Shown piece by piece: positions 1-64,000 of a stretch of DNA of 64,000 nt. Numbering within the stretch: the first letter of the stretch is position 1; the number at the start of each line of letters is the position of its first letter. A program made the translations under genes and the position numbers. This DNA comes from Coffea arabica (Eukaryota > Streptophyta > Magnoliopsida > Gentianales > Rubiaceae). The stretch spans positions 33,717,001 through 33,781,000 of the forward strand of contig NC_092324.1 in NCBI RefSeq assembly GCF_036785885.1. Direction: 5' to 3'. The notes beneath the pieces were generated by a model. That model was not told where the DNA came from. It did not search any database and saw only the letters and a list, made by a program, of their open reading frames with translations.

Positions 1-1215
1 TCATGGTATATTATAATTGTATCATATCATCTAGTATCATCCATTCATTTTTCAATAGCAAGTAATGGTATTATCGGTTTCTGTGTACACAATCTAATAA
101 TTAATCTTACAAGAGGGGCAACCAAGTGAGCCCACGAAACCTCAAGGGCATGCTGTGAAATTACAATCCATAAAATCATGATCAGCACTACTCCACTGAG
201 TATATTCATGATCATAAATGAGCCATCGTGATTCTTTATTATTTAGCTGTACAATCATGCAATTTGAGGGGAGAAAAGAAAGGAGGAGAGGAAAAAAGGG
301 ATGGCAAGAGAAAGCTGAGAGCAATGAGGGGAAAGGAGAGGAAGCAAAAATGACGAAGCGACGGGAATATGTGAGGTGGTAGGAAAGGCAGAACGGGGAA
401 ACTAGAGGTGGTGGGAGAAGGACGGAGGAGAGAAGTGTGGAAGAGGATGAGGGAAGGAAAATGAGGAAAGAGGACGGAAGAGAAGGAAATGGGTGAAAGG
501 TGGCAGCATGGGTAAGATGGTGGTGGTAGAGAAAGAAAAGGGTGGTGATGTTTTTTTTTCCCTATACTTATTTCTTGGTATTTTTGTCAAGCATATTTTG
601 AGTGTTTTTTGGAATGTATTATTATAGACTTATATTTAAAACTAGTTTTATAAATTCTCCTCAATACTCGAGTAGATCTTGGTTTAGTGATTAAGATTGA
701 GGTCTCAGAGCATGGTTAAGGTTGAGACCTCAGGACCTAATGGTCCTTAGTTCTAATCCCCCTTCCCCATCTCCCCTTTCTTAGATTGCACTCTTACGTT
801 GTTAAAAAATAAAAAAGAAACTAGGGTTCTGCAATTTGAAGTTTCTAAATTTTGTTTTGCTTTAATGTGTCCCATGTGACAAATATTATTCTTATTATTT
901 ATTTCTAAGTATATGATTCTGATCATAACTTTTTGGCCAAAAGTAACTGATTTACATAATATTCAAATGATGTATTTGTTAATTAGGTTAAAATTTGCTT
1001 CCGAACCAAGTTTTGCTGCGAATTTATTTGGATAGGGTATGCTCGTCCAAGCGAGCAACGGTTTTGAGATTTTACAGGAACTTGCTCCTTTATCATCTCC
1101 AAGGATGAAATTGAAAGCAAAGGATCTTTTCATACGCGATCTTGAAAGAGGGATGGTGACAGTTCAGCGTACTAAAACCTGACAGGGTTGAAGCCTCCAA
1201 CGAGACAAAATTACT
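1..1215. other. Left flank, no gene seen
   Basis: No convincing coding region is visible. Positions 266-550 are strongly purine-rich (GGA/GAA-rich) on the + strand; the open frames over this stretch on the opposite strand are low-complexity Ser/Pro/Phe-rich and look like composition artefacts. A tRNA-like SINE-type relic lies at about 667-800 (listed separately). Similarity to the second copy of the segmental duplication begins at about 1216, so this block is outside the duplicated unit as far as the window shows. Confidence 0.6.
667..800 (+). repeat. Possible SINE relic (tRNA-like A and B boxes)
   Basis: The stretch contains a motif like a pol III A box (TGGTTTAGTGATTAAG) followed about 60 bases later by a B-box-like TAGTTCTAATCCCCC, then a pyrimidine-rich tail and an A-rich run. 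This arrangement is typical of tRNA-derived plant SINEs. No target-site duplication could be fixed, so the call is tentative. Weaker look-alikes occur at about 9415-9535 and 12250-12330. Confidence 0.3.
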
Positions 1216-2267
1216 ATCCAAGTTTTTATTGCCTTTATCTACTTCATGCCGCTTCTCCTTTCTAATATCTGCACTAGACACCTTCACACTTTTCCCAGCA
1301 AAGTTGTTTGGAACTGATTGTACTGATATAAATTAGACAACGATAGTTCTTATACCATTTTACGATTGCAATAAAATGGAGCATTTGGCAAGATTAGAGT
1401 ATTTGTTGTGCATTCGTTTATAAAAATACTTTTTTTTTCTAAGTGAGAGGACTTGACCCAAAATCTCTTACTCTCTTACTTATAATCCCTTCCACCTAAT
1501 CACCCAACCCAACCCAACTCTCTCGCATTTTATAAATTTACTCAAAATGTATTTTTTATGCATTTGTTTATAATTTTACCAGAAATCAGAAAAAGAACAT
1601 AAAGAAAGAGCCTTTGACACAATGGAAAAGCTAAGGAGCATCTTAACCCAATTGTCAAAGCTTAAAAGGCCAATTCTTACCTAAAACTACCAAGATAAGT
1701 TTTCTACTTCAAATCAGAAATGCTTACCAGCGACCATTAGTTGATATCCATTTCCTGACAAAACCAAAGCCCAATTCTTGTTTAGTTCTCAGCTGCAACT
1801 ACGTAATAGGTACTTTCTTCTATATTGAATCGCTGTTTCCTTCTAATACTTTTGGCCCAAACGATTGCCTATTATTCTACAATAATAATCATTAATATAT
1901 TCTTGTAATTTTTTTATGGTACTCTGTTTTGGAGTAAACCTTTCCTGGAATTAATGGAGTATCATGAGCCGTTCGTGGTTAATTCCAAGATATAGTTATT
2001 GTTGTCTCATATTATGTTCTACGGTAGCTTTACAGCTATCAACAAGGCCACACAACATGCTCTATAATTTGCAGGTCACTTTAGAGAGTATAGCACTCCT
2101 AAAAATATACTGATAACACTAATAACTTGAAATTTTCCTTTTTCTTCTTTGGCGCTAAAAGAATTTTTAGTCATTTACCTTTTGAGTTATTCGCGTGGAA
2201 GTGAGGCCCAAGATTACTGAATACAGCCATTAATAAAACTCACACAGAAGCCACGGTAACCCTCCAA

Positions 2268-2936
2268 TGGCAAATGTGGAAGGCAAGGAATGCTTGGAAC
2301 TTCAGCAATGACAGGTTCACTGGCAAGCATATTTCTAATAAGGCTGTGGAGGAATGGCTCGAGTATAAGAATCTGATGAACAATGGAATGATGGAAAGGG
2401 AACAGCCCGAATCAAAAACACACTGGAAGGCCACCATTAAAGAATTCCAGAACACTTATCTTTACTGATGCAACAATGGACGAGAAAAGGAACAGAGGGG
2501 GCTTAGCCATTGCTTTCAAAGACAATAATGGCAGCCTTGTCTCTACTTGGGCCATCCCAACAAAAATGAGAACAGATGCTGCCATACTAGAAGCAGAGGT
2601 AATCAGGACAGCAACGATAAAGGCTCTGGAGGAACGTTGGACATCTCTCTTTATTCACTCTGACTGTAAAGTCTTAGTGGATAGAATTAATAACAAAGGG
2701 ACTGGTTCTCTCAATTAGATGTAATGATAGATGATGTTATACATTTGAGTAAATCCTTTTGGCGATGCTCCTTCATATTTATCGGAAAGAAATACAATCA
2801 CACTCGTCATGGTTCGGCAAAATTTGCCACTAACCTAATAGCTGATAATCGGCGGGAGCTTGTCCTCGTGTGGCATGGGAATGAAGCCCACAATGATGTT
2901 TTCGGCTTTGCCAGTGATATGCAAAGGACAGTTTAA
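2268..2936 (+). pseudogene. RNase H-like retroelement (non-LTR/RNHX type) fragment, copy A
   Basis: Three adjacent + strand open segments (2274-2468, 2476-2718, 2724-2936) together resemble the C-terminal region of plant LINE-type polyproteins: a segment beginning MWKARNAWNFSN, then an RNase H-like domain containing GGLAIAFKDNNGSLVSTW, a conserved Glu in ILEAEVIRTA and an Asp in FIHSDCKVLVDRINN. Stops separate the segments and no reverse transcriptase precedes them, so this is a relic. A parallel, more damaged copy sits at 44841-45542. A domesticated RNase H-like gene is possible but the stops argue against it. Confidence 0.6.
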
Positions 2937-3055
2937 AGTGTATCTAGTTCTCCTATATGAAAAATGATGACCTTTTGACACCAAAAAAAGAAAAAATCAC
3001 AAAATTCATAGGTTATCGGAAATTAATATCTAGCGCAAGCCACGCTAGTGTTATA

Positions 3056-3735
3056 CTCCCTCCGTTCCATATATTTAGTCATGTTTGGGAATATTTGCTT
3101 TTAATGCATAGTACACTTCACCAAGAAGTTTTTTCTTTTGTTCCACTTTTGCCCTTAATCATGTGTTAGTCAAAGTAAAAAGTAGAAAACAAATCCATCA
3201 CATTTATTTTTATGCATTATTAATGAAAGTCATAGGAGAAGTTTCAGGCCAACAGATCTTCTGCCCTACGCCCTATGTCATTCTCTGTCCCATTTTTTAT
3301 TACATTACTATTTCTCCTACATAAATATCATGTTTTAATTCTTTTTTGTTTCTTTAAGATCCAATAACTATTAACTGAATAATACAAAAAATTTAACAAA
3401 CTCGAAAAATCAAAATTCATAAAAAATCTTATTTTTTATGAATTTTCTGTTGTATTTTTTAATTTTCTACTATATACATTGCTTTTTTGAAGTTGTTGTA
3501 TTTATTTTTTATTCAACTAATAGTTATTGGATCTTAAGAAAATAAAAAAGAACTAAAACATGATATTTATATAGGAGAAATAGCAATATAATAAAAAGTG
3601 AGACAGAGAATGGCATACGGTGTAAGACAGAAGATTCGTTACGAAATTTCAGAGTATAAAATAGTTAGAAATATTAAATATGACAAATATTTTGGGACAA
3701 AAAAAAGTATAATACTTTCGATGGCACGAATGAAG
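3056..3735. mobile_element. Stowaway-like MITE, copy A (interrupted)
   Basis: The element starts CTCCCTCCGTTCC directly after a TA (3054-3055) and ends in the inverted, degenerate counterpart before TA (3736-3737). CTCCCTCCGTTCC and a TA target are hallmarks of Stowaway (Tc1/mariner-type) MITEs. The same element occupies the equivalent place in copy B (45660-45933), so it predates the duplication. In copy A it is lengthened by a 395-bp nested element at 3248-3642. Confidence 0.75.
3248..3642. mobile_element. Nested MULE-type MITE with long terminal inverted repeats
   Basis: A 395-bp insertion inside the Stowaway-like MITE of copy A. The flanks carry a near-perfect 10-bp target duplication, GAAGTTTCAG (3238-3247) and GAAATTTCAG (3643-3652). 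Copy B has the single uninterrupted site GAAATTTCAG near 45843. The two arms are inverted repeats over roughly 135 bp (for example AGATCCAATAACTATTA near the left inner edge and its inverse near the right inner edge). Long TIRs with a 9-10 bp duplication fit a Mutator-like MITE. No coding capacity. Confidence 0.8.
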
Positions 3736-4189
3736 TACTAAGATCTATTTCAAACCGACAAGATTGGATGAGCAAGCAATAGGTAATTAAGATTGCCCAC
3801 TGCCAGAGTTTTCAGGTTCAGCGAAGCATCACTTCCTAATTTTTGCTTCTTCCATTTCTAAGATGACCATTCTGCTCCGAATCATACGAGACAAACAGCG
3901 ATTCGCGGTAAATTTGTTGGCAAGCGCCCAATCATTAAGTGTAATATTTTTGTTTATCAATCCCAAGACGGTAAAGAATGAAATTACAACGAAGTATACC
4001 ATAAGAGCAACTACAACGGACATTGAAATTAAAACGGTCATTTTCCGGCTATTTTACAACAGACATTTTAGTTTTCTCCCTATAAGTACACAAGACATTT
4101 TTTTTATTTCATCTCACAATCTCCTACTCCCTTATTCATTGTCTTCAACCTCTTTACATAATTTTTTAAAATTTCAGTATTTTGTCATT

Positions 4190-4338
4190 ATGGATGAGAA
4201 TTTTAATAATTTCAGAAATATGTTAAATGCTCCAAATATAGAAAATTCATCCTCTTCAAAAATCAAAACCACCAAAATTTTCAAAATTACCCAAATTTCC
4301 CAAATTATCCAATTCCAATTCCAATGTATAATTTTTAG
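4190..4338 (+). pseudogene. MYB/NAM-like N-terminal relic, copy A
   Basis: The ATG at 4190 opens a frame beginning MDENFNNFRNMLNAPN, and the region then encodes Asn/Gln/Pro-rich sequence. This resembles the N termini of plant proteins associated with PIF/Harbinger transposons or NAM-associated C-terminal-domain genes. Relative to copy B (46410-46550) one A is missing in a poly-A run near 4260, so the frame is shifted. Only the first ~45 codons exist. Function cannot be claimed. Confidence 0.35.
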
Positions 4339-4351
4339 AAAATACCAATGT

Positions 4352-7300
4352 TGTAACGACCCCACCTCCCCCTAAGGCGTACCAGAGGGTTCGGCGGGCC
4401 GCCTGCCCAACTCTCGCCGGGACTCAGTCGTTCTTTAATCAAATCCAGAACAAATCACAAGAATAAATAGGGCAGCAATCCAAACTTAAAGTGGAACTTA
4501 TATACATTGCTATCTCAAAAGAAAGTACAACCATCAAATGTACAAAGGTTCTCACTTCACCATACAACTAGCCCGTGCCAAGCACTAGGGCGAGAACCAT
4601 TACAAAAGAAACAAAAGACCTAGACTAGGCTAGTCTATACTCTCATCCTGCTCGCCGTCCCCTGTTAAGGAAAACAAAACTAAAGGGGTGAGCTAAAAGC
4701 TCAGTGAGGTTCCAAACAGATAATCAAACAATCAAACAATCAATTCAATACATTAAACATGGAGTATCAATAATTCAAGAAACATTTACAATGGAAAGCA
4801 ATAGTAACATTCATTAAAAGGATACGGCTCACAAGGAGCAATTCGTTCATTCGTTCATTCGTTCTCCTGACATTTCCCCTTATTCCTCCAATCATTTGAA
4901 AATGCATTTTTCGTTTATCAATAAACCCTCGTTCGTTCGTTCGTTCGTTCATTCATTCATTCACCCCCGTCCTGGCCGTTGGCCAGTCTCCACCAACCTA
5001 CAGGGTAATACTCGAGTATACCAAACGTTCACCCAAGTCCCTAATCGCCCGACCGAGTCCGCTTCTGGCTCGAGACGACCGGTAACAAGGGGCAATGGCC
5101 AGTTCAGCCCAAAAGTCTTACATTCATGCGCAAGTAACATTTCAATTATTAAATCCTTGAAAATTGCACAGTTATTTAGGTCGAGTGCGATAAAGTACAC
5201 ACTCGCCTAGAAAGCTCGTTTTGGAAATCATTAAAAGCAATTAACACATTAGCAAATGATAACAACAAGCCATAAAGTCAAATAAGGAACACTCACCTAG
5301 ATATGCAAAATAACGTGCAAAATATCCTTCCGGATATTACCCTTAGTCACCAATGAAACCTAAAGTTGAACAAGAGAACATATTACAGTTTATCGAGCAA
5401 AACATTTAAGGGAAACAAAGAAACCCGACTAATTAGGAGTAAAACGTGTAAAGATGACTTTCAAGTAAGAAGAGGGTTGTTTGAACCCCAGGATGAAAAA
5501 TCATGTTTTAAAATGGAAAACCGGTCATGGTATTGGCCAACCAAAAGTATACAAGTTCAAATAGAAACCTAGCCCTCGAGCGAAAATTTGGGCAGCACGC
5601 CCTTTGTGTTTACCTAATTTTCCAGCCATTTTGGCTTCATTATTTTTTCTCAACCACAACCCAACATCACACATAAGCAATTCAAGTCAAGAGCCGTTCC
5701 ATAGGCTCACAATATCATAAGAATAAGAATTACAACAATCACAAGTGCAGAAATTCAACTTAGCACAAGACAGATTTGACGTACGAATGCGGAAATAACA
5801 TATCTGAAGCTACGCTTATCGAATTGAGACGAAAACTATGCCGTTTCGAAGCTAAGACACAGAGCTACAACATTCATGAAGATCACTTAGTCCAGTTCCT
5901 AATGTAACTTAGTCAAATTCTCAAATTACTAAACCAGAAACCAATTCGTCGGCTGTTTCAACGCAGAACACTGTAATGGACATATCTCAGAGTACACAAG
6001 TCCAAATCAGGTGTTCTTAGAGGCATTTGAAAGCTATTTCAGAATACTACAACTTTCATGTTTTGCCAAAAAGCTAAATCAGAATGGATCCTAGTCGAAA
6101 AACGTGATAAACTGGACTTAACTGATCACACGAACTGCTTGGGAAATACTTAAAACAGTAAGGGTATTTTGGACTTTTCACGTCCTACGTTACTCCGATT
6201 GAGCTGAAATTTTGTAGGCACCTATAAAATACCATTCTCTACAACTTTCCTTCTTTGACCTAAGGCCAAATCAGCCTCTAACATACAGATACAAATTCGG
6301 ACAGAAAGTTGGGAAAAATTTTCCAGATTCTGAAATTTTTTGTAACCAATGGAACTTTCTCAATTTTCTTGTTCTAATCACTACCAAAACACCTTATACA
6401 ACCTTAATTGCAACATACAAGCATCATACAACAAATTGGGCAGGAATTCCTCAAGCCCTAGTTCATCCTATAAAAGGGAAAAACCTCCAAATTCATCACA
6501 CCCACTTGCATAATCATGAAATCAAGCCAAAACTTAAGCTAAAAACACATCTTAAAGCAAGATTCAAAGCAACAAAGATCATGATCAAATGTTGGTACCT
6601 CAAAAGCAAGGCTTGGTAGAGTGATCCTTCACCCCCTTTGATTTTTTCTTGGTTCCTCAAGCTTCCCAACTCACACTTAGTACTTTAATCGGTTTACTTT
6701 GTTTGATTTCTCACTTAGTTGTTGGATTGAAGAAGAAATGGAGAAGTTTTTCTCTTGTTTTTCCTCTCTCTCTCTCTCGGCTCCTTAGCAGAAAAATGGA
6801 GGAAGATGGAGCTTGATTTGTCTTATAAGGGAGTAAGAAGATTAAGGCTAATTGTGACCACAAATTTTTCCAACACTTGGACTAATCTTGACCACAAAAT
6901 TTTTCTCTTTCTTTCCTTGCCTTTGAGCCACAATTTCTATCAAGATATAATCATGAGGGGGAAGATATTTTGCTCAATTAGTAATGAGCTTGTATGGTAA
7001 GAAAAATGGTGGTCAAGTGGTGCGTTCAATCGGTAGCGCGCGGGACCAGCCGGTTCGCGCCGTTTTTCTTAAAACTCACGTACTAGTATTTTTACTTCCC
7101 AATCACAATCTTTATATCATTGCTACTAGTCACATATTATTTCTCACTTAAAATCACTTTTAATTCCCAAATTTAATCCTTACTCTGTACCGAAAATTCA
7201 TCCGGCGAAAAATCGCGAAAACCCTAATTTTGCTCCAAACTTGAAACCGAAGCGTAAAACCCTATTTTCTAGGTTTACTTACACTTATTGTGAAACAATT

Positions 7301-7382
7301 GGGTAGTGGGCTTTGATAAATAATAATTTTCAAATAAAAGGGTATTTTTGAGAAAAATACAAGAAATTTGCGAGTCCTCACA
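4352..7382 (+). mobile_element. Solo-LTR-like TG...CA element, 3.0 kb
   Basis: It begins TGTAACGACCCC and ends CGAGTCCTCACA, flanked by a 5-bp direct duplication AATGT (4347-4351 and 7383-7387). Copy B has the uninterrupted sequence with a single AATGT near 46560, which proves insertion. TG...CA ends with a 5-bp duplication fit an LTR; no gag/pol frame and no internal second LTR are seen, so a solo LTR of a large-LTR Ty3/gypsy element (Del/Tekay-like in size) is the best inference. Its first ~85 bp match the inverted end of the element at 38481-40955, including AGAGGGTTCGGCGGG. It ends 422 bp upstream of the sulfotransferase ATG. The open frames inside it look non-coding. Confidence 0.75.
4841..4963 (+). 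repeat. CATTC/GTTC microsatellite pair
   Basis: Two simple-repeat tracts, CATTCGTT-type units at 4841-4865 and GTTC/ATTC units at 4930-4963, lie within the solo-LTR-like element. They account for the Ser/Phe/Val-rich frames read through this stretch. Confidence 0.8.
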
Positions 7383-7804
7383 AATGTATTATTTTTCAGA
7401 GACAAAAAATATATATTATTAAAAGTCACAAATTAATAATACTATCTTTTAGCAAATACAAAATTTAAAAAGTAAAAAATTCTAATGAAACTAAATAATT
7501 TATTTTTAAATTATTAAAATACATATTTGATATGCTTGTGAACTATGTTATTATTCTATATGGAGTGTAATCTATTGTGAATAAAAATATAATAAAAAAG
7601 GAGATAATGAAATACTTACGTGGCATGCGAATTCCACTCACCCATTCTAGTGGATTACATTATGTGGGATTAAACTCCACTCTCTGTGGATAAGGAATTG
7701 TTGAGGCGACACCACAACATCCCATTATCGACAAGTTTTGTATATGTGATATTGTTGGATTCAACAAATCCTGCCTTGCTGATATCCATCCACTTTACTT
7801 TTCC

Positions 7805-8812
7805 ATGGAAGAAACGCCAATATTCCGTCCTTCATCCTCAACCAAAGTTGTAGAGGATATGGATGAATTTCAAGAATTGCTACAAACAATTCCTAAAGTA
7901 AACTGGGATGGCCGGTGGCTATACTACTACAACAATTTTTGGTGTCCAGAAAGAGTGCTTAAATCCACAATTTTCTTTCAAAGAAACTTCAAAGCTAAGG
8001 ATTCCGACATTATCTTAGCATCCATCCCTAAATCAGGCACCACTTGGCTAAAATCACTAAGCTTTACCATCATCAACCGCAAGAAGTGCACAATACCAGA
8101 GAGCCCTCTCCTCATCACCAATCCTCATGATCTTGTAAGATCCATGGAGTATGGTTTATTTCTGAATAGCGAAAATCCTGATCTTGAGGCCTTCTCATGT
8201 CCAAGAATTTTCTCAACACATCTGCCCTACCATGCCCTACCTCAATCGATTTTGAATGCCAAATGTCGCATAATTTATATATGCAGAAACCCTTTGGATC
8301 AGTTCATTTCTCTCCGGCACTTTTTGCTTGAAAATAGTGGTGAAGATCAGCAAAAAGCACTTCCTATTGATGAAGCTTTTGAATTATTTTGCAAAGGTTT
8401 ATACCCTTTTGGTCCCGTTTGGGATCATGCTGAGGGGTACTGGAATGCAAGCCTAAATGATGTTCAAAAGGTGGTGTTTCTCAAGTACGAGGATCTCAAA
8501 ATAGATGCAACTTCTCACGTGAAGATGCTAGCAGAGTTCTTGCGATTTCCTTTTTCTCCAGAGGAAGTTGAAAATGGTGTAGTCGAAGAAATAGTTAAGC
8601 TTTGTAGCTTAGAGAATCTCAAGAATATGGAGGTGAACAAGAATGGTGTTGTTGTTAAATCTCCAACTGCTAAGTTTAAAGCTGGTTCCTATTTCAGAAA
8701 GGGAGAAGTTGGAGATTGGAAAAATTTTCTCAATAATTCCATGGCAGAACGTTACAAGAAGATTATGGAAGAAAAGTTGGGAAAATCTGGTTTGGCATTT
8801 GAACTGTTATGA
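7805..8812 (+). CDS. Plant cytosolic sulfotransferase, copy A
   Basis: A 335-residue intronless reading frame, the usual size and structure for plant soluble sulfotransferases (SOT family). These transfer sulfate from PAPS to hydroxyl groups of small molecules (flavonols, brassinosteroids, desulfo-glucosinolates, hydroxyjasmonate, according to member); the substrate here cannot be told. Seen in order: PAPS 5'-phosphosulfate loop PKSGTTW (75-81) with the catalytic Lys76; STHLPY (137-142) with the presumed catalytic His139; 3'-phosphate motif CRNPLDQFISLRHF (160-173) with Arg161 and Ser169; C-terminal FRKGEVGDWKNF (297-308). No signal peptide. ATG 7805 is the first in frame and sits in a good plant context (ATGG). 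All catalytic motifs are intact. Its paralogue at 47026-47979 differs at about 25 of 335 residues. Confidence 0.93.
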   Translation: MEETPIFRPSSSTKVVEDMDEFQELLQTIPKVNWDGRWLYYYNNFWCPERVLKSTIFFQRNFKAKDSDIILASIPKSGTTWLKSLSFTIINRKKCTIPESPLLITNPHDLVRSMEYGLFLNSENPDLEAFSCPRIFSTHLPYHALPQSILNAKCRIIYICRNPLDQFISLRHFLLENSGEDQQKALPIDEAFELFCKGLYPFGPVWDHAEGYWNASLNDVQKVVFLKYEDLKIDATSHVKMLAEFLRFPFSPEEVENGVVEEIVKLCSLENLKNMEVNKNGVVVKSPTAKFKAGSYFRKGEVGDWKNFLNNSMAERYKKIMEEKLGKSGLAFELL

Positions 8813-9414
8813 ATGTTGAGCATCCCATGGATGTATTATTTTTTACTTCTTTTCTTTTTGGTTCAATGCATTTGGTCAAATCCTCCTTCGAGACCGACAC
8901 ATGAAGCCTTATTTGTGTTTGAATGCCTTGGATCATTTTATTTGTTCTGTCATTTTGTCTTGATGACAAACATAACCATTTCAAGTGTGGAGAATTTTAA
9001 AGTGATTTGAGAAGTATTCTCATCATTGTTCACAGGGTTAATAGCATTAAACTCCGTCAACTTTTTTCTTTCCTTTTGGCAAAACTCCGTATGCAGAGAG
9101 AGGATAACCAACTTTAAATTTTACAAAAATAACTAAAAATGATAACGGGGCACAGACATGATGACCTTCATTGTAAGAGTAAATGAGGGTAAAATATCTC
9201 AAATAAGGTATGTTAAGACCATTTAAAGTTAGAAGACCCTGAATCAATTTCAGAAGGCCTTAGCTGGGATAAAGATCCGACTTGGGACCATAATTCTATT
9301 TATAAATAAATTTTTTATTATCTTTTGAGTTTCTATAGAAATAAAAATTAATTTTAAACCTCTACACATTAAAGGTTCATATCCTTTTAGTTTAATGGCT
9401 ACTTAATCAGTGTT

Positions 9415-9535
9415 GAAGAGGACCCGATTTAGTGGTCAAACTTTTAGTTTCAAGATTTAGAGATTTTGTATTCAAATTCATTTCTCTCCTTCCGGTTTCT
9501 TAAATCTCACTCCTCTCTCGCTAAAAACAATTTAA
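9415..9535 (+). repeat. Weak SINE-like relic
   Basis: GATTTAGTGGTCAAAC followed by TGTATTCAAATTCATTTC and a pyrimidine-rich tail resembles decayed A and B boxes of a tRNA-derived SINE. No flanking duplication was found. The similarity to the 667-800 relic is only in layout. Confidence 0.2.
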
Positions 9536-9808
9536 AAAATATAACAACTACTCAATCAGCTATAAAATAGGCCATCGATCTAATTTCAAACCATTATGAT
9601 ACAAATTTCGTGACTTTGTTTTAAGACAACTCAAATATTGACTTCTATCTACGAATATAAAAAGATTTACTACTTTCTTGTTGTATCATAAATGAAAAGC
9701 AGACTGGGCCGACAGGTTTCCAATAATTTACAAAGGACGGGTCCCAAAATTCAGGTTGAAGCACAATAATTTAGGATGGACCTGTCCCAAAATTCTAGGG
9801 AAGATCGG

Positions 9809-9985
9809 GTTGTTTGGATATCATTTTATTTGTAAAAATATATTAATATATCATTACATCATAAATATATTTTTTAATTAATTTTTTTATCTTTCTAATT
9901 TTTTTTTTACATGCAATGCATCAAAAAAAAATATTACAATATATTTTTTTGAATATTTATTTCAAATAATTTCCTATCCAAACAC
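9809..9985. mobile_element. Small MITE-like inverted-repeat element
   Basis: The left end GTTGTTTGGATATCATTTTA is matched in inverse at the right end (TTTCCTATCCAAACACAT), with a further AT-rich pairing between TTATTTGTAAAAATAT and ATATTTATTTCAAATAA. The GTTTGGAT...ATCCAAAC termini are common in plant MITEs. The interior is almost pure A/T. Exact target duplication was not resolved. Confidence 0.4.
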
Positions 9986-10110
9986 ATTCAATAATTTTGG
10001 ATGTATCTGAAAGCACAATAATTTATGATGAACTGGTCCCACCATCTTGTGGAAGTACAATAATTGTTCCTGGTGGCACGATCGACTCTCACTCTTTGCT
10101 CTTCTCGGTC

Positions 10111-10117
10111 TATATAA
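10111..10117 (+). promoter_or_regulatory. TATA box of the Pin2 gene
   Basis: TATATAA sits 64-70 bases upstream of the ATG at 10181, with a pyrimidine-rich stretch before it. The spacing is right for a plant TATA box giving a short 5' leader of about 35-40 bases. Confidence 0.55.
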
Positions 10118-10180
10118 GAACTTTAGGTTTAAGCCCAGGCGATTTAAAATCATCGGCAAACTTCTGGAAGACAAGGAATC

Positions 10181-10640
10181 ATGGCAATCAACAAGATTGG
10201 TGCATTGGCTATTCTTTTTTGTGGTACGTACAATTTTATTCTTTTGTATATGAGTTAAACCTGTTGGGGCAATTTTAAAATATAAAAAGACAACTATTCA
10301 TCCCATCTATTTAAATACATAAAAAAATCAAGCATCGAGATTTGTTTGGTTTTCACACGATTTGAAATGATTTTGGTACTGAATACCAAAATGAGTTATG
10401 CTTCTGGGAGCAAACGTGGAAGTCATGGCTGTCAGGCCCGGGCCTGTCAGGCCTTGTCCACTGGTTTGCACATTGGTCGCGTACGTGACCTGTGATGGAG
10501 AGAAGAAGTACCGAGGCTGCACCAATTGTTGCTTCGACGAGGGCTGCACACTTCACTTTGAAGATGGAACCTCCCAATATTGCACTTGGCCGCCTAAGCA
10601 ACAATGGGGGCTTGCTAGTATCATGCTCAACCAGCACTAA
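10181..10640 (+). CDS. Potato type II proteinase inhibitor-like protein, single domain (spliced)
   Basis: Proposed exons are 10181-10223 and 10396-10640, giving about 95 residues. The intron starts GTACGT and ends AATGAG, interrupting the signal peptide, which is where Pin2 genes carry their only intron. The spliced N terminus is a hydrophobic signal peptide (MAINKIGALAILFC then MLLGANVEVMA). The mature part has eight cysteines in the Pin2 pattern: CPLVC, VTC, RGCTNCC, DEGC and SQYC, with the CTNCC...GC...DGT signature. Most Pin2 precursors have two or more repeats; this has one. Family role: secreted inhibitor of serine proteases in defence or development. The acceptor site is my inference, and a short antisense frame over exon 2 is a shadow. 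No equivalent exists in copy B of the duplication. Confidence 0.72.
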
Positions 10641-12333
10641 TTAATATGCCCTTCTTAGCTTGTATTTCGGTTCCACTTACACGAGGGTGGTCCGAATATA
10701 ACTATGTACTCTATCAGTGATTCATGGGATAGTGAATCACGTTCAATAAAATGGAAGGATATAAATGAGTACTTTTCTTACAAGAAACAACTTGCTATAC
10801 ATAACCAAATTCATGATACGTCGCTCGGAATGATTAATTACATCTCGAAAAATTGTACGTAATTCTCCCAAAAATACAAGGAAAGGAGAAAGAGAGAGAG
10901 ATAGAGACGAGTGCTTAAAGTGGATCCACTGCTTCTCCAATTGATATAATTCTTACAACATATATTGTAAACTAACATAATTCCAATTGATAATTGAAAT
11001 TTGTCTACTCATAAAAATAAATTAGAGCAAAATTCATGATTAAAATTGGATAAAACTCAACTTAAGAAATCCATGTTGGATAAAAGTTTCAAGAACTTAA
11101 CGATTCTTTCATTTTACTCCATCCACCAACTGCTTGTGCATCATTTGTTCAGTATTAACCAGAGAAACATTATGGAGCCATTAGAGGATAGCCGTCATCG
11201 ATAATGTTCATATATATCTCCATGAGATCAACATTCTAATCTCTTGACCTGGGCACTAATTACTCAAAAATCAACCCCAACTAATGCAGGTCACATTTTT
11301 CTCATTTCCTCCTTGCCACTTTGACCCATTCTCCAAGACAACAAGAAGTATCCCTTCATATTGGATTTTTTTTTTTCGAAAGAAAATCAAATAACATTTT
11401 TGGCACTACTGAGATTTTACTTGATTTTGACTCTAAATTAACATTAGAAGAATATAAGGAAGAAAATTAGCTTTATTCACCATATAGAAGGATTTCATGC
11501 ATAAGTTCTTACTAAATTAATTCCAAAAATGTACTTAGTTAAGAAAAAAAAATCAGGATAACATTTTTTTTTAAATCAGGCTAAATTAAAATTAAGAAGA
11601 TAAACTAATCACATCAAACTCTCCAAACTCCCTAAAAAATTTAATGAAATTTTAACAGACTTCACGACTATTTTCTTACGTTGATATATTTAACGAAGAA
11701 AATGGTTCTTTCACTATGGTCCTCTCAGGAGATACCCTTATCGATACCATATATATGTGGTATAACAATATGGAAGAGTCATTTAAAATCTAGCAAAGCA
11801 TGCAAGAGAGAAATTAATGTTTTCACCTACCCCCAAGAAAAAGAAATTAATGTTGTCTTCTTACGTTGTATTGTAGTACAGCATGATGGTTCAGTTTTTA
11901 TGTATTGACAAGCCTTTAATATTGATATGGATACGTGTCTAACTCAGGGCTCTCACAATGAATTAGTTTGGATAGCAGGATAATTACACAAATTTATCTG
12001 TTTGTGTTACAAATATATTTTTAATCATATTTTTATTTCCTAAATATCATATCAGAAAAGTGCCACAGAGTGTCATTGGCCAAAATGGAATAAAAAAATA
12101 TTTTTGAAAAAATTTATTTCAAATAATCTCCTTTTTTTTGAAAATGATAATAATTATATAATCTGTTTTAGATCAAAAAAATGTATTAACACCACCCTTA
12201 AATTTTTTTCGTTGCTAACGAGGTTTAAATACTCATTCACAAAAATCCCTCTTGGTGGCAACTAGCCAAGCTCAGTGGTTATTCCAGATATCTCCCGTTC
12301 GAACACAATTGCATTGGCCATATTTTCGTTGAA
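10641..12333. other. Intergenic, AT-rich, no gene seen
   Basis: No reading frame with recognisable domains. The frame at 11681-11908 has no family features. The last ~90 bases (12250-12330) contain CTAGCCAAGCTCAGTGG and CCCGTTCGAACAC, tRNA-like A and B boxes of a possible SINE tail; the Helitron inserted directly after it. Confidence 0.5.
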
Positions 12334-12366
12334 CTAGGTGGGTGGTACCGCGCGATGCGCGGTATA
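12334..12366 (-). other. Helitron 3' terminus with hairpin
   Basis: CTAG lies at 12334-12337 on the + strand (also CTAG when read on the minus strand). Eight bases inward comes a perfect hairpin, TACCGCGC (12346-12353), loop GAT, GCGCGGTA (12357-12364). A CTRR terminus with a short GC hairpin 6-12 bases before it is the defining 3' signature of Helitrons and acts as the rolling-circle termination signal. Confidence 0.93.
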
Positions 12367-12783
12367 CTTTTAAGGATTGCCCAAAAATGTGTAGAATAAT
12401 AAGTATGAAATGCTTAGAAGGAATTTTGTCTGAGAAAAACTTAAATGTTTATATACATATTGATTTTTCATTTGTATTGATTATATGTTGATATGTTAGT
12501 TAAGCTAAAATGTTTGCACAAAAAAATTGTTTCAGAAATTGGAAAATATTTTTATCTGAATGTTTGGGGCAATTATGTTTGTTTTAATATTGGGATAATG
12601 GTAGATATTAAATGTAGAGCTGAAAATTTATTTTAAAATAAATAAGTATGCAATGAAGGAGGAATATAAAGCTAAAGACAATAAAATAGTAAATATAGTT
12701 ATTGTTTGTGGGAATTTTGATTTAACACATACAGTAGAAAAGACATTAAAGGCAACAGTAATGTATGCAAAATAAGTAAAAGG

Positions 12784-14851
12784 TTAAGCATTGATGTTAA
12801 GATTGTTTATGTTAATATTTTCAGCATTAAAAACTTCATGGGCTGAGTAGGATGTGATTATTTCATAAGCTGCACGTCTGATGAGTCTGAATTTGGAAGG
12901 AGAGGGCATAATGTAGCACATGAGCAGCTTCCCTTGTAAAGTATGCGCAAGGTATTGAGTAAGATCAACATTCTGTTGTAAAAATAGATGGAAGAAAATT
13001 GTAACAGATTTAAAAAAGAAGAGAGAAAATATTTAGTATAAAAAAGTAGTAGCGATTACCTCTTGTTGTAAATAGTATAGCTCGGCGGTTGAATACTGAA
13101 TTAGTCTCTCTGCTTCAATATCTATAGCAGTAGCACATATAGATCCAGTTGCATCAATGAGTGAAATTGCAATGAGAGCTCTGCAATGAAGAAGTAGGTA
13201 GTTTTGTAGTTAGAAATTGAAAGTGATTAAAGTTGACGATGAAAGGAAGCAAGAAGAGTAAATAATTATGTTTACCTAGGAACCAAATCCATGTTAGAGT
13301 GGCAATGTTGACATGTAACAGGCAAATTGCTTGCAAGTTTGCTTGGAAAATAACAAAGGGGACAAGCTATATAAGCTAACTTTTGAGGTATGTAATCTAG
13401 CTCCACAATGCCTTGAATCCAGGCAGTCTTTGGTTTCTTTGACAAAGAAAAGGTACAAAAGAATAGCTAGCGTTAAAAAAAAGGCAAAAGAGAAGTGAAT
13501 GTAAGGAATATTGTATGTAAATGTAAATTTTGAATTAGGAATTTTACTTGCTGAAGAAGAGTAGCAATATGAGTGATTCGATTATCGTTTACAGGAGGAA
13601 GAAGAATGCGTGGGTTAGTGTAACTGCTCTCATCAATCATTCGTCTCAGCGCATGGGCATGGGCATGATGCCTATGATAAAACTGAAAAAGGTAAGTTGT
13701 GATATAATAAGAGCGATAATAATGCACAAGGTGGTTAAAACTCTTACCACGTTTTTAAATGCATCGTTTGTTGAGCGATCGGAGATATCAAAATCAGCGA
13801 GGAAGATTTAGTTGAAAGACTCAAATCTGATACGATTGGTAAGAAGAGGGTAAAAATTTTAAAGTTGATAGAGGAAATAATTTTTTGGAATCATAAAAAA
13901 TTAGAAGATGCTTTAAATAATAGAGGTGAAGCATGTGATTACAATGATTCGTTGTAGCTTTGACTCTGATGGCAATGATAACTGGAAAAGGGTCTTCTGC
14001 TGCTGCAATAGTAGGGCCATAATTTTCTTCAAGCTCACCGCGTAAAGTTAGTATCAAAGGTTTCATGCTGGGTAATGAATAGTAATAGAATCAATTGCTG
14101 GAAATGCGCACGATTTTGAAAAATGGAAGGAGAAATTAGATTAGTAATGAAATGTGTTACTCTTCATTAGCTATGACATAGTCTCGAACTACACATGGGG
14201 CTCCTTCAATAGGGATAATTTTGTTAGGTAGAGCATGAAGCACGCCTGCCATGACAGCTTAGGAAAATGAAAGAAGTAAAAGTGTTAAGGTCATAAAAAA
14301 TTATGCAGCAATTAAAATATGGGGAAAATAAGCAAAGCATGATGATTAACTTACTTATTAACTGTTCGGTATCAGCAATGGCGTCTAGCAGAGTAAATGG
14401 ATATAATTGAAAATGTGAAGGAAGAGAGGGATAATCGAGTTGGTCAATTTCACGAATTGATGTAGCTTCAGTAGCAATCCAGTAAAATGGATATTCGGTA
14501 GGAGCAGAACCATCATGTAGGTGGTGAACAATAGCTCTAGAAATATAGTATTTTTTAAATGGTAGCAATAATCCAGCAAGTCGATGAATCATGTTCCCGA
14601 TAACATGCATATTAACTGTTACACCCTGATACTAACAATTGTTAAAAGGTATCATGACATAAGTAAATAGTCATGAGATCAAAAGGAAATTAAGTATTCG
14701 TTACCTGTGAATCGGCAAGCAGAAAGGTTTGAAAGTTTTGCTGGAGGTGCAAATTATTTTTTATACAAGCAACTTCTATAACTTGGAGAGCTACCGTCCA
14801 GTTTGATGAATACGGATGAACAGCAGATAGAGGGATTATTGCAGGTTCCAT
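12784..14851 (-). CDS. RPA1-like (DUF223/OB-fold) protein, second Helitron copy
   Basis: A multi-exon minus-strand gene. The ATG at 14851 starts MEPAIIPLSAVHPYSSNW, a typical plant RPA70-like N terminus. Later segments give a DBD-A-like OB fold (QTFLLADSQ, MHVIGNMIHRL, YPFYWIATEATSIREI), a second OB fold (LILTLRGELEENY, PFPVIIAIRVKAT) and a C-terminal zinc-ribbon OB fold (YIACPLCYFPSKL ... VTCQHCHSNMDLVPR, then ISLIDATGSICATAI). The stop is near 12784. The family binds single-stranded DNA; in plant Helitrons it is thought to aid rolling-circle replication. It is well diverged from the RPA-like gene at 18256-20569. Exon boundaries were not all resolved and small lesions cannot be excluded. Confidence 0.75.
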
Positions 14852-16025
14852 TGTAAGATAGTCTATAATAGAAAAGGAAAAAATTAAATGGGTGAAGTGT
14901 AATCTACATGAGCTAAAAGGGTCGGAGAAAGGATATAATTGGAAGATAAGGAACGCATGAAGATGAGGTGCAAGGATATGCATTTTGATAGGTATCAGTT
15001 TAACAGTCATAAAAAAATTATAAGTAAGTGGAATAACCTGTTGTGAGCTAAAATCGAGTGCGTTAAAAAGAAGAACGTGATCGGAAGATGGGATATGCTT
15101 AAATGAATGGAACTGTATTGATAAAAGCAGCAAGAGAAAAGCTGGAAGAAATGAAGCCGGACTTTGGAGTTAGCAGAGAGCAGAGAGGAGAGAATTTATT
15201 CGAGGAAGGATAGCACTATATGGGGAAAAGATTTGAAAAGCAGATCGGATGAAGTAATGTAAAAACGTGCTTAGTAAGTAAATGCATACCTGATGGTGAG
15301 CAACAAGGAAGCTTATAAGTTTAAGTGTAAGGAAAGAAGTTAAGATGGTAATAAGGGGAAATGAAGATGAAGGGAAGGAAGATGTTGTTGCTAAAAGTAG
15401 AATTAGAGGAAGGAAAGATGTGTATATTGTTGTTTTGTTGTGATACGTATTGGTGGAATGCATAAAAAGGTAAAATGGTTATGAATTGAGCACAGATGGA
15501 TAAATATAAGTTTAAAACATAAAACTATTGAATCTAATAAGATCGATATGCATGGTGTCATTTTTATCCAAATGTAAAGTTGGAAGCTGTAGTAAGGACT
15601 ATTATTGCTGATAAAGTGATCAGAATCTGAAAGGTTCACGTGCATTCATTGTTAGGTAGGGAAGAGTACAAAATGTTCATAAAAGGAATATGTTCAGAGA
15701 TTCTCTGTTGATTTTGTCTGCAGCAATTTCTTTCAAAAGATTGGGATATCTATTGTTTTGGAGTCTTTGAATATCGGTATTTATAAATTTTAAATTTGGT
15801 ATCATATTACTTAGAATAATTTTTATGTATTTAAAGTAAAATAGAAAAGGATCACTTAAGCATTTGGAGTAACCAAACAGGATAATTAACTCTGCATTTA
15901 TGTAATAAGACGGGATAAAAGCGAACAATATTATTGGAAGGGAAAAGTTTCTAGTACATTTAAAGGAAAGAGTAAAAAAGCTGCAGAGGCATGATCACAT
16001 AATGTTACAGAGCTTAATTACAGCT
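14852..16025. other. Helitron interior, no gene recognised
   Basis: AT-rich spacer between the B3-like gene and the second RPA-like gene. Minus-strand frames at 15170-15463, 15403-15645 and 15677-15928 are Leu/Ile/Ser-rich and show no family motif; they probably represent untranslated or spacer sequence. Confidence 0.5.
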
Positions 16026-17083
16026 TTAAGCATCTGAACAAATGCTGAAAGTGTAATACCATGGAAATAGCTTTTCAACTCCATTATAGTCAAATACTAA
16101 AACAGCAAATGTAGTCTGTGATTCAGGAATGAACACAAGAACATCGTTATGCTGTAATTGATGCTGAAGAATGAAGTTTCTCCAATTTCCTTTCAATTGC
16201 TTCCCTTTGATACCAATTCTTGTAATGTTATGGCCAGTCTTGATAAGTACGGTGGGAGTTCTTTCGCTATTCAAGAAGGGATCAACGAATCTTGGGAGTT
16301 TCTATGAATTATTAAGGAAAATTAGAGTGAAAAACTGAACATAGAAAAATAGGTTAAAGAAAATGGATGAATATGGATATAATAGTAACTCACCATTGAA
16401 TTCGGCGTTGCTGAATGAAAAGTTTGATAAAAACAATGCGAATCAGTTAGGTTTTGACAGAAATCTGGTTCTAACGATGAAGTCACGGCGTGATGATTAA
16501 CTGATAAGGATGTGGTATCTGAGGTCATTAAATAAATAATGTATTAGAAATAATGAAAACAGGAATCAGTATAGAAAATGAGTTAAAAGATATACAGGCC
16601 TTGTGTATAGTCAGCGTTATTCTCCAAAATATTTGGTAGCGGAATTGTCCAGGATAAGTAAACTTGTTGCTGCAGTTCAGAGAAATGAATAACATCGAAA
16701 ATAAGATTTCCAGCATAACGAACCATCAACAGATCATGAGTGTTAACGATATTGTCATGGCAATATTTATTCCATCCTTCTTCAAAGCAGCCATTGGCAA
16801 TTGTGAGAGGCCATTTTTGCATTCCATATCTGAGTATGATTGTGTTGTTTTGATGCTGATCAAGTAACAGGCGAAACTGAGCAGGTAAAATTTGAAATTG
16901 TTTGATGAATCAAATGAAATTAAGCAGATTAATATAAAAATATTAGATATGGATAGTTTGAATGTCTTTTGTTTTATAAGGAAACAAAAGGTGTACCTGG
17001 CCTCTATAACAACATTTGAGAAGAAAACAGCAAGGGTTTAAGCTGCTGTTTGGCTGTTGAGAACTTGATGGAGAAGGAAACAT
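16026..17083 (-). CDS. Protein with two B3-like DNA-binding domains (REM-type) in the Helitron
   Basis: The minus-strand ATG is at 17083 (MFPSPSSSQQPNSS). Exon 1 runs to 16997; a canonical GT-AG intron (16877-16996, 120 bp) follows; exon 2 restarts FRLLLDQHQNN. Two B3-like units are visible. The first contains MQKWPLTIANGCFEEGWNKY, then HDLLMVRYAGNLIFDVIHF. The second contains TRIGIKGKQLKGNWRNFIL, then HNDVLVFIPESQTTFAVLVF and KLFPWY. The spacing W...GW..F...L..D.L.F......F.V.IF is that of plant B3 domains, nearest to the REM group. B3 proteins are plant-specific transcription factors that bind the DNA major groove. It shares strand with RepHel and the RPA genes. It could be captured host sequence or a resident Helitron gene. 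The exon structure between the two domains is not fully resolved. Confidence 0.62.
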
Positions 17084-18255
17084 ATTTTGTGCTATTAAAG
17101 GGATAGAAGAAGAAGAAGATAACAGGAGAAAAATATGGCATGGTGCTATTAATATATATATCAGAAAGGCTGTTAAACTGTCAAATGAAAAAAAAAATTA
17201 GTAAGCAGAAAAAATGGTTGCTTGCAGAAAGTTGCAGCTTTTTGTTTTTAACTGTGTGCTATTAAATTTTTTGTAATCATGTATTGAATAAAGGACTGAC
17301 TATATATATAGTTAATGATAAGAAAAGCAATTATTTATTAGCATTGTTAACGTTTGCGATGATTTTTTTTATCAGTATAAGCACATGAAGTGGAGCAGGA
17401 CAGCATTAACCATTGAGGCACTTTTTTTATTGAGAAGAAGATTACGAAGGACATTGAATAAAATTGCATGTAAATTAGCATGCATTTGCTGCATATATAT
17501 TATAAGGAGATTAAAGTCAAATACCCAATGAGTAACATTATTAAGTATTTGTCCAGAGAAATAAAGATACTTGTTGAGCACTTGCTTGCAAAGTAGTAAT
17601 TTTTAGCAGTATCAGCTTGGTTGGATGGTTAATAATGATGAGTTTGTTGTAATTTGGTTCTAAAATTTGGCAGTACTACATTGTTTTTATAATTTATTTT
17701 TTTTCCTAACTTTATAATTTATTTAGTTTTGAGATATAGTTTTTCTTTATTGTTATAGAGGTAGGTACAATTGAACTGCCACTGTCTGAGATATTTTAAA
17801 TACCTGCAGCTTTACTTTTACGAGAAGTTTGCTTAAAACTTGCTTGTCCTCTCCTCTGTAATTCATTTAAGCTTTGGAAGAAGGCTTTGTGTAATGCAGT
17901 ATGTCATATTGCTTTTGTTTACTTTAATATTTCGATTCCTGCAACCTAGTAGATAATAGTGGTGAGTAAATAAGTTGGTGTCATAAGTAATAGAAGTTGT
18001 AATCTGAACAAAAAAAGGAAGCATTAAAAAATAACAGCACAATAATTAGTCTTACATAGAGTTAATAGTACATGAAGTTGACTGTTGAGGACAGTAGATA
18101 TGTCAAAAGAAGCTGGTTCATTAATACGTACAGACAAAACAAGAGTGTTCATTCAAAAACTAACGACTCTTGTAACAAACTTAGCAAAATGTAGCAGTGC
18201 AAATGGCTTGTAAGGTGTATCTATCTTATGAAGACAAAAAGTGAATAGCTCTGAA
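17084..18255. other. Helitron interior, spacer
   Basis: AT-rich sequence between the first RPA-like gene and the B3-like gene. It probably holds the 3' UTR of the former and the promoter of the latter. No domain-bearing frame was seen on either strand. Confidence 0.5.
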
Positions 18256-20569
18256 TTAGTTTAGTTTTGATTTCTTGGCAGAGCTGCTGGCTTCATCAGG
18301 GGAGTTGTCGTCGTTCAAGTTCTCTATTTCATCAAACTTTTCAGAAAGTCGTTTGCGAATCTTTGGAGGAGAAGTATTTTCTTCTGCAACAAATAAATTT
18401 TTCATTTTATATAATTTATTTCAGGGAAAGCATGTTTGTGGATTAGAAGTTCAAAGTATGTGTCTATTTACCTGGATCAATCAATTGCAGCGTTGGAGGC
18501 TGGTCATTAAGCAACGGTAAATGATTTTTTGGTTCCTTTGTTACCTCAATTGAACTGGCATCATCATGAGCTTCATAGTAATATATCACTGTATAACGTT
18601 GCCTAGCATCTGCTAGCTGTGCTTGCACAGGTTTGATATGAATGAGGAAAATCTTTGCTTTGAGCTCTTCATGAACAAGGTCAAGAGGGAGTTCAACATT
18701 CTGATAATAAGGAGAAAAAAAAACATTAGCAGCTTTATAACAGGCCTGTCAACAAGTGTTATGGGACAAAATAAAACCTCATTAAAATGCTGCATTGCTT
18801 CAAGAGAGCTGAACGTTAGAAGTTTTTCTGCTAGTTCACCAAATATGGAAGCTGGTATGGTTCCACTGCTATCAACCAAATCAACATCAAAGCGACATCT
18901 GGAAATATAATCAATATAGAGGGAATTAGTAATCGGCAAAATTATTGTTATGCAAAATCCAAAAAGAATCACACAACAAGGACTTATGAATGATCCACAG
19001 AACAAGGACTTATGAATGATCACCTTGATAGAGCTGGTTGCTTCTCCTTGCACGAGTTGCAGGTAAATTCAACCTGATAATCTGCTGCTGTGGCTCGATA
19101 GCAATTCTTGCAACTCATATACCAGTATTTTTGGAATATGTGTTCAAAGTAGAAACGTGCTCTCACCCAAGTCGTCTGCAATATAAACAAATACAAGGGA
19201 ACAAATGTAAACAGGGCGATAGTAAAGTGTAAAGAGAAATGGGGAAAATTGTTTTAACACCTTCTGTGATGGGCTAACGTTACAAATCAAGGTAGCTTTT
19301 TGATCAGTTCTGAGAGAAATTGTAGGATTATACTTCATGTAATCTCTTTTAGCAAGAACATCTGCAATTATTTGAGAATTTCTGAGCGCCTGCACAAGGC
19401 AAAAATGCAGAAAAGATGTAAGAAGTGAAAGATTATCCGTAGTTGCTATTTTGTGAGATAGAAACAGGGCATTGGAAGTGCAACATACCAGTTCTTTAGC
19501 TCTCTTGCTTCCTGTATAGGCGGATCAACAAGTATGACAGAATCAAACCAAGTACCTAATGCAACTCCTATAGAAAGAATAAACATTAATGCCATGCGTC
19601 ATGATTCTGTGAAAGGTATATATAAGAGTGTGCAGAACAAAAATATAAAAATATTAAAGGAAAAAGTACCATTGTAGTTATTCACTTTTATTCTCCGTGC
19701 AATAATGACAGGATAGCTGTGAAGGTTAGACAGTAATTGTTGTCCTTCATTAGCGAGAAAGTCATCCCTTAAAGATAGCAATACTGTGTGTGATCTGTAA
19801 TCATTATTAATATAAGTAATAGACAGTAAATAACTTAATTCAGATTTAGGATTAAGATAAGAAATAAAATACCCACTCTTCGTCAAGAAGAACAAACTTT
19901 TGAACACTTGATTCTCTTGAGTTTCTGTTTAATGTCTTCTTGTCCAGTGCAGCAATCACAACTCCTATCACATCTGTAAAAACAGAACCAGCATAATGGA
20001 AAAGGAGGTAATAATATTGTAAGCACAGCAATATTAATTCACTGAGAGACGTACCAACTGATTTATTCTTGTCATCCATGTGATGCACTAAATCAGTAAA
20101 CTTTGTATAGTTGAATTTCACAGGCATGATTTCATTATCAGCATCATTTATTTCTTCAATGACAGTTTTAGTGCTGATCACCCATTGGATAGTGAGCTCA
20201 GCTGTCTGGAATTTTGCTGGGATAGGCTTCACTTCAGCATTTGTGATCTTGTACTTTTTATAAACACGTAAGAGTGGACTCATTTTAGGAATATCAGCAT
20301 TGAAGATTATTGCTTCAACTTTTGATCCCTGAGGCACACAATTGGTAGCATTACAATTAGCTAAAAAATAGAAAAATCTTGTAAAACAAGTGCATAGAAA
20401 AAAGCGGGTACAAAGGTCTGTTAACCTCTGCATCATAAAAGATAAATTTTTGTTTTTTTGTCGGCATTCCCTTCGAGTCAGTAATCTGTTGCTTTTCCTG
20501 AACAGTGATGAGGCAACTCCAATTCTTCATGAAAGGGACAATGTCTTGGATAGGCAGCAAATTAGTCAT
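18256..20569 (-). CDS. RPA1-like (replication protein A 70 kDa) protein, first Helitron copy
   Basis: The minus-strand ATG at 20569 lies 132 bases beyond the RepHel stop. Three clean GT-AG introns are readable: 20329-20425 (97 bp), 19974-20054 (81 bp) and 19795-19876 (82 bp). The joined product has an N-terminal OB fold (PFMKNWSCLITVQEKQQ, KQKFIFYDAEG, KVEAIIFNADIPKM), a DBD-B-like fold (DVIGVVIAAL, VLLSLRDDFLANEGQQL, HSYPVIIARRIKVNNYNG) and a C-terminal DBD-C-like fold with a zinc ribbon (YWYMSCKNCYRAT ... FTCNSCKEKQPALSR) and FDVDLVDSSGTIPASIF. It ends in a charged, Ser-rich tail with a Lys-rich NLS-like end. It should bind single-stranded DNA. One junction near 19490 does not splice in frame cleanly and may carry a lesion. 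Confidence 0.8.
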
Positions 20570-20700
20570 TCTGCATCAAGATAAAAACATAGATAAATGA
20601 ATGCAAATAAATAAGACAAGTGTAACAGTATATTGGAGTAAAGAAAGAAAAATTTCTATATGCACCTGATTCCAATGTATAGTTAAAGTAGACAGGTTCT

Positions 20701-23700
20701 TTATTGCTGAGTTAAATCAAAAATCTCATTAAAGACAATATTCCTAGTTTTGCAGTCAGTCTTTCTCTCATCAAATGTTCCAGGAACGAGAAGAACCTTA
20801 AGCTCAACAGCAGTTCTAGCTCTAGAGAGCGCGACATACAGCTGTCCGTGCGAGAAAACGGGTTCACGCAAGTAAAGACCGACATAATCCAGAGTTTGTC
20901 CTTGCGACTTATTAATGGTTAACGCAAAACAAAGTCGGACAGGAAATTGAGTTCTTATGAACGGAATTCCATTCCTTTCATTGTCAGATGTTTGAAGAGG
21001 TATCTTTGGGATGAAGACTCTTTTTCCTGCATGACTGCCAAACACAATCTCTGCAGAAATAATATTCAAACTTAGCTCTCTACATATTAATCTTGTGCCA
21101 TTACACAATCCTTCATTAGGATTTAAATTCCTTAATAGCATAATAGGACAGTTTTCTTTTAGCAGCAACTTATGAGGAGGAACTCCTTTTGGGTTCTGTG
21201 AATTCAGAAAATCTTCATAGTCTCCTTGGTGTCGCTGCTCAACAGTCCGATCTGAACTTATATAAACTTGAAGATTTCCAGGAAATCTATTTATTAATAG
21301 CTCGTTGAGCTCATCAACTGAGCTATTTTTTGGAGCAAGGATGCATCTATTTATCATGGTATAAGGATCTTTAGAATACAGGTGCAAATCTGGAAAAACA
21401 CTTTGAAGCAACCTGTTTAAAATTATAAATAGCCATAATCAATGAAAGGTAGAGATAAAAAAAGGGATCAAATAGATAAAGTATAACCGTATGCAAGCTG
21501 CTAACCTGTTTAAAGATTGTTCCTTATCATAATAAGGAATAACTATATCAGGCGGTAAAGTGATTTCGCCATTTTCATCTAGAAGCTCTTTTCCCTCGCC
21601 TATTCTTAGTAAGAACTGAGAGAAAGCAGGATCTAACATGGCTCTCATATTCTGTGTGAGTCTCAGCTTATGTAATTTAGACCAGAGAATAGAATTAGGA
21701 AAGCTTGATTCTATGAGGACCTGTTTTGTTGCTCGCTCAATAACTGGCAAGGTTTGGTGAAAATCTCCACCAAAAACGACAACCTTCCCTCCAAAAGACA
21801 AATCAGAATCCATTATGTCTCTAAGCAAGTCGTCAAATGCTTCAATCGTCTCTCGCTTAGCCATTGGCGCTTCATCCCAAAGGATAAGCTTACACTCAAA
21901 AAGCAATTTGGCAACACTGCTTTGTTTGCTGAGTTGACAGGTCTTATTCTTCGAAAAGTCCAATGGTATCTTAAATCTTGAGTGCGCCGTTCTCCCTCCA
22001 GGAAGAATCGATGCTGCAATGCCAGAAGTGGCAACAGCAATGGCAATGTAACCCTGTGATCTTAATGTAGCAAGTAGTGATCGGTATAAGAATGTTTTAC
22101 CAGTGCCTCCTGGGCCATCAATAAAAAAAGCCTGGCCCTCACCAGAAAAACATGCTGCAAGAATCATGTCATAAGCATGTTTCTGTTCACAGTTTAACTT
22201 GACAGACATTAGCAAATCGTCTGGAGTAACATCTAAACCTCTTTCATTTTCAATCAAGAATCAAAACCAAGTGAAACTAATTGGTAATCAGTAATTCGCT
22301 TTCCCATTTGCTCCAATGACCTATTAATGTCCTGTAGAACCCTTGTCCTGATCTGTGAACCAGTAAGGACAGAAAATGAGCATTGTCGTTGGTAATCTAC
22401 AGACAGTTCATGTTGGAATTTTTCCCACAGTAGCTGAGGATTTACAGGAGAACAATGGACAAGCAGAGTAGCAAATAGTAATCTTAAGGAAGACGGCATC
22501 TGAAAGGTCACAGCTTCTTGAAGCGTATCCTCTATGTAAGTATCGGATTGCAAGAGTCCTAATGCTAAAGCAGCTTCTCTAAAGGAATTCAGCTTTTGAT
22601 TAGCAACCGTCAAAATATGATCAAAGGAAGTCGGGCCATGAACATGATTCAGAAGTAGTCTAAGGTAGTATCTTTCTCCATCCGCTGGACTAACAGTGAC
22701 CATTCTACCTATCACTTTTCGACGCTTTCTTTCAGTCCATTTCTTATATTTAGGAGACCAAACAAAGTATTGAGGGAATTCCCTGTAAAGACATTTAAGA
22801 TTCTGTGCAACCACATGCATTTTGTTCATATAAAAAAATTCAGTTAACATGGTTTTTGAAAAATCAACTTTGCTCAATAATTGCAGCAGGTCTGAATTTT
22901 TGTCAAATGAAACAAACTGCTGGTCCGGGAGGTGGATCTGAAGAGTATAGACTGCTAGACTGATTTCGCTCAAGCGAAATTCAAAGATACGCCAAAACGC
23001 CTCAGGGGGCGAAATCCATCTACCTTGCTGAAATTCTCTTATCTCATCAGTGTCATCAGGAGTACGGTACGAAACTATCCTAAAACTGACTGAATCATGT
23101 CCTTTGAAAACATACTTATACATGTACTTCACCAATTTAACAGTCGAGCAAATTTCTACATTAATGTGACAGTCAAATGTAGCTAACAGATAGGGACTAT
23201 AAGAGACAACCCATCTGTTATCAAGAGTATGCCTTCGGACCTTTATTTTTGTACCATCATCTCTTCTTCTATATTGCGGATAACTATCTTCAGCATGACT
23301 CGTTTGGGCACAAAAGGTCTTAGGATAGTGATATCTACAATGACCATCTTTCATACAAGGACAAGTTCTATCCAGATCGCCACAAGGACCATGAATCATG
23401 TGCTTTACAACAAGGGAATATAGATGAGGATGCTTAGAACGATCAGGTATTTCAGCACAAACTATTCTATCATATGACTCCGGATTTAGGAGTTTGTATT
23501 CAGGCTTCAAAATTAATAGTAGATGAGCATGGGGGAAGCCACATTTTTGGAACTCTATCACATAGACATACGCTGCAACTTCACCAAAAATTTGCTTGTT
23601 CAAAATTTCTGATTTAAGCAATTCAAATTTGGCCCTAAAGACTCTAGCCAGAAGATCCGGTCTATCCTGAGGCTTTTCGTGGTACTTTAAATTATCCTGA

Positions 23701-26303
23701 ATTTCCTTCCATGCTGGGTTGCAGGTCATAGTAAGAAAGATGTCTGGTTTTCCATATTTTTGCACAAGAGACATTGCATCAAGATATCGCCGTCTCATGT
23801 CCCTTGGTCCACCTATAAAAGAAGCTGGTAATATCGTTCGACGGCCAACTTTAGAAGCACTGGTCTGGCCTATACAAATACTGTCCAGGACTCCTTGGAG
23901 GACCTCAGAACGAATGTTGTTTTGGCGATTTCTATGAAAATCAAGCCTAGACGTCTCAATCTTAACATAACCATCTACTGCATACTGCTGCAATAATCTA
24001 AGCGAGTGCAACAACATTGAATCATCACTGTCCCTCATCTGAAATCTGTAACAATAGTATTCTCTAGCTGACACCGTGTTTTCCTCATTTTTTGCACAAT
24101 CAGCAGCTAGAGAAAAAGCACGAGCAACCATTTACTTTGATGATTTTTTATAATGTAAAAAATAGTGGTTAAATTCAATTGTTTAGAAGTAGCAAGAAAT
24201 AACTTGCCTCTTTGTTCCCGTTCCATTAAGGCTGATGCAGAATTAACTGAAGATGGATGAATATCGATGTCTTCCTCACAATAATCATCTTTTCTCTTTC
24301 TTTTTTGGGCTCTTTTAATCCCAGGGTGCCATCCGCATTCGCCACGTGGAAAAAGAAGAGGGTATTGTAATGGATCATAGCAGCCATAGTAATGTTTAAT
24401 TTTGTAGTTGCTATTTGAATGCGCATAAACCTGAATATGAGCTCCCGTATGACCGGTTTCATCTTGATTTTCAGTCCATATCGCTGCAACTTGGGAGGCA
24501 GAAGGCAGATTATAAACCCGTTGATCAAGGGTGGGATAACAATTAAGCACAATGCTAAGGTTGTTAATGTTTGGAACATGCCTTAAATTTTTGAAGAATT
24601 TAGCATAAGGATTGTCGCTAAGAATGCGCATAAGGAGTCTTAAAGTGCTTTCTCGCAACTTATCAGATGCAGCAATCCTCTTTGCTAATTCTTCATCAGT
24701 GTCAAAAAAGTAGAGCTGAATCCCAGATGCTCTATCATCCGACTGAAGAAGGCCATTAAGAAAATGATAAACCTCGTGTTTTTTGTTAGTTCAGGATCAT
24801 ATTTAGCAGCAAATGATGTGAAGCCTAAGTTATTGTTGTAAGTGCGAGCATTATTTCTAAAATGAAAGCTTTCCTCATCATTACCAATAAATAAGTGCTT
24901 CAAATCATAAGGCATAGGAGGAGTAACAAGAGAAATTTCTCCTCCAGAGCAACAAAAAGTAGGAGGTTCCAAATGGAATCTCTTGGCTCCGCAATGGTCA
25001 CACGAAGGAGCATCAGGCAGAACCAAAGATACATTAGGAATCTCGTTCACGATTGAGAGATTTGGCTGACCGCGCCTGCGCTTTCTTCCTATAATTTTTT
25101 GTATGTGGTTGACAAACAGGTTGAGTTAAAGCTCTGTATAACGAGGCAAGAACGGAGCCTAAAGATGGCGGCAGCTAAACGAGAAACAATACTGAACCTG
25201 CATTTTCTGTTCTCACGGCGGAAACACTACCACGCTTCTTGCTATACTCAGAAAGGCTAGGCAATGGATCAAGGGAATCGTTCCTTTTTTTTCTCCTTGC
25301 CTGGCGAGAACAATTTGCTGCAAGTTGATTAAACTCTCTCCTTGGGAAAGAAGAGGGTTCTGTGGATAATAAGAGCGAACAAGATGAGCACCACAGCTGA
25401 GCAGGGTTGTGTATGCGAAGAGTTAATACGCAGTAAAAAATGTTGAGGAGGTGAAAGAGCAAGCAATTAGCCTGAAAGTTATAGCTTTAAAAGAACTGAA
25501 TAGGGAGCGTTTAAGAAAGGGATTGCACGAAAGGAAAGCCAAATATCTGGAAGCATTTGGTAATGCACGATTTTATTTTCACCAACAGGTTAATATTTTG
25601 AAACTGGAATTTTCTATTGTGGAGAGTACAGGTAGGAAAATGCGCAGATGCTAATTAAGTAAGGTTATAATTGGTCAGAGTCTGATTCTGAACAGGAAAG
25701 GTTTGGAAGGTTCTAAGTGTTTTGAGAAGGGCTAGGGAGAAGGCATTTATTGAAAAGAAGTATAGGAGCGTGCAAACAAAAGAGAGCTAATTTACAGGAA
25801 TACAGAGTACTTAGCAATAAATAGGAAGGCAGAGAAGCAGGAATGATATGAAAGAGGAAAGGCCAAGCCAAGTACAACAATAAACTAATTAATAAAAAAG
25901 CAATACCTTTATTAAGGGATATAGCATCACTGGAAGTTGTTTTTTTCCTAGAAGAAGAAGATGACGAAGCATGATCATCGAAGAAATTAGGTACAGCAGA
26001 AGAAATGCAGGGCAGCTGTCGATTATCTGTAATAACACTATCGACTGGAACCAAGCATTCTCCATTTTGTAGTGCATTAGAAAGCACATCAGCTTGAGCA
26101 TGAGTGTCAGAAGGTTTATCATGACTATATGAGAAACAAACAGAAGGTTCCACAGCAGTAGGCAGAATCTTTTGAACACGAGACAGGAAAAGGCTCTGTT
26201 TTTTCTTCGCAGCTCTAGCTTCTCGTAGAGAGCGCAGAAATTCTGCTTTCTTGGCAGGCGGCATTTCTGCGTATTTTTTTCGGCGCAAGGCATTTTTATC
26301 CAT
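20701..26303 (-). pseudogene. Helitron RepHel (HUH endonuclease plus PIF1-type helicase), frameshifted
   Basis: Readable minus-strand exons: 26303-25907, 25359-25198, 25088-24208, 24106-21506 and 21412-20701. Introns 25360-25906, 25089-25197 and 21413-21505 are GT-AG; 24107-24207 is GC-AG (GCAAGT). The Rep part has the HUH motif FPHAHLLLIL and the twin-tyrosine motif KYMYKYVFKG; upstream lies a CxxC pair (CDHCGAKRF). The helicase has Walker A GPGGTGKT, the DEAP box, motif III FGGDFHQTLPV, LTQNMRA and the C-terminal LTINKSQGQTLDYVG ... YVALSRA. Two apparent one-base losses break the frame: in an A run near 24785 and in a T run near 22256, between Rep and helicase. The product would initiate rolling-circle transposition in the nucleus; this copy is probably defective unless these are sequencing errors. 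Confidence 0.88.
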
Positions 26304-27686
26304 CTAATTCCAGCTAAAAAGGGTAGCAGCAACCCGAAGGTATTAAGTAAGCATGCGAAGATGAAATTTAACAGCAAGGAACAAGCCAATAAGAGTCGTT
26401 TAACGCAATAACACACACCTGATTAATGCAAAAGCTAAGAGAAAGAATGGACAACCAAAGGCAAGCAGTAGTAATGAGATAATAAACGCTGCATGGATAA
26501 CCAAGGAAGCCACAAAGCGGGAAACTTGCAACAGGGGGAAAAGGGAAAAAGCATGCATGATTAATTAATTAATATAACAAAACACACCAGCGCATACTAA
26601 AAGTAAACAAGCTAACAGCGCAGGTACATGCTAAGGAAAAGTCAAGGGAGAAAAACGAGAAGGGAAGCAACACTACCTGAGCCAAACACAGAAGCAGGAA
26701 CACCTCAGCGAATATAAAACAGCAACAACAAGGCGGACAGAATTTCTTGCCGTCAAAAAAAAAAAAGGAGAAACAAACGAAAAGCAAATGTGACATAAGG
26801 CAGAGTACAGTGGAGAGGAGCAAATAATTTCGAAAAATGCAGTCAAAGAATAAAACAAGGATAGAGATACTAACCTGTACTCAAAAAAGGAGGAGCTGAC
26901 AGGAGAATCTGAAGATGGAAAAAGCTACAGAAGAACAAGATATTTCAAAAGTCATGTACAGCAGAGGATCTTGTAAGCAAGGAAAAGAAAAAGATTCCAA
27001 AAAGGAATAGGTTCCTAGTAAAAAAGAAGGAGCAAGGCAAAAAAAGAGATAAACCATGAATTTATTTAGAACAAAGCAAACGGAAGAGAACAACGAAAAA
27101 TTCATAGCATGCAGTAAACCATGCCTACCAGGTGTTAGCCGAAAGTTGCAGAGATGCAAGCAAGCTTCCAAACAGGAAGAAGTCTAGCCAATCGTTTACG
27201 GAAGAGGAAGAGAACAACAAGCAAAAGTAAAACAAACAACACTAACATAATGCAGGACTACCAAAAGCCAACGGACAACTGACGCTGAGAGGACGAAGGT
27301 TGTACGGGAATTTTTTCAGCAGGCTCAGCAACAGCGAAAAGGAAAAAGAGAAGAAAGAGGAGAAAGTCATTCTTTGTCAGCATTTGACACCGTTTAGAAA
27401 GGCAATTTTACACAAACAGGCCATTCAAAGCAAGAGGGCCTCTAATGCAGAATCTGCAATATTAGCATAATACTCAGGGTAAAATTGTCATTTCAGTTTC
27501 CATGACCACCTAACCGCTGTCATTCAAGATCAAGATCAAGAAGACATATCACACCTGCTACCATCTGTCATAACCACTACTCTCAGAACTCTCTTCTTCA
27601 TATCACCAATCTTATACTAAACTTCCAGTGTCAGTTCTAGTCGTATATAGTCCTTTCTCATATTATATTATATTATAATAATAAGA
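26304..27686. other. Helitron 5' region
   Basis: This stretch lies upstream of RepHel on the minus strand and presumably carries its promoter and leader. It is A/G-rich on the + strand with several small frames but no family motifs. The 5' terminus of the Helitron should lie here or slightly beyond. Confidence 0.5.
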
Positions 27687-28600
27687 AACCAAAATGGGAA
27701 CGGAACCAGAATACAACACAAGGAAGGAAAAAAACAACTTATAATTGGAGAAGAGAACATAAAGTTGGACGAACACTCTCCAACCAATCATGTTTGGCCA
27801 CATCACCAACAGTACACACTCTTGAGGCATGGCATTCACCCTTTTATACATATGCTAATGAGAGGACTGCTCCTCTGGCGAATGCCTTTATGCGCAAAAG
27901 ATAAAGCACATTATATATCTTTCACATCTGATGTGATGTGGTGGCGGAACCCACTTAATAACATGGCAATGTGATTTTAAACTCATGCAAAGCTGTCGGC
28001 AACAAATCCGGACAAGGGGCACAAAGGTGCAATCGTTTGTGCCGGTTATATTCATTTTTCACTGTACATAATTTTTATTGCACACGATATAATTTACTTT
28101 GCACATAATGTAATTCTACAACATTTTTTTGTGGACCCCACACATAACGTGAAAATCGAGTTACATGATATAATCTGAGACATAATGTAATTCTACAACA
28201 TTTTTTTGTAGACCCCACACATAACATGAAAATCGAGTTACATGATATAATCTGAGCCGCACAATTTTTTGAGGCCATATCGTGGCCGTGAACTTTCATG
28301 TTCCTGCCCCATTTCCAACAAATCCATCATTTTGTGGGAAAGGTTCGAACCAAAGGACCTGACTTCCATGGAGAATTGAGTCTAACTCCACACAAATGGA
28401 AAATAAACTTGAGAAGAACACGTGTGTTGCTGACATCAAGGTATTTATAGTATAGAAAGGATTGAAATCACATCTAGACAAATAGCTGTTGAAAGCAGAG
28501 GTAATAACCGGTGCAAACGGTCAAAAGAAAAGGCGCTTGTCTTGATAGACAACCACAGAAAATTTTTTTTGAAGTTTTCTTTTTTTTAAAGGTTTTTTTG
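27687..28600. other. Intergenic spacer with a short tandem repeat
   Basis: No gene is recognised. It holds a two-unit 77-bp tandem repeat (28104-28257, listed separately) and T-rich tracts up to the start of similarity with copy B near 28600. Confidence 0.5.
28104..28257 (+). repeat. 77-bp tandem repeat, two units
   Basis: Units 28104-28180 and 28181-28257 both start CATAATGTAATTCTACAACA and both contain ACCCCACACATAAC and CGAGTTACATGATATAATCTGAG. They differ at only a few positions. No function suggested. Confidence 0.85.
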
Positions 28601-29935
28601 GTATGCTAGGTGCGGTCCTTCTGTATTTTCCTTTCTTTCTTTTTATTGCTTTTATCTCCAACCATTTCGAGCACATGTTCTTTGCAGCCACTGAAGCAGT
28701 GTCGGTTGCGTGTCCCCCCTTTTCTGTGAAATTACAGTCTTTATCCTTGAGGCAGGTTGCCGTCAGCCTTCAACTCTGCCACTTGCTTCTCTTCATCTAT
28801 CTATATTTCAAGTCTTTCATAATTCATCCATCTCGTCTTACCTTTATTTTCTTTCGTCCTTTTTTTTCTTGTCGGGGAGTACTCAATTTTTTCGCCAGAT
28901 TCTGGTGAAGAAGTAGGAAGACAGAAATTTTGGTTATTACCACCAAAGGAGACCAAAGAAATTTTGGTCAGGCAGGTTGCATTAGGTTTGCAGTTTTCTT
29001 CGTAAATATTTTTGGATTGCAGCTTTTTACTAAAATAATTTTTTGCGTTCTTTTATAAATATATTTTTTATTCATCTTTTAATTTCACATATATCAAATC
29101 ACTACAATATTTTTTTTTTAACAAAAACTTCTAAAAATAATAATTCAAACGAGCTCTTAATTATAATAATAAAGCACCCTAGTAGTTTCGTGCGGTTATT
29201 TTTCTTCAATGTATAAGCCTTCCTACGGCCAGCAAAGAACAATAAACCGGTTTAAACCTTGCTTTAACAGGAGGGCCTACTCGGAAAATCTGAGCAATCA
29301 AAGTATGCTCATCACTCTTCGTTTGAGAGGCATATATCTTATCAAAGTATGCTTGTTCTAGAATAAGTAATCATTGCACTATATCTTATCTTATCTTATC
29401 TTACCTACTATCTTATCTTATGTTTGTTCTAGAACAATCTTATCTTATGTTTGTTCTAGAACAAGTAATCATCGCACTATATCTTATCTTATCTTATCTT
29501 ACCTATATCTTATCTTACCTACTATAAAGTGTGAGTTTGCAACTGCGGTTCCAATTGAATTGATCGATTTCATTCCCATATTCTTGTTCTGATTGGTTGT
29601 TGTCATTATCTTGGTCTAGTCGTGAATTTTGTGAAATTGTTTAGCATGTTGGTCATTTGGATATGTGATGGTAGGGTTTTTTTGGTATTTGAACTGTGCT
29701 GGTAATTGCATGGGTTGTGTTTGATGCCAAGTGGCAGTTGTAATATTGGGTTTTCATGATTTGTGCAGTGCAAATTGCCCTTTCTGTTTTTTTTCCCCTT
29801 TGTCAATAGTCCTCACCACCTAAACAAGTGTTTTTTTTTTCTTTATCTCATTTATTCTCAACTCTCTCCACTTTCAGTAGTTGCAACATCCTCTTCTTTC
29901 TATCAATCTTTTGTAAATTTTGGGGCGCCGAATGC
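28600..29935 (+). repeat. Segmental duplication copy A, distal block
   Basis: Collinear with 53695-55353. Shared sequence includes TTCTTTCTTTTTATTGCTTT, the ATTACCACCAAAGG segment, the TCTTA-repeat tract, TGGTCATTTGGATATGTGAT and TCTCAACTCTCTCCACT. In copy B it follows the sulfotransferase flank almost directly. In copy A it is separated from that flank by about 19 kb holding the Pin2 gene and the Helitron. No protein-coding gene is recognised in it. Confidence 0.85.
29382..29525 (+). repeat. TCTTA pentanucleotide array
   Basis: Several runs of TATCTTATCTTATCTTA are interspersed with two copies of TGTTTGTTCTAGAACAA. The equivalent tract in copy B (about 54281-54315) is shorter, so this array expanded in A or contracted in B. 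Confidence 0.85.
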
Positions 29936-30380
29936 CATAGGTAATTAGTTTAGGATTAAATTTATATATACTGTAAGTGTATACACTATTACCATTAAAT
30001 ATATGACATATGAATAAAATTTGAATTTGACATCTAAAATTTGCTCACGTGTCATCTATCTAACCATGATAGTGTATATAAAATTTACTCATAAGTTTAT
30101 GTGAATTTCCAGGACCTAAAGGCATTACAATTTCTTTTGTTTCACTTTTTTTTTGGTTTTTTCCCTTGGATATGGGGAATTTGGTCGTAAAATTAATCTG
30201 GCTTTTTGATTCACTTTTTCAGGTTTTTGACGGGCTACTGCTATTCATAAATAATTGACTCAATTTAGAATTTATGATAGAATTGACTCAAATAAGAATT
30301 TATGGTGGTTGACTCAAATAAGAATTTATGGTGGCTGAAATAATACTAATATTGTAAAACTTGAGTCTTTTAACTAATGG

Positions 30381-31049
30381 TGATACAAATTCCCCTAGGA
30401 TGAAACAAATTTGCAATCCCACAGGAAACCCCAATTCGAAAGGGGATATGTTTGGATGAAATTTGGATGGAATTTCGGTAGGCTGGCCACAATTTGGGTG
30501 ACTACCAAATTGATCCGGCACTCAATCTATTCAAGAATACGCACAAAGTGAAACGAGATTTGGAATCAAGCAAGAGAATCCACTCAAACATAGGGGAGAC
30601 TCAATGCCTCTCAATCGTAGAACTATCATTCTTTACACCGTTACTTAAAAGAGATAGCAACCTAGATTAAGCCTCATAGGTCGAACCTAACAAACCAAAC
30701 AAACAACTGACTCAATCATTTGCCCATTAAACTCAAAGGCTTAACACAAGATTGGCCTTTTATTAACTAAAACAACTATCTAAATAACTAAGTAGAAAAC
30801 CAAACAATAACTAAATGATAGGAAGAAACCACGAACGGTTAGATTCAAATGCCACCGGTTAAGTTTAGAAACTTAATCTTCTTACTCGAGTTATGCCAAC
30901 GTCTTCCAAGCTCTTTAATCTATTTAGCACGAACTTCCTTTAAATTGAATGGCTTATCCATCAAGTACTTGAGTTTGAATTTGAACATGAACTTGAAGCG
31001 AGTTGGTTCTTTGACCCTCAAGCTCATTATAACCTTGATATCTGCATCA
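30381..31049 (-). repeat. 3' LTR of the non-autonomous element
   Basis: 669 bp, starting TGATACAAATTCCCC on the + strand and ending GATATCTGCATCA. It matches 36277-36961 throughout. The hAT element entered overlapping its last base. Confidence 0.8.
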
Positions 31050-31056
31050 TTCACTC

Positions 31057-34000
31057 CAGGGGCGGAGGGAAGGGGGTGGCCAGGGGGGGCAACCGCCCCC
31101 CCCCTCCAATTGTTTAAAAAAAATTTCTGAGTAAAATTTTTTTTGTTATTATGTTTCACCCCCCCCAAAATTGATCAAAAAATTCACTTTGCCCCCCCAA
31201 GGGCCCAAACAATAATGTTTGGTGGGATTACTTGTTTGCTTCGTGTCTGTCCATAGTTAGAAGCTAAGCTAAGCTAAAAGGGAGGCTTTCGAGTGAAAAA
31301 TGGTCAGGAGTCACATCGAACAACTGGCTACAAACAAGAAATCAAAACCCAAAGGCAAAGGAAACACCCACTGGCCAGTGCCCACCTCCTCGGATTTTTC
31401 TGTTGTAGTAGAGATGTACATACATTTTATGAAGGCCTCATTGCTCTACTAATAATAACGTGGCAATTTGAATCTGCAAGTCATCAAATTCCTCGTCAAG
31501 TTTTGAAGTGCTTAAAAAACACGGAGCAACTCTGTCTAGTTTGTTGCTGTACACTTGGTATCTTTCACTGCTATCTACTAGCAGTATATTATACTACTTC
31601 CTCGCTACTGCGCAAAGAAAAGATTACACAGAAGAAGAACCTACAGACAGACTCCTTTAATTCTCTCCCGCTGGTGAAGCCGTTTCTGGGGATACAATGT
31701 CGCAGGAATTTCAAGCTATTACCATTTACCAGGTTAGTTTGACATTCCATTTATTTAGTGAAATGTGGGTGTAAAAAGTTCGCCCGCCAGTTGTTTGATG
31801 AATTGCTCGAGAGGGACTTGTATTGTTTTTCGTACTTGGACTTCTGAATTCGAGTGATAAGCATTTATTTTAGTTGATTCTGAGACTGGTTTCCTTTTCC
31901 AATTTTCATACTAATTTATTTTGAGGATCCTGTTGGCTTTCTTGGGTGATGGCCGGGCTTTTCAGACAGGCTGAATGGCCAAATTTGTAACGGAATTAGG
32001 GAAACCAGTCTTTTGCATTGGTCAAATTCCCATCTCTATAGGCCATAACCAGCATTTCTCAATCAATTTTATTTCGATTACAGGTTGTTGTTTTGTTGCA
32101 AATATAGCAGTAATGGCCAACAGGACAATTGATTCTTTTTTCAAAAAAAGACGTCTAGAACCAAGTGGAAGTGGTGAAACTCCTTGTCCTCTTCGTGATT
32201 CTTCTCCTAAGCATCAAACAAAGAAATTTTGTAGAGCTGAATCATTAGAGTTTGATATTTCATCCATAGAACGTGATCCTGGAATGCGAAAATCCATTTG
32301 GAAATATCTAGAGCATCAAAGGGATGAGGTACGGAGAGCATATATTAAGTTTGGGCCATACCAACATGAGCTTCCAAGTGAATCAATGGTTATTGACAAG
32401 AAGGGCCGACGTTTTCTTTTCTCTTGGTATAAATTGTTTCCAGATTGGTTGGAATTTTCTCCAACAAAGAATGCTACCTTTTGTCTTCCTTGCTCATTTT
32501 TTTCCAAGCCAACGGACCGTTTTGGATCAATGGCCTTCACAACTAGTGGATTTAGATCATGGAAGAAGATAAATGATGGAAAAAATTGTGTTTTTTTAAA
32601 TCACATTGGAAAAGATCCTAACTCATCACACAAAGTGGCAATGCAATGCTATCATGATTTGAGAAACTCATTGCAACATCTTGATAAAATTATTGAGAAG
32701 CAAAATTCTGAGCAGGTTGCAAAAAATCGATTGCAACTTCAAGTTTCCATAGATGCTGCAAAATGGTGTGCATTTCAAGCGGTGGCTTTTAGGGGTCATG
32801 ATGAAAGTTTAGATTCTAACAATCGAGGTAATTTTATTGAGTTGATCAATTATGTGTCTTCTTATAATGAAAAAGTGGCTACTGTGGTCCTTGATAATGC
32901 TCCTCAAAATGCATCTTATACTTCCCCTACGATCCAAAAGGAGATATTGTCCATTTGGTCGAGCAAGATACAAAAGTATATTCGAAAGGAGATTAGTGAT
33001 TCAAAATTTTCTATACTTGTTGATGATGCTCAAGATAGATCAAAAAGAGAGCAAATGGCTATTGTTCTTAGATTTGTGGACAAGCAAGACTATATTCGAG
33101 AGAGATTTTTTGACATTGTTCATGTGCACGAAACCAATTCCTTGACTTTGAAGAAGGAGATATGTGATGTCCTTTCTCGCCATAATCATAGTGTGCAAAA
33201 CATTCGTGGCCAAGGATATGATGGAGATAGAAACATGCATGGAGAATGGAATGGACTACAAGCAATATTTATTCAGGAGTGCCCCTATGCATATTATATT
33301 CACTGTTTTGCTCATCGACTGCAATTAACATTGGTAGCAACATCTCAAGAGGTAATTCCTATGGAACAATTCCTTACATACTTATCTCTTCTTATAAATT
33401 TAATTTCATCTTCTTGCAAACGTGTGGACCAACTTAGAGTTGCTAGAGCTACTAGAATTGCTGAATTGATTGCTATTGATGAACTTGAGACTGGTAGGGG
33501 TCAGAATCAGATTGGTACCTTAAAACGGCCAGGGACTACAAGATGGGGGGGTCTCATTTTAGTTCTATCTGTAGCTTATTCACAGAATATGAAGACATTT
33601 GCTCTGTCCTAATTGATGTTATCAATTATGGAAATACATCAACTCAAAGAAGTGAAATTGACAGAGTTTACGATTTCATGACATCCTTTGATTTTGTTCT
33701 TGTTATGCATATGATGAGGGACATTTTAGGATTTGAACAAGTACTTTCTCAAGCTTTACAATGCAAATCTCAAGATATTTTGAATGCCCTTAAATTGGTT
33801 TCAGTAACAAAGGATCGACTTCAAAGTAACAGAGATAATGGATGGAATGAATTGTTCACCAATGTAAAGACATTTTGTGATGCACGAAATATAGAGATGC
33901 CTGATATGAATGTCATTTATAAAGCAGGTCGAGGAAGAATTCGAAAACAAAATGATCCAATTACCATGGAGCATCACTACAGGATTGATGTGTTTTTGGC

Positions 34001-34734
34001 AATGGTTGACTCTCAAATACTTGAAATGAAGAATAGGTTAAAGGAAGATGTAATAGAGTTGCTTATTCTTAGTTCAGCATTGCACCCCAAAGATAATTTT
34101 CAGGCTTTTAATATTGAACAAATTTGTCAACTTGCAAACAAGTTTTATTTAGCTGACTTCACAGATCAAGAGAAGTTACACTTAAGAACTCAATTAGAGC
34201 TTTTCTAGATTGAGTTTTCATGTAATTCTCAGCTTCAAAATTTGTCATCACTTCAGGAGTTGTGCCAAGTGTTAGCAAAGACAAGAAAGTCAATGTGCTA
34301 TACTCTTATTGATAGATTGATTCGCCTTATTTTGACTCTTCCTGTTTCAATAGCTACAACAGAGTGTGCATTTTCTGCTATGAAAATCATCAAGACTTGT
34401 TTGCACTCTAGGATAGAGGAAGACTTTCTTGCTAACTCTATGATAATGTAAATTGAGAAAGAAATTGCTAGAACTTTTGATGTAAATTCAATCATTGATG
34501 ACTTTGATAAAATTAAAAGTCGTCATGCACAATTTCATATGTCCCACACAGTCAAATAGATTTGTAAATATGATGATATTTTTGTATATGTGAAACGTAT
34601 AAGTAATTTTCATTCTATATAAGGTTGTTTCTAATCTTTGGTATATATGTTCACATTATTTTTTTTGTAAATATATTTTACTTTCATTGCTATAGACTCG
34701 CCCCCCCCAAAGTTAATTCCTAGCTCCGCCACTG
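31057..34734 (+). mobile_element. hAT transposon
   Basis: The termini are short inverted repeats: CAGGGGCGGAG at the left and the inverse of CAGTGGCGGAG at the right. They are flanked by a perfect 8-bp duplication ATTCACTC (31049-31056 and 34735-34742). Eight-base duplications and CAG...CTG ends define hAT. Long G/C runs lie just inside both ends. It carries a damaged transposase (32113-34559), so it could only move in trans. Confidence 0.93.
32113..34559 (+). pseudogene. hAT transposase (TTF zinc finger / DUF4371 / dimerisation domain), broken
   Basis: The likely start is the ATG at 32113 (MANRTIDSFFKKRR), although the frame is open from 31975. In order: a TTF-type zinc-finger region (FLFSWYKLFPDWLEF, CLPCSFF), the RNase H-like DUF4371 core (ISDSKFSILVDDAQD, RGQGYDGDRNMHG, YYIHCFAHRLQL), and the C-terminal hAT dimerisation region (LILTLPVSIATTECAFSAMK). 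The usual length is about 750-800 residues, which the span allows. It is broken by a frameshift in a run of seven G (33545-33551) and by in-frame stops at 34206-34208 and 34449-34451. The relatives are zinc-finger MYM-type protein 1-like plant transposases. Confidence 0.88.
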
Positions 34735-34797
34735 ATTCACTCCCTAGAAAAGGATTTGTCCTCAAATCCAAGATGATACCAAATTAATGCCATCATG

Positions 34798-35398
34798 TCA
34801 TTCCATAATTTGGAATAATGTAAACTTGGACAGCAATTTTGGTTGAACAATTGCTAGAATCACATCTACACTTCCCTGCAAATCAACCACCAAATCCTTG
34901 TGATCAGTAGGAGGATGTTTCTCTTTGGCAACCAAATTCTTTGGTTCATTGATAAGCGGTTCCTTCTTGGAGTATTCATCAATTGATGTTAGCATGGACT
35001 CATGTTCGACCTCCTCAAGCTTCTCATCAATCAGTAGTGGGATAGGATTATTATCCTTTTGAGCAGTTTCATTGTGCTTGGAGCTATTTGAATTCTCCTT
35101 TCCTTGCATTATAGAAGGTGTACATAGGCTTTCCATACTGACTTCTCTGTGATCTATTCAGCTTTGGATTTACATTGGGAAGAAATTGCTGATGAATCTT
35201 CTCCTTCTTCCTTGAATAGGTCAGTCTTGAAGATGTGGAATACATGGAACCTTTCCTCTTGACATCCTTGCTCGCCATTCGATCAAGTTGTCTATGTATC
35301 GATTCAAAAGCTTCAACAGTGATTTTCTTAAGTTCTCCTTTTATTGTATCCATCATGAAATTAAGATCAAATTTTTGAGACCTCCTTTTGGCATACAT
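34798..35398 (-). pseudogene. gag-like fragments of the non-autonomous LTR element
   Basis: Two overlapping minus-strand frames (35398-35084 and 35136-34798). The first begins MYAKRRSQKFDLNFMMDTI and is Lys/Arg-rich; the second is acidic (Glu/Lys/Asp-rich). No zinc knuckle, protease or reverse transcriptase is seen. By position and orientation they are the coding remnant of the element's internal region; calling them gag is inference. Confidence 0.4.
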
Positions 35399-36276
35399 CT
35401 TTAACCTGCATGAAAGGTTAGTGGAACTAAAAATACCTCACACACTCAACCTCACGTGCATACCCTCAAGCACTCGTATTCACACTCTCTTTTTATGGTC
35501 TCATACTCATTCAATGCCTTGGCGTCTTGAATTCACTCATGATTTGGTTTCCCAAGGATTTAGTTGAATACACCAACCAATAAAGACCTCAATCATGGCC
35601 TAGAAAGTGAAAGAATAGAGTTGAAAATTTGGACAGCAATTCAACACGAAAATTTCAAGAACTAGGGATGAAAATTTTCTAAAGAAGGAGTTGATTTAAT
35701 GTTGGAAATTTTAGATTTCAGACTAGGAGTTAGACGTCTAAAGATTGCTGGAAAAATAAGGCTATGTTTCCTTAATTTGATTTGAAAACAATCCAATACA
35801 AGAAATATCAATATGATTAGGATTAGGGAAGAAACAAAAGTAGCCACAAAATTTGTAAGATTCGACTAGAATTAGGATTCACATGAATAAAGCAACAAAT
35901 AGAATTTTTTTTTAATGAAAAAACAGTAACTTGGGATGAACAATGCGATGAAGAGTACGTAGGAATAGTAATGCAAGAACAGTAACACTACAGTAATCGC
36001 TATAGTATTGATACAGCAACTGCTATAGTAACACTACAGTAGTTCGTTTTTTCTTTTAAATCAACAAGAAAAGGTAGCCATGAAATTAACACAATCACAA
36101 CAATGATGAACATAAAAGACAATGAGGAAATAGCAAGAACAATACAAATTGAAGATTTAAAACCCTAAAGACTGATAAACCCTAATTCACGAAATTTTTT
36201 CAAAAAGATTACAAGAAAAAGCAAGAAATTAAAAGCGATAAAACTTGTCACCTTGAGCCGAAACTCTAATGCCAAT

Positions 36277-36961
36277 TGATACGAATTCCCCTGGGATGAG
36301 ACAAATCCACAATCCCACAGGAAAATCCTAGTTTGCAAGGGGACAGATTTGACGAAATTTGGATGGAATTTGGGTAGGCCAGCCATAATTTGAATGAATG
36401 CCAAATTAATATGACACTCAATCCAATCAAGAATATGCTCAACGCAAATCAAGATTTGGAGTTAAGCAATAAAATCCACTCAAACTTAGGGGAAACCTCA
36501 AAGACTCAACGTCATATACTCTCAACTCTAGAACTATTGTTCTCTACACTATTGTTTAAAAGAGATAGCAATCTAGATAAGCTGCATGGACCAGACCCTA
36601 ACAAACCAAACAAACAACCAATTCAATCATTTGGCCCATTAAGTTCAAAGGCATAACACAAGATGGGCCTTTTATTAACTAAATCAACTACTTGAATAAC
36701 TAAGTAGAAAACCAAACTATAAATAAATAATAGGAAGAAATTGTTGACCGTTAGATTTAAATGCCATCGGTTAAGTCTAGAAACTTAATCATATTTCTCA
36801 AGTTATACCAACATCTTCCAAGCTCCTTGATCCATTTAGCAGGAACTTTCTTTGACTTGAATGGCTTATCCATCAAGTTTTTGAGTTTGAATTTGAACTT
36901 GAACTTAAAGCGAGCTAGCTCTTTGACCCTCGAGTCCATCATGACTTTGATATTCACATCA
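36277..36961 (-). repeat. 5' LTR of the non-autonomous element
   Basis: 685 bp, partner of 30381-31049. The primer-binding-like sequence lies directly to its left (36262-36276). Confidence 0.8.
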
Positions 36962-36966
36962 AATGG

Positions 36967-37598
36967 GCTTTTTGTTGTTCATTTGAATAAACAAATTACA
37001 TATTAACAACTCAATAATTACTCAAATTATGTATTAGTAGCTCAATAATTGGTTCTACTTCTTTATGACGTATATAGACCTGGTAACCCTAGAAGACAGC
37101 TTTCTTCTAGGAAAACTCTTGTGGATTAATTTTGCGTTACTAAACAACAATGTTTAATACAAAATTAATTTTCTCACCTAGAAGAAATTCATCACACACC
37201 AATTAAAACCCATTTATGATATATAACAAAAATATTTTAATTTAATAAATTCAGACTTTGCCGATTAAAATTGAGGAATTACTTATATTTTAAATACATA
37301 GTTTGCTTATCATTGATTTATTAAAATAAAAAATTCACTTAAACTTCTAACAACTACTTAAGAAAAATATGGGGTATTATATCCTCCTCCTTACAAAAAA
37401 GACAGCTTTCTTCTAGGAAAACTCTTGTGGATTAATTTTGCATTACTAAACAACAATGTTTAATACAAAATTAATTTTCCCGACTAGAAGAAATTCATCA
37501 CACACCAATTAAAACTCATTTATGATATATAACAAAAATATTTTAATTTAATAAGTTCAGACTTTGCCGATTAAAATTTAGGAATTACTTATATTTTA
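36967..37598. repeat. Degenerate LTR-like remnant with tandem duplication
   Basis: A 306-bp unit (37095-37400) starting GACAGCTTTCTTCTAGG is repeated from 37401. The second unit is split by the MULE-type element and resumes at 41704-41811 (TATGGGGTATTATATCC, CTCCTCCTTACAAAAAA). On the minus strand the end of each unit reads as a polypurine tract (TAAGGAGGAGG) followed by TATAATACCCC, like the end of a Ty3/gypsy internal region next to its LTR. No coding sequence. Confidence 0.5.
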
Positions 37599-40500
37599 GA
37601 GAAAAATACAGTTTTGGTACCTAAACTTTGACGCACGAGCGGTTTTAGTCCTCAAATTTTGGACAAAAACAAATTTGGTACTCGAACTTTCAAATTTTGA
37701 GCACATTAAGTACCTTTGATGATTTTTCCCAAATTGTTACAAAAAAAAGTCATGTGACAGTCACGTGTAAATGAAATAAAAAAAAGGCCAAAAATGCAGT
37801 TTTGGCACCTAAACTTTGACGCACGAGTGGTTTTAGTCCCCAAATTTTGGACGATAACAAATTTGGTACTCGAACTTTCAAATTTTGAGCACATTAAGCC
37901 CAAATTGTTACCGAAAAAAGTTAAATCACGTGTCCGGCCACAATTGTATAAAAAAAAGGCCAAAAAAATGTCAAATGCTATTCTAATACTAAGTATTAAA
38001 TTTAAGAACTAATAGCGTAATAAAGAGAAAATCCAAGGACTAAATAACATCACATGAGTCAACAAAACTGAAGAACGGATACAAATGAGCTTCAATTCTA
38101 GTACATTAATCTAAGAATCAAGTCACAAAAGTGTAAATAATGATGCGTAATCCTTTATTTCTCTTGCCTAAGTTGACTTGAAGAAACTTGAACTGGTCAT
38201 GTATGCTGCTACCTAACTTGATACAAGAAACTTGAACTAGTCCTCGGGACAAAGCAGCAAGCAGCTGATTCGGAAAAATTTATAGAAGAACAATTACAAA
38301 TGGGTCATCCAATAGGGAAGCAATCAAAGGTGTATGACGATCATTTGGAACTCAAGTATGGACCAAACATCTTCTCTATGACACTGTGTAATAACGGGAC
38401 ACAAAGCCCCTAAGATGTTTGTACCCCAGGATTTCTGGAGACCCCTGCATTTCTTCCACTAGATAAACTCCTATGCTGTCTGTGACGCCCCGAAAAGTAT
38501 GAGTGTGAGAACCCGGAAATTTTCTAATTTTCTAGGGTTTATTTTATTTAATCGCCCGCCTTTTCTGCATTTTCTTTATTAGAAAAATTTCCCAGATAAA
38601 GTTTATGAGCAAAAATAGTTTTAAAATGATTTTTCTAGTATCGATTAGTTTTTGAGAAATTAAGAGCGTATTTCGAACGTGGGACCCGCTAATGCGGTAA
38701 ATGCATTATATGTTTGACAACTTGTTGGAATTTTGTATTAAGTGATATTATTTTACAAGGTGTTAAGATATTTGTATTGGAGAGACAAAAAGATAAGTTT
38801 TGAATCAAAAGGTGACAAGTGTCACCATAAGATTTAGTCTTGAGTTTGACTACTATTCATGCCTTTACCAATTTAAGCAAAAATTGACTAAAATCATCCT
38901 CTATTACAAAGCTTCTTGGCCGACTTTCTTCAAGAGGAAAAGAAGAAAATTCTCTCAACTTTCTTGGTTCTAACCTTGCTCAATCTTCAAATCCAACCAA
39001 TAAAACTCCAAATCATTCCATAAAATCTCTTTGCTAAGTGGTTTTGAGGTGTTTTGTGAAGTTGTTTGAGAAGCTAAGGTGACAAGTAGCTCTCCCTCTT
39101 GGTTTGCTAAGGTGAGTGGTGGATGAACACCTCTCCTTCCTCTGATGATGTTAAATTCATGATTGGTGGTGGTATAAGATGCACTTTTATGGATTATTTC
39201 TTGATTTTGGTTGAATTGGTGAAGTTTTATAATTTTTGGGGATTTTTCTGTTTTCATATGGATATGATTATGTGGTCATGTATGATGATTGGAAATGATG
39301 TTTAAGGACTCTATGAGGTGGAAAAAGTGGATAATTGCAACCAATTGCTGGTTTGGAAGAAATTTCAGAAAGTTAGGTTTTGTTGCTGAACATTCTGTCC
39401 GAATTTATTGCACCATGTTAGAGGCCGAATTGGCCTTGGCTTAAAACATGAAAGTTGTAGGGAATGATATTTTTGAGGTGCCTACAAAATTTCAGGTCAA
39501 TCGGAGTAGTGTGGAATGAGATAAGTCGAAATTACCCTTGCTGTTCTGGTTTACCCAGAATTGGAAAACTGCGACTGTAATTGGTTGTTTTGGCTGGAAT
39601 TGCTTTGGAATTGGTTGTTGAGGTCTTCTTATGAAATGTAACCCTGTTTCTTAGCTTTCAGATGGTTTTAGAATTACTGGATTTGGACTTGTGTAGGCTG
39701 AGTTATAATGTTTACGCCGGAATGCGTTTTGTAAAACTGTTTTTTGTGATTCTGGTATAGTATCTTGCATTTTTGACCTGGTTATACTCGAAACTGGGTT
39801 GAGTGACCTTCTGTAATATTGTATCCCTATCTCTTAGTTTCGAAACGGTGGGTCTTGTACCTTCATCTGACAATCGTAGTGCCTTTGGTGCCATTACCGC
39901 AAAATGACGTCAAAACCTGTTTTTCTGGTTTTGAGCTTAACTTTCATTTCCGGACTTTTCCCTAGCTTGACTTGTCTTTGTACCTCTTGGAGCTTGCTGA
40001 ATGGCTATTGGATAAACTTGTTGTTGTGTGTGTGTACCTTTGGGTTTGAATGAGAAGGATAATGAAGCCATGATGGTTGGAAAAATTAGTAAATTCAGGG
40101 AAAGTGCTGTCCGAACTTTTAAAGGACTTGTTTGCATTGAGTTTGTGATCTAAGACTTGGATTTGAGCAAGGCAATGATACATGATGGATGGTTTCTGAG
40201 CCGTGGAGGTGAGTGACCCTAAACTGTTTCCAAAGTACTTGTGGAATGTTTCTTGCATTAATTATTCGATTCCATATCATGCGTGCTTGCATGTGGATTC
40301 ATGACATGATTTGGCTTCAATGAGTTCTGGGAAAGTCTTGTGCTGGACACCAACGTCTCCACCTTGTTTATGGTTCATGTTTATGTTTATATGGAGCTCA
40401 AAAAGGGGCTCCCTCTTCATGTTAATGCTAATGTTAATGATCTGTTTGAGCGTTGGGTGTTCAAGTGCTATGATTTCACTGGCTCACGAGAGCAACAATA

Positions 40501-41694
40501 CGTATATTTGATCTTGGAATCATGACATCATTGAAATGCATTATTGTGAAATATATTTGTTTAATGATTTTCCTGGTTACTCGCTGAGCTTTTAGTTCAC
40601 CCCAAAAATGTTTTATTCCCCCCACAGGGCTCAAGGCGAAAGAAAAGCTTGTAGTGCTTACTCATGTGACCAGATGAGTTATCTCTTGTTCAGTTTGAAT
40701 TTGGATTTCTTCTTGTGTAATAGTTGGGCTAGTGTGACTATTTGGAATTGATATGGATGTAAGTATACGTCCCACGATTGGAATTAGTTTCCGCTGCATT
40801 TGTGATATGTATTTATTGGAGAATTCGATGTAATTTTTGAGATTTATATTGTAATCTGTTTGAGGAATGTAGTGAACAACTGAGTCCCGGCGAGAGCTGA
40901 GCAGGCGACCCGCCGAACCCTCTGGTTCGCCTTTGGGAGAAGCGGGGCCGTCACACTGTCTGAAGTCATTTGTACTCGGGAACTGCGAACTTCCTCGGCT
41001 CGCAGGTCTTATTCCTATGGCCGTCCCAGCAGCACACTCCGATCTTGGAAGAATGATGTTGTGGACTAGTGCATATTGAGAAAAGAAACAATACCAGCCA
41101 AGAAACTACAAAATGAGAAGGGGATACGGACACAATGAAAAAACAGTTGGGATTAATGTACTAGAATTGGAGCTCATTTGTATCGGTTCTTGGGTTTTGT
41201 TGACTCATGTGATGTTATTTAGTCCTTGGATTTTTTCTTGATTATGCTATTAGTCTTTAAATTTAATACTTAATATTAGAATGGCATTTGACATTTTTTT
41301 GGCCTTTTTTTTATACAATTGTGGCTGGACACGTGACTGTCATATAACTTTTTTGGGTAACAATTTGGGAAAAAATCGTCAAGGGTACTTAATTTGCTCA
41401 AAATTTAAAAGTTTGAGTACCAAATTTGTTTTCGTCCAAAATTTGGGGACTGAAACCGCTCGTGCGTCAAAGTTTAGGTACCAAAACTGCATTTTTGGCC
41501 TTTTTTAATTCCATTTTGGCCGGACATGTGACTGTCACATGGCTTTTCCGGTAACAATTTGGGAAAAAATCGTCAAGGGTACTTAATGCGCTCAAAATTT
41601 GAAAGTTCGGGTACCAAAATTTGTTTTCGTCCAAAATATGGGGACTAAAACTGCTCGTGCGTTAAAGTTTAGGTACCAAAATTGCATTTTTCTC
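37599..41694. mobile_element. MULE-type element with compound long TIRs
   Basis: Flanked by a perfect 9-bp duplication TATATTTTA (37590-37598 and 41695-41703). The ends are GAGAAAAATACAG and its inverse TTGCATTTTTCTC. Inverted similarity extends over about 500 bp on each side. Each arm contains the module TTTTGGTACCTAAACTTTG twice in tandem (from about 37612 and 37798 at the left, and in inverse at the right to about 41690). The interior has no transposase; 2475 bp of it is a younger TG...CA element (38481-40955). Removing that leaves about 1.6 kb. Confidence 0.85.
38481..40955 (-). mobile_element. Solo-LTR-like TG...CA element, 2.5 kb, inverted relative to the first
   Basis: On the + strand it starts TGTGACGCCCCGAAAAG and ends GGGGCCGTCACA. 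It is flanked by a 5-bp duplication CTGTC (38476-38480 and 40956-40960). Read on the minus strand, its start shares GAACCAGAGGGTTCGGCGGG and CTCTCGCCGGGACTCAGT with the element at 4352-7382, so both belong to one family. No gag/pol frame is visible. It is most simply a solo LTR; a stand-alone non-coding element is the alternative. Confidence 0.75.
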
Positions 41695-41703
41695 TATATT
41701 TTA

Positions 41704-43996
41704 AATACATAGTTTGCTTATCATTGATTTATTAAAATACAAAATTCACTTAAACTTCTAACAATTACTTAAGAAAAATATGGGGTATTATATCCTCCTC
41801 CTTACAAAAAATCTCATCCTCAAAACTTAGGTACCATAGTTGAACAAATATGGATAACTCTTCCTTACTTCATCTTCAAGCTCCTATGTAGCAAATGTAC
41901 TGATTTTGAAACTGCTATTCACAAGGAATTGGTTTGCTTCTTTTAAAAAAAATGTTTATTTAGAAAAGGTTATGGACTCTTGTTTCGAAAAAAATGGCAT
42001 GTGTGATTTTATTTGATAAAAATGATATACTTATTATGATTTTTCTAGAGATAAAGAACCACTTTCGGTGATCAACTAAAATAATTTTCTAAATAGTTAC
42101 AAAAGTGGTTTCTTAAAGAATTGTTTCAAATTAGAATGATAAAAGGTTTTTCTTCTTGAAGTAGGCCTAGTGATTTTCCTTGAAAATTTTTATGATTTAA
42201 TTTTTTATTTAAACAAAATGCATTTTGAATGTAAAATATATTTTACAAAGTAATCAATGTGTAAAAATTTATTTTCCATGTACAAATGCGTTTTGAAGTG
42301 CAATTGTTTGAGAAAAATAACCCTTGTATTTTAAGCTAGTGAAAACCCAATTTTTACTAATCAAAGTGTTTATGTATTTATTCAAAAATACTTATATAGT
42401 GTGCAATGATTTTCTTCTAATAGAAAAAGCATTAGTTGTGTATTACATATGATAGCTAGTGTTGCAAAGCCAAGTCGGAAAGGATGATTCTAGAAGAAAG
42501 GAAGGTTTGATCAAGTGCAAGTCGGTTATTTCAGCTGGAAAAGGGATAAATTTTTTGGAAATCAAAGAAAAGGAATTTACACAAGCAAGTAGGGAATATG
42601 GGATTGGGAAAACCCTATACCTGGCAATTTGAACTATAACTCCAAATTGGCCTAGGCTCTGATACCAATCGTAATGTTTAACGTCGCTATGATATTTTAT
42701 TTATCTCTCTACGAAAATGGATATCTCCAGGAAAGATTTTACGTTCAATTGCTTTTTTTTTTCTCTCCACTCGGACCAACCCACCCACTCGGCTTATTGT
42801 ATTTGAAGTAATTTTTGTATCTATTCCAATGATACTATTGTTCTGTACCATTATAGAAGAAGATCCGAGTCAGATGTGCACTTCCTCGGGAATGAAAAAA
42901 ATCGATCATTAAGCTTGAGAAACTAATGTTAATTAAAAAGCTCAATAAATTAAGACACTAAATTTGAGTTAAATATTGAGAAGAATAACTCGCTGACAAT
43001 ACTTAATATAGAAACAAAATTATTAGGTTTCAACTAATGGAACCATTTTGATTAGCAAATATTAGTTAATGGTAGAAAGAATTTAAAATGCTGTAAATGT
43101 AAGCTATGAAACTCATTTTATAGCTAATGTTACAATTTACGCTAATTAAGGTTTGTACATCATTGAAATGGGGGTTACAACTTACAAGCTGATCATGGTC
43201 ACAAATACGAAGAATCTTTTAAAACGGGGCATAATTTGTTGGACAGAATGAAAAGTGTGAAAGCGTAAAATATAATGGAAAAAACAATAGACACAACTAA
43301 TCCATGGAGAAGGTGAGAATCTTACTTTTTTAAAAAAAAAAAAAAATCATGCTTATAGAGTAGTTAGAACTCCAGTATGTTTTCCTGTAATTTAATACAG
43401 ATCTACGTATAAGAGTTGCCTCTTTTAGAATCAATTATGAGTCACATAATTGATTTTAAAGTAATTGATATCCTAATTAATTAATTGATATTTTATCAAT
43501 AATTAATTAGTATCTCCCATTTGATAATGATTGGTTGGTATCTTTTGCTAATTGTACCTTATTCAATCAGTTAATCAATCAAATTAATTAATTAGTCAGA
43601 AAAGGTTATTTTCAGTTATGAATTATGGCAAGTTTCTTGATGGAAGGAAACCATAGGGATTTTGAGTAAGAATCCCTAGTCTAGCCTATAGATAGCCATT
43701 GGTATTCCATCAATGCTACACACTCTGGTTGCATAGGTTAGAAGAACCTTAATCCCTTCTTCTACTTATCTGTTCTTCTACATAGTTACACATTTTCTTT
43801 GTTAGTAGAAAGTGTTAGTATAGAGAAGAAGGAGGAAAGAAGACAAAGAGCTAATACGGATTTAAACCCTATTTGACAACAATGGATGGAGATAAATCAT
43901 TTAAATTTTCGCTGCTTAATACAACATGTTTGTACCTATTTGTTTAACATGTGACATCGGAACCACCCTCTAACTATGTTGTTCAATGTATAACTG
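41704..43996. other. Decayed retroelement sequence, no gene
   Basis: It contains the end of the split 306-bp unit (to about 41811), then AT-rich sequence. A primer-binding-like site in minus orientation lies at 42655-42668. Around 43890-43960 a second LTR-edge-like stretch ends GTGACATCGGAACC, resembling a decayed copia LTR/primer junction. No recognisable protein on either strand. Confidence 0.45.
42655..42668 (-). other. Primer-binding-site-like sequence (initiator Met tRNA)
   Basis: GGCTCTGATACCAA is the complement of TTGGTATCAGAGCC, the usual plant LTR-retrotransposon primer site. It indicates a minus-strand retroelement remnant; neither LTR could be delimited here. Confidence 0.5.
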
Positions 43997-44840
43997 TCCA
44001 AGTTGTTATTGCCTTTATCAACTTTATGCCTCTTCTCCTTTCTAATATCTACACTAGACAGCTTTACACTTTTCCCAGCAAAGTTGTTTGGAACTGATTG
44101 TACTGATACAAATTAGACAACGATAGTACTTATACCATTATACGATTGCAATAATACGGAGCCTTTGACACAATGAAAAAGCTAAGGAGCGTCTTAACCC
44201 AATTGTCAAAGCTTAAAAGGCCAATTCTTACCTGAAACTACCAAGATAAGTTTTTTACTTCAAATCAGCCCTCATAAGAAATGCTTACCAGCAACCATTA
44301 GTTGATATCCATTTCCTGACAACTATGTAATGCTTACCAGCCCTCATAAGAAAGCCCAATTCTTGTTTAGTTTTCAGCTGCAACTATGTAATAGGTACTT
44401 TCTTCTATATTGAATGGCTGTTTCCTTCTTATACTTTTTTGGCCCAAACGATTGCCAATTATTCTACAATAATAATCATTAATATATTCTTGTAATTTTT
44501 TTTATGGTACTGTGTTTTGGAGTAAACCTTTCCTGGAATTAACAGAGTATCATGAGCTATTCGTGGTTAATTCCAAGATATAGTTATTGTTGTCTCATGT
44601 TATGTTCTACGGTAGCTTTACAGCTATCAACAAGGCCACACAACATACTCTATAATTTGCAGGTCACTTTAGAGAGTATAGCACTCCTAAAAATATACTG
44701 ATAACACTAATAACTTGAAATTTTCCTTTTTCTTCTTTGGCGCTAAAAGAATTTTTAGTCATTTACCTTCTGAGTTATTCGCGTGGAAGTGAGGCCCAAG
44801 ATTACTGAATACAGCCATTCATAAAACTCACACAGAAGCC

Positions 44841-45542
44841 GCCACGGTAACCCTCCAATGGCAAATGTGGAAGGCAAGGAATGCTTGGAACTTCAGCAAT
44901 GACAGGTTCACTGGCAAGCATATTTCTAATAAGGCTGTGGAGGAATGGCTCGAGTATAAGAATCTGATGAACAATGGAATGATGGAAAGGGAACAGCCCG
45001 AATAAAAACACAGTGGAAGGCCACCATTAAAGAGAATTCCAGAACCAACATGCAACACTTATCTTTACTGATGCAGCAATGGAGGAGAAAAGGAACAGAG
45101 GGGGCTTAGGCATTGCTTTCAAAGACAATAATGGCAGCCTTGTCTCTACTTGGGCCATCCCAACAAAAATGAGAACAGATGCTGCATGCTAGAAGCAAAG
45201 ATAATCAGGACAGCAATGATAAAGGCTCTGGAGGAACGTTGGACATCTCTCCTTATTCACTCTGACTGTAAAGTCTTAGTGGATAGAATTAATAACAAAG
45301 GGACTGGTTCTCTCAATTAGATGTAATGATAGATGATGTTATACATTTGAGCAAATCCTTTTGGCGATGCTCCTTCATATTTATTGGAAGGGAATGCAGT
45401 CGCACTAGTTATGGTTTGGCAAAATCTGTCACTAATCTAATATAGCTGATACTAGGTGGGAGCTTGTCTTCCCTGTGTGGCTTAGGAATGAAGCCCACAA
45501 TGATGTTTTGGCCTTTGCCAGTGCTATGTAAAGGACAGTTTA
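44841..45542 (+). pseudogene. RNase H-like retroelement fragment, copy B
   Basis: Paralogue of 2268-2936. The same protein segments are encoded, but small indels (for example near 45005 and 45185) break the frame more often than in copy A. It predates the duplication. Confidence 0.6.
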
Positions 45543-45659
45543 AATGTATCTAGTTCTCCTATATATAAAATGATGACCTTTTGACCAAAAAAAAAAAGGC
45601 TCACAAAATTCATAAGTTGTAGGAAATTATTATCTATTGCAAGCCATACTAGTATTATA

Positions 45660-45933
45660 CTCCCTCCGTTTCATATATTTAGTCATGTTTGAAGATATTT
45701 GCTTTTTATGCATAGTATACTTCATCAAAAAGTTTTTTCTTTTGTTCCACTTTTGTCCTTAATCATGTGTTAGTCAAAGTAAAAAGTAGAAAACAAACCC
45801 ATCATATTTATTTTTATGCATCACTAATGAAAGTTATAGGAGAAATTTCAGAGTATAAAATAGTTAAAAATATCAAATATGACAAATATTTTGAAAAAAA
45901 AAAAAAAAGTGTGTTTCAATGATATGTAGGAAG
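45660..45933. mobile_element. Stowaway-like MITE, copy B (uninterrupted)
   Basis: A 274-bp form of the element at 3056-3735, with CTCCCTCCGTTTC after TA (45658-45659) and TA after the right end. It lacks the nested MULE-type MITE and shows its empty target site. Confidence 0.75.
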
Positions 45934-46409
45934 TACTAAGATCTATTTCAAACCGACAAGATTGGATGAGCAAGCAATAGGTAATTAAGATTTGCCCACT
46001 GCCAGAGTTTTCAGGTTCAGCGAAGCATCACTTCCTAATTTTGGCTTCTTCCATTTTTCTAAGATGACCATTCTGCTCCGAATCATATAAGACAAACAGC
46101 GATTCGCGGTAAATTTGTTGGCAAGCGCTCAATCATTAAGTGTAATATTTTTGTTTATCAATCCCAAGACTTTAAAGATTGAAATTAAAACGATGTATAG
46201 CATAAGAGCAACTACAACGGACATTGAAATTAAAGCGGTCATTTTCTGGCCATTTTACAACAGACATTTTATTTTTCTCCCTATAAGTACACAAGACATT
46301 TTTTTTTTATTTCACATCACAATCTCCTACTCCATTATTTCTCCTACTCCCTTATTCATTGTCTTCAACCTCTTTACATAATTTTTAAAAATTTCAGTAT
46401 TTTGTCATT

Positions 46410-46550
46410 ATGAATGAGAATTTTAGTAGTTTTAGAAATATGTTAAATGCTCCAAATATAGAAATTTCATCCCCTTCAAAAAATCAAAACCACCAAAATT
46501 TTCAAAATTACCCAAATTATCCAATTCCAATTCCAATGTATAATTTTTAG
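46410..46550 (+). pseudogene. MYB/NAM-like N-terminal relic, copy B
   Basis: An open frame of 46 codons starting MNENFSSFRNMLNAPN, rich in Asn, Gln, Tyr and Pro (HQNFQNYPNYPIPIPMYNF), ending at a TAG. It resembles the N termini of plant PIF/Harbinger-associated MYB-like or NAM-associated proteins. The rest of such a gene is missing. The frame is intact here but shifted in copy A. Confidence 0.35.
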
Positions 46551-47025
46551 AAAATACCAATGTATTATTTTTCAGAGACAAAAAATATATATATTATTAA
46601 AAGTCACAAATTAGTAATATTATCTTTTAACAAATACAAAATCTAAAATGTAAAAAATTCTAATGAAAATCAATAATTTATTTTTAAATTATTAAGATAA
46701 ATATTTGATATGCTTGTGGACCCATGCTATTATATTATGTTGAGTTTAATCTATTGTAGATAAAAGTATAATAAAAGAGAAAATAGTGAAATGTTGAGGT
46801 CGCATCTAGATTACACTCTGTTAAAAGTGTAATCCAGAGTGTAATCCACTGCGGCTAAGGAATTATTGAGGCTACCCCCACAACATCCCATTATTGAACA
46901 AGTTTTATAAATGTGATATTGTTGGATTCAACAAATCCTGCCTTGCTGATATCTATCCACTTTACTTTCCCATTGAAGAAACACCAATATTCCGTCCTTC
47001 ACCCTCAACCAAAGTTGTAGAGGAT

Positions 47026-47979
47026 ATGGATGAATTTCTAGGATTGCTACAAACAATTCCTAAAGTAAACTGGGATGGCCGGTGGCTATGCTACTACAAC
47101 AATTTTTGGTGTCCAGGAGGAGTGCTTAAATCCACAATTTTCTTTCAAAGAAACTTCAAAGCTAAGGATTCCGACATTATCTTAGCTTCCATCCCTAAAT
47201 CAGGCACCACTTGGCTAAAATCACTTAGCTTTAGCATCATCAACCGCAAGAAGTGCACAACACCAGAGAGCCCTCTCCTCATCACCAATCCTCATGATCT
47301 TGTAAGTTGCATGGAGTATGATTTATTTCTGAAAAGCGAAAATCCTGATCTTGAGGCCTTCTCAGGTCCAAGAATTTTCTCAACACATCTACCCTACCAT
47401 GCCCTTCCTCAATCAATTTTGAATACCAAATGTCGCATAATTTATATATGTAGAAACCCTTTGGATCAGTTCATTTCTCTCCGGCACTTTTTGCTTGAAA
47501 ATAGTGGTGAAGATCAGCAAAAAGCACTTCCTATTGATGAAGCTTTTGAATTATTTTGCAAAGGCATATACCCTTTTGGTCCCGTTTGGGATCATGCTGA
47601 GGGGTACTGGAATGCAAGCCTAAATGATGTTCAAAAGGTGGTGTTTCTCAAGTACGAGGATCTCAAAATAGATGCAACTTCTCACGTGAAGATGCTAGCA
47701 GAGTTCTTGGGATTTCCTTTTTCTCCAGAGGAAGATGAAAATGGTGTAGTCAAAGAAATAGTTAAGCTTTGTAGCTTAGAGAATCTCAAGAATATGGAGG
47801 TGAACAAGAACGGTCTTCTTGTTTTATCTCCAACTATTAAGTTTAAGGCTCGTTCCTTTTTCAGAAAGGGAGAAGTAGGAGATTGGAAAAATTTTCTCAA
47901 TAATTCCATGGCAGAACGTTACAAGAAGATTATGGAAGAAAAGTTGGGAAAATCTGGTTTGGCATTTGAACTGTTATAA
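47026..47979 (+). CDS. Plant cytosolic sulfotransferase, copy B (start codon changed)
   Basis: The frame matches copy A over its full length, but the codon equivalent to the copy A ATG (7805) is ATT at about 46969. The next in-frame ATG is 47026, corresponding to Met19 of copy A, giving 317 residues. All key motifs remain: PKSGTTW, STHLPY, CRNPLDQFISLRHF and FRKGEVGDWKNF. The residues lost lie before the conserved core, so activity may survive. The upstream sequence is open without an ATG back to about 46894. About 25 of 335 aligned residues differ from copy A, including the change of EFLRF to EFLGF, the latter the commoner family form. PAPS-dependent sulfation is expected; the substrate is unknown. 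Confidence 0.82.
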   Translation: MDEFLGLLQTIPKVNWDGRWLCYYNNFWCPGGVLKSTIFFQRNFKAKDSDIILASIPKSGTTWLKSLSFSIINRKKCTTPESPLLITNPHDLVSCMEYDLFLKSENPDLEAFSGPRIFSTHLPYHALPQSILNTKCRIIYICRNPLDQFISLRHFLLENSGEDQQKALPIDEAFELFCKGIYPFGPVWDHAEGYWNASLNDVQKVVFLKYEDLKIDATSHVKMLAEFLGFPFSPEEDENGVVKEIVKLCSLENLKNMEVNKNGLLVLSPTIKFKARSFFRKGEVGDWKNFLNNSMAERYKKIMEEKLGKSGLAFELL

Positions 47980-48898
47980 ATGTTAAGCATCCCATGGATG
48001 CATTGTTTTTCACTTTTTTTCTTTTTGGTTCAATGCATTTGGTCAAATCCTCCTTCGAGACCGACACATGAAGCCCTATTTGTGTTTGAATGCCTTGGAT
48101 CATTTTGTTTGTTCTGTCATTTTGTCTTGATGACAAACATAACCATTTCAAGTTTGAATGCGATTTGAGAAGTACTCTTATCATTGTTCACAGGGTTAAT
48201 AGCATTAAACTCCGTTAACTTTCTTCTTCGTTAACTTTTTTTTTTTTTTTACCCTTTCGGCAAAACTCTATAGAGGATAACCAACTTTAAATTTTACAAA
48301 AATAACTCAAAGTGATGAAGGGGCACAAACATGATGACCTTCACTGTAAGAGTAAATGATACTCCCTCCATCCTAATTATTTAGTCATGTTTTAGGAATT
48401 CAACTTTTTAAAAAGGAAAAATCATTCAAAACGTCCCTCACATTTTGTAAAATGACTTTTTTCATCCCTTACTTTTAAAAGTGTACTTTTACATCCTTTA
48501 CAAATTCACGTTGGTCAAATTTGGTCCCTATCTAAGTTTCCGACTAGTTTTTGGCCGGAATTCATCCCCTGACTTGCATGTGATCATTTTTTAGGGGCAA
48601 AATTGTCAAATCAAAATTTACATAATCCATCTATAGTCCCTTACATTTCACAAAATGAATCGTTTCGTCCCTTACATTTCACAAAATAAATTTTTTCATC
48701 CCTCAGATTTCTCAAAATGAATTTTTTTTATCTCTCATTGACCACGTGTATGAATAGTTTATATTTTTTTAAATTCATGAATATATCTATTTGATTTTAT
48801 CTAAAGAGTACAAATAATATATAATATATCTCTATTTGATTTCAGCTAAACAGATCAATATGTACATGGGTTTAAATCTAATAATTTTGTTTTAACCC

Positions 48899-48900
<2 letters not shown>

Positions 48901-48944
<44 letters not shown>
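48901..48944 (+). repeat. TA/TG microsatellite
   Basis: Five TA units followed by seventeen TG units, within the left half of the MULE-type element. Confidence 0.95.
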
Positions 48945-48945
<1 letters not shown>

Positions 48946-49102
48946 TTTCACCATGTGAATTTATTCAATATTTGTAATTTTTTCTATTTTAGTAATAATT
49001 CATTTATTGAGTTGTTTAATAAGAGTATCTAATTAATCGGTGTTAATTCGAATTCTATAGTCATGCTAACAAATTACAATTTAAATCTGAAATTTTTACT
49101 CA

Positions 49103-50016
49103 TGTAAGTGCCCGGTGCAACCCAATGAGTACAAACAATTTCACAATGATGCACAAAGATATATCAAATTTAAGCACAATAAAGAAAACTTAATTAAAGA
49201 GAATAGATAAGAAATGCAAACCAAATATCAATCCAATAGCCTCTTCAATAGATGGCGATGCTAACCAAGATGTACAAGTGAAGGCTCACTCCTTCCTCAC
49301 CTCAAACACTCTTTGGTTGAGCCAAGGAGTTTTACAACAATTCAAGTTAACCCTCAACAACCTACACTTGAAAGATCACTCACCCAATTAAGAACTATTT
49401 TATACAAATGAGGCAACCTTCACCAAGGTTTTACCACTCCAAGTGATAGGTTCACCTTCACCAAAGTTTTACTCCTCCTAGAGAGTAACCTTCACTTGAG
49501 CAACCTCACAACCCAACTTCCCCAACCCCTTATACAACCAACAAAGAATTTTTCTACTAAAAAATCTCACTTGTAAACTTGTATTTTGTGTTGGCAAAAG
49601 TCCCTTGTCTTCTTGTGCTTTGGGGTGTTTATAGAAGGTGAGAAATGGCTCCAAAAGGCTCTCCAACGGTCAAATATTAAATGCTGTCAAAACTAGCCGT
49701 TGGCCTGTCGGACGTCCGAACCATTTGCTCTGCATCCGAACCCTGCGTCCGAACCACCTATCGGACGTCCGAACCATTTGTTCTGCGTCCGAACCCTGCG
49801 TCCGAACGTCGTCAGAGAGTTGGCAAGTCTTCTTGGAATTTTTCGGATGTCCGACGCGGTTGATGTGCGTCCGAGGCGTGCGTCCGATCCTTCTCTTTGA
49901 TTCTCTTTTGGATCAATGACCTGTTCTAATAAATTTCTCACATATAAACATTAGTCCAAATCTACATTTTGGTTTGTTATTCATCAAAACCAAGGACTGA
50001 TCAACCAAGGTCAACA
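49103..50016 (-). repeat. 3' LTR of the gag-only element
   Basis: 914 bp. It contains a cluster of GC-rich palindromic TCGGACGTCCGAACC motifs and TGCGTCCGAACC variants at 49708-49890, unusual against the AT-rich surroundings. Confidence 0.92.
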
Positions 50017-50199
50017 ATCTCCCCCTTTTTTATGATGACAAACAAAATGAAGATTTCTTTGATCAAATAAGTTCAAATAAAACTCCCCCTTAGAAAATGC
50101 CAACATACAAAGAAATTTCAATAAATCCTACTCCCCCTTTTGGCATCAATCAAAAAGCAAACTCCCCCTTTATTTTTCAAATTAAGACCATATAGAATG

Positions 50200-51722
50200 T
50201 CAAAACTTTTTATAGGGTTCTTGGGAGTTAGTACAACATAATCTAGCAATCCACATGGATTTCATACCTTTTTTCATATTTTTCTTTACATAGCAATCAT
50301 TTTGCATATGTCCAAATTGGCAACAAAAGTGACACATGATAGAAGTATTTTGCACATAAGTGGATTTAATGCAACTAATTTTCTTACTTCTTATCATAGC
50401 AAACTTATTCGTGCCTAGAAAAGATTTGCTTTCTTTTGTTTGAGAAAACTTTTGTTTTTCATTTTGGAGAAACTCGTTCAAGTCATTAATTCTTTTCTTT
50501 AACAAATTTTGTTCCTCCAACATTTTTTCATAAAACTTTGTTTTCTCTTCCAACTTCCTTTTCAAATTATTTTTGCAATCAAAAACACCTTTTTGATTTT
50601 TTAAATCATCATTTTCCATTCTCAAACATTTGTTTTCTTGAAAAAGTTTGGAATTTTCTTCCAACAAATCATTTATTTTTGTTTTCAAATCTTTATTTTT
50701 AGCATAAGATTCTCTCAAACTTTTATGCATTTTAATCATAAGAATATGCACATCATCATCTTCATTATCTTCATCACTAGAAGAGTGATAAGAATTTACC
50801 TCATTTTCTCCAAAGGCCATTAGTGCCATTTGGGCCAACTCTTCTTTTTCTCTTTTTGAATTGCATTCATCCCATGTAATTTTGCAATCTCCTCTTGAAC
50901 TTCTCTTGTTGAAGATCTTCTTGAAACTTTTGATGTGAGGAGCTATATCATTGTCCACTTCCATGTTTTCATTACCCATGAAGGATGGGTTATCTCCCAC
51001 TTGAGATGCTTTAAAAGTTATGCCTCCCTTATACATTCTTGCATTTTCTTCCTCTTGCACTTTGAATTTCAGCTTTAATTCATAAGAGGTTAGGGAATTC
51101 ACAAGAGATTCAATGGACATAGAATTTAAATCCTTTGCCTCTTCTATAGCATTTATTTTATTTTCCCATTCTTTTGGCAAGGCATTCAAAATCTTCTATT
51201 TTTCTCACCCAAAGAATATTCTTTTCCAAGCAATTTAAGATCTTGAATAATGTCACAAAATCTACTACACATCTTATCAACATTTTCAAGAGGATGCATT
51301 TTGAAAAATTCATATTGAGAAACAAGCAAAGATTTCTTTTGTTCTTTAATATCTTGGTTACCTTCATGAAATATACACAGTTTATCCCAAATATCTTTAG
51401 CTGATTTACAACCTTTAATCCTACTAGATTCATTTACATCTAATGCATTGTACAATATACACATGGCCTTGGCATTCAAAGAAAGGTATCTTTTGTCTTT
51501 TTCATTCAATTCTTGTCTAGTCTTTAATCTACTCAAATTAGTGGTAGAGTCAACTATTCCAGCTTCATAAGGACCATCTTCTACCACATACCATAATTCA
51601 ATATAAACGGATTGTAAGAAAATCATCATTCTTTGTTTCCACATGCTAAAATGAGAACCGTTAAACATAGGTGGTCTATCAATAGATTGCCCTTCTAAAA
51701 AGGAAACTTTTATGGTTGCCAT
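50200..51722 (-). pseudogene. Copia-type Gag of the gag-only element, one frameshift
   Basis: The minus-strand ATG at 51722 starts MATIKVSFLEGQSIDRPP. The N-terminal half is the UBN2/copia Gag fold (FNGSHFSMWKQRMMIFLQS, LNAKAMCILYNALDVNES). After a one-base loss near 51190 the frame continues with LPKEWENKINAIEE, a long coiled-coil-like Lys/Glu region, and a zinc knuckle CHFCCQFGHMQNDC (CX2CX4HX4C), ending about 184 bp before the 3' LTR. It would package RNA into virus-like particles. The coding length is near 500 residues, all Gag. Confidence 0.88.
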
Positions 51723-51780
51723 GATCTTTACTCCAAGCCGATTGAGCTTCGTCTCAAGGAGACCAAGCTCTGATACCAAT

Positions 51781-52694
51781 TGTAAGTGCCCGGTGCAACC
51801 CAATGAGTACAAACAATTTCACAATGATGCACAAAGATATATCAAATTTAAGCACAATAAAGAAAACTTAATTAAAGAGAATAGATAAGAAATGCAAACC
51901 AAATATCAATCCAATAGCCTCTTCAATAGATGGCGATGCTAACCAAGATGTACAAGTGAAGGCTCACTCATTCCTCACCCCAAACACTCTTTGGTTGAGC
52001 CAAGGAGTTTTACAACAATTCAAGTTAACCCTCAACAACCTACACTTGAAAGATCACTCACCCAATTAAGAACTATTTTATACAAATGAGGCAACCTTCA
52101 CCAAGGTTTTACCACTCCAAATGATAGGTTCACCTTCACCAAAGTTTTACTCCTCCTAGAGAGTAACCTTCACTTGAGCAACCTCACAACCCAACTTCCC
52201 CAACCCCTTATACAACCAACAAAGAATCTTTCTACTAAAAAATCTCACTTGTAAGCTTGTATTTTGTGTTGGCAAAAGTCCCTTGTCTTCTTGTGCTTTG
52301 GGGTGTTTATAGAAGGTGAGAAATGGCTCCAAAAGGCTCTCCAACGGTCAAATATTAAATGCTGTCAAAACTAGCCGTTGGCCTGTCGGACGTCCGAACC
52401 ATTTGCTCTGCGTCCGAACCCTGCGTCCGAACCACCTATCGGACGTCCGAACCATTTGTTCTGCGTCCGAACCCTGCGTCCGAACGTCGTCAGAGAGTTG
52501 GCAAGTCTTCTTGGAATTTTTCGGACGTCCGACGCGGTTGATGTGCGTCCGAGGCGTGCGTCCGATCCTTCTCTTTGATTCTCTTTTGGATCAATGACCT
52601 GTTCTAATAAATTTCTCACATATAAACATTAGTCCAAATCTACATTTTGGTTTGTTATTCATCAAAACCAAGGACTGATCAACCAAGGTCAACA
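51781..52694 (-). repeat. 5' LTR of the gag-only element
   Basis: 914 bp, nearly identical to 49103-50016. It is the 5' LTR because the primer-binding site (51767-51780) lies at its left edge in minus orientation. Confidence 0.92.
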
Positions 52695-53611
52695 ACTCAC
52701 TACCTTTAAGTCCAACAATTGAATTTCTTATCTTATGATTATTTTAAAATTTGAAAGTGTCAATTACTTACTTCTTTTTGTGATACTTTTCTTTTGTTTA
52801 TTTTTTTCTGTCTAAATTTAATTCGATATAAACACTTGATAATGTTTAGAATTAAATGTCTTCTTTGTTTTCAATTTTCGAGTAAAAGGAATGAACATGA
52901 GCGAAAAACTAACAATTTTTTTAAACTGCTATATATATATATCTATTTTAATTTCACATAAACAGTATGTTTAAGCGAAAATTAAATAGAGATATATTAC
53001 ATGCTATTTGTATTGTCCATGTGAGATCAAATAGATATATAAATTAGTTTAAAAAAAAGTTATTCATACACATGAACAATGAGAAATGAAAAATGAAAAA
53101 TTTATTTTGTAAAATATGAGGGATGAAAAAATTCATTTTTGTGAAATGTGAAGGACAAAACAATTCATTTTGTGAAATGTGAGAGACTATGGATTGAATT
53201 ATGTAAATTTTGATTTGTCAATTTTGCCCTTAAAAAATGATCACGTGCAAGGCACGTGATGGATTCCGACAAAAAACTAGTCGGAAATCTAGATAGGGAC
53301 CAAATTTAATCAATATGAATTTGTAAGGGACGTAAAAGTACACTTTTAAAAGTAAGGGACGAAAAAAGTCATTTTGTAAAATGTGAGGGACTTTTTGAAT
53401 GATTTTCCCTTTTAAAAATAATGATTTGATTGTGATCTTTGTGCTTTTCTTTCTAATTTTACTCTCACAAATTCAAAATTTAAATTTGAATAGTAATATA
53501 CATATGATTAAAAAGAAAGACTATATTGAAAAGAGAGACTAAACATAACAAATGTTATGAAATATTTTAAAATGGAAAGTATAACAATTTGAATAGGAGG
53601 GAGGGAGGGAG

Positions 53612-55353
53612 TAATAAAATATCTCAAATAAGGTATGTTAAGGCCATTTAAGGTTAGAAGACCTTCAAAAGGCCTTCAGCTGAGATAAAGATCTGCTGGG
53701 TGGGGTTCTTTTGTATTTTCTTTTCTTTCTTTTTATTGCTTTTATCTCCAACCATTTCAACCACACGTTCTTTGAGTACACTGAAGCGGTGTCGGTTTCG
53801 TGACCTCGCTCTTTTGTGAATTTATAAGAGGTAGGAAGAAAGAAATTATGGTTATTACCACCAAAGGTGACCAAAGAAATTTTGGTCGGGCATGTTGCAT
53901 TTGGTTTGCAGTTTTCTTGAGAAAAATTTTTGGATTGCAATTTTGTACTAAAAAAATTTGTACATTTTTCATGACCATATTTTTTAATTACTTTTTAATC
54001 TCATATATATCAAATCATTATAGTATATTTTTTTAACAAAAATTTTTAAAAATAGCAATTCAAACGAGCTCTTAATTATAATAATAAAACACCCTAGTAA
54101 TTTCATGAGAGCGATTTTTCTTGGATGTTTTAAGCCTTCCCACTGCCGGCAAATAAAAATAAACACGTTTAAACCTTACTTTCACGGAGGGCCTCTGCAA
54201 AAAATTTGAGCAATCAAAGTATACTCATCACTCTACATTTGAGAGACGTTGTTGTTCCGGGGCAAGTAATCATAACATTATATCTTATCTTATCTTATCT
54301 TCTTATCTTACCTACTATAAAGCGCGAGTTTACAATTGAGCTTCCGATTGAATTGATCGATTTCGTCCCCAGATTCTTGCTCTGATTGGCGGTTGTGATT
54401 ATCCTAGTTTAGTCGTGAATTTTGTGAAATTGTTGGGCATGTTGGTCATTTGGATATGTGATAGTGGGCCTTTTTTGGTATTTGAACTGTGCTGGCAACT
54501 GCACGTAGGAGTGGCAATTTTCGACACGAACTAAAAACACGACATGAACCTTACACGAAATTAATGAGTTTGGGTTGAGGTTTCAGGTGTTTGGATCAAA
54601 ATCTGGTCGAACCCGATGAACTTGAAAAAAAAAAGGTCGATTTCGATTCAACCTGTGGGTGACCCGATATGACCCATTTACGAATTAAAAATAATTTAAT
54701 AAAAATAAAAATTATTTTATCTAACTTAACTAAGTTTTTTTTTTTTTCAAAGGCATTAATTACTTAATCCTAAATGAATTTATTTAATTTGTATGACGTT
54801 GAAATTATTATATTTGGACAAATAATATATTATGTTTGGGATAAAACACTTTTACGGTATGTAATTTATTTTAGATTTGATTTGAAATTATTTATTTAAA
54901 TTTTTATTACTTGATTATGTAATTAGTTTTGTAAGAAATTGATTTTATTAGAAATTACAGTGATAAATTAATAAATTAAAATTAAGTTTCGGGTTATTTC
55001 GGGTTGACCCGCCAACCCGAATTTTTCGGGTTCGTGTTAGGTATCTTGACCCGTTTCAGGTTAGCGGATCAAGTTCGGATCAGCATGTTTTCTATTATAC
55101 CCGAGTCTCAACCCGACCCGTCAACTCGAATTCGACCCGATTGCCACCCCTAACGGGATGTGTTTGATGCCACCACGTGGCAGTTGTAATTTTGGGTTTC
55201 GTGATTTGTGTCATGCAAAATGCTCTTTCTGTTTTTTTTTGTCCCTTTGTCAATAGTCCTCACCGCCTAAACAAGTGTTGTTTTTTTCTCTTTATCTCAT
55301 ATATTCTCAACTCTCTCCACTCTTCACAGTCGCACCATCCTCTCCGTTCTATC
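53612..55353 (+). repeat. Segmental duplication copy B, distal block
   Basis: 53612-53690 continues the sulfotransferase 3' flank (equivalent to 9192-9270). From about 53695 it matches 28600-29900 of copy A. It is interrupted by a 647-bp MITE at 54506-55152. It stops at 55353, where the copia element inserted in TTCTATC; copy A has TTCTATCAATC at that place. Confidence 0.85.
54506..55152. mobile_element. TIR element of the TAGGGGTGGCAAT type
   Basis: The ends are TAGGAGTGGCAAT and its inverse ATTGCCACCCCTA. Copy A has the empty site. The flanks show ACG on both sides (54503-54505 and 55153-55155), suggesting a 3-bp duplication, although related plant elements are usually assigned to hAT with 8 bp. 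Subterminal regions are rich in ACCCGA/CGACCC motifs. No coding sequence. Confidence 0.7.
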
Positions 55354-56977
55354 TGTTGGGTTTTAGGGATACTACGCAGCGGAAAATTAAAATTTTTTCC
55401 CTAAAATCATCCAGAAATCACCCAAGATTTTACGTATGATGTACTAAAAGTAGGGTTTTAGAATTACCTTAATCCAAGCGGCGTCTCCCTGCAGCGTTGT
55501 TTGAGGATGGTCAGCCCTTGAGCAGTCCAATCGTCCTGCCTCTACTGATATCCACGCTAGAGCAACCCTGGATCGTCTCACGAACTATATATTGAAGAGA
55601 AAAATGTGCTAGCCTTCTTACTCTTTTCGAACGTATATTTTTTCTCTCTCTCGTATGTGACGCCCACACACTCAATTTTTCCCCCGTTTTTTTTCTATTT
55701 TTTCCCCTTTCCTGTATCTGTATCTCTGCCAATCTCAACTGGAGAGAGAGAGAGATATCTGATAAGATAGAATGATGAGTCTTCTTGTCTGATTCAAAAT
55801 CAAAACAATAAGACTTCTCATTACACAAGACTCTATCTATCATTATCTGATAGATAAGAGATAACCATTTACTCTTATCTGCTCAAATAAGCCTGGGATT
55901 AATTTTCTTTTAAAATTAATCCCTGATAATTTACATAGTTTCAATCCAAGATTAAATCTCTATTGCGTGTGACCCAATAGGTCCCGAATGCATTGCTAAT
56001 AATTATGGTTTAATAATTAGATAAAATAAACGACTTTATTTTATCATAACTTATAATAAATAATTAATCCATAATTATAAATCATGAGCGGTGTCTAACA
56101 ACACATCGCGATTGCCCAATTATTCGGAATTAGTCAAGGGAATTTGACCTAACCTTTCCGTGAAAAATTACCGTGTAATTATTATCCTTTCACCAAAGAT
56201 ATCCAATTAGTCAGGAATAAGGAATAAGTGGCAATTCCCTGATGACTAATAAAATTTTCTAGTTCCCGAAATTTACCCTTAATTAGGTTAAATTGAAGAC
56301 ATTCTTCAATTTACCTAATAGTCGACTTTAGGGTTAATTTCTCACTAGTGGCCATCCGGGTATCAACTCCTTCTATCAGAGTGGTAAATCCTATCTTGAT
56401 CACCCATTTTCTTTACGTGCTTCACACTACATCCAACTTCTACACTTTAAGGTACTCTAAAAAAGTAACATGTAATTAGAGTCAAAATGTAGTGATTCCC
56501 ACTCAAGATTCTATGGTGATCTCAAGTCGTAGGATCACTTACACAATTTTTCACTAGAGATACATCATTGGCACTAGATAGATATTCTAACGGGATCTCT
56601 AAAAGGTTCACTCCAATACATTTGTACTTTTCAAATCATCTACACATTAGCCTAAGTATCTTCATACTATAGTTGATGAGAACAACCACTAATTACATTA
56701 ATTAGAGGCTAACTGTGTACTAGTTTTACCGTACTAAAGATGTCCTATTTCATTAGTACAAAAACTAGAAAATTTTAATAATATTACTATAAATGCGATT
56801 GATATCTCATAGTCACCAACTCTTGTGACTATCATCACATTAGTAAATATTCTAAGGACTTTATCGGTTGTATCTAATATTTAACAGATAAAAAAGAAGT
56901 TATTAAAATACAAAACATATAATAAGGAATGTATAAAATAAAAACAAATATATTGTTTTAGGGCATACATTCCAACA
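55354..56977 (-). repeat. 3' LTR of the copia element
   Basis: 1624 bp from TGTTGGGTTTTAGGG to GCATACATTCCAACA (+ strand). The left flank is TTCTATC; the matching duplication on the far side is outside the window. Confidence 0.9.
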
Positions 56978-56991
56978 ATCTCCCACTTGCA

Positions 56992-59900
56992 TTAAAACAC
57001 ATTATCTATGTTTTTCATCCCATAAGATAATACATGACTATCATGCTTCTTTTGAGAAAGAACTTTAGTAAGAGGATCAGCTATGTTATCCTCTGTAGAG
57101 ACTCTTTCTATCTTTACATCATTCCTAGTAACGATTTCTCTAATCAAGTGAAATCTTCTAAGCACATGTTTGGATCGCTGATGAGACCTAGGTTCCTTGG
57201 CTTGAGCTATAGCCCCATTGTTATCACAGTACAAAGTGACCGGATCAACAATGGTTGGAACCACACCAAGTTCAATTGCAAACTTCTTGATCCAAACTGC
57301 TTCCTTAGCTGCTTCCGCGGCCGTAATATACTCAGCCTCTGTTGTAGAATCTGCTGTGGTGTCTTGTTTGGAACTCTTCCAACAGATGGCACCTCCATTA
57401 AGAGTAAAAATGAAACCTGACTGCGATTTACAATCATCCTTATCTGATTGAAAACTTGCATCAGTATAGCCTTTGAGTTCTAACTCATCCTTTCCATAAA
57501 TTAAGAACAAATCTTTGGTCCTTCTTAAGTACTTAAGAATGTTCTTAACGGCTATCCAATGACCCTCACCTGGATTAGCCTGAAATCTACTTGTGACACT
57601 CAGAGCATAGGAGACATCAGGTCTTGTACATAACATAGCATACATAATTGATCCAATTGCCGAAGCATATGGAACATTGTGCATCTTATCAGTCTCAACT
57701 TGTGTCTTTGGACACATGTTTTTAGAAAGACTTATACCATGAGTCATAGGTAAATTACCCATCTTAGACTTATCCATGCTAAACCTCTTTAGCACTTTAT
57801 CAATGTATGTAGATTGTGAAAGACCTAGTAGCCTATTAGATCTATTCCTATAGATCTTAATGCCTAATATATAGGCCGCTTCTCCTAAATCTTTCATGGA
57901 AAAGTTTTTCGACAACCAACCCTTTACCAATTGTAACATCGGTATATTGTTTCCCATTATTAATATGTCATCTACATATAAAATAAGGAAAATAATTGAA
58001 CTCCCACTAACTTTCTTATACACACAAGGTTCATCCGGATTCTTGAGAAATCCAAACTCTTTGATCGTCTCATCGAATCGGATGTTCCAACTCCTAGATG
58101 CTTGTTTAAGTCCATAAATAGACTTTTGTAACTTACATATTTGACTAGGATTTGTAGATGTAAAGCCTTCAGGTTGTGTCATATACACATCCTCATGCAA
58201 TGTCCCGTTAAGGAACGCGGTCTTTACATCCATCTGCCAAATCTCATAGTCATGATATGCTGATATGCCAAGCAATATCCGAATGGATTTAAGCATAGCT
58301 ACTGGTGAGAAAGTTTCATCGTAATCGATTCCCTCTTTCTGCTTGTAGCCTTTGGCTGCCAGTCTAGCTTTATAGGTAACCACATTACCAGCCATGTCAG
58401 TCTTCTTCTTGAAGATCCATTTACACCCTACAGGTTTTATTTCTTCAGGTGGATCAACTAAGGTCCACACCTTATTGTCATACATGGAATTTATTTCGGA
58501 ATTCATGGCTTCTAACCATTTAGAGGAGTTTGGATTACTTATTGCCTCTTGGTAGGTAGTAGGTTCGTCATCTTGAATGACTAGAACATCATTGTTATGG
58601 CTCACAAGAAATTGGTATCTCTTGGGAGTTGAGCGTGTTCTTACTGACCTACGAAGCCCTTGTGTATCAACAGCTTCAGTATCTGCCCTATCATTATGTG
58701 GTTGAAGCTGTTCTTCATTAGATCGTTCAATGTTTGTTGGATGATCCTGAATTTTTTCAAAATCTATTCTACTCCCACTGCTTCTTTCTAGAATGTATTC
58801 TTTCTCTAGAAAAATATCATGTTTTGAGACAAATACCTTTTGCTCAATTGGATTGTAGAAATAGTATCCTATAGACTCTCTCGGATACCCTACAAACAAA
58901 CATTTGTCAGATCTAGCTTCAAGCTTGTCTGACTCTGCCCTCTTCACATAAGTTGGGCAGCCCCAAACCTTCATATAAGACAGATTTGGTTTCTTTCCTT
59001 TCCATATCTCATATGATGTGGAGTCGACAACTTTAATGGGTACTCTATTAAGAATATAAGAGGCTGCATCTAATGCAAATCCCCAAAACGATTTTGGGGC
59101 ACTTGAGTGGCTCATCATAGAACGAACCATATCCAATAAGGTTCGGTTTCTCCTTTCAGATACACCATTTAACTGTGGTGTACCTGGAGGAGTCCATTGC
59201 GGAACTATTCCATTATCCTTTAAATAAACTCCAAACTCGTCATTTAAGTATTCTCCACCACGATCAGATCGTAGTGTCTTAATACTTTTATTGGTTTGTT
59301 TTTCTACTTCATTCTTGAATTCCTTAAACTTTTCAAATGATTCAGATTTGTATTTCATTAAATACACGTAACCATATCTCAAATGGTCATCTGTGAAAGT
59401 GATGAAGTATGAAAAATCACCTCTAGCAGTGATCGACATTGGGCCGCATACATCAGTATGTACTAGCCCAAGTAAATCACTGGCTCGTTCCCCTTTTCCA
59501 GTAAAGGGCATTTTGGTCATTTTGCCAAGTAAACAAGTTTCGCATGTATCATATGATTCATAATCAAATGAATCCAAGTATCCATGTTGGTATAACTTGG
59601 AGATGCGTTTTTCATTTACATGACCATACCTACAGTGCCAGAGGTAGGTTTTATTTAGTTTATCTGTTCTCATTCTTTTTTCACTCACATTGAGAATTTG
59701 ATGATCAAGATCTAGAATATATAAACCGTTATTCCAACTTCTAGAACCATAAAACACACCATTTTTAGAAAAAGAACAACATTTATTCTCCTGGGTTATC
59801 CGAAACCCATTTAAATCCAAACAGGAAATAGAAATGATGTTTGTAGTAAGTGCTGGAACACAATAACAATTTAATAATTCTAAAATCAATCCATTGGGTA

Positions 59901-60927
59901 AAGTGATATAATAAGTCCCTACAGCTAAAGCAGCAACTTTTGCTCCATTGCTCACACGTAGGGTGACTTCTCCTTTTCCCAACTTTCTACTGTCCCTTAG
60001 ACCCTGCATAGATGTGCAAATGTGAGAACCACATCCGGTATCTAATACCCAAGAGTCTGATTTGGAAGTAGACACATTAATCTCAATCATATATGTACCT
60101 GATGATGAAGTTTCAGCAAGCTTCTTCTGCTTCAGGCTCTCCAAGTATGACTTGCAGTTCCTTTTCCAATGTCCAGTTTGATTACAATGGAAGCAGGTTG
60201 CTTTGGACTGGTCCGCCTTTGCCTTTTTGGGCTTTTGGGTGGGCTTGTTTTTGGATTTCTTAAATCCTTTTCCCTGCCTCTTCCTCTTCTTAGAGGGAGT
60301 GACGACAAACACACCAGTAGAGCCTTTCCCCTTTTTGATTTCTTTCTCAGCAGTTTTCAGCACATTCAACAAATGAGGTAGAGTGTGCTGCAAATTATTC
60401 ATCTGATAGTTCATAATGAACTGCGAGAAAGAATCAGGTAGAGATTGGAGAACTAAATCAATATTTAGCTCATTGTCCATCTTAAAGCCCAATTCAGCTA
60501 ATTTTTCAATTAACCCAATCATCTTTAAGACGTGTGGGGCAACAGGTGCCCCTTCTACCATCTTGCACTTGAATAACTCCTTGGAGGTATCATATCTCAC
60601 CGTCCTCGATTGTTGCTCAAACGACTCTCTCAGGTGTTGAACAATTTCATATGCCCCCATATTCATGTGTTGCTGCTGAAGCTGAGGAGTCATAGAGGCA
60701 ATCATGATACACGATGCCTCCTGATTATCCTCTCTATGCTTCTTATAAGCATTTCTAACAGCAGCAGGTGCAGTAGGTTCAGGCTCTTGAGGCATTGGAC
60801 CATCAAGTACATACTCAATTTTCTCATGAGTGAAAACGATAAGGACATTACGATGCCAATCAAGAAAGTTCGTGTCGTTGAGTTTGCAATCAGTAAGAAT
60901 AGTACGAAAGCTCAAATTGTTACTCAT
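56992..60927 (-). CDS. Ty1/copia Gag-Pol polyprotein, intact
   Basis: 1311 residues without stops. In order: Gag (UBN2-type, residues 1-200), zinc knuckle [14 protein letters not shown] (245-258), aspartic protease [11 protein letters not shown] (active DTG 296-298), GAG-pre-integrase [13 protein letters not shown] with CETCLLGK, and the integrase catalytic core with its acidic triad seen in [17 protein letters not shown] and [10 protein letters not shown]. Then the copia reverse transcriptase ([30 protein letters not shown]) and RNase H ([35 protein letters not shown]), ending [15 protein letters not shown]. The order protease-integrase-RT-RNase H is that of copia. It makes the enzymes for reverse transcription and integration. 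Confidence 0.95.
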
Positions 60928-63249
60928 TCTACAACAAAATGAAAGATAGAATTTGTTAGAAAAATGTTTTGTTTAATAAAATCATAAAAACTTCAAAATT
61001 ATGATTTTATTTCCACTATTTTTTTTCAAATCAATTACTCTCTAAAATTGAATCGGGAATTTCTAAAATTCCATAGTGGCTAGGATCCTATCTTAATTTA
61101 TTTCGACCTTGAGTGTGTCCCAACAAATCGAAAATAATTATGAAAGGTAGGTACTTTTACCAATTACAACCTATTGTAATTCCTAGATCAGTTGGGTGTC
61201 AACTCTTGACTTTAAATCTCTATGAATCAACCCAACACTTGCCTCTAAAATTAATGATTTTGAGTGAATCCCAACAAATCATAATTTTAGTTAAATCAAA
61301 CCCATCATTCTTGAGAACATTTCTCATAGCAAAAACACGTAGTAAGTAAGGCAGCCTTGGGTGAATCCCAACAAGCTAGCACTTAATAACTACTCTAGTT
61401 TTATACTATAATGATGGAAGGCATTTTATTGATTTAATATTATAATTGAGGGATTTGTCTCTTTTTTCCAAAAATATTTTATAATTAAAATTTTTGAAAA
61501 AAATTGCTCATTTGGTCTCATCAATAAACATGCATATAACCATTTCAAACTTATAAACATGAATTTAAATCGTGGATGGTTGTGGATATTGCTAAACTAA
61601 TTTCCCCGGCCATTGGGGAAATTAGCATGTGACTAAAACCTTTAATATCGAGATGAACTCCTTCGTCGTCGTATGCATCCTTTCTCCTTTTCAAATATAA
61701 ATTATATAAATTCCTATCATCTATTTCTATCTATTGTACATTACAAATAGTATAGAAGAAACCTCGAGTTACATTCGGGGGGAATTTAGATGAGAAAAGA
61801 AATTACAATTAGAAAACAAGAAAGACAGGACACGCAGGCCCTATTTTAAAATTAATCACAACCATTCAAACCTAGAATGATTGTAACCATTCAAAATATC
61901 ACAATCATATTGCGTACTATATCCACAACCATCCACCATGCATTCTCATAATTTAAACAACTTTAAATAAAAGAAAAGCACGTAAAATAAACAATCTCAA
62001 TTCATGGATTAATTGGATTTAATTCCTAAGGTCCCAAACAAATTTTGGGTCCATGCATACGCAAGAAATATTGGTAAAATTAAATTTTATTAGGTCAACT
62101 TTATCCTCAACTAATTTGAGGAAAGAATGGGAAAATAATTCAAATTAATCAAATTAGTTCTAAATTAATTCCCAACCTAATAATATATGAAATAAATGAT
62201 TCCATAACACATTTTAACAATTAAAATGGGATTTAATTCAGAAGATTGCCAAAAGTTCAAAACTTCAAGTTTTAGGAATTTTTTTTTTTTTCCTAAACCA
62301 CTCTTGCAATCGTTTTCTAGCATCACTGGCGACCACCACTGGCCACCATTTCTACTGTCACCACCACTGGGTTCTGCACTTATCACCAGTGGCAACGGCT
62401 CCCAGCAGTAGCTCCCAGGTGGTCGCAACAATGGAGCTCAGCTACAACAGCAACCTGCTGCAGTTTTTTCTTGCATAGGTTGCTGCTGCAATTTGCAGCA
62501 GTTTTGATGCATTCTCACGCCTTAAAAACTCTTGGTCTGCTTACCCAGCAACCACCAAGAGCTATAGCAACCTTCCACCACCACCAAGGAAGCCTCCCAT
62601 GGCCTCACATAGCAGCGGCAGCAAGCAGCAGTCCTTGGAAGATCGCTGGCAGCAATGTCGGCTGTTGCAGCAGCAAAACTGCTGCACTTTGGCTGCTAAC
62701 CCTTTTTTTTTCATAAAACTAAGAGACCAGCAACTCTTGCAGATCATCAACAGAGATTCAGGTCTGATTCCATCTCATAAGAAAAAGAAAACCTGATAAT
62801 CACGTTGGACAGCTTGACCCGCAAATGCCCGGCAAAGTGATGATCAAAATTCAAGTTTTGATTGAATGAATAACCAATAAAATCTGTAACTTTTCCAGAT
62901 TTTAAAGGTTAGTCAGAGGCCTCAAAATTTCAGAAAACCAAACCCATAACAATGCTATAATCAGATTACAGCAAACTTGTTCATTCAAAGCTTTCTTGGC
63001 TAATGCAAGGGATTAAGATGGAAGAATATCAGACTAGTCGGAACCGTAACAAGAGTCCAAGGTGCATGAAACCAGTTCCAAACGCCCTTGGTATTCAAGT
63101 TTCCATACAGTCCCAATATTTATATTCCTCCGAAACTTGTTCTACACACAATTTCGTATATCAATTAAATCCAACCAGTAATATTAATCCATGAATCCAA
63201 AATTGCTTAAAATCATACGTAAAATTCTTAGGGATGGCTCTGATACCAC
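60928..63249 (-). other. Long untranslated leader of the copia element
   Basis: 2.3 kb between the primer site and the Gag start. No domain-bearing frame on the minus strand. On the + strand 62320-62720 is rich in CCACCA and CAGCAG, giving Gln/Ser/Pro-rich shadow frames. At its right edge GGCTCTGATACCAC (63236-63249) is the complement of the Met-tRNA primer site. Confidence 0.7.
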
Positions 63250-64000
63250 TGTTGGGTTTTAGGGATACTACGCAGCGGAAAAATAAAATTTTTTTCCTAA
63301 AACCATCCAGGAATCACCCTAGATTTTACGTATGATGTACTAAAAGTAGGGTTTTAGGATTACCTTAATCCAAGCGGCGTCTCCCTGCAACGTTGTTTGA
63401 GAATGGTCAGCCCTTAAGCAGTCCAATCGTCCTGCCTCTACTGATATCCACGCTAGAGCAACCCTGAATCGTCTCACGAACTATGTATTGAAGAGAAAAA
63501 GGTGCTAGCCTTCTTACTCTTTTCGAACGTATATTTTTTCTCTCTCTCGTATGTGACGCTCACACACTCAATTTTTCTTCCATTTCTTTTCTATTTTTTC
63601 TCCTTTCCTGTATCTGTATCTCTGCCAATCTCAATTGGAGAGAGAGAGAGAGATATCTGATAAGATAGAATGATGAGTCTTCTTGTCTGATTCAAAATCA
63701 AAACAATAAGACTTCTCATCACACAAGACTCTATCTATCATTATCTGATAGATAAGAGATAACCATTTACTCTTATCTGCTCAAATAGGCCTGGGATTAA
63801 TTTTCTTTTAAAATTAAACCCCGATAATTTACATAGTTTCAATCCAGGATTAAATCTCTATTGCGAGTGACCCAATAGGTCCCGAATGCATTGGTAATAA
63901 TTATGGTTTAATAATTAGATAAAATAAACGACTTTATTTTATCATAACTTATAATAAATAATTAATCTATAATTATAAATCATGAGCGGTGTCTAGCAAC
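63250..64000 (-). repeat. 5' LTR of the copia element, partial
   Basis: The first 751 bases match 55354 onward with scattered substitutions and small indels; the remainder lies beyond the window. Confidence 0.9.

Follow-up and report, generated by a model that had tools for sequence, protein, structure and literature searches.

A gene encoding two B3-like domains is almost certainly a resident and selected component of a lineage of Helitrons in Coffea arabica, and very probably one whose product is of a DNA-binding nature. The gene is probably an old, co-inherited part of the element rather than a stray captured fragment. The copy described here lies in a window of 64,000 nucleotides (NC_092324.1, positions 33717001 to 33781000), which is the whole stretch that was analyzed; related copies were sought in this single host genome of 1.198 Gb. 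The first-pass annotation had proposed a resident gene set, and this proposal is supported by a fixed gene order, the presence of B3 in 10 of 10 other copies, selection, and the agreement of gene trees. The element and its parts, with their coordinates in the window, are as follows.

12334..27858, minus strand, Helitron of 15,525 bp, its insertion flanked by a host A (27859) and a host T (12333)
27841..27858, minus strand, 5' terminus TTAGCATATGTATAAAAG, from which a conserved block extends inward
27841..27848, minus strand, TATA-like box, inside the first 18 bases of the element
20701..26303, minus strand, RepHel (HUH Rep plus PIF1-type helicase), several exons
18256..20569, minus strand, RPA_A, 10 exons, with the acceptor of intron 5 damaged in this copy
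16026..17083, minus strand, B3 gene, 4 exons, as judged from an alignment to other copies
17083-16997, 16891-16600, 16518-16394, and 16301-16026, minus strand, exons of the B3 gene
16600..16891, minus strand, B3 domain 1
16026..16301, minus strand, B3 domain 2
12784..14851, minus strand, RPA_B, 9 exons, 434 amino acids
12346..12364, minus strand, 3' hairpin TACCGCGC-ATC-GCGCGGTA, folding z-score of -4.0
12334..12337, minus strand, 3' terminal CTAG, after the hairpin

The 3' end, previously placed at 12334, is exact, with the hairpin followed by CTAG, and no second end of this kind was found on either strand in the rest of the window. A search with the 3' end gave 18 rows at 17 places, including the window's own, and the 10 copies fetched from the 16 other places all have this end in common with the window copy. 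The terminal tetranucleotide is CTAG in 10 of these 11 copies and CAAG in one, and the base that follows is T in all 11. The GC-rich hairpin thus stands shortly before a CTRR 3' end, as in other Helitrons. The 5' end, previously given as 27686, is 172 bases short, since matches to other copies stop at approximately 27858. Copies C3, C18, and C21 align with the window up to that point with no clear match farther out, and the start of copy C17 corresponds to 27851. Furthermore, all 40 listed genome matches to positions 27740 to 27862 (40 of 80 candidates scored) start within 10 bases of the outer end of that segment.

The block at the 5' end is strongly conserved in 25 copies. It is preceded by A in 19 of them, by T in 4, and by G in 2, and both of the copies preceded by G adjoin the CTAG of another Helitron, so that insertion follows the A/T (or T/T) pattern of Helitrons. 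The element begins with TT in 23 of the 25 copies, the window copy among them, with TC in one, and with CT in one. The element lacks the 5' terminal TC of the strict TC...CTRR definition, and for this reason it is assigned to the Helitron superfamily and not to the strict TC class. The candidate 5' start TCTATACTATAAATAC at 28456 was ruled out by the other copies. The window also contains a tandem sulfotransferase paralogue from which the whole of 9278 to 28603 is absent. This indicates an insertion larger than the Helitron, and the gap does not fix the ends of the element.

Pfam matches for each gene bear out the original description of a Helitron with four genes, all of which are on the RepHel strand, as had been described, in the order RepHel, RPA_A, B3, RPA_B. 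RepHel matches Helitron_like_N (E = 3.4e-58), PIF1 (E = 1.4e-69), and Pif1_2B (E = 6.8e-16) and so has the HUH/Y2 Rep and PIF1-type helicase of the superfamily. Its Rep open reading frame contains PHAHLL and KYMYKYVFKG, which we take to be Rep motifs. RPA_A matches REPA_OB_2 (E = 7.8e-11) and Rep_fac-A_C (E = 2.8e-9), and RPA_B matches Rep_fac-A_C (E = 1.3e-6; 28.7 bits versus a cut-off of 28.5). RPA70-type OB domains therefore adjoin RepHel, as is characteristic of PHRPA. The two RPA genes are clearly different, as first noted, with 27 to 29% identity, and eight of their introns are at matching aligned positions, which together indicate that they are old paralogues and not fragments. Introns in each of the four genes, likewise part of the original description, are reflected in the exon counts listed above. 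An odd splice at intron 5 common to both RPA genes was considered and rejected: the RPA_B acceptor is normal, and RPA_A has a small lesion, with one base missing at this acceptor relative to other copies.

The two-domain gene between the RPA genes was also correctly recognized at the outset. An alignment of nine copies gives its exon plan as a short exon 1, B3 domain 1, a linker, and B3 domain 2, with the introns positioned alike in the nine close copies. A GC donor is present in all nine (GCCTGT, with GCTTGT in one). FIKQFQ was rejected as the start of domain 1, since it is intron sequence in other copies.

RepHel, RPA_A, and B3 are all lesioned in the window copy. RepHel has lost approximately 31 and 25 bases relative to other copies, through deletions near 24,775 and 22,254 that shift the frame, and B3 intron 1 has AA as its acceptor in the window copy and AG in eight other copies. 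Lesions were also looked for in RPA_B of this copy, and none were found. The window copy is decayed, and RepHel, RPA_A, or B3 could hardly be made from it. Stop-free B3 domains exist in other copies.

On its coding strand, the half of the element that contains B3 and RPA_B is C-rich and G-poor. This skew amounts to 0.31 over 5.9 kb and fades near the 3' end, and it does not exceed 0.17 in any 5.9-kb stretch outside 12334 to 28456. The C/G ratio in this half is 1.78 to 2.12 in six other copies, and it is 1.38 to 1.74 in 17 divergent B3 loci versus 0.81 to 0.97 in 17 Rep loci. Long residence in one orientation is the sole explanation that we offer for the skew.

Absence of B3 from other family members, which the first-pass annotation had named as an outcome that would speak against residence, was not observed: both domains are present in all 10 of the other copies fetched by their 3' end, some of them damaged. 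For example, the B3 region of copy C12 aligns poorly as DNA, yet both of its domains score well. In copy C21, B3 and RPA_B are strongly diverged, and RepHel and RPA_A are close. The B3 search of the genome (150 of 915 candidates scored) gave 228 matches; the 150 that were listed correspond to 98 loci, at least 52 of which have two or more exon matches. Within 20 kb upstream, 81 of the 98 listed B3 loci have RPA_A on their own strand, at a distance of 2 to 5 kb in 68 cases, and at none of the 98 is it found on the opposite strand or downstream within 20 kb. Two rows that represent extra exons of loci already in the set were omitted from this RPA_A count. An exon of RPA_B is downstream at no fewer than 33 of the 98 (30 of them at 879 to 1,721 bp), a count that uses 67 of 150 matches at approximately one exon per locus and omits loci matched only by a late exon; no case on the opposite strand is found among the 98.

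The same arrangement is seen from the replicase. B3 is downstream on the same strand for 40 of the 70 listed RepHel matches, at 4,960 to 11,117 bp (median, 5.2 kb), and for none of the 70 is it downstream on the opposite strand or upstream on the same strand. A 20-kb stretch taken at random from one strand would contain a listed B3 with a probability of approximately 0.0008. Thirty of the 70 listed RepHel matches and 67 of the 148 listed RPA_A loci are without a listed B3. These searches scored the best 97 of 1,246 candidates for RPA_B, 70 of 1,396 for Rep, and 150 of 1,459 for RPA_A. Since the matches listed are only part of the candidates, B3 need not be present in every Helitron in this genome.

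The test for purifying selection on B3 that had been proposed at the outset was positive, with a dN/dS of approximately 0.3 by Nei-Gojobori counting, a simple method applied here to pairs that are not independent. The median is 0.33 over all 36 close pairs and 0.30 over the 30 close pairs with a dS above 0.08. Among 17 divergent copies and two close ones, it is 0.22 over the 33 of 171 pairs with a dS below 1. B3 codons read out of frame by one or two bases give 1.24 (16 pairs) and 0.77 (24 pairs), respectively, and dN is lower than intron divergence in all 36 pairs. The corresponding values for the other genes are 0.17 for Rep (20 pairs), 0.20 for the helicase (19 pairs), 0.19 for RPA_A (32 pairs), and 0.41 for RPA_B (43 pairs), so that constraint is weaker on B3 (0.30) and RPA_B than on Rep and RPA_A. 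Ratios are often, although not always, higher among very close B3 pairs, reaching 1.20, which would be expected from the decay of copies once inserted.

Trees of Rep and B3 from 18 loci have 12 of 15 splits in common, versus at most 3 in 2,000 label shuffles. All 10 of the strongly supported B3 splits are present in the Rep tree, and 12 of the 14 strong Rep splits are in the B3 tree, with two absent. Rep and B3 distances are correlated (r = 0.86), and none of 10,000 permutations gave a value as high. This agreement of trees and distances points to a single acquisition, after which, at least among the 18 loci, B3 was inherited together with RepHel.

Roles for RepHel and RPA can be proposed from their known families. 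RepHel would nick and unwind the DNA, and both RPA proteins would coat the single strand. The B3 protein probably binds the noncoding DNA of the element itself in a sequence-specific manner. Its most likely effect would be to activate the promoter at the very 5' end of the element or to keep it unsilenced; marking an element end for RepHel is less likely. Action at the 5' end would be the simplest role for a two-domain DNA-binding protein kept with a replicase, the promoter seemingly being located there, and we consider such a promoter or antisilencing role plausible, if somewhat short of an even prospect. A fuller reading, held slightly more tentatively, is that B3 is the lineage's own B3-type transcription factor, derived from one REM-like acquisition, which binds the terminal promoter and either overrides silencing or sets germ line timing. 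If this is true, such Helitrons bear a regulator besides a replicase. Helitrons shuffle plant genes, and to our knowledge the control of their own expression is poorly known. A conserved DNA-binding gene within the element provides a handle on that control, in that its sites could be mapped and its effects on methylation and copy number could be measured.

Other DNA transposons have end-binding accessory proteins, and by analogy B3 could be a helper of RepHel that binds the element ends, and not a transcriptional or silencing regulator. The constant association of B3 with RepHel and two genes for single-strand-binding proteins is compatible with such a helper, as is the strong conservation of the 5' block in the 25 copies. 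However, the same block holds the TATA-like box and the start region, so that a promoter may explain its conservation, and we regard the helper as rather unlikely. It is considerably less probable that B3 derives from a single old capture and was kept since some copies serve the plant, and not the element, as regulators. B3 proteins are plant regulators, and the B3 gene of several close copies (C10, C17, C9, and C4) is disrupted; however, constraint is seen across many transposed lineages and the descent of B3 matches the Rep tree, which is the pattern of an element-serving gene.

The domains were assigned to the B3 family by profile comparisons. The joined two-domain protein scores 33.5 bits versus the B3 profile cut-off of 30.1, in two stretches, with a query that contained the FIKQFQ intron stretch, as did the query of the genome B3 search. 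The single domains of the window copy are below the cut-off (E = 0.013 and 0.00045), and the leading sequence in both domain alignments likewise scores under that of PF02362. Searches by fold were uninformative: the predicted structures have a mean pLDDT of 72 for domain 2 and 44 for the domain 1 model, structure comparison with the domain 2 model gave no E value below 0.2 and no B3 chain among the matches listed, and the B3 profiles had no significant match among solved structures. No relatives were found in viral and prokaryote collections with a set of queries that included B3. Such weak single-domain scores would be compatible with an unrelated barrel of chance similarity, but PF02362 is the only family that matches all nine members of each domain alignment (best E of approximately 2e-6), and in a set of 20 sequences the profiles of the two domains pick out a host B3 domain with E values of 5e-16 and 5e-8, which makes a chance resemblance very improbable. 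Both B3 domains are also present in all 17 of the more distant copies examined, a few of which have internal stops; among frames of at least 60 residues, the linker was found in 15 of these copies and the first exon in 7.

Comparison with host genes suggests, at the level of sequence, a REM-like origin of the Helitron B3. The search for host B3 domains covered 150 of 663 candidates, and 20 domains from the 150 matches that it listed were compared. The best of these matches have approximately 34% identity over 52 to 68 residues, with 39% over 49 residues for one copy, and all of them are to one domain (L094, on C16). In a tree, B3 domain 1 is placed beside this same domain with a support of 0.82, and domain 2 has no resolved position. 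The near-identity to a host REM gene that the first-pass annotation had associated with a one-off capture is therefore not seen among the 20 sampled domains, and recent capture from any of them is excluded; the combination of near-identity and scattered presence that marks a captured fragment is likewise not found within that sample. Although Helitrons often capture gene fragments (PMC6431247 and PMC3288121, in the parts available), the idea that B3 is a passenger of one copy or of a small subfamily is scarcely credible given the fixed order at the 98 listed loci, the best host identity of approximately 34 to 39% among the 20 sampled domains, the dN/dS of 0.2 to 0.3, and the agreement of the B3 and Rep trees.

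Sets of RepHel and RPA genes are already known from other plants. Rice Helitrons, including the Mothra sister family, have RepHel and an adjacent PHRPA within 8 to 15.5 kb, according to the accessible part of their description (PMC4683698). The element described here is the same as rice Mothra in having CTAG after the hairpin and insertion between A and T (PMC4683698, same part). In contrast, the rice elements have a 5' TC, versus TT in most copies here, and that part of the source describes neither a second RPA nor a B3 gene, both of which are present here (PMC4683698). The maize elements ZmhelB1 and ZmhelB2 encode Rep, helicase, and RPA1-like domains, all oriented alike, over 12 to 13 kb; their RPA is in the RepHel open reading frame, whereas the RPA genes are separate here, and in the excerpts available no B3 is described and what else ZmhelB2 contains is reported to be gene fragments (PMC3288121). 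The 11.5-kb Helitron in DFR-B of Ipomoea tricolor likewise has RepHel and RPA and is decayed, through a frameshift and a nonsense change, and the portions of its reports consulted mention no B3 gene (PMC3288121, PMC6591975).

No description of a Helitron with a B3 gene was found among the listings from the literature searched, which includes few subscription papers. The presence of B3 in a Helitron gene set appears to be new, although it may have been noticed elsewhere. Surveys of plant B3 families, such as one in olive that lists 200 B3 genes (PMC9943606, in the part available), may count transposon genes as host regulators. Plant REM-type B3 factors have B3 domains, two of them in tandem, as here; the Helitron B3 differs in lying within a transposon between two RPA genes and in having at most approximately 34 to 39% identity to the 20 host domains. 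VANC of the Arabidopsis VANDAL elements and TnpA of En/Spm are transposon-encoded DNA-binding proteins that act on the noncoding DNA of their own families. They belong to other transposon classes and are unrelated as proteins, but they provide a model for the role that B3 may have in these Helitrons.

In the window Helitron (12334-27858, minus strand), across the half that carries the two-domain B3 gene and the RPA70-like gene RPA_B (12334-18250), C strongly exceeds G on the coding strand. Measurements on six other copies and on 17 divergent B3 loci show the same excess. C21, another copy from the same genome (L027-L028), is near the window copy in RepHel and the other RPA70-like gene, RPA_A, but far diverged in B3 and RPA_B, which may reflect recombination between the halves or unequal rates of evolution. 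All nine B3 genes in the alignment keep the GC splice donor that lies at 16599 in the window copy, whose RepHel appears to have a GC donor at 24207.

The remaining features of the window include tandemly duplicated sulfotransferase genes and other elements and frames:

7694-8812 and 46870-47979, sulfotransferase genes, tandem duplicates
31975-33612, open frame of 545 codons with a DUF4371 domain
49103-52695, probable recent LTR element, in which a pair of 915-bp repeats (99.2% identical) encloses a copia-type gag
55353-64000, copia-type polyprotein open reading frame of 1,326 codons, flanked by repeats 96% identical

The duplicated sulfotransferase blocks differ in that one has the 9278-28603 insertion, whereas the other has a 5-kb element.

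In 121-base stretches around the 5' ends of two related Helitrons from the same genome (L065 and L066), each element starts at the base next to another Helitron's terminal hairpin and CTAG. New copies can therefore insert at old 3' ends.
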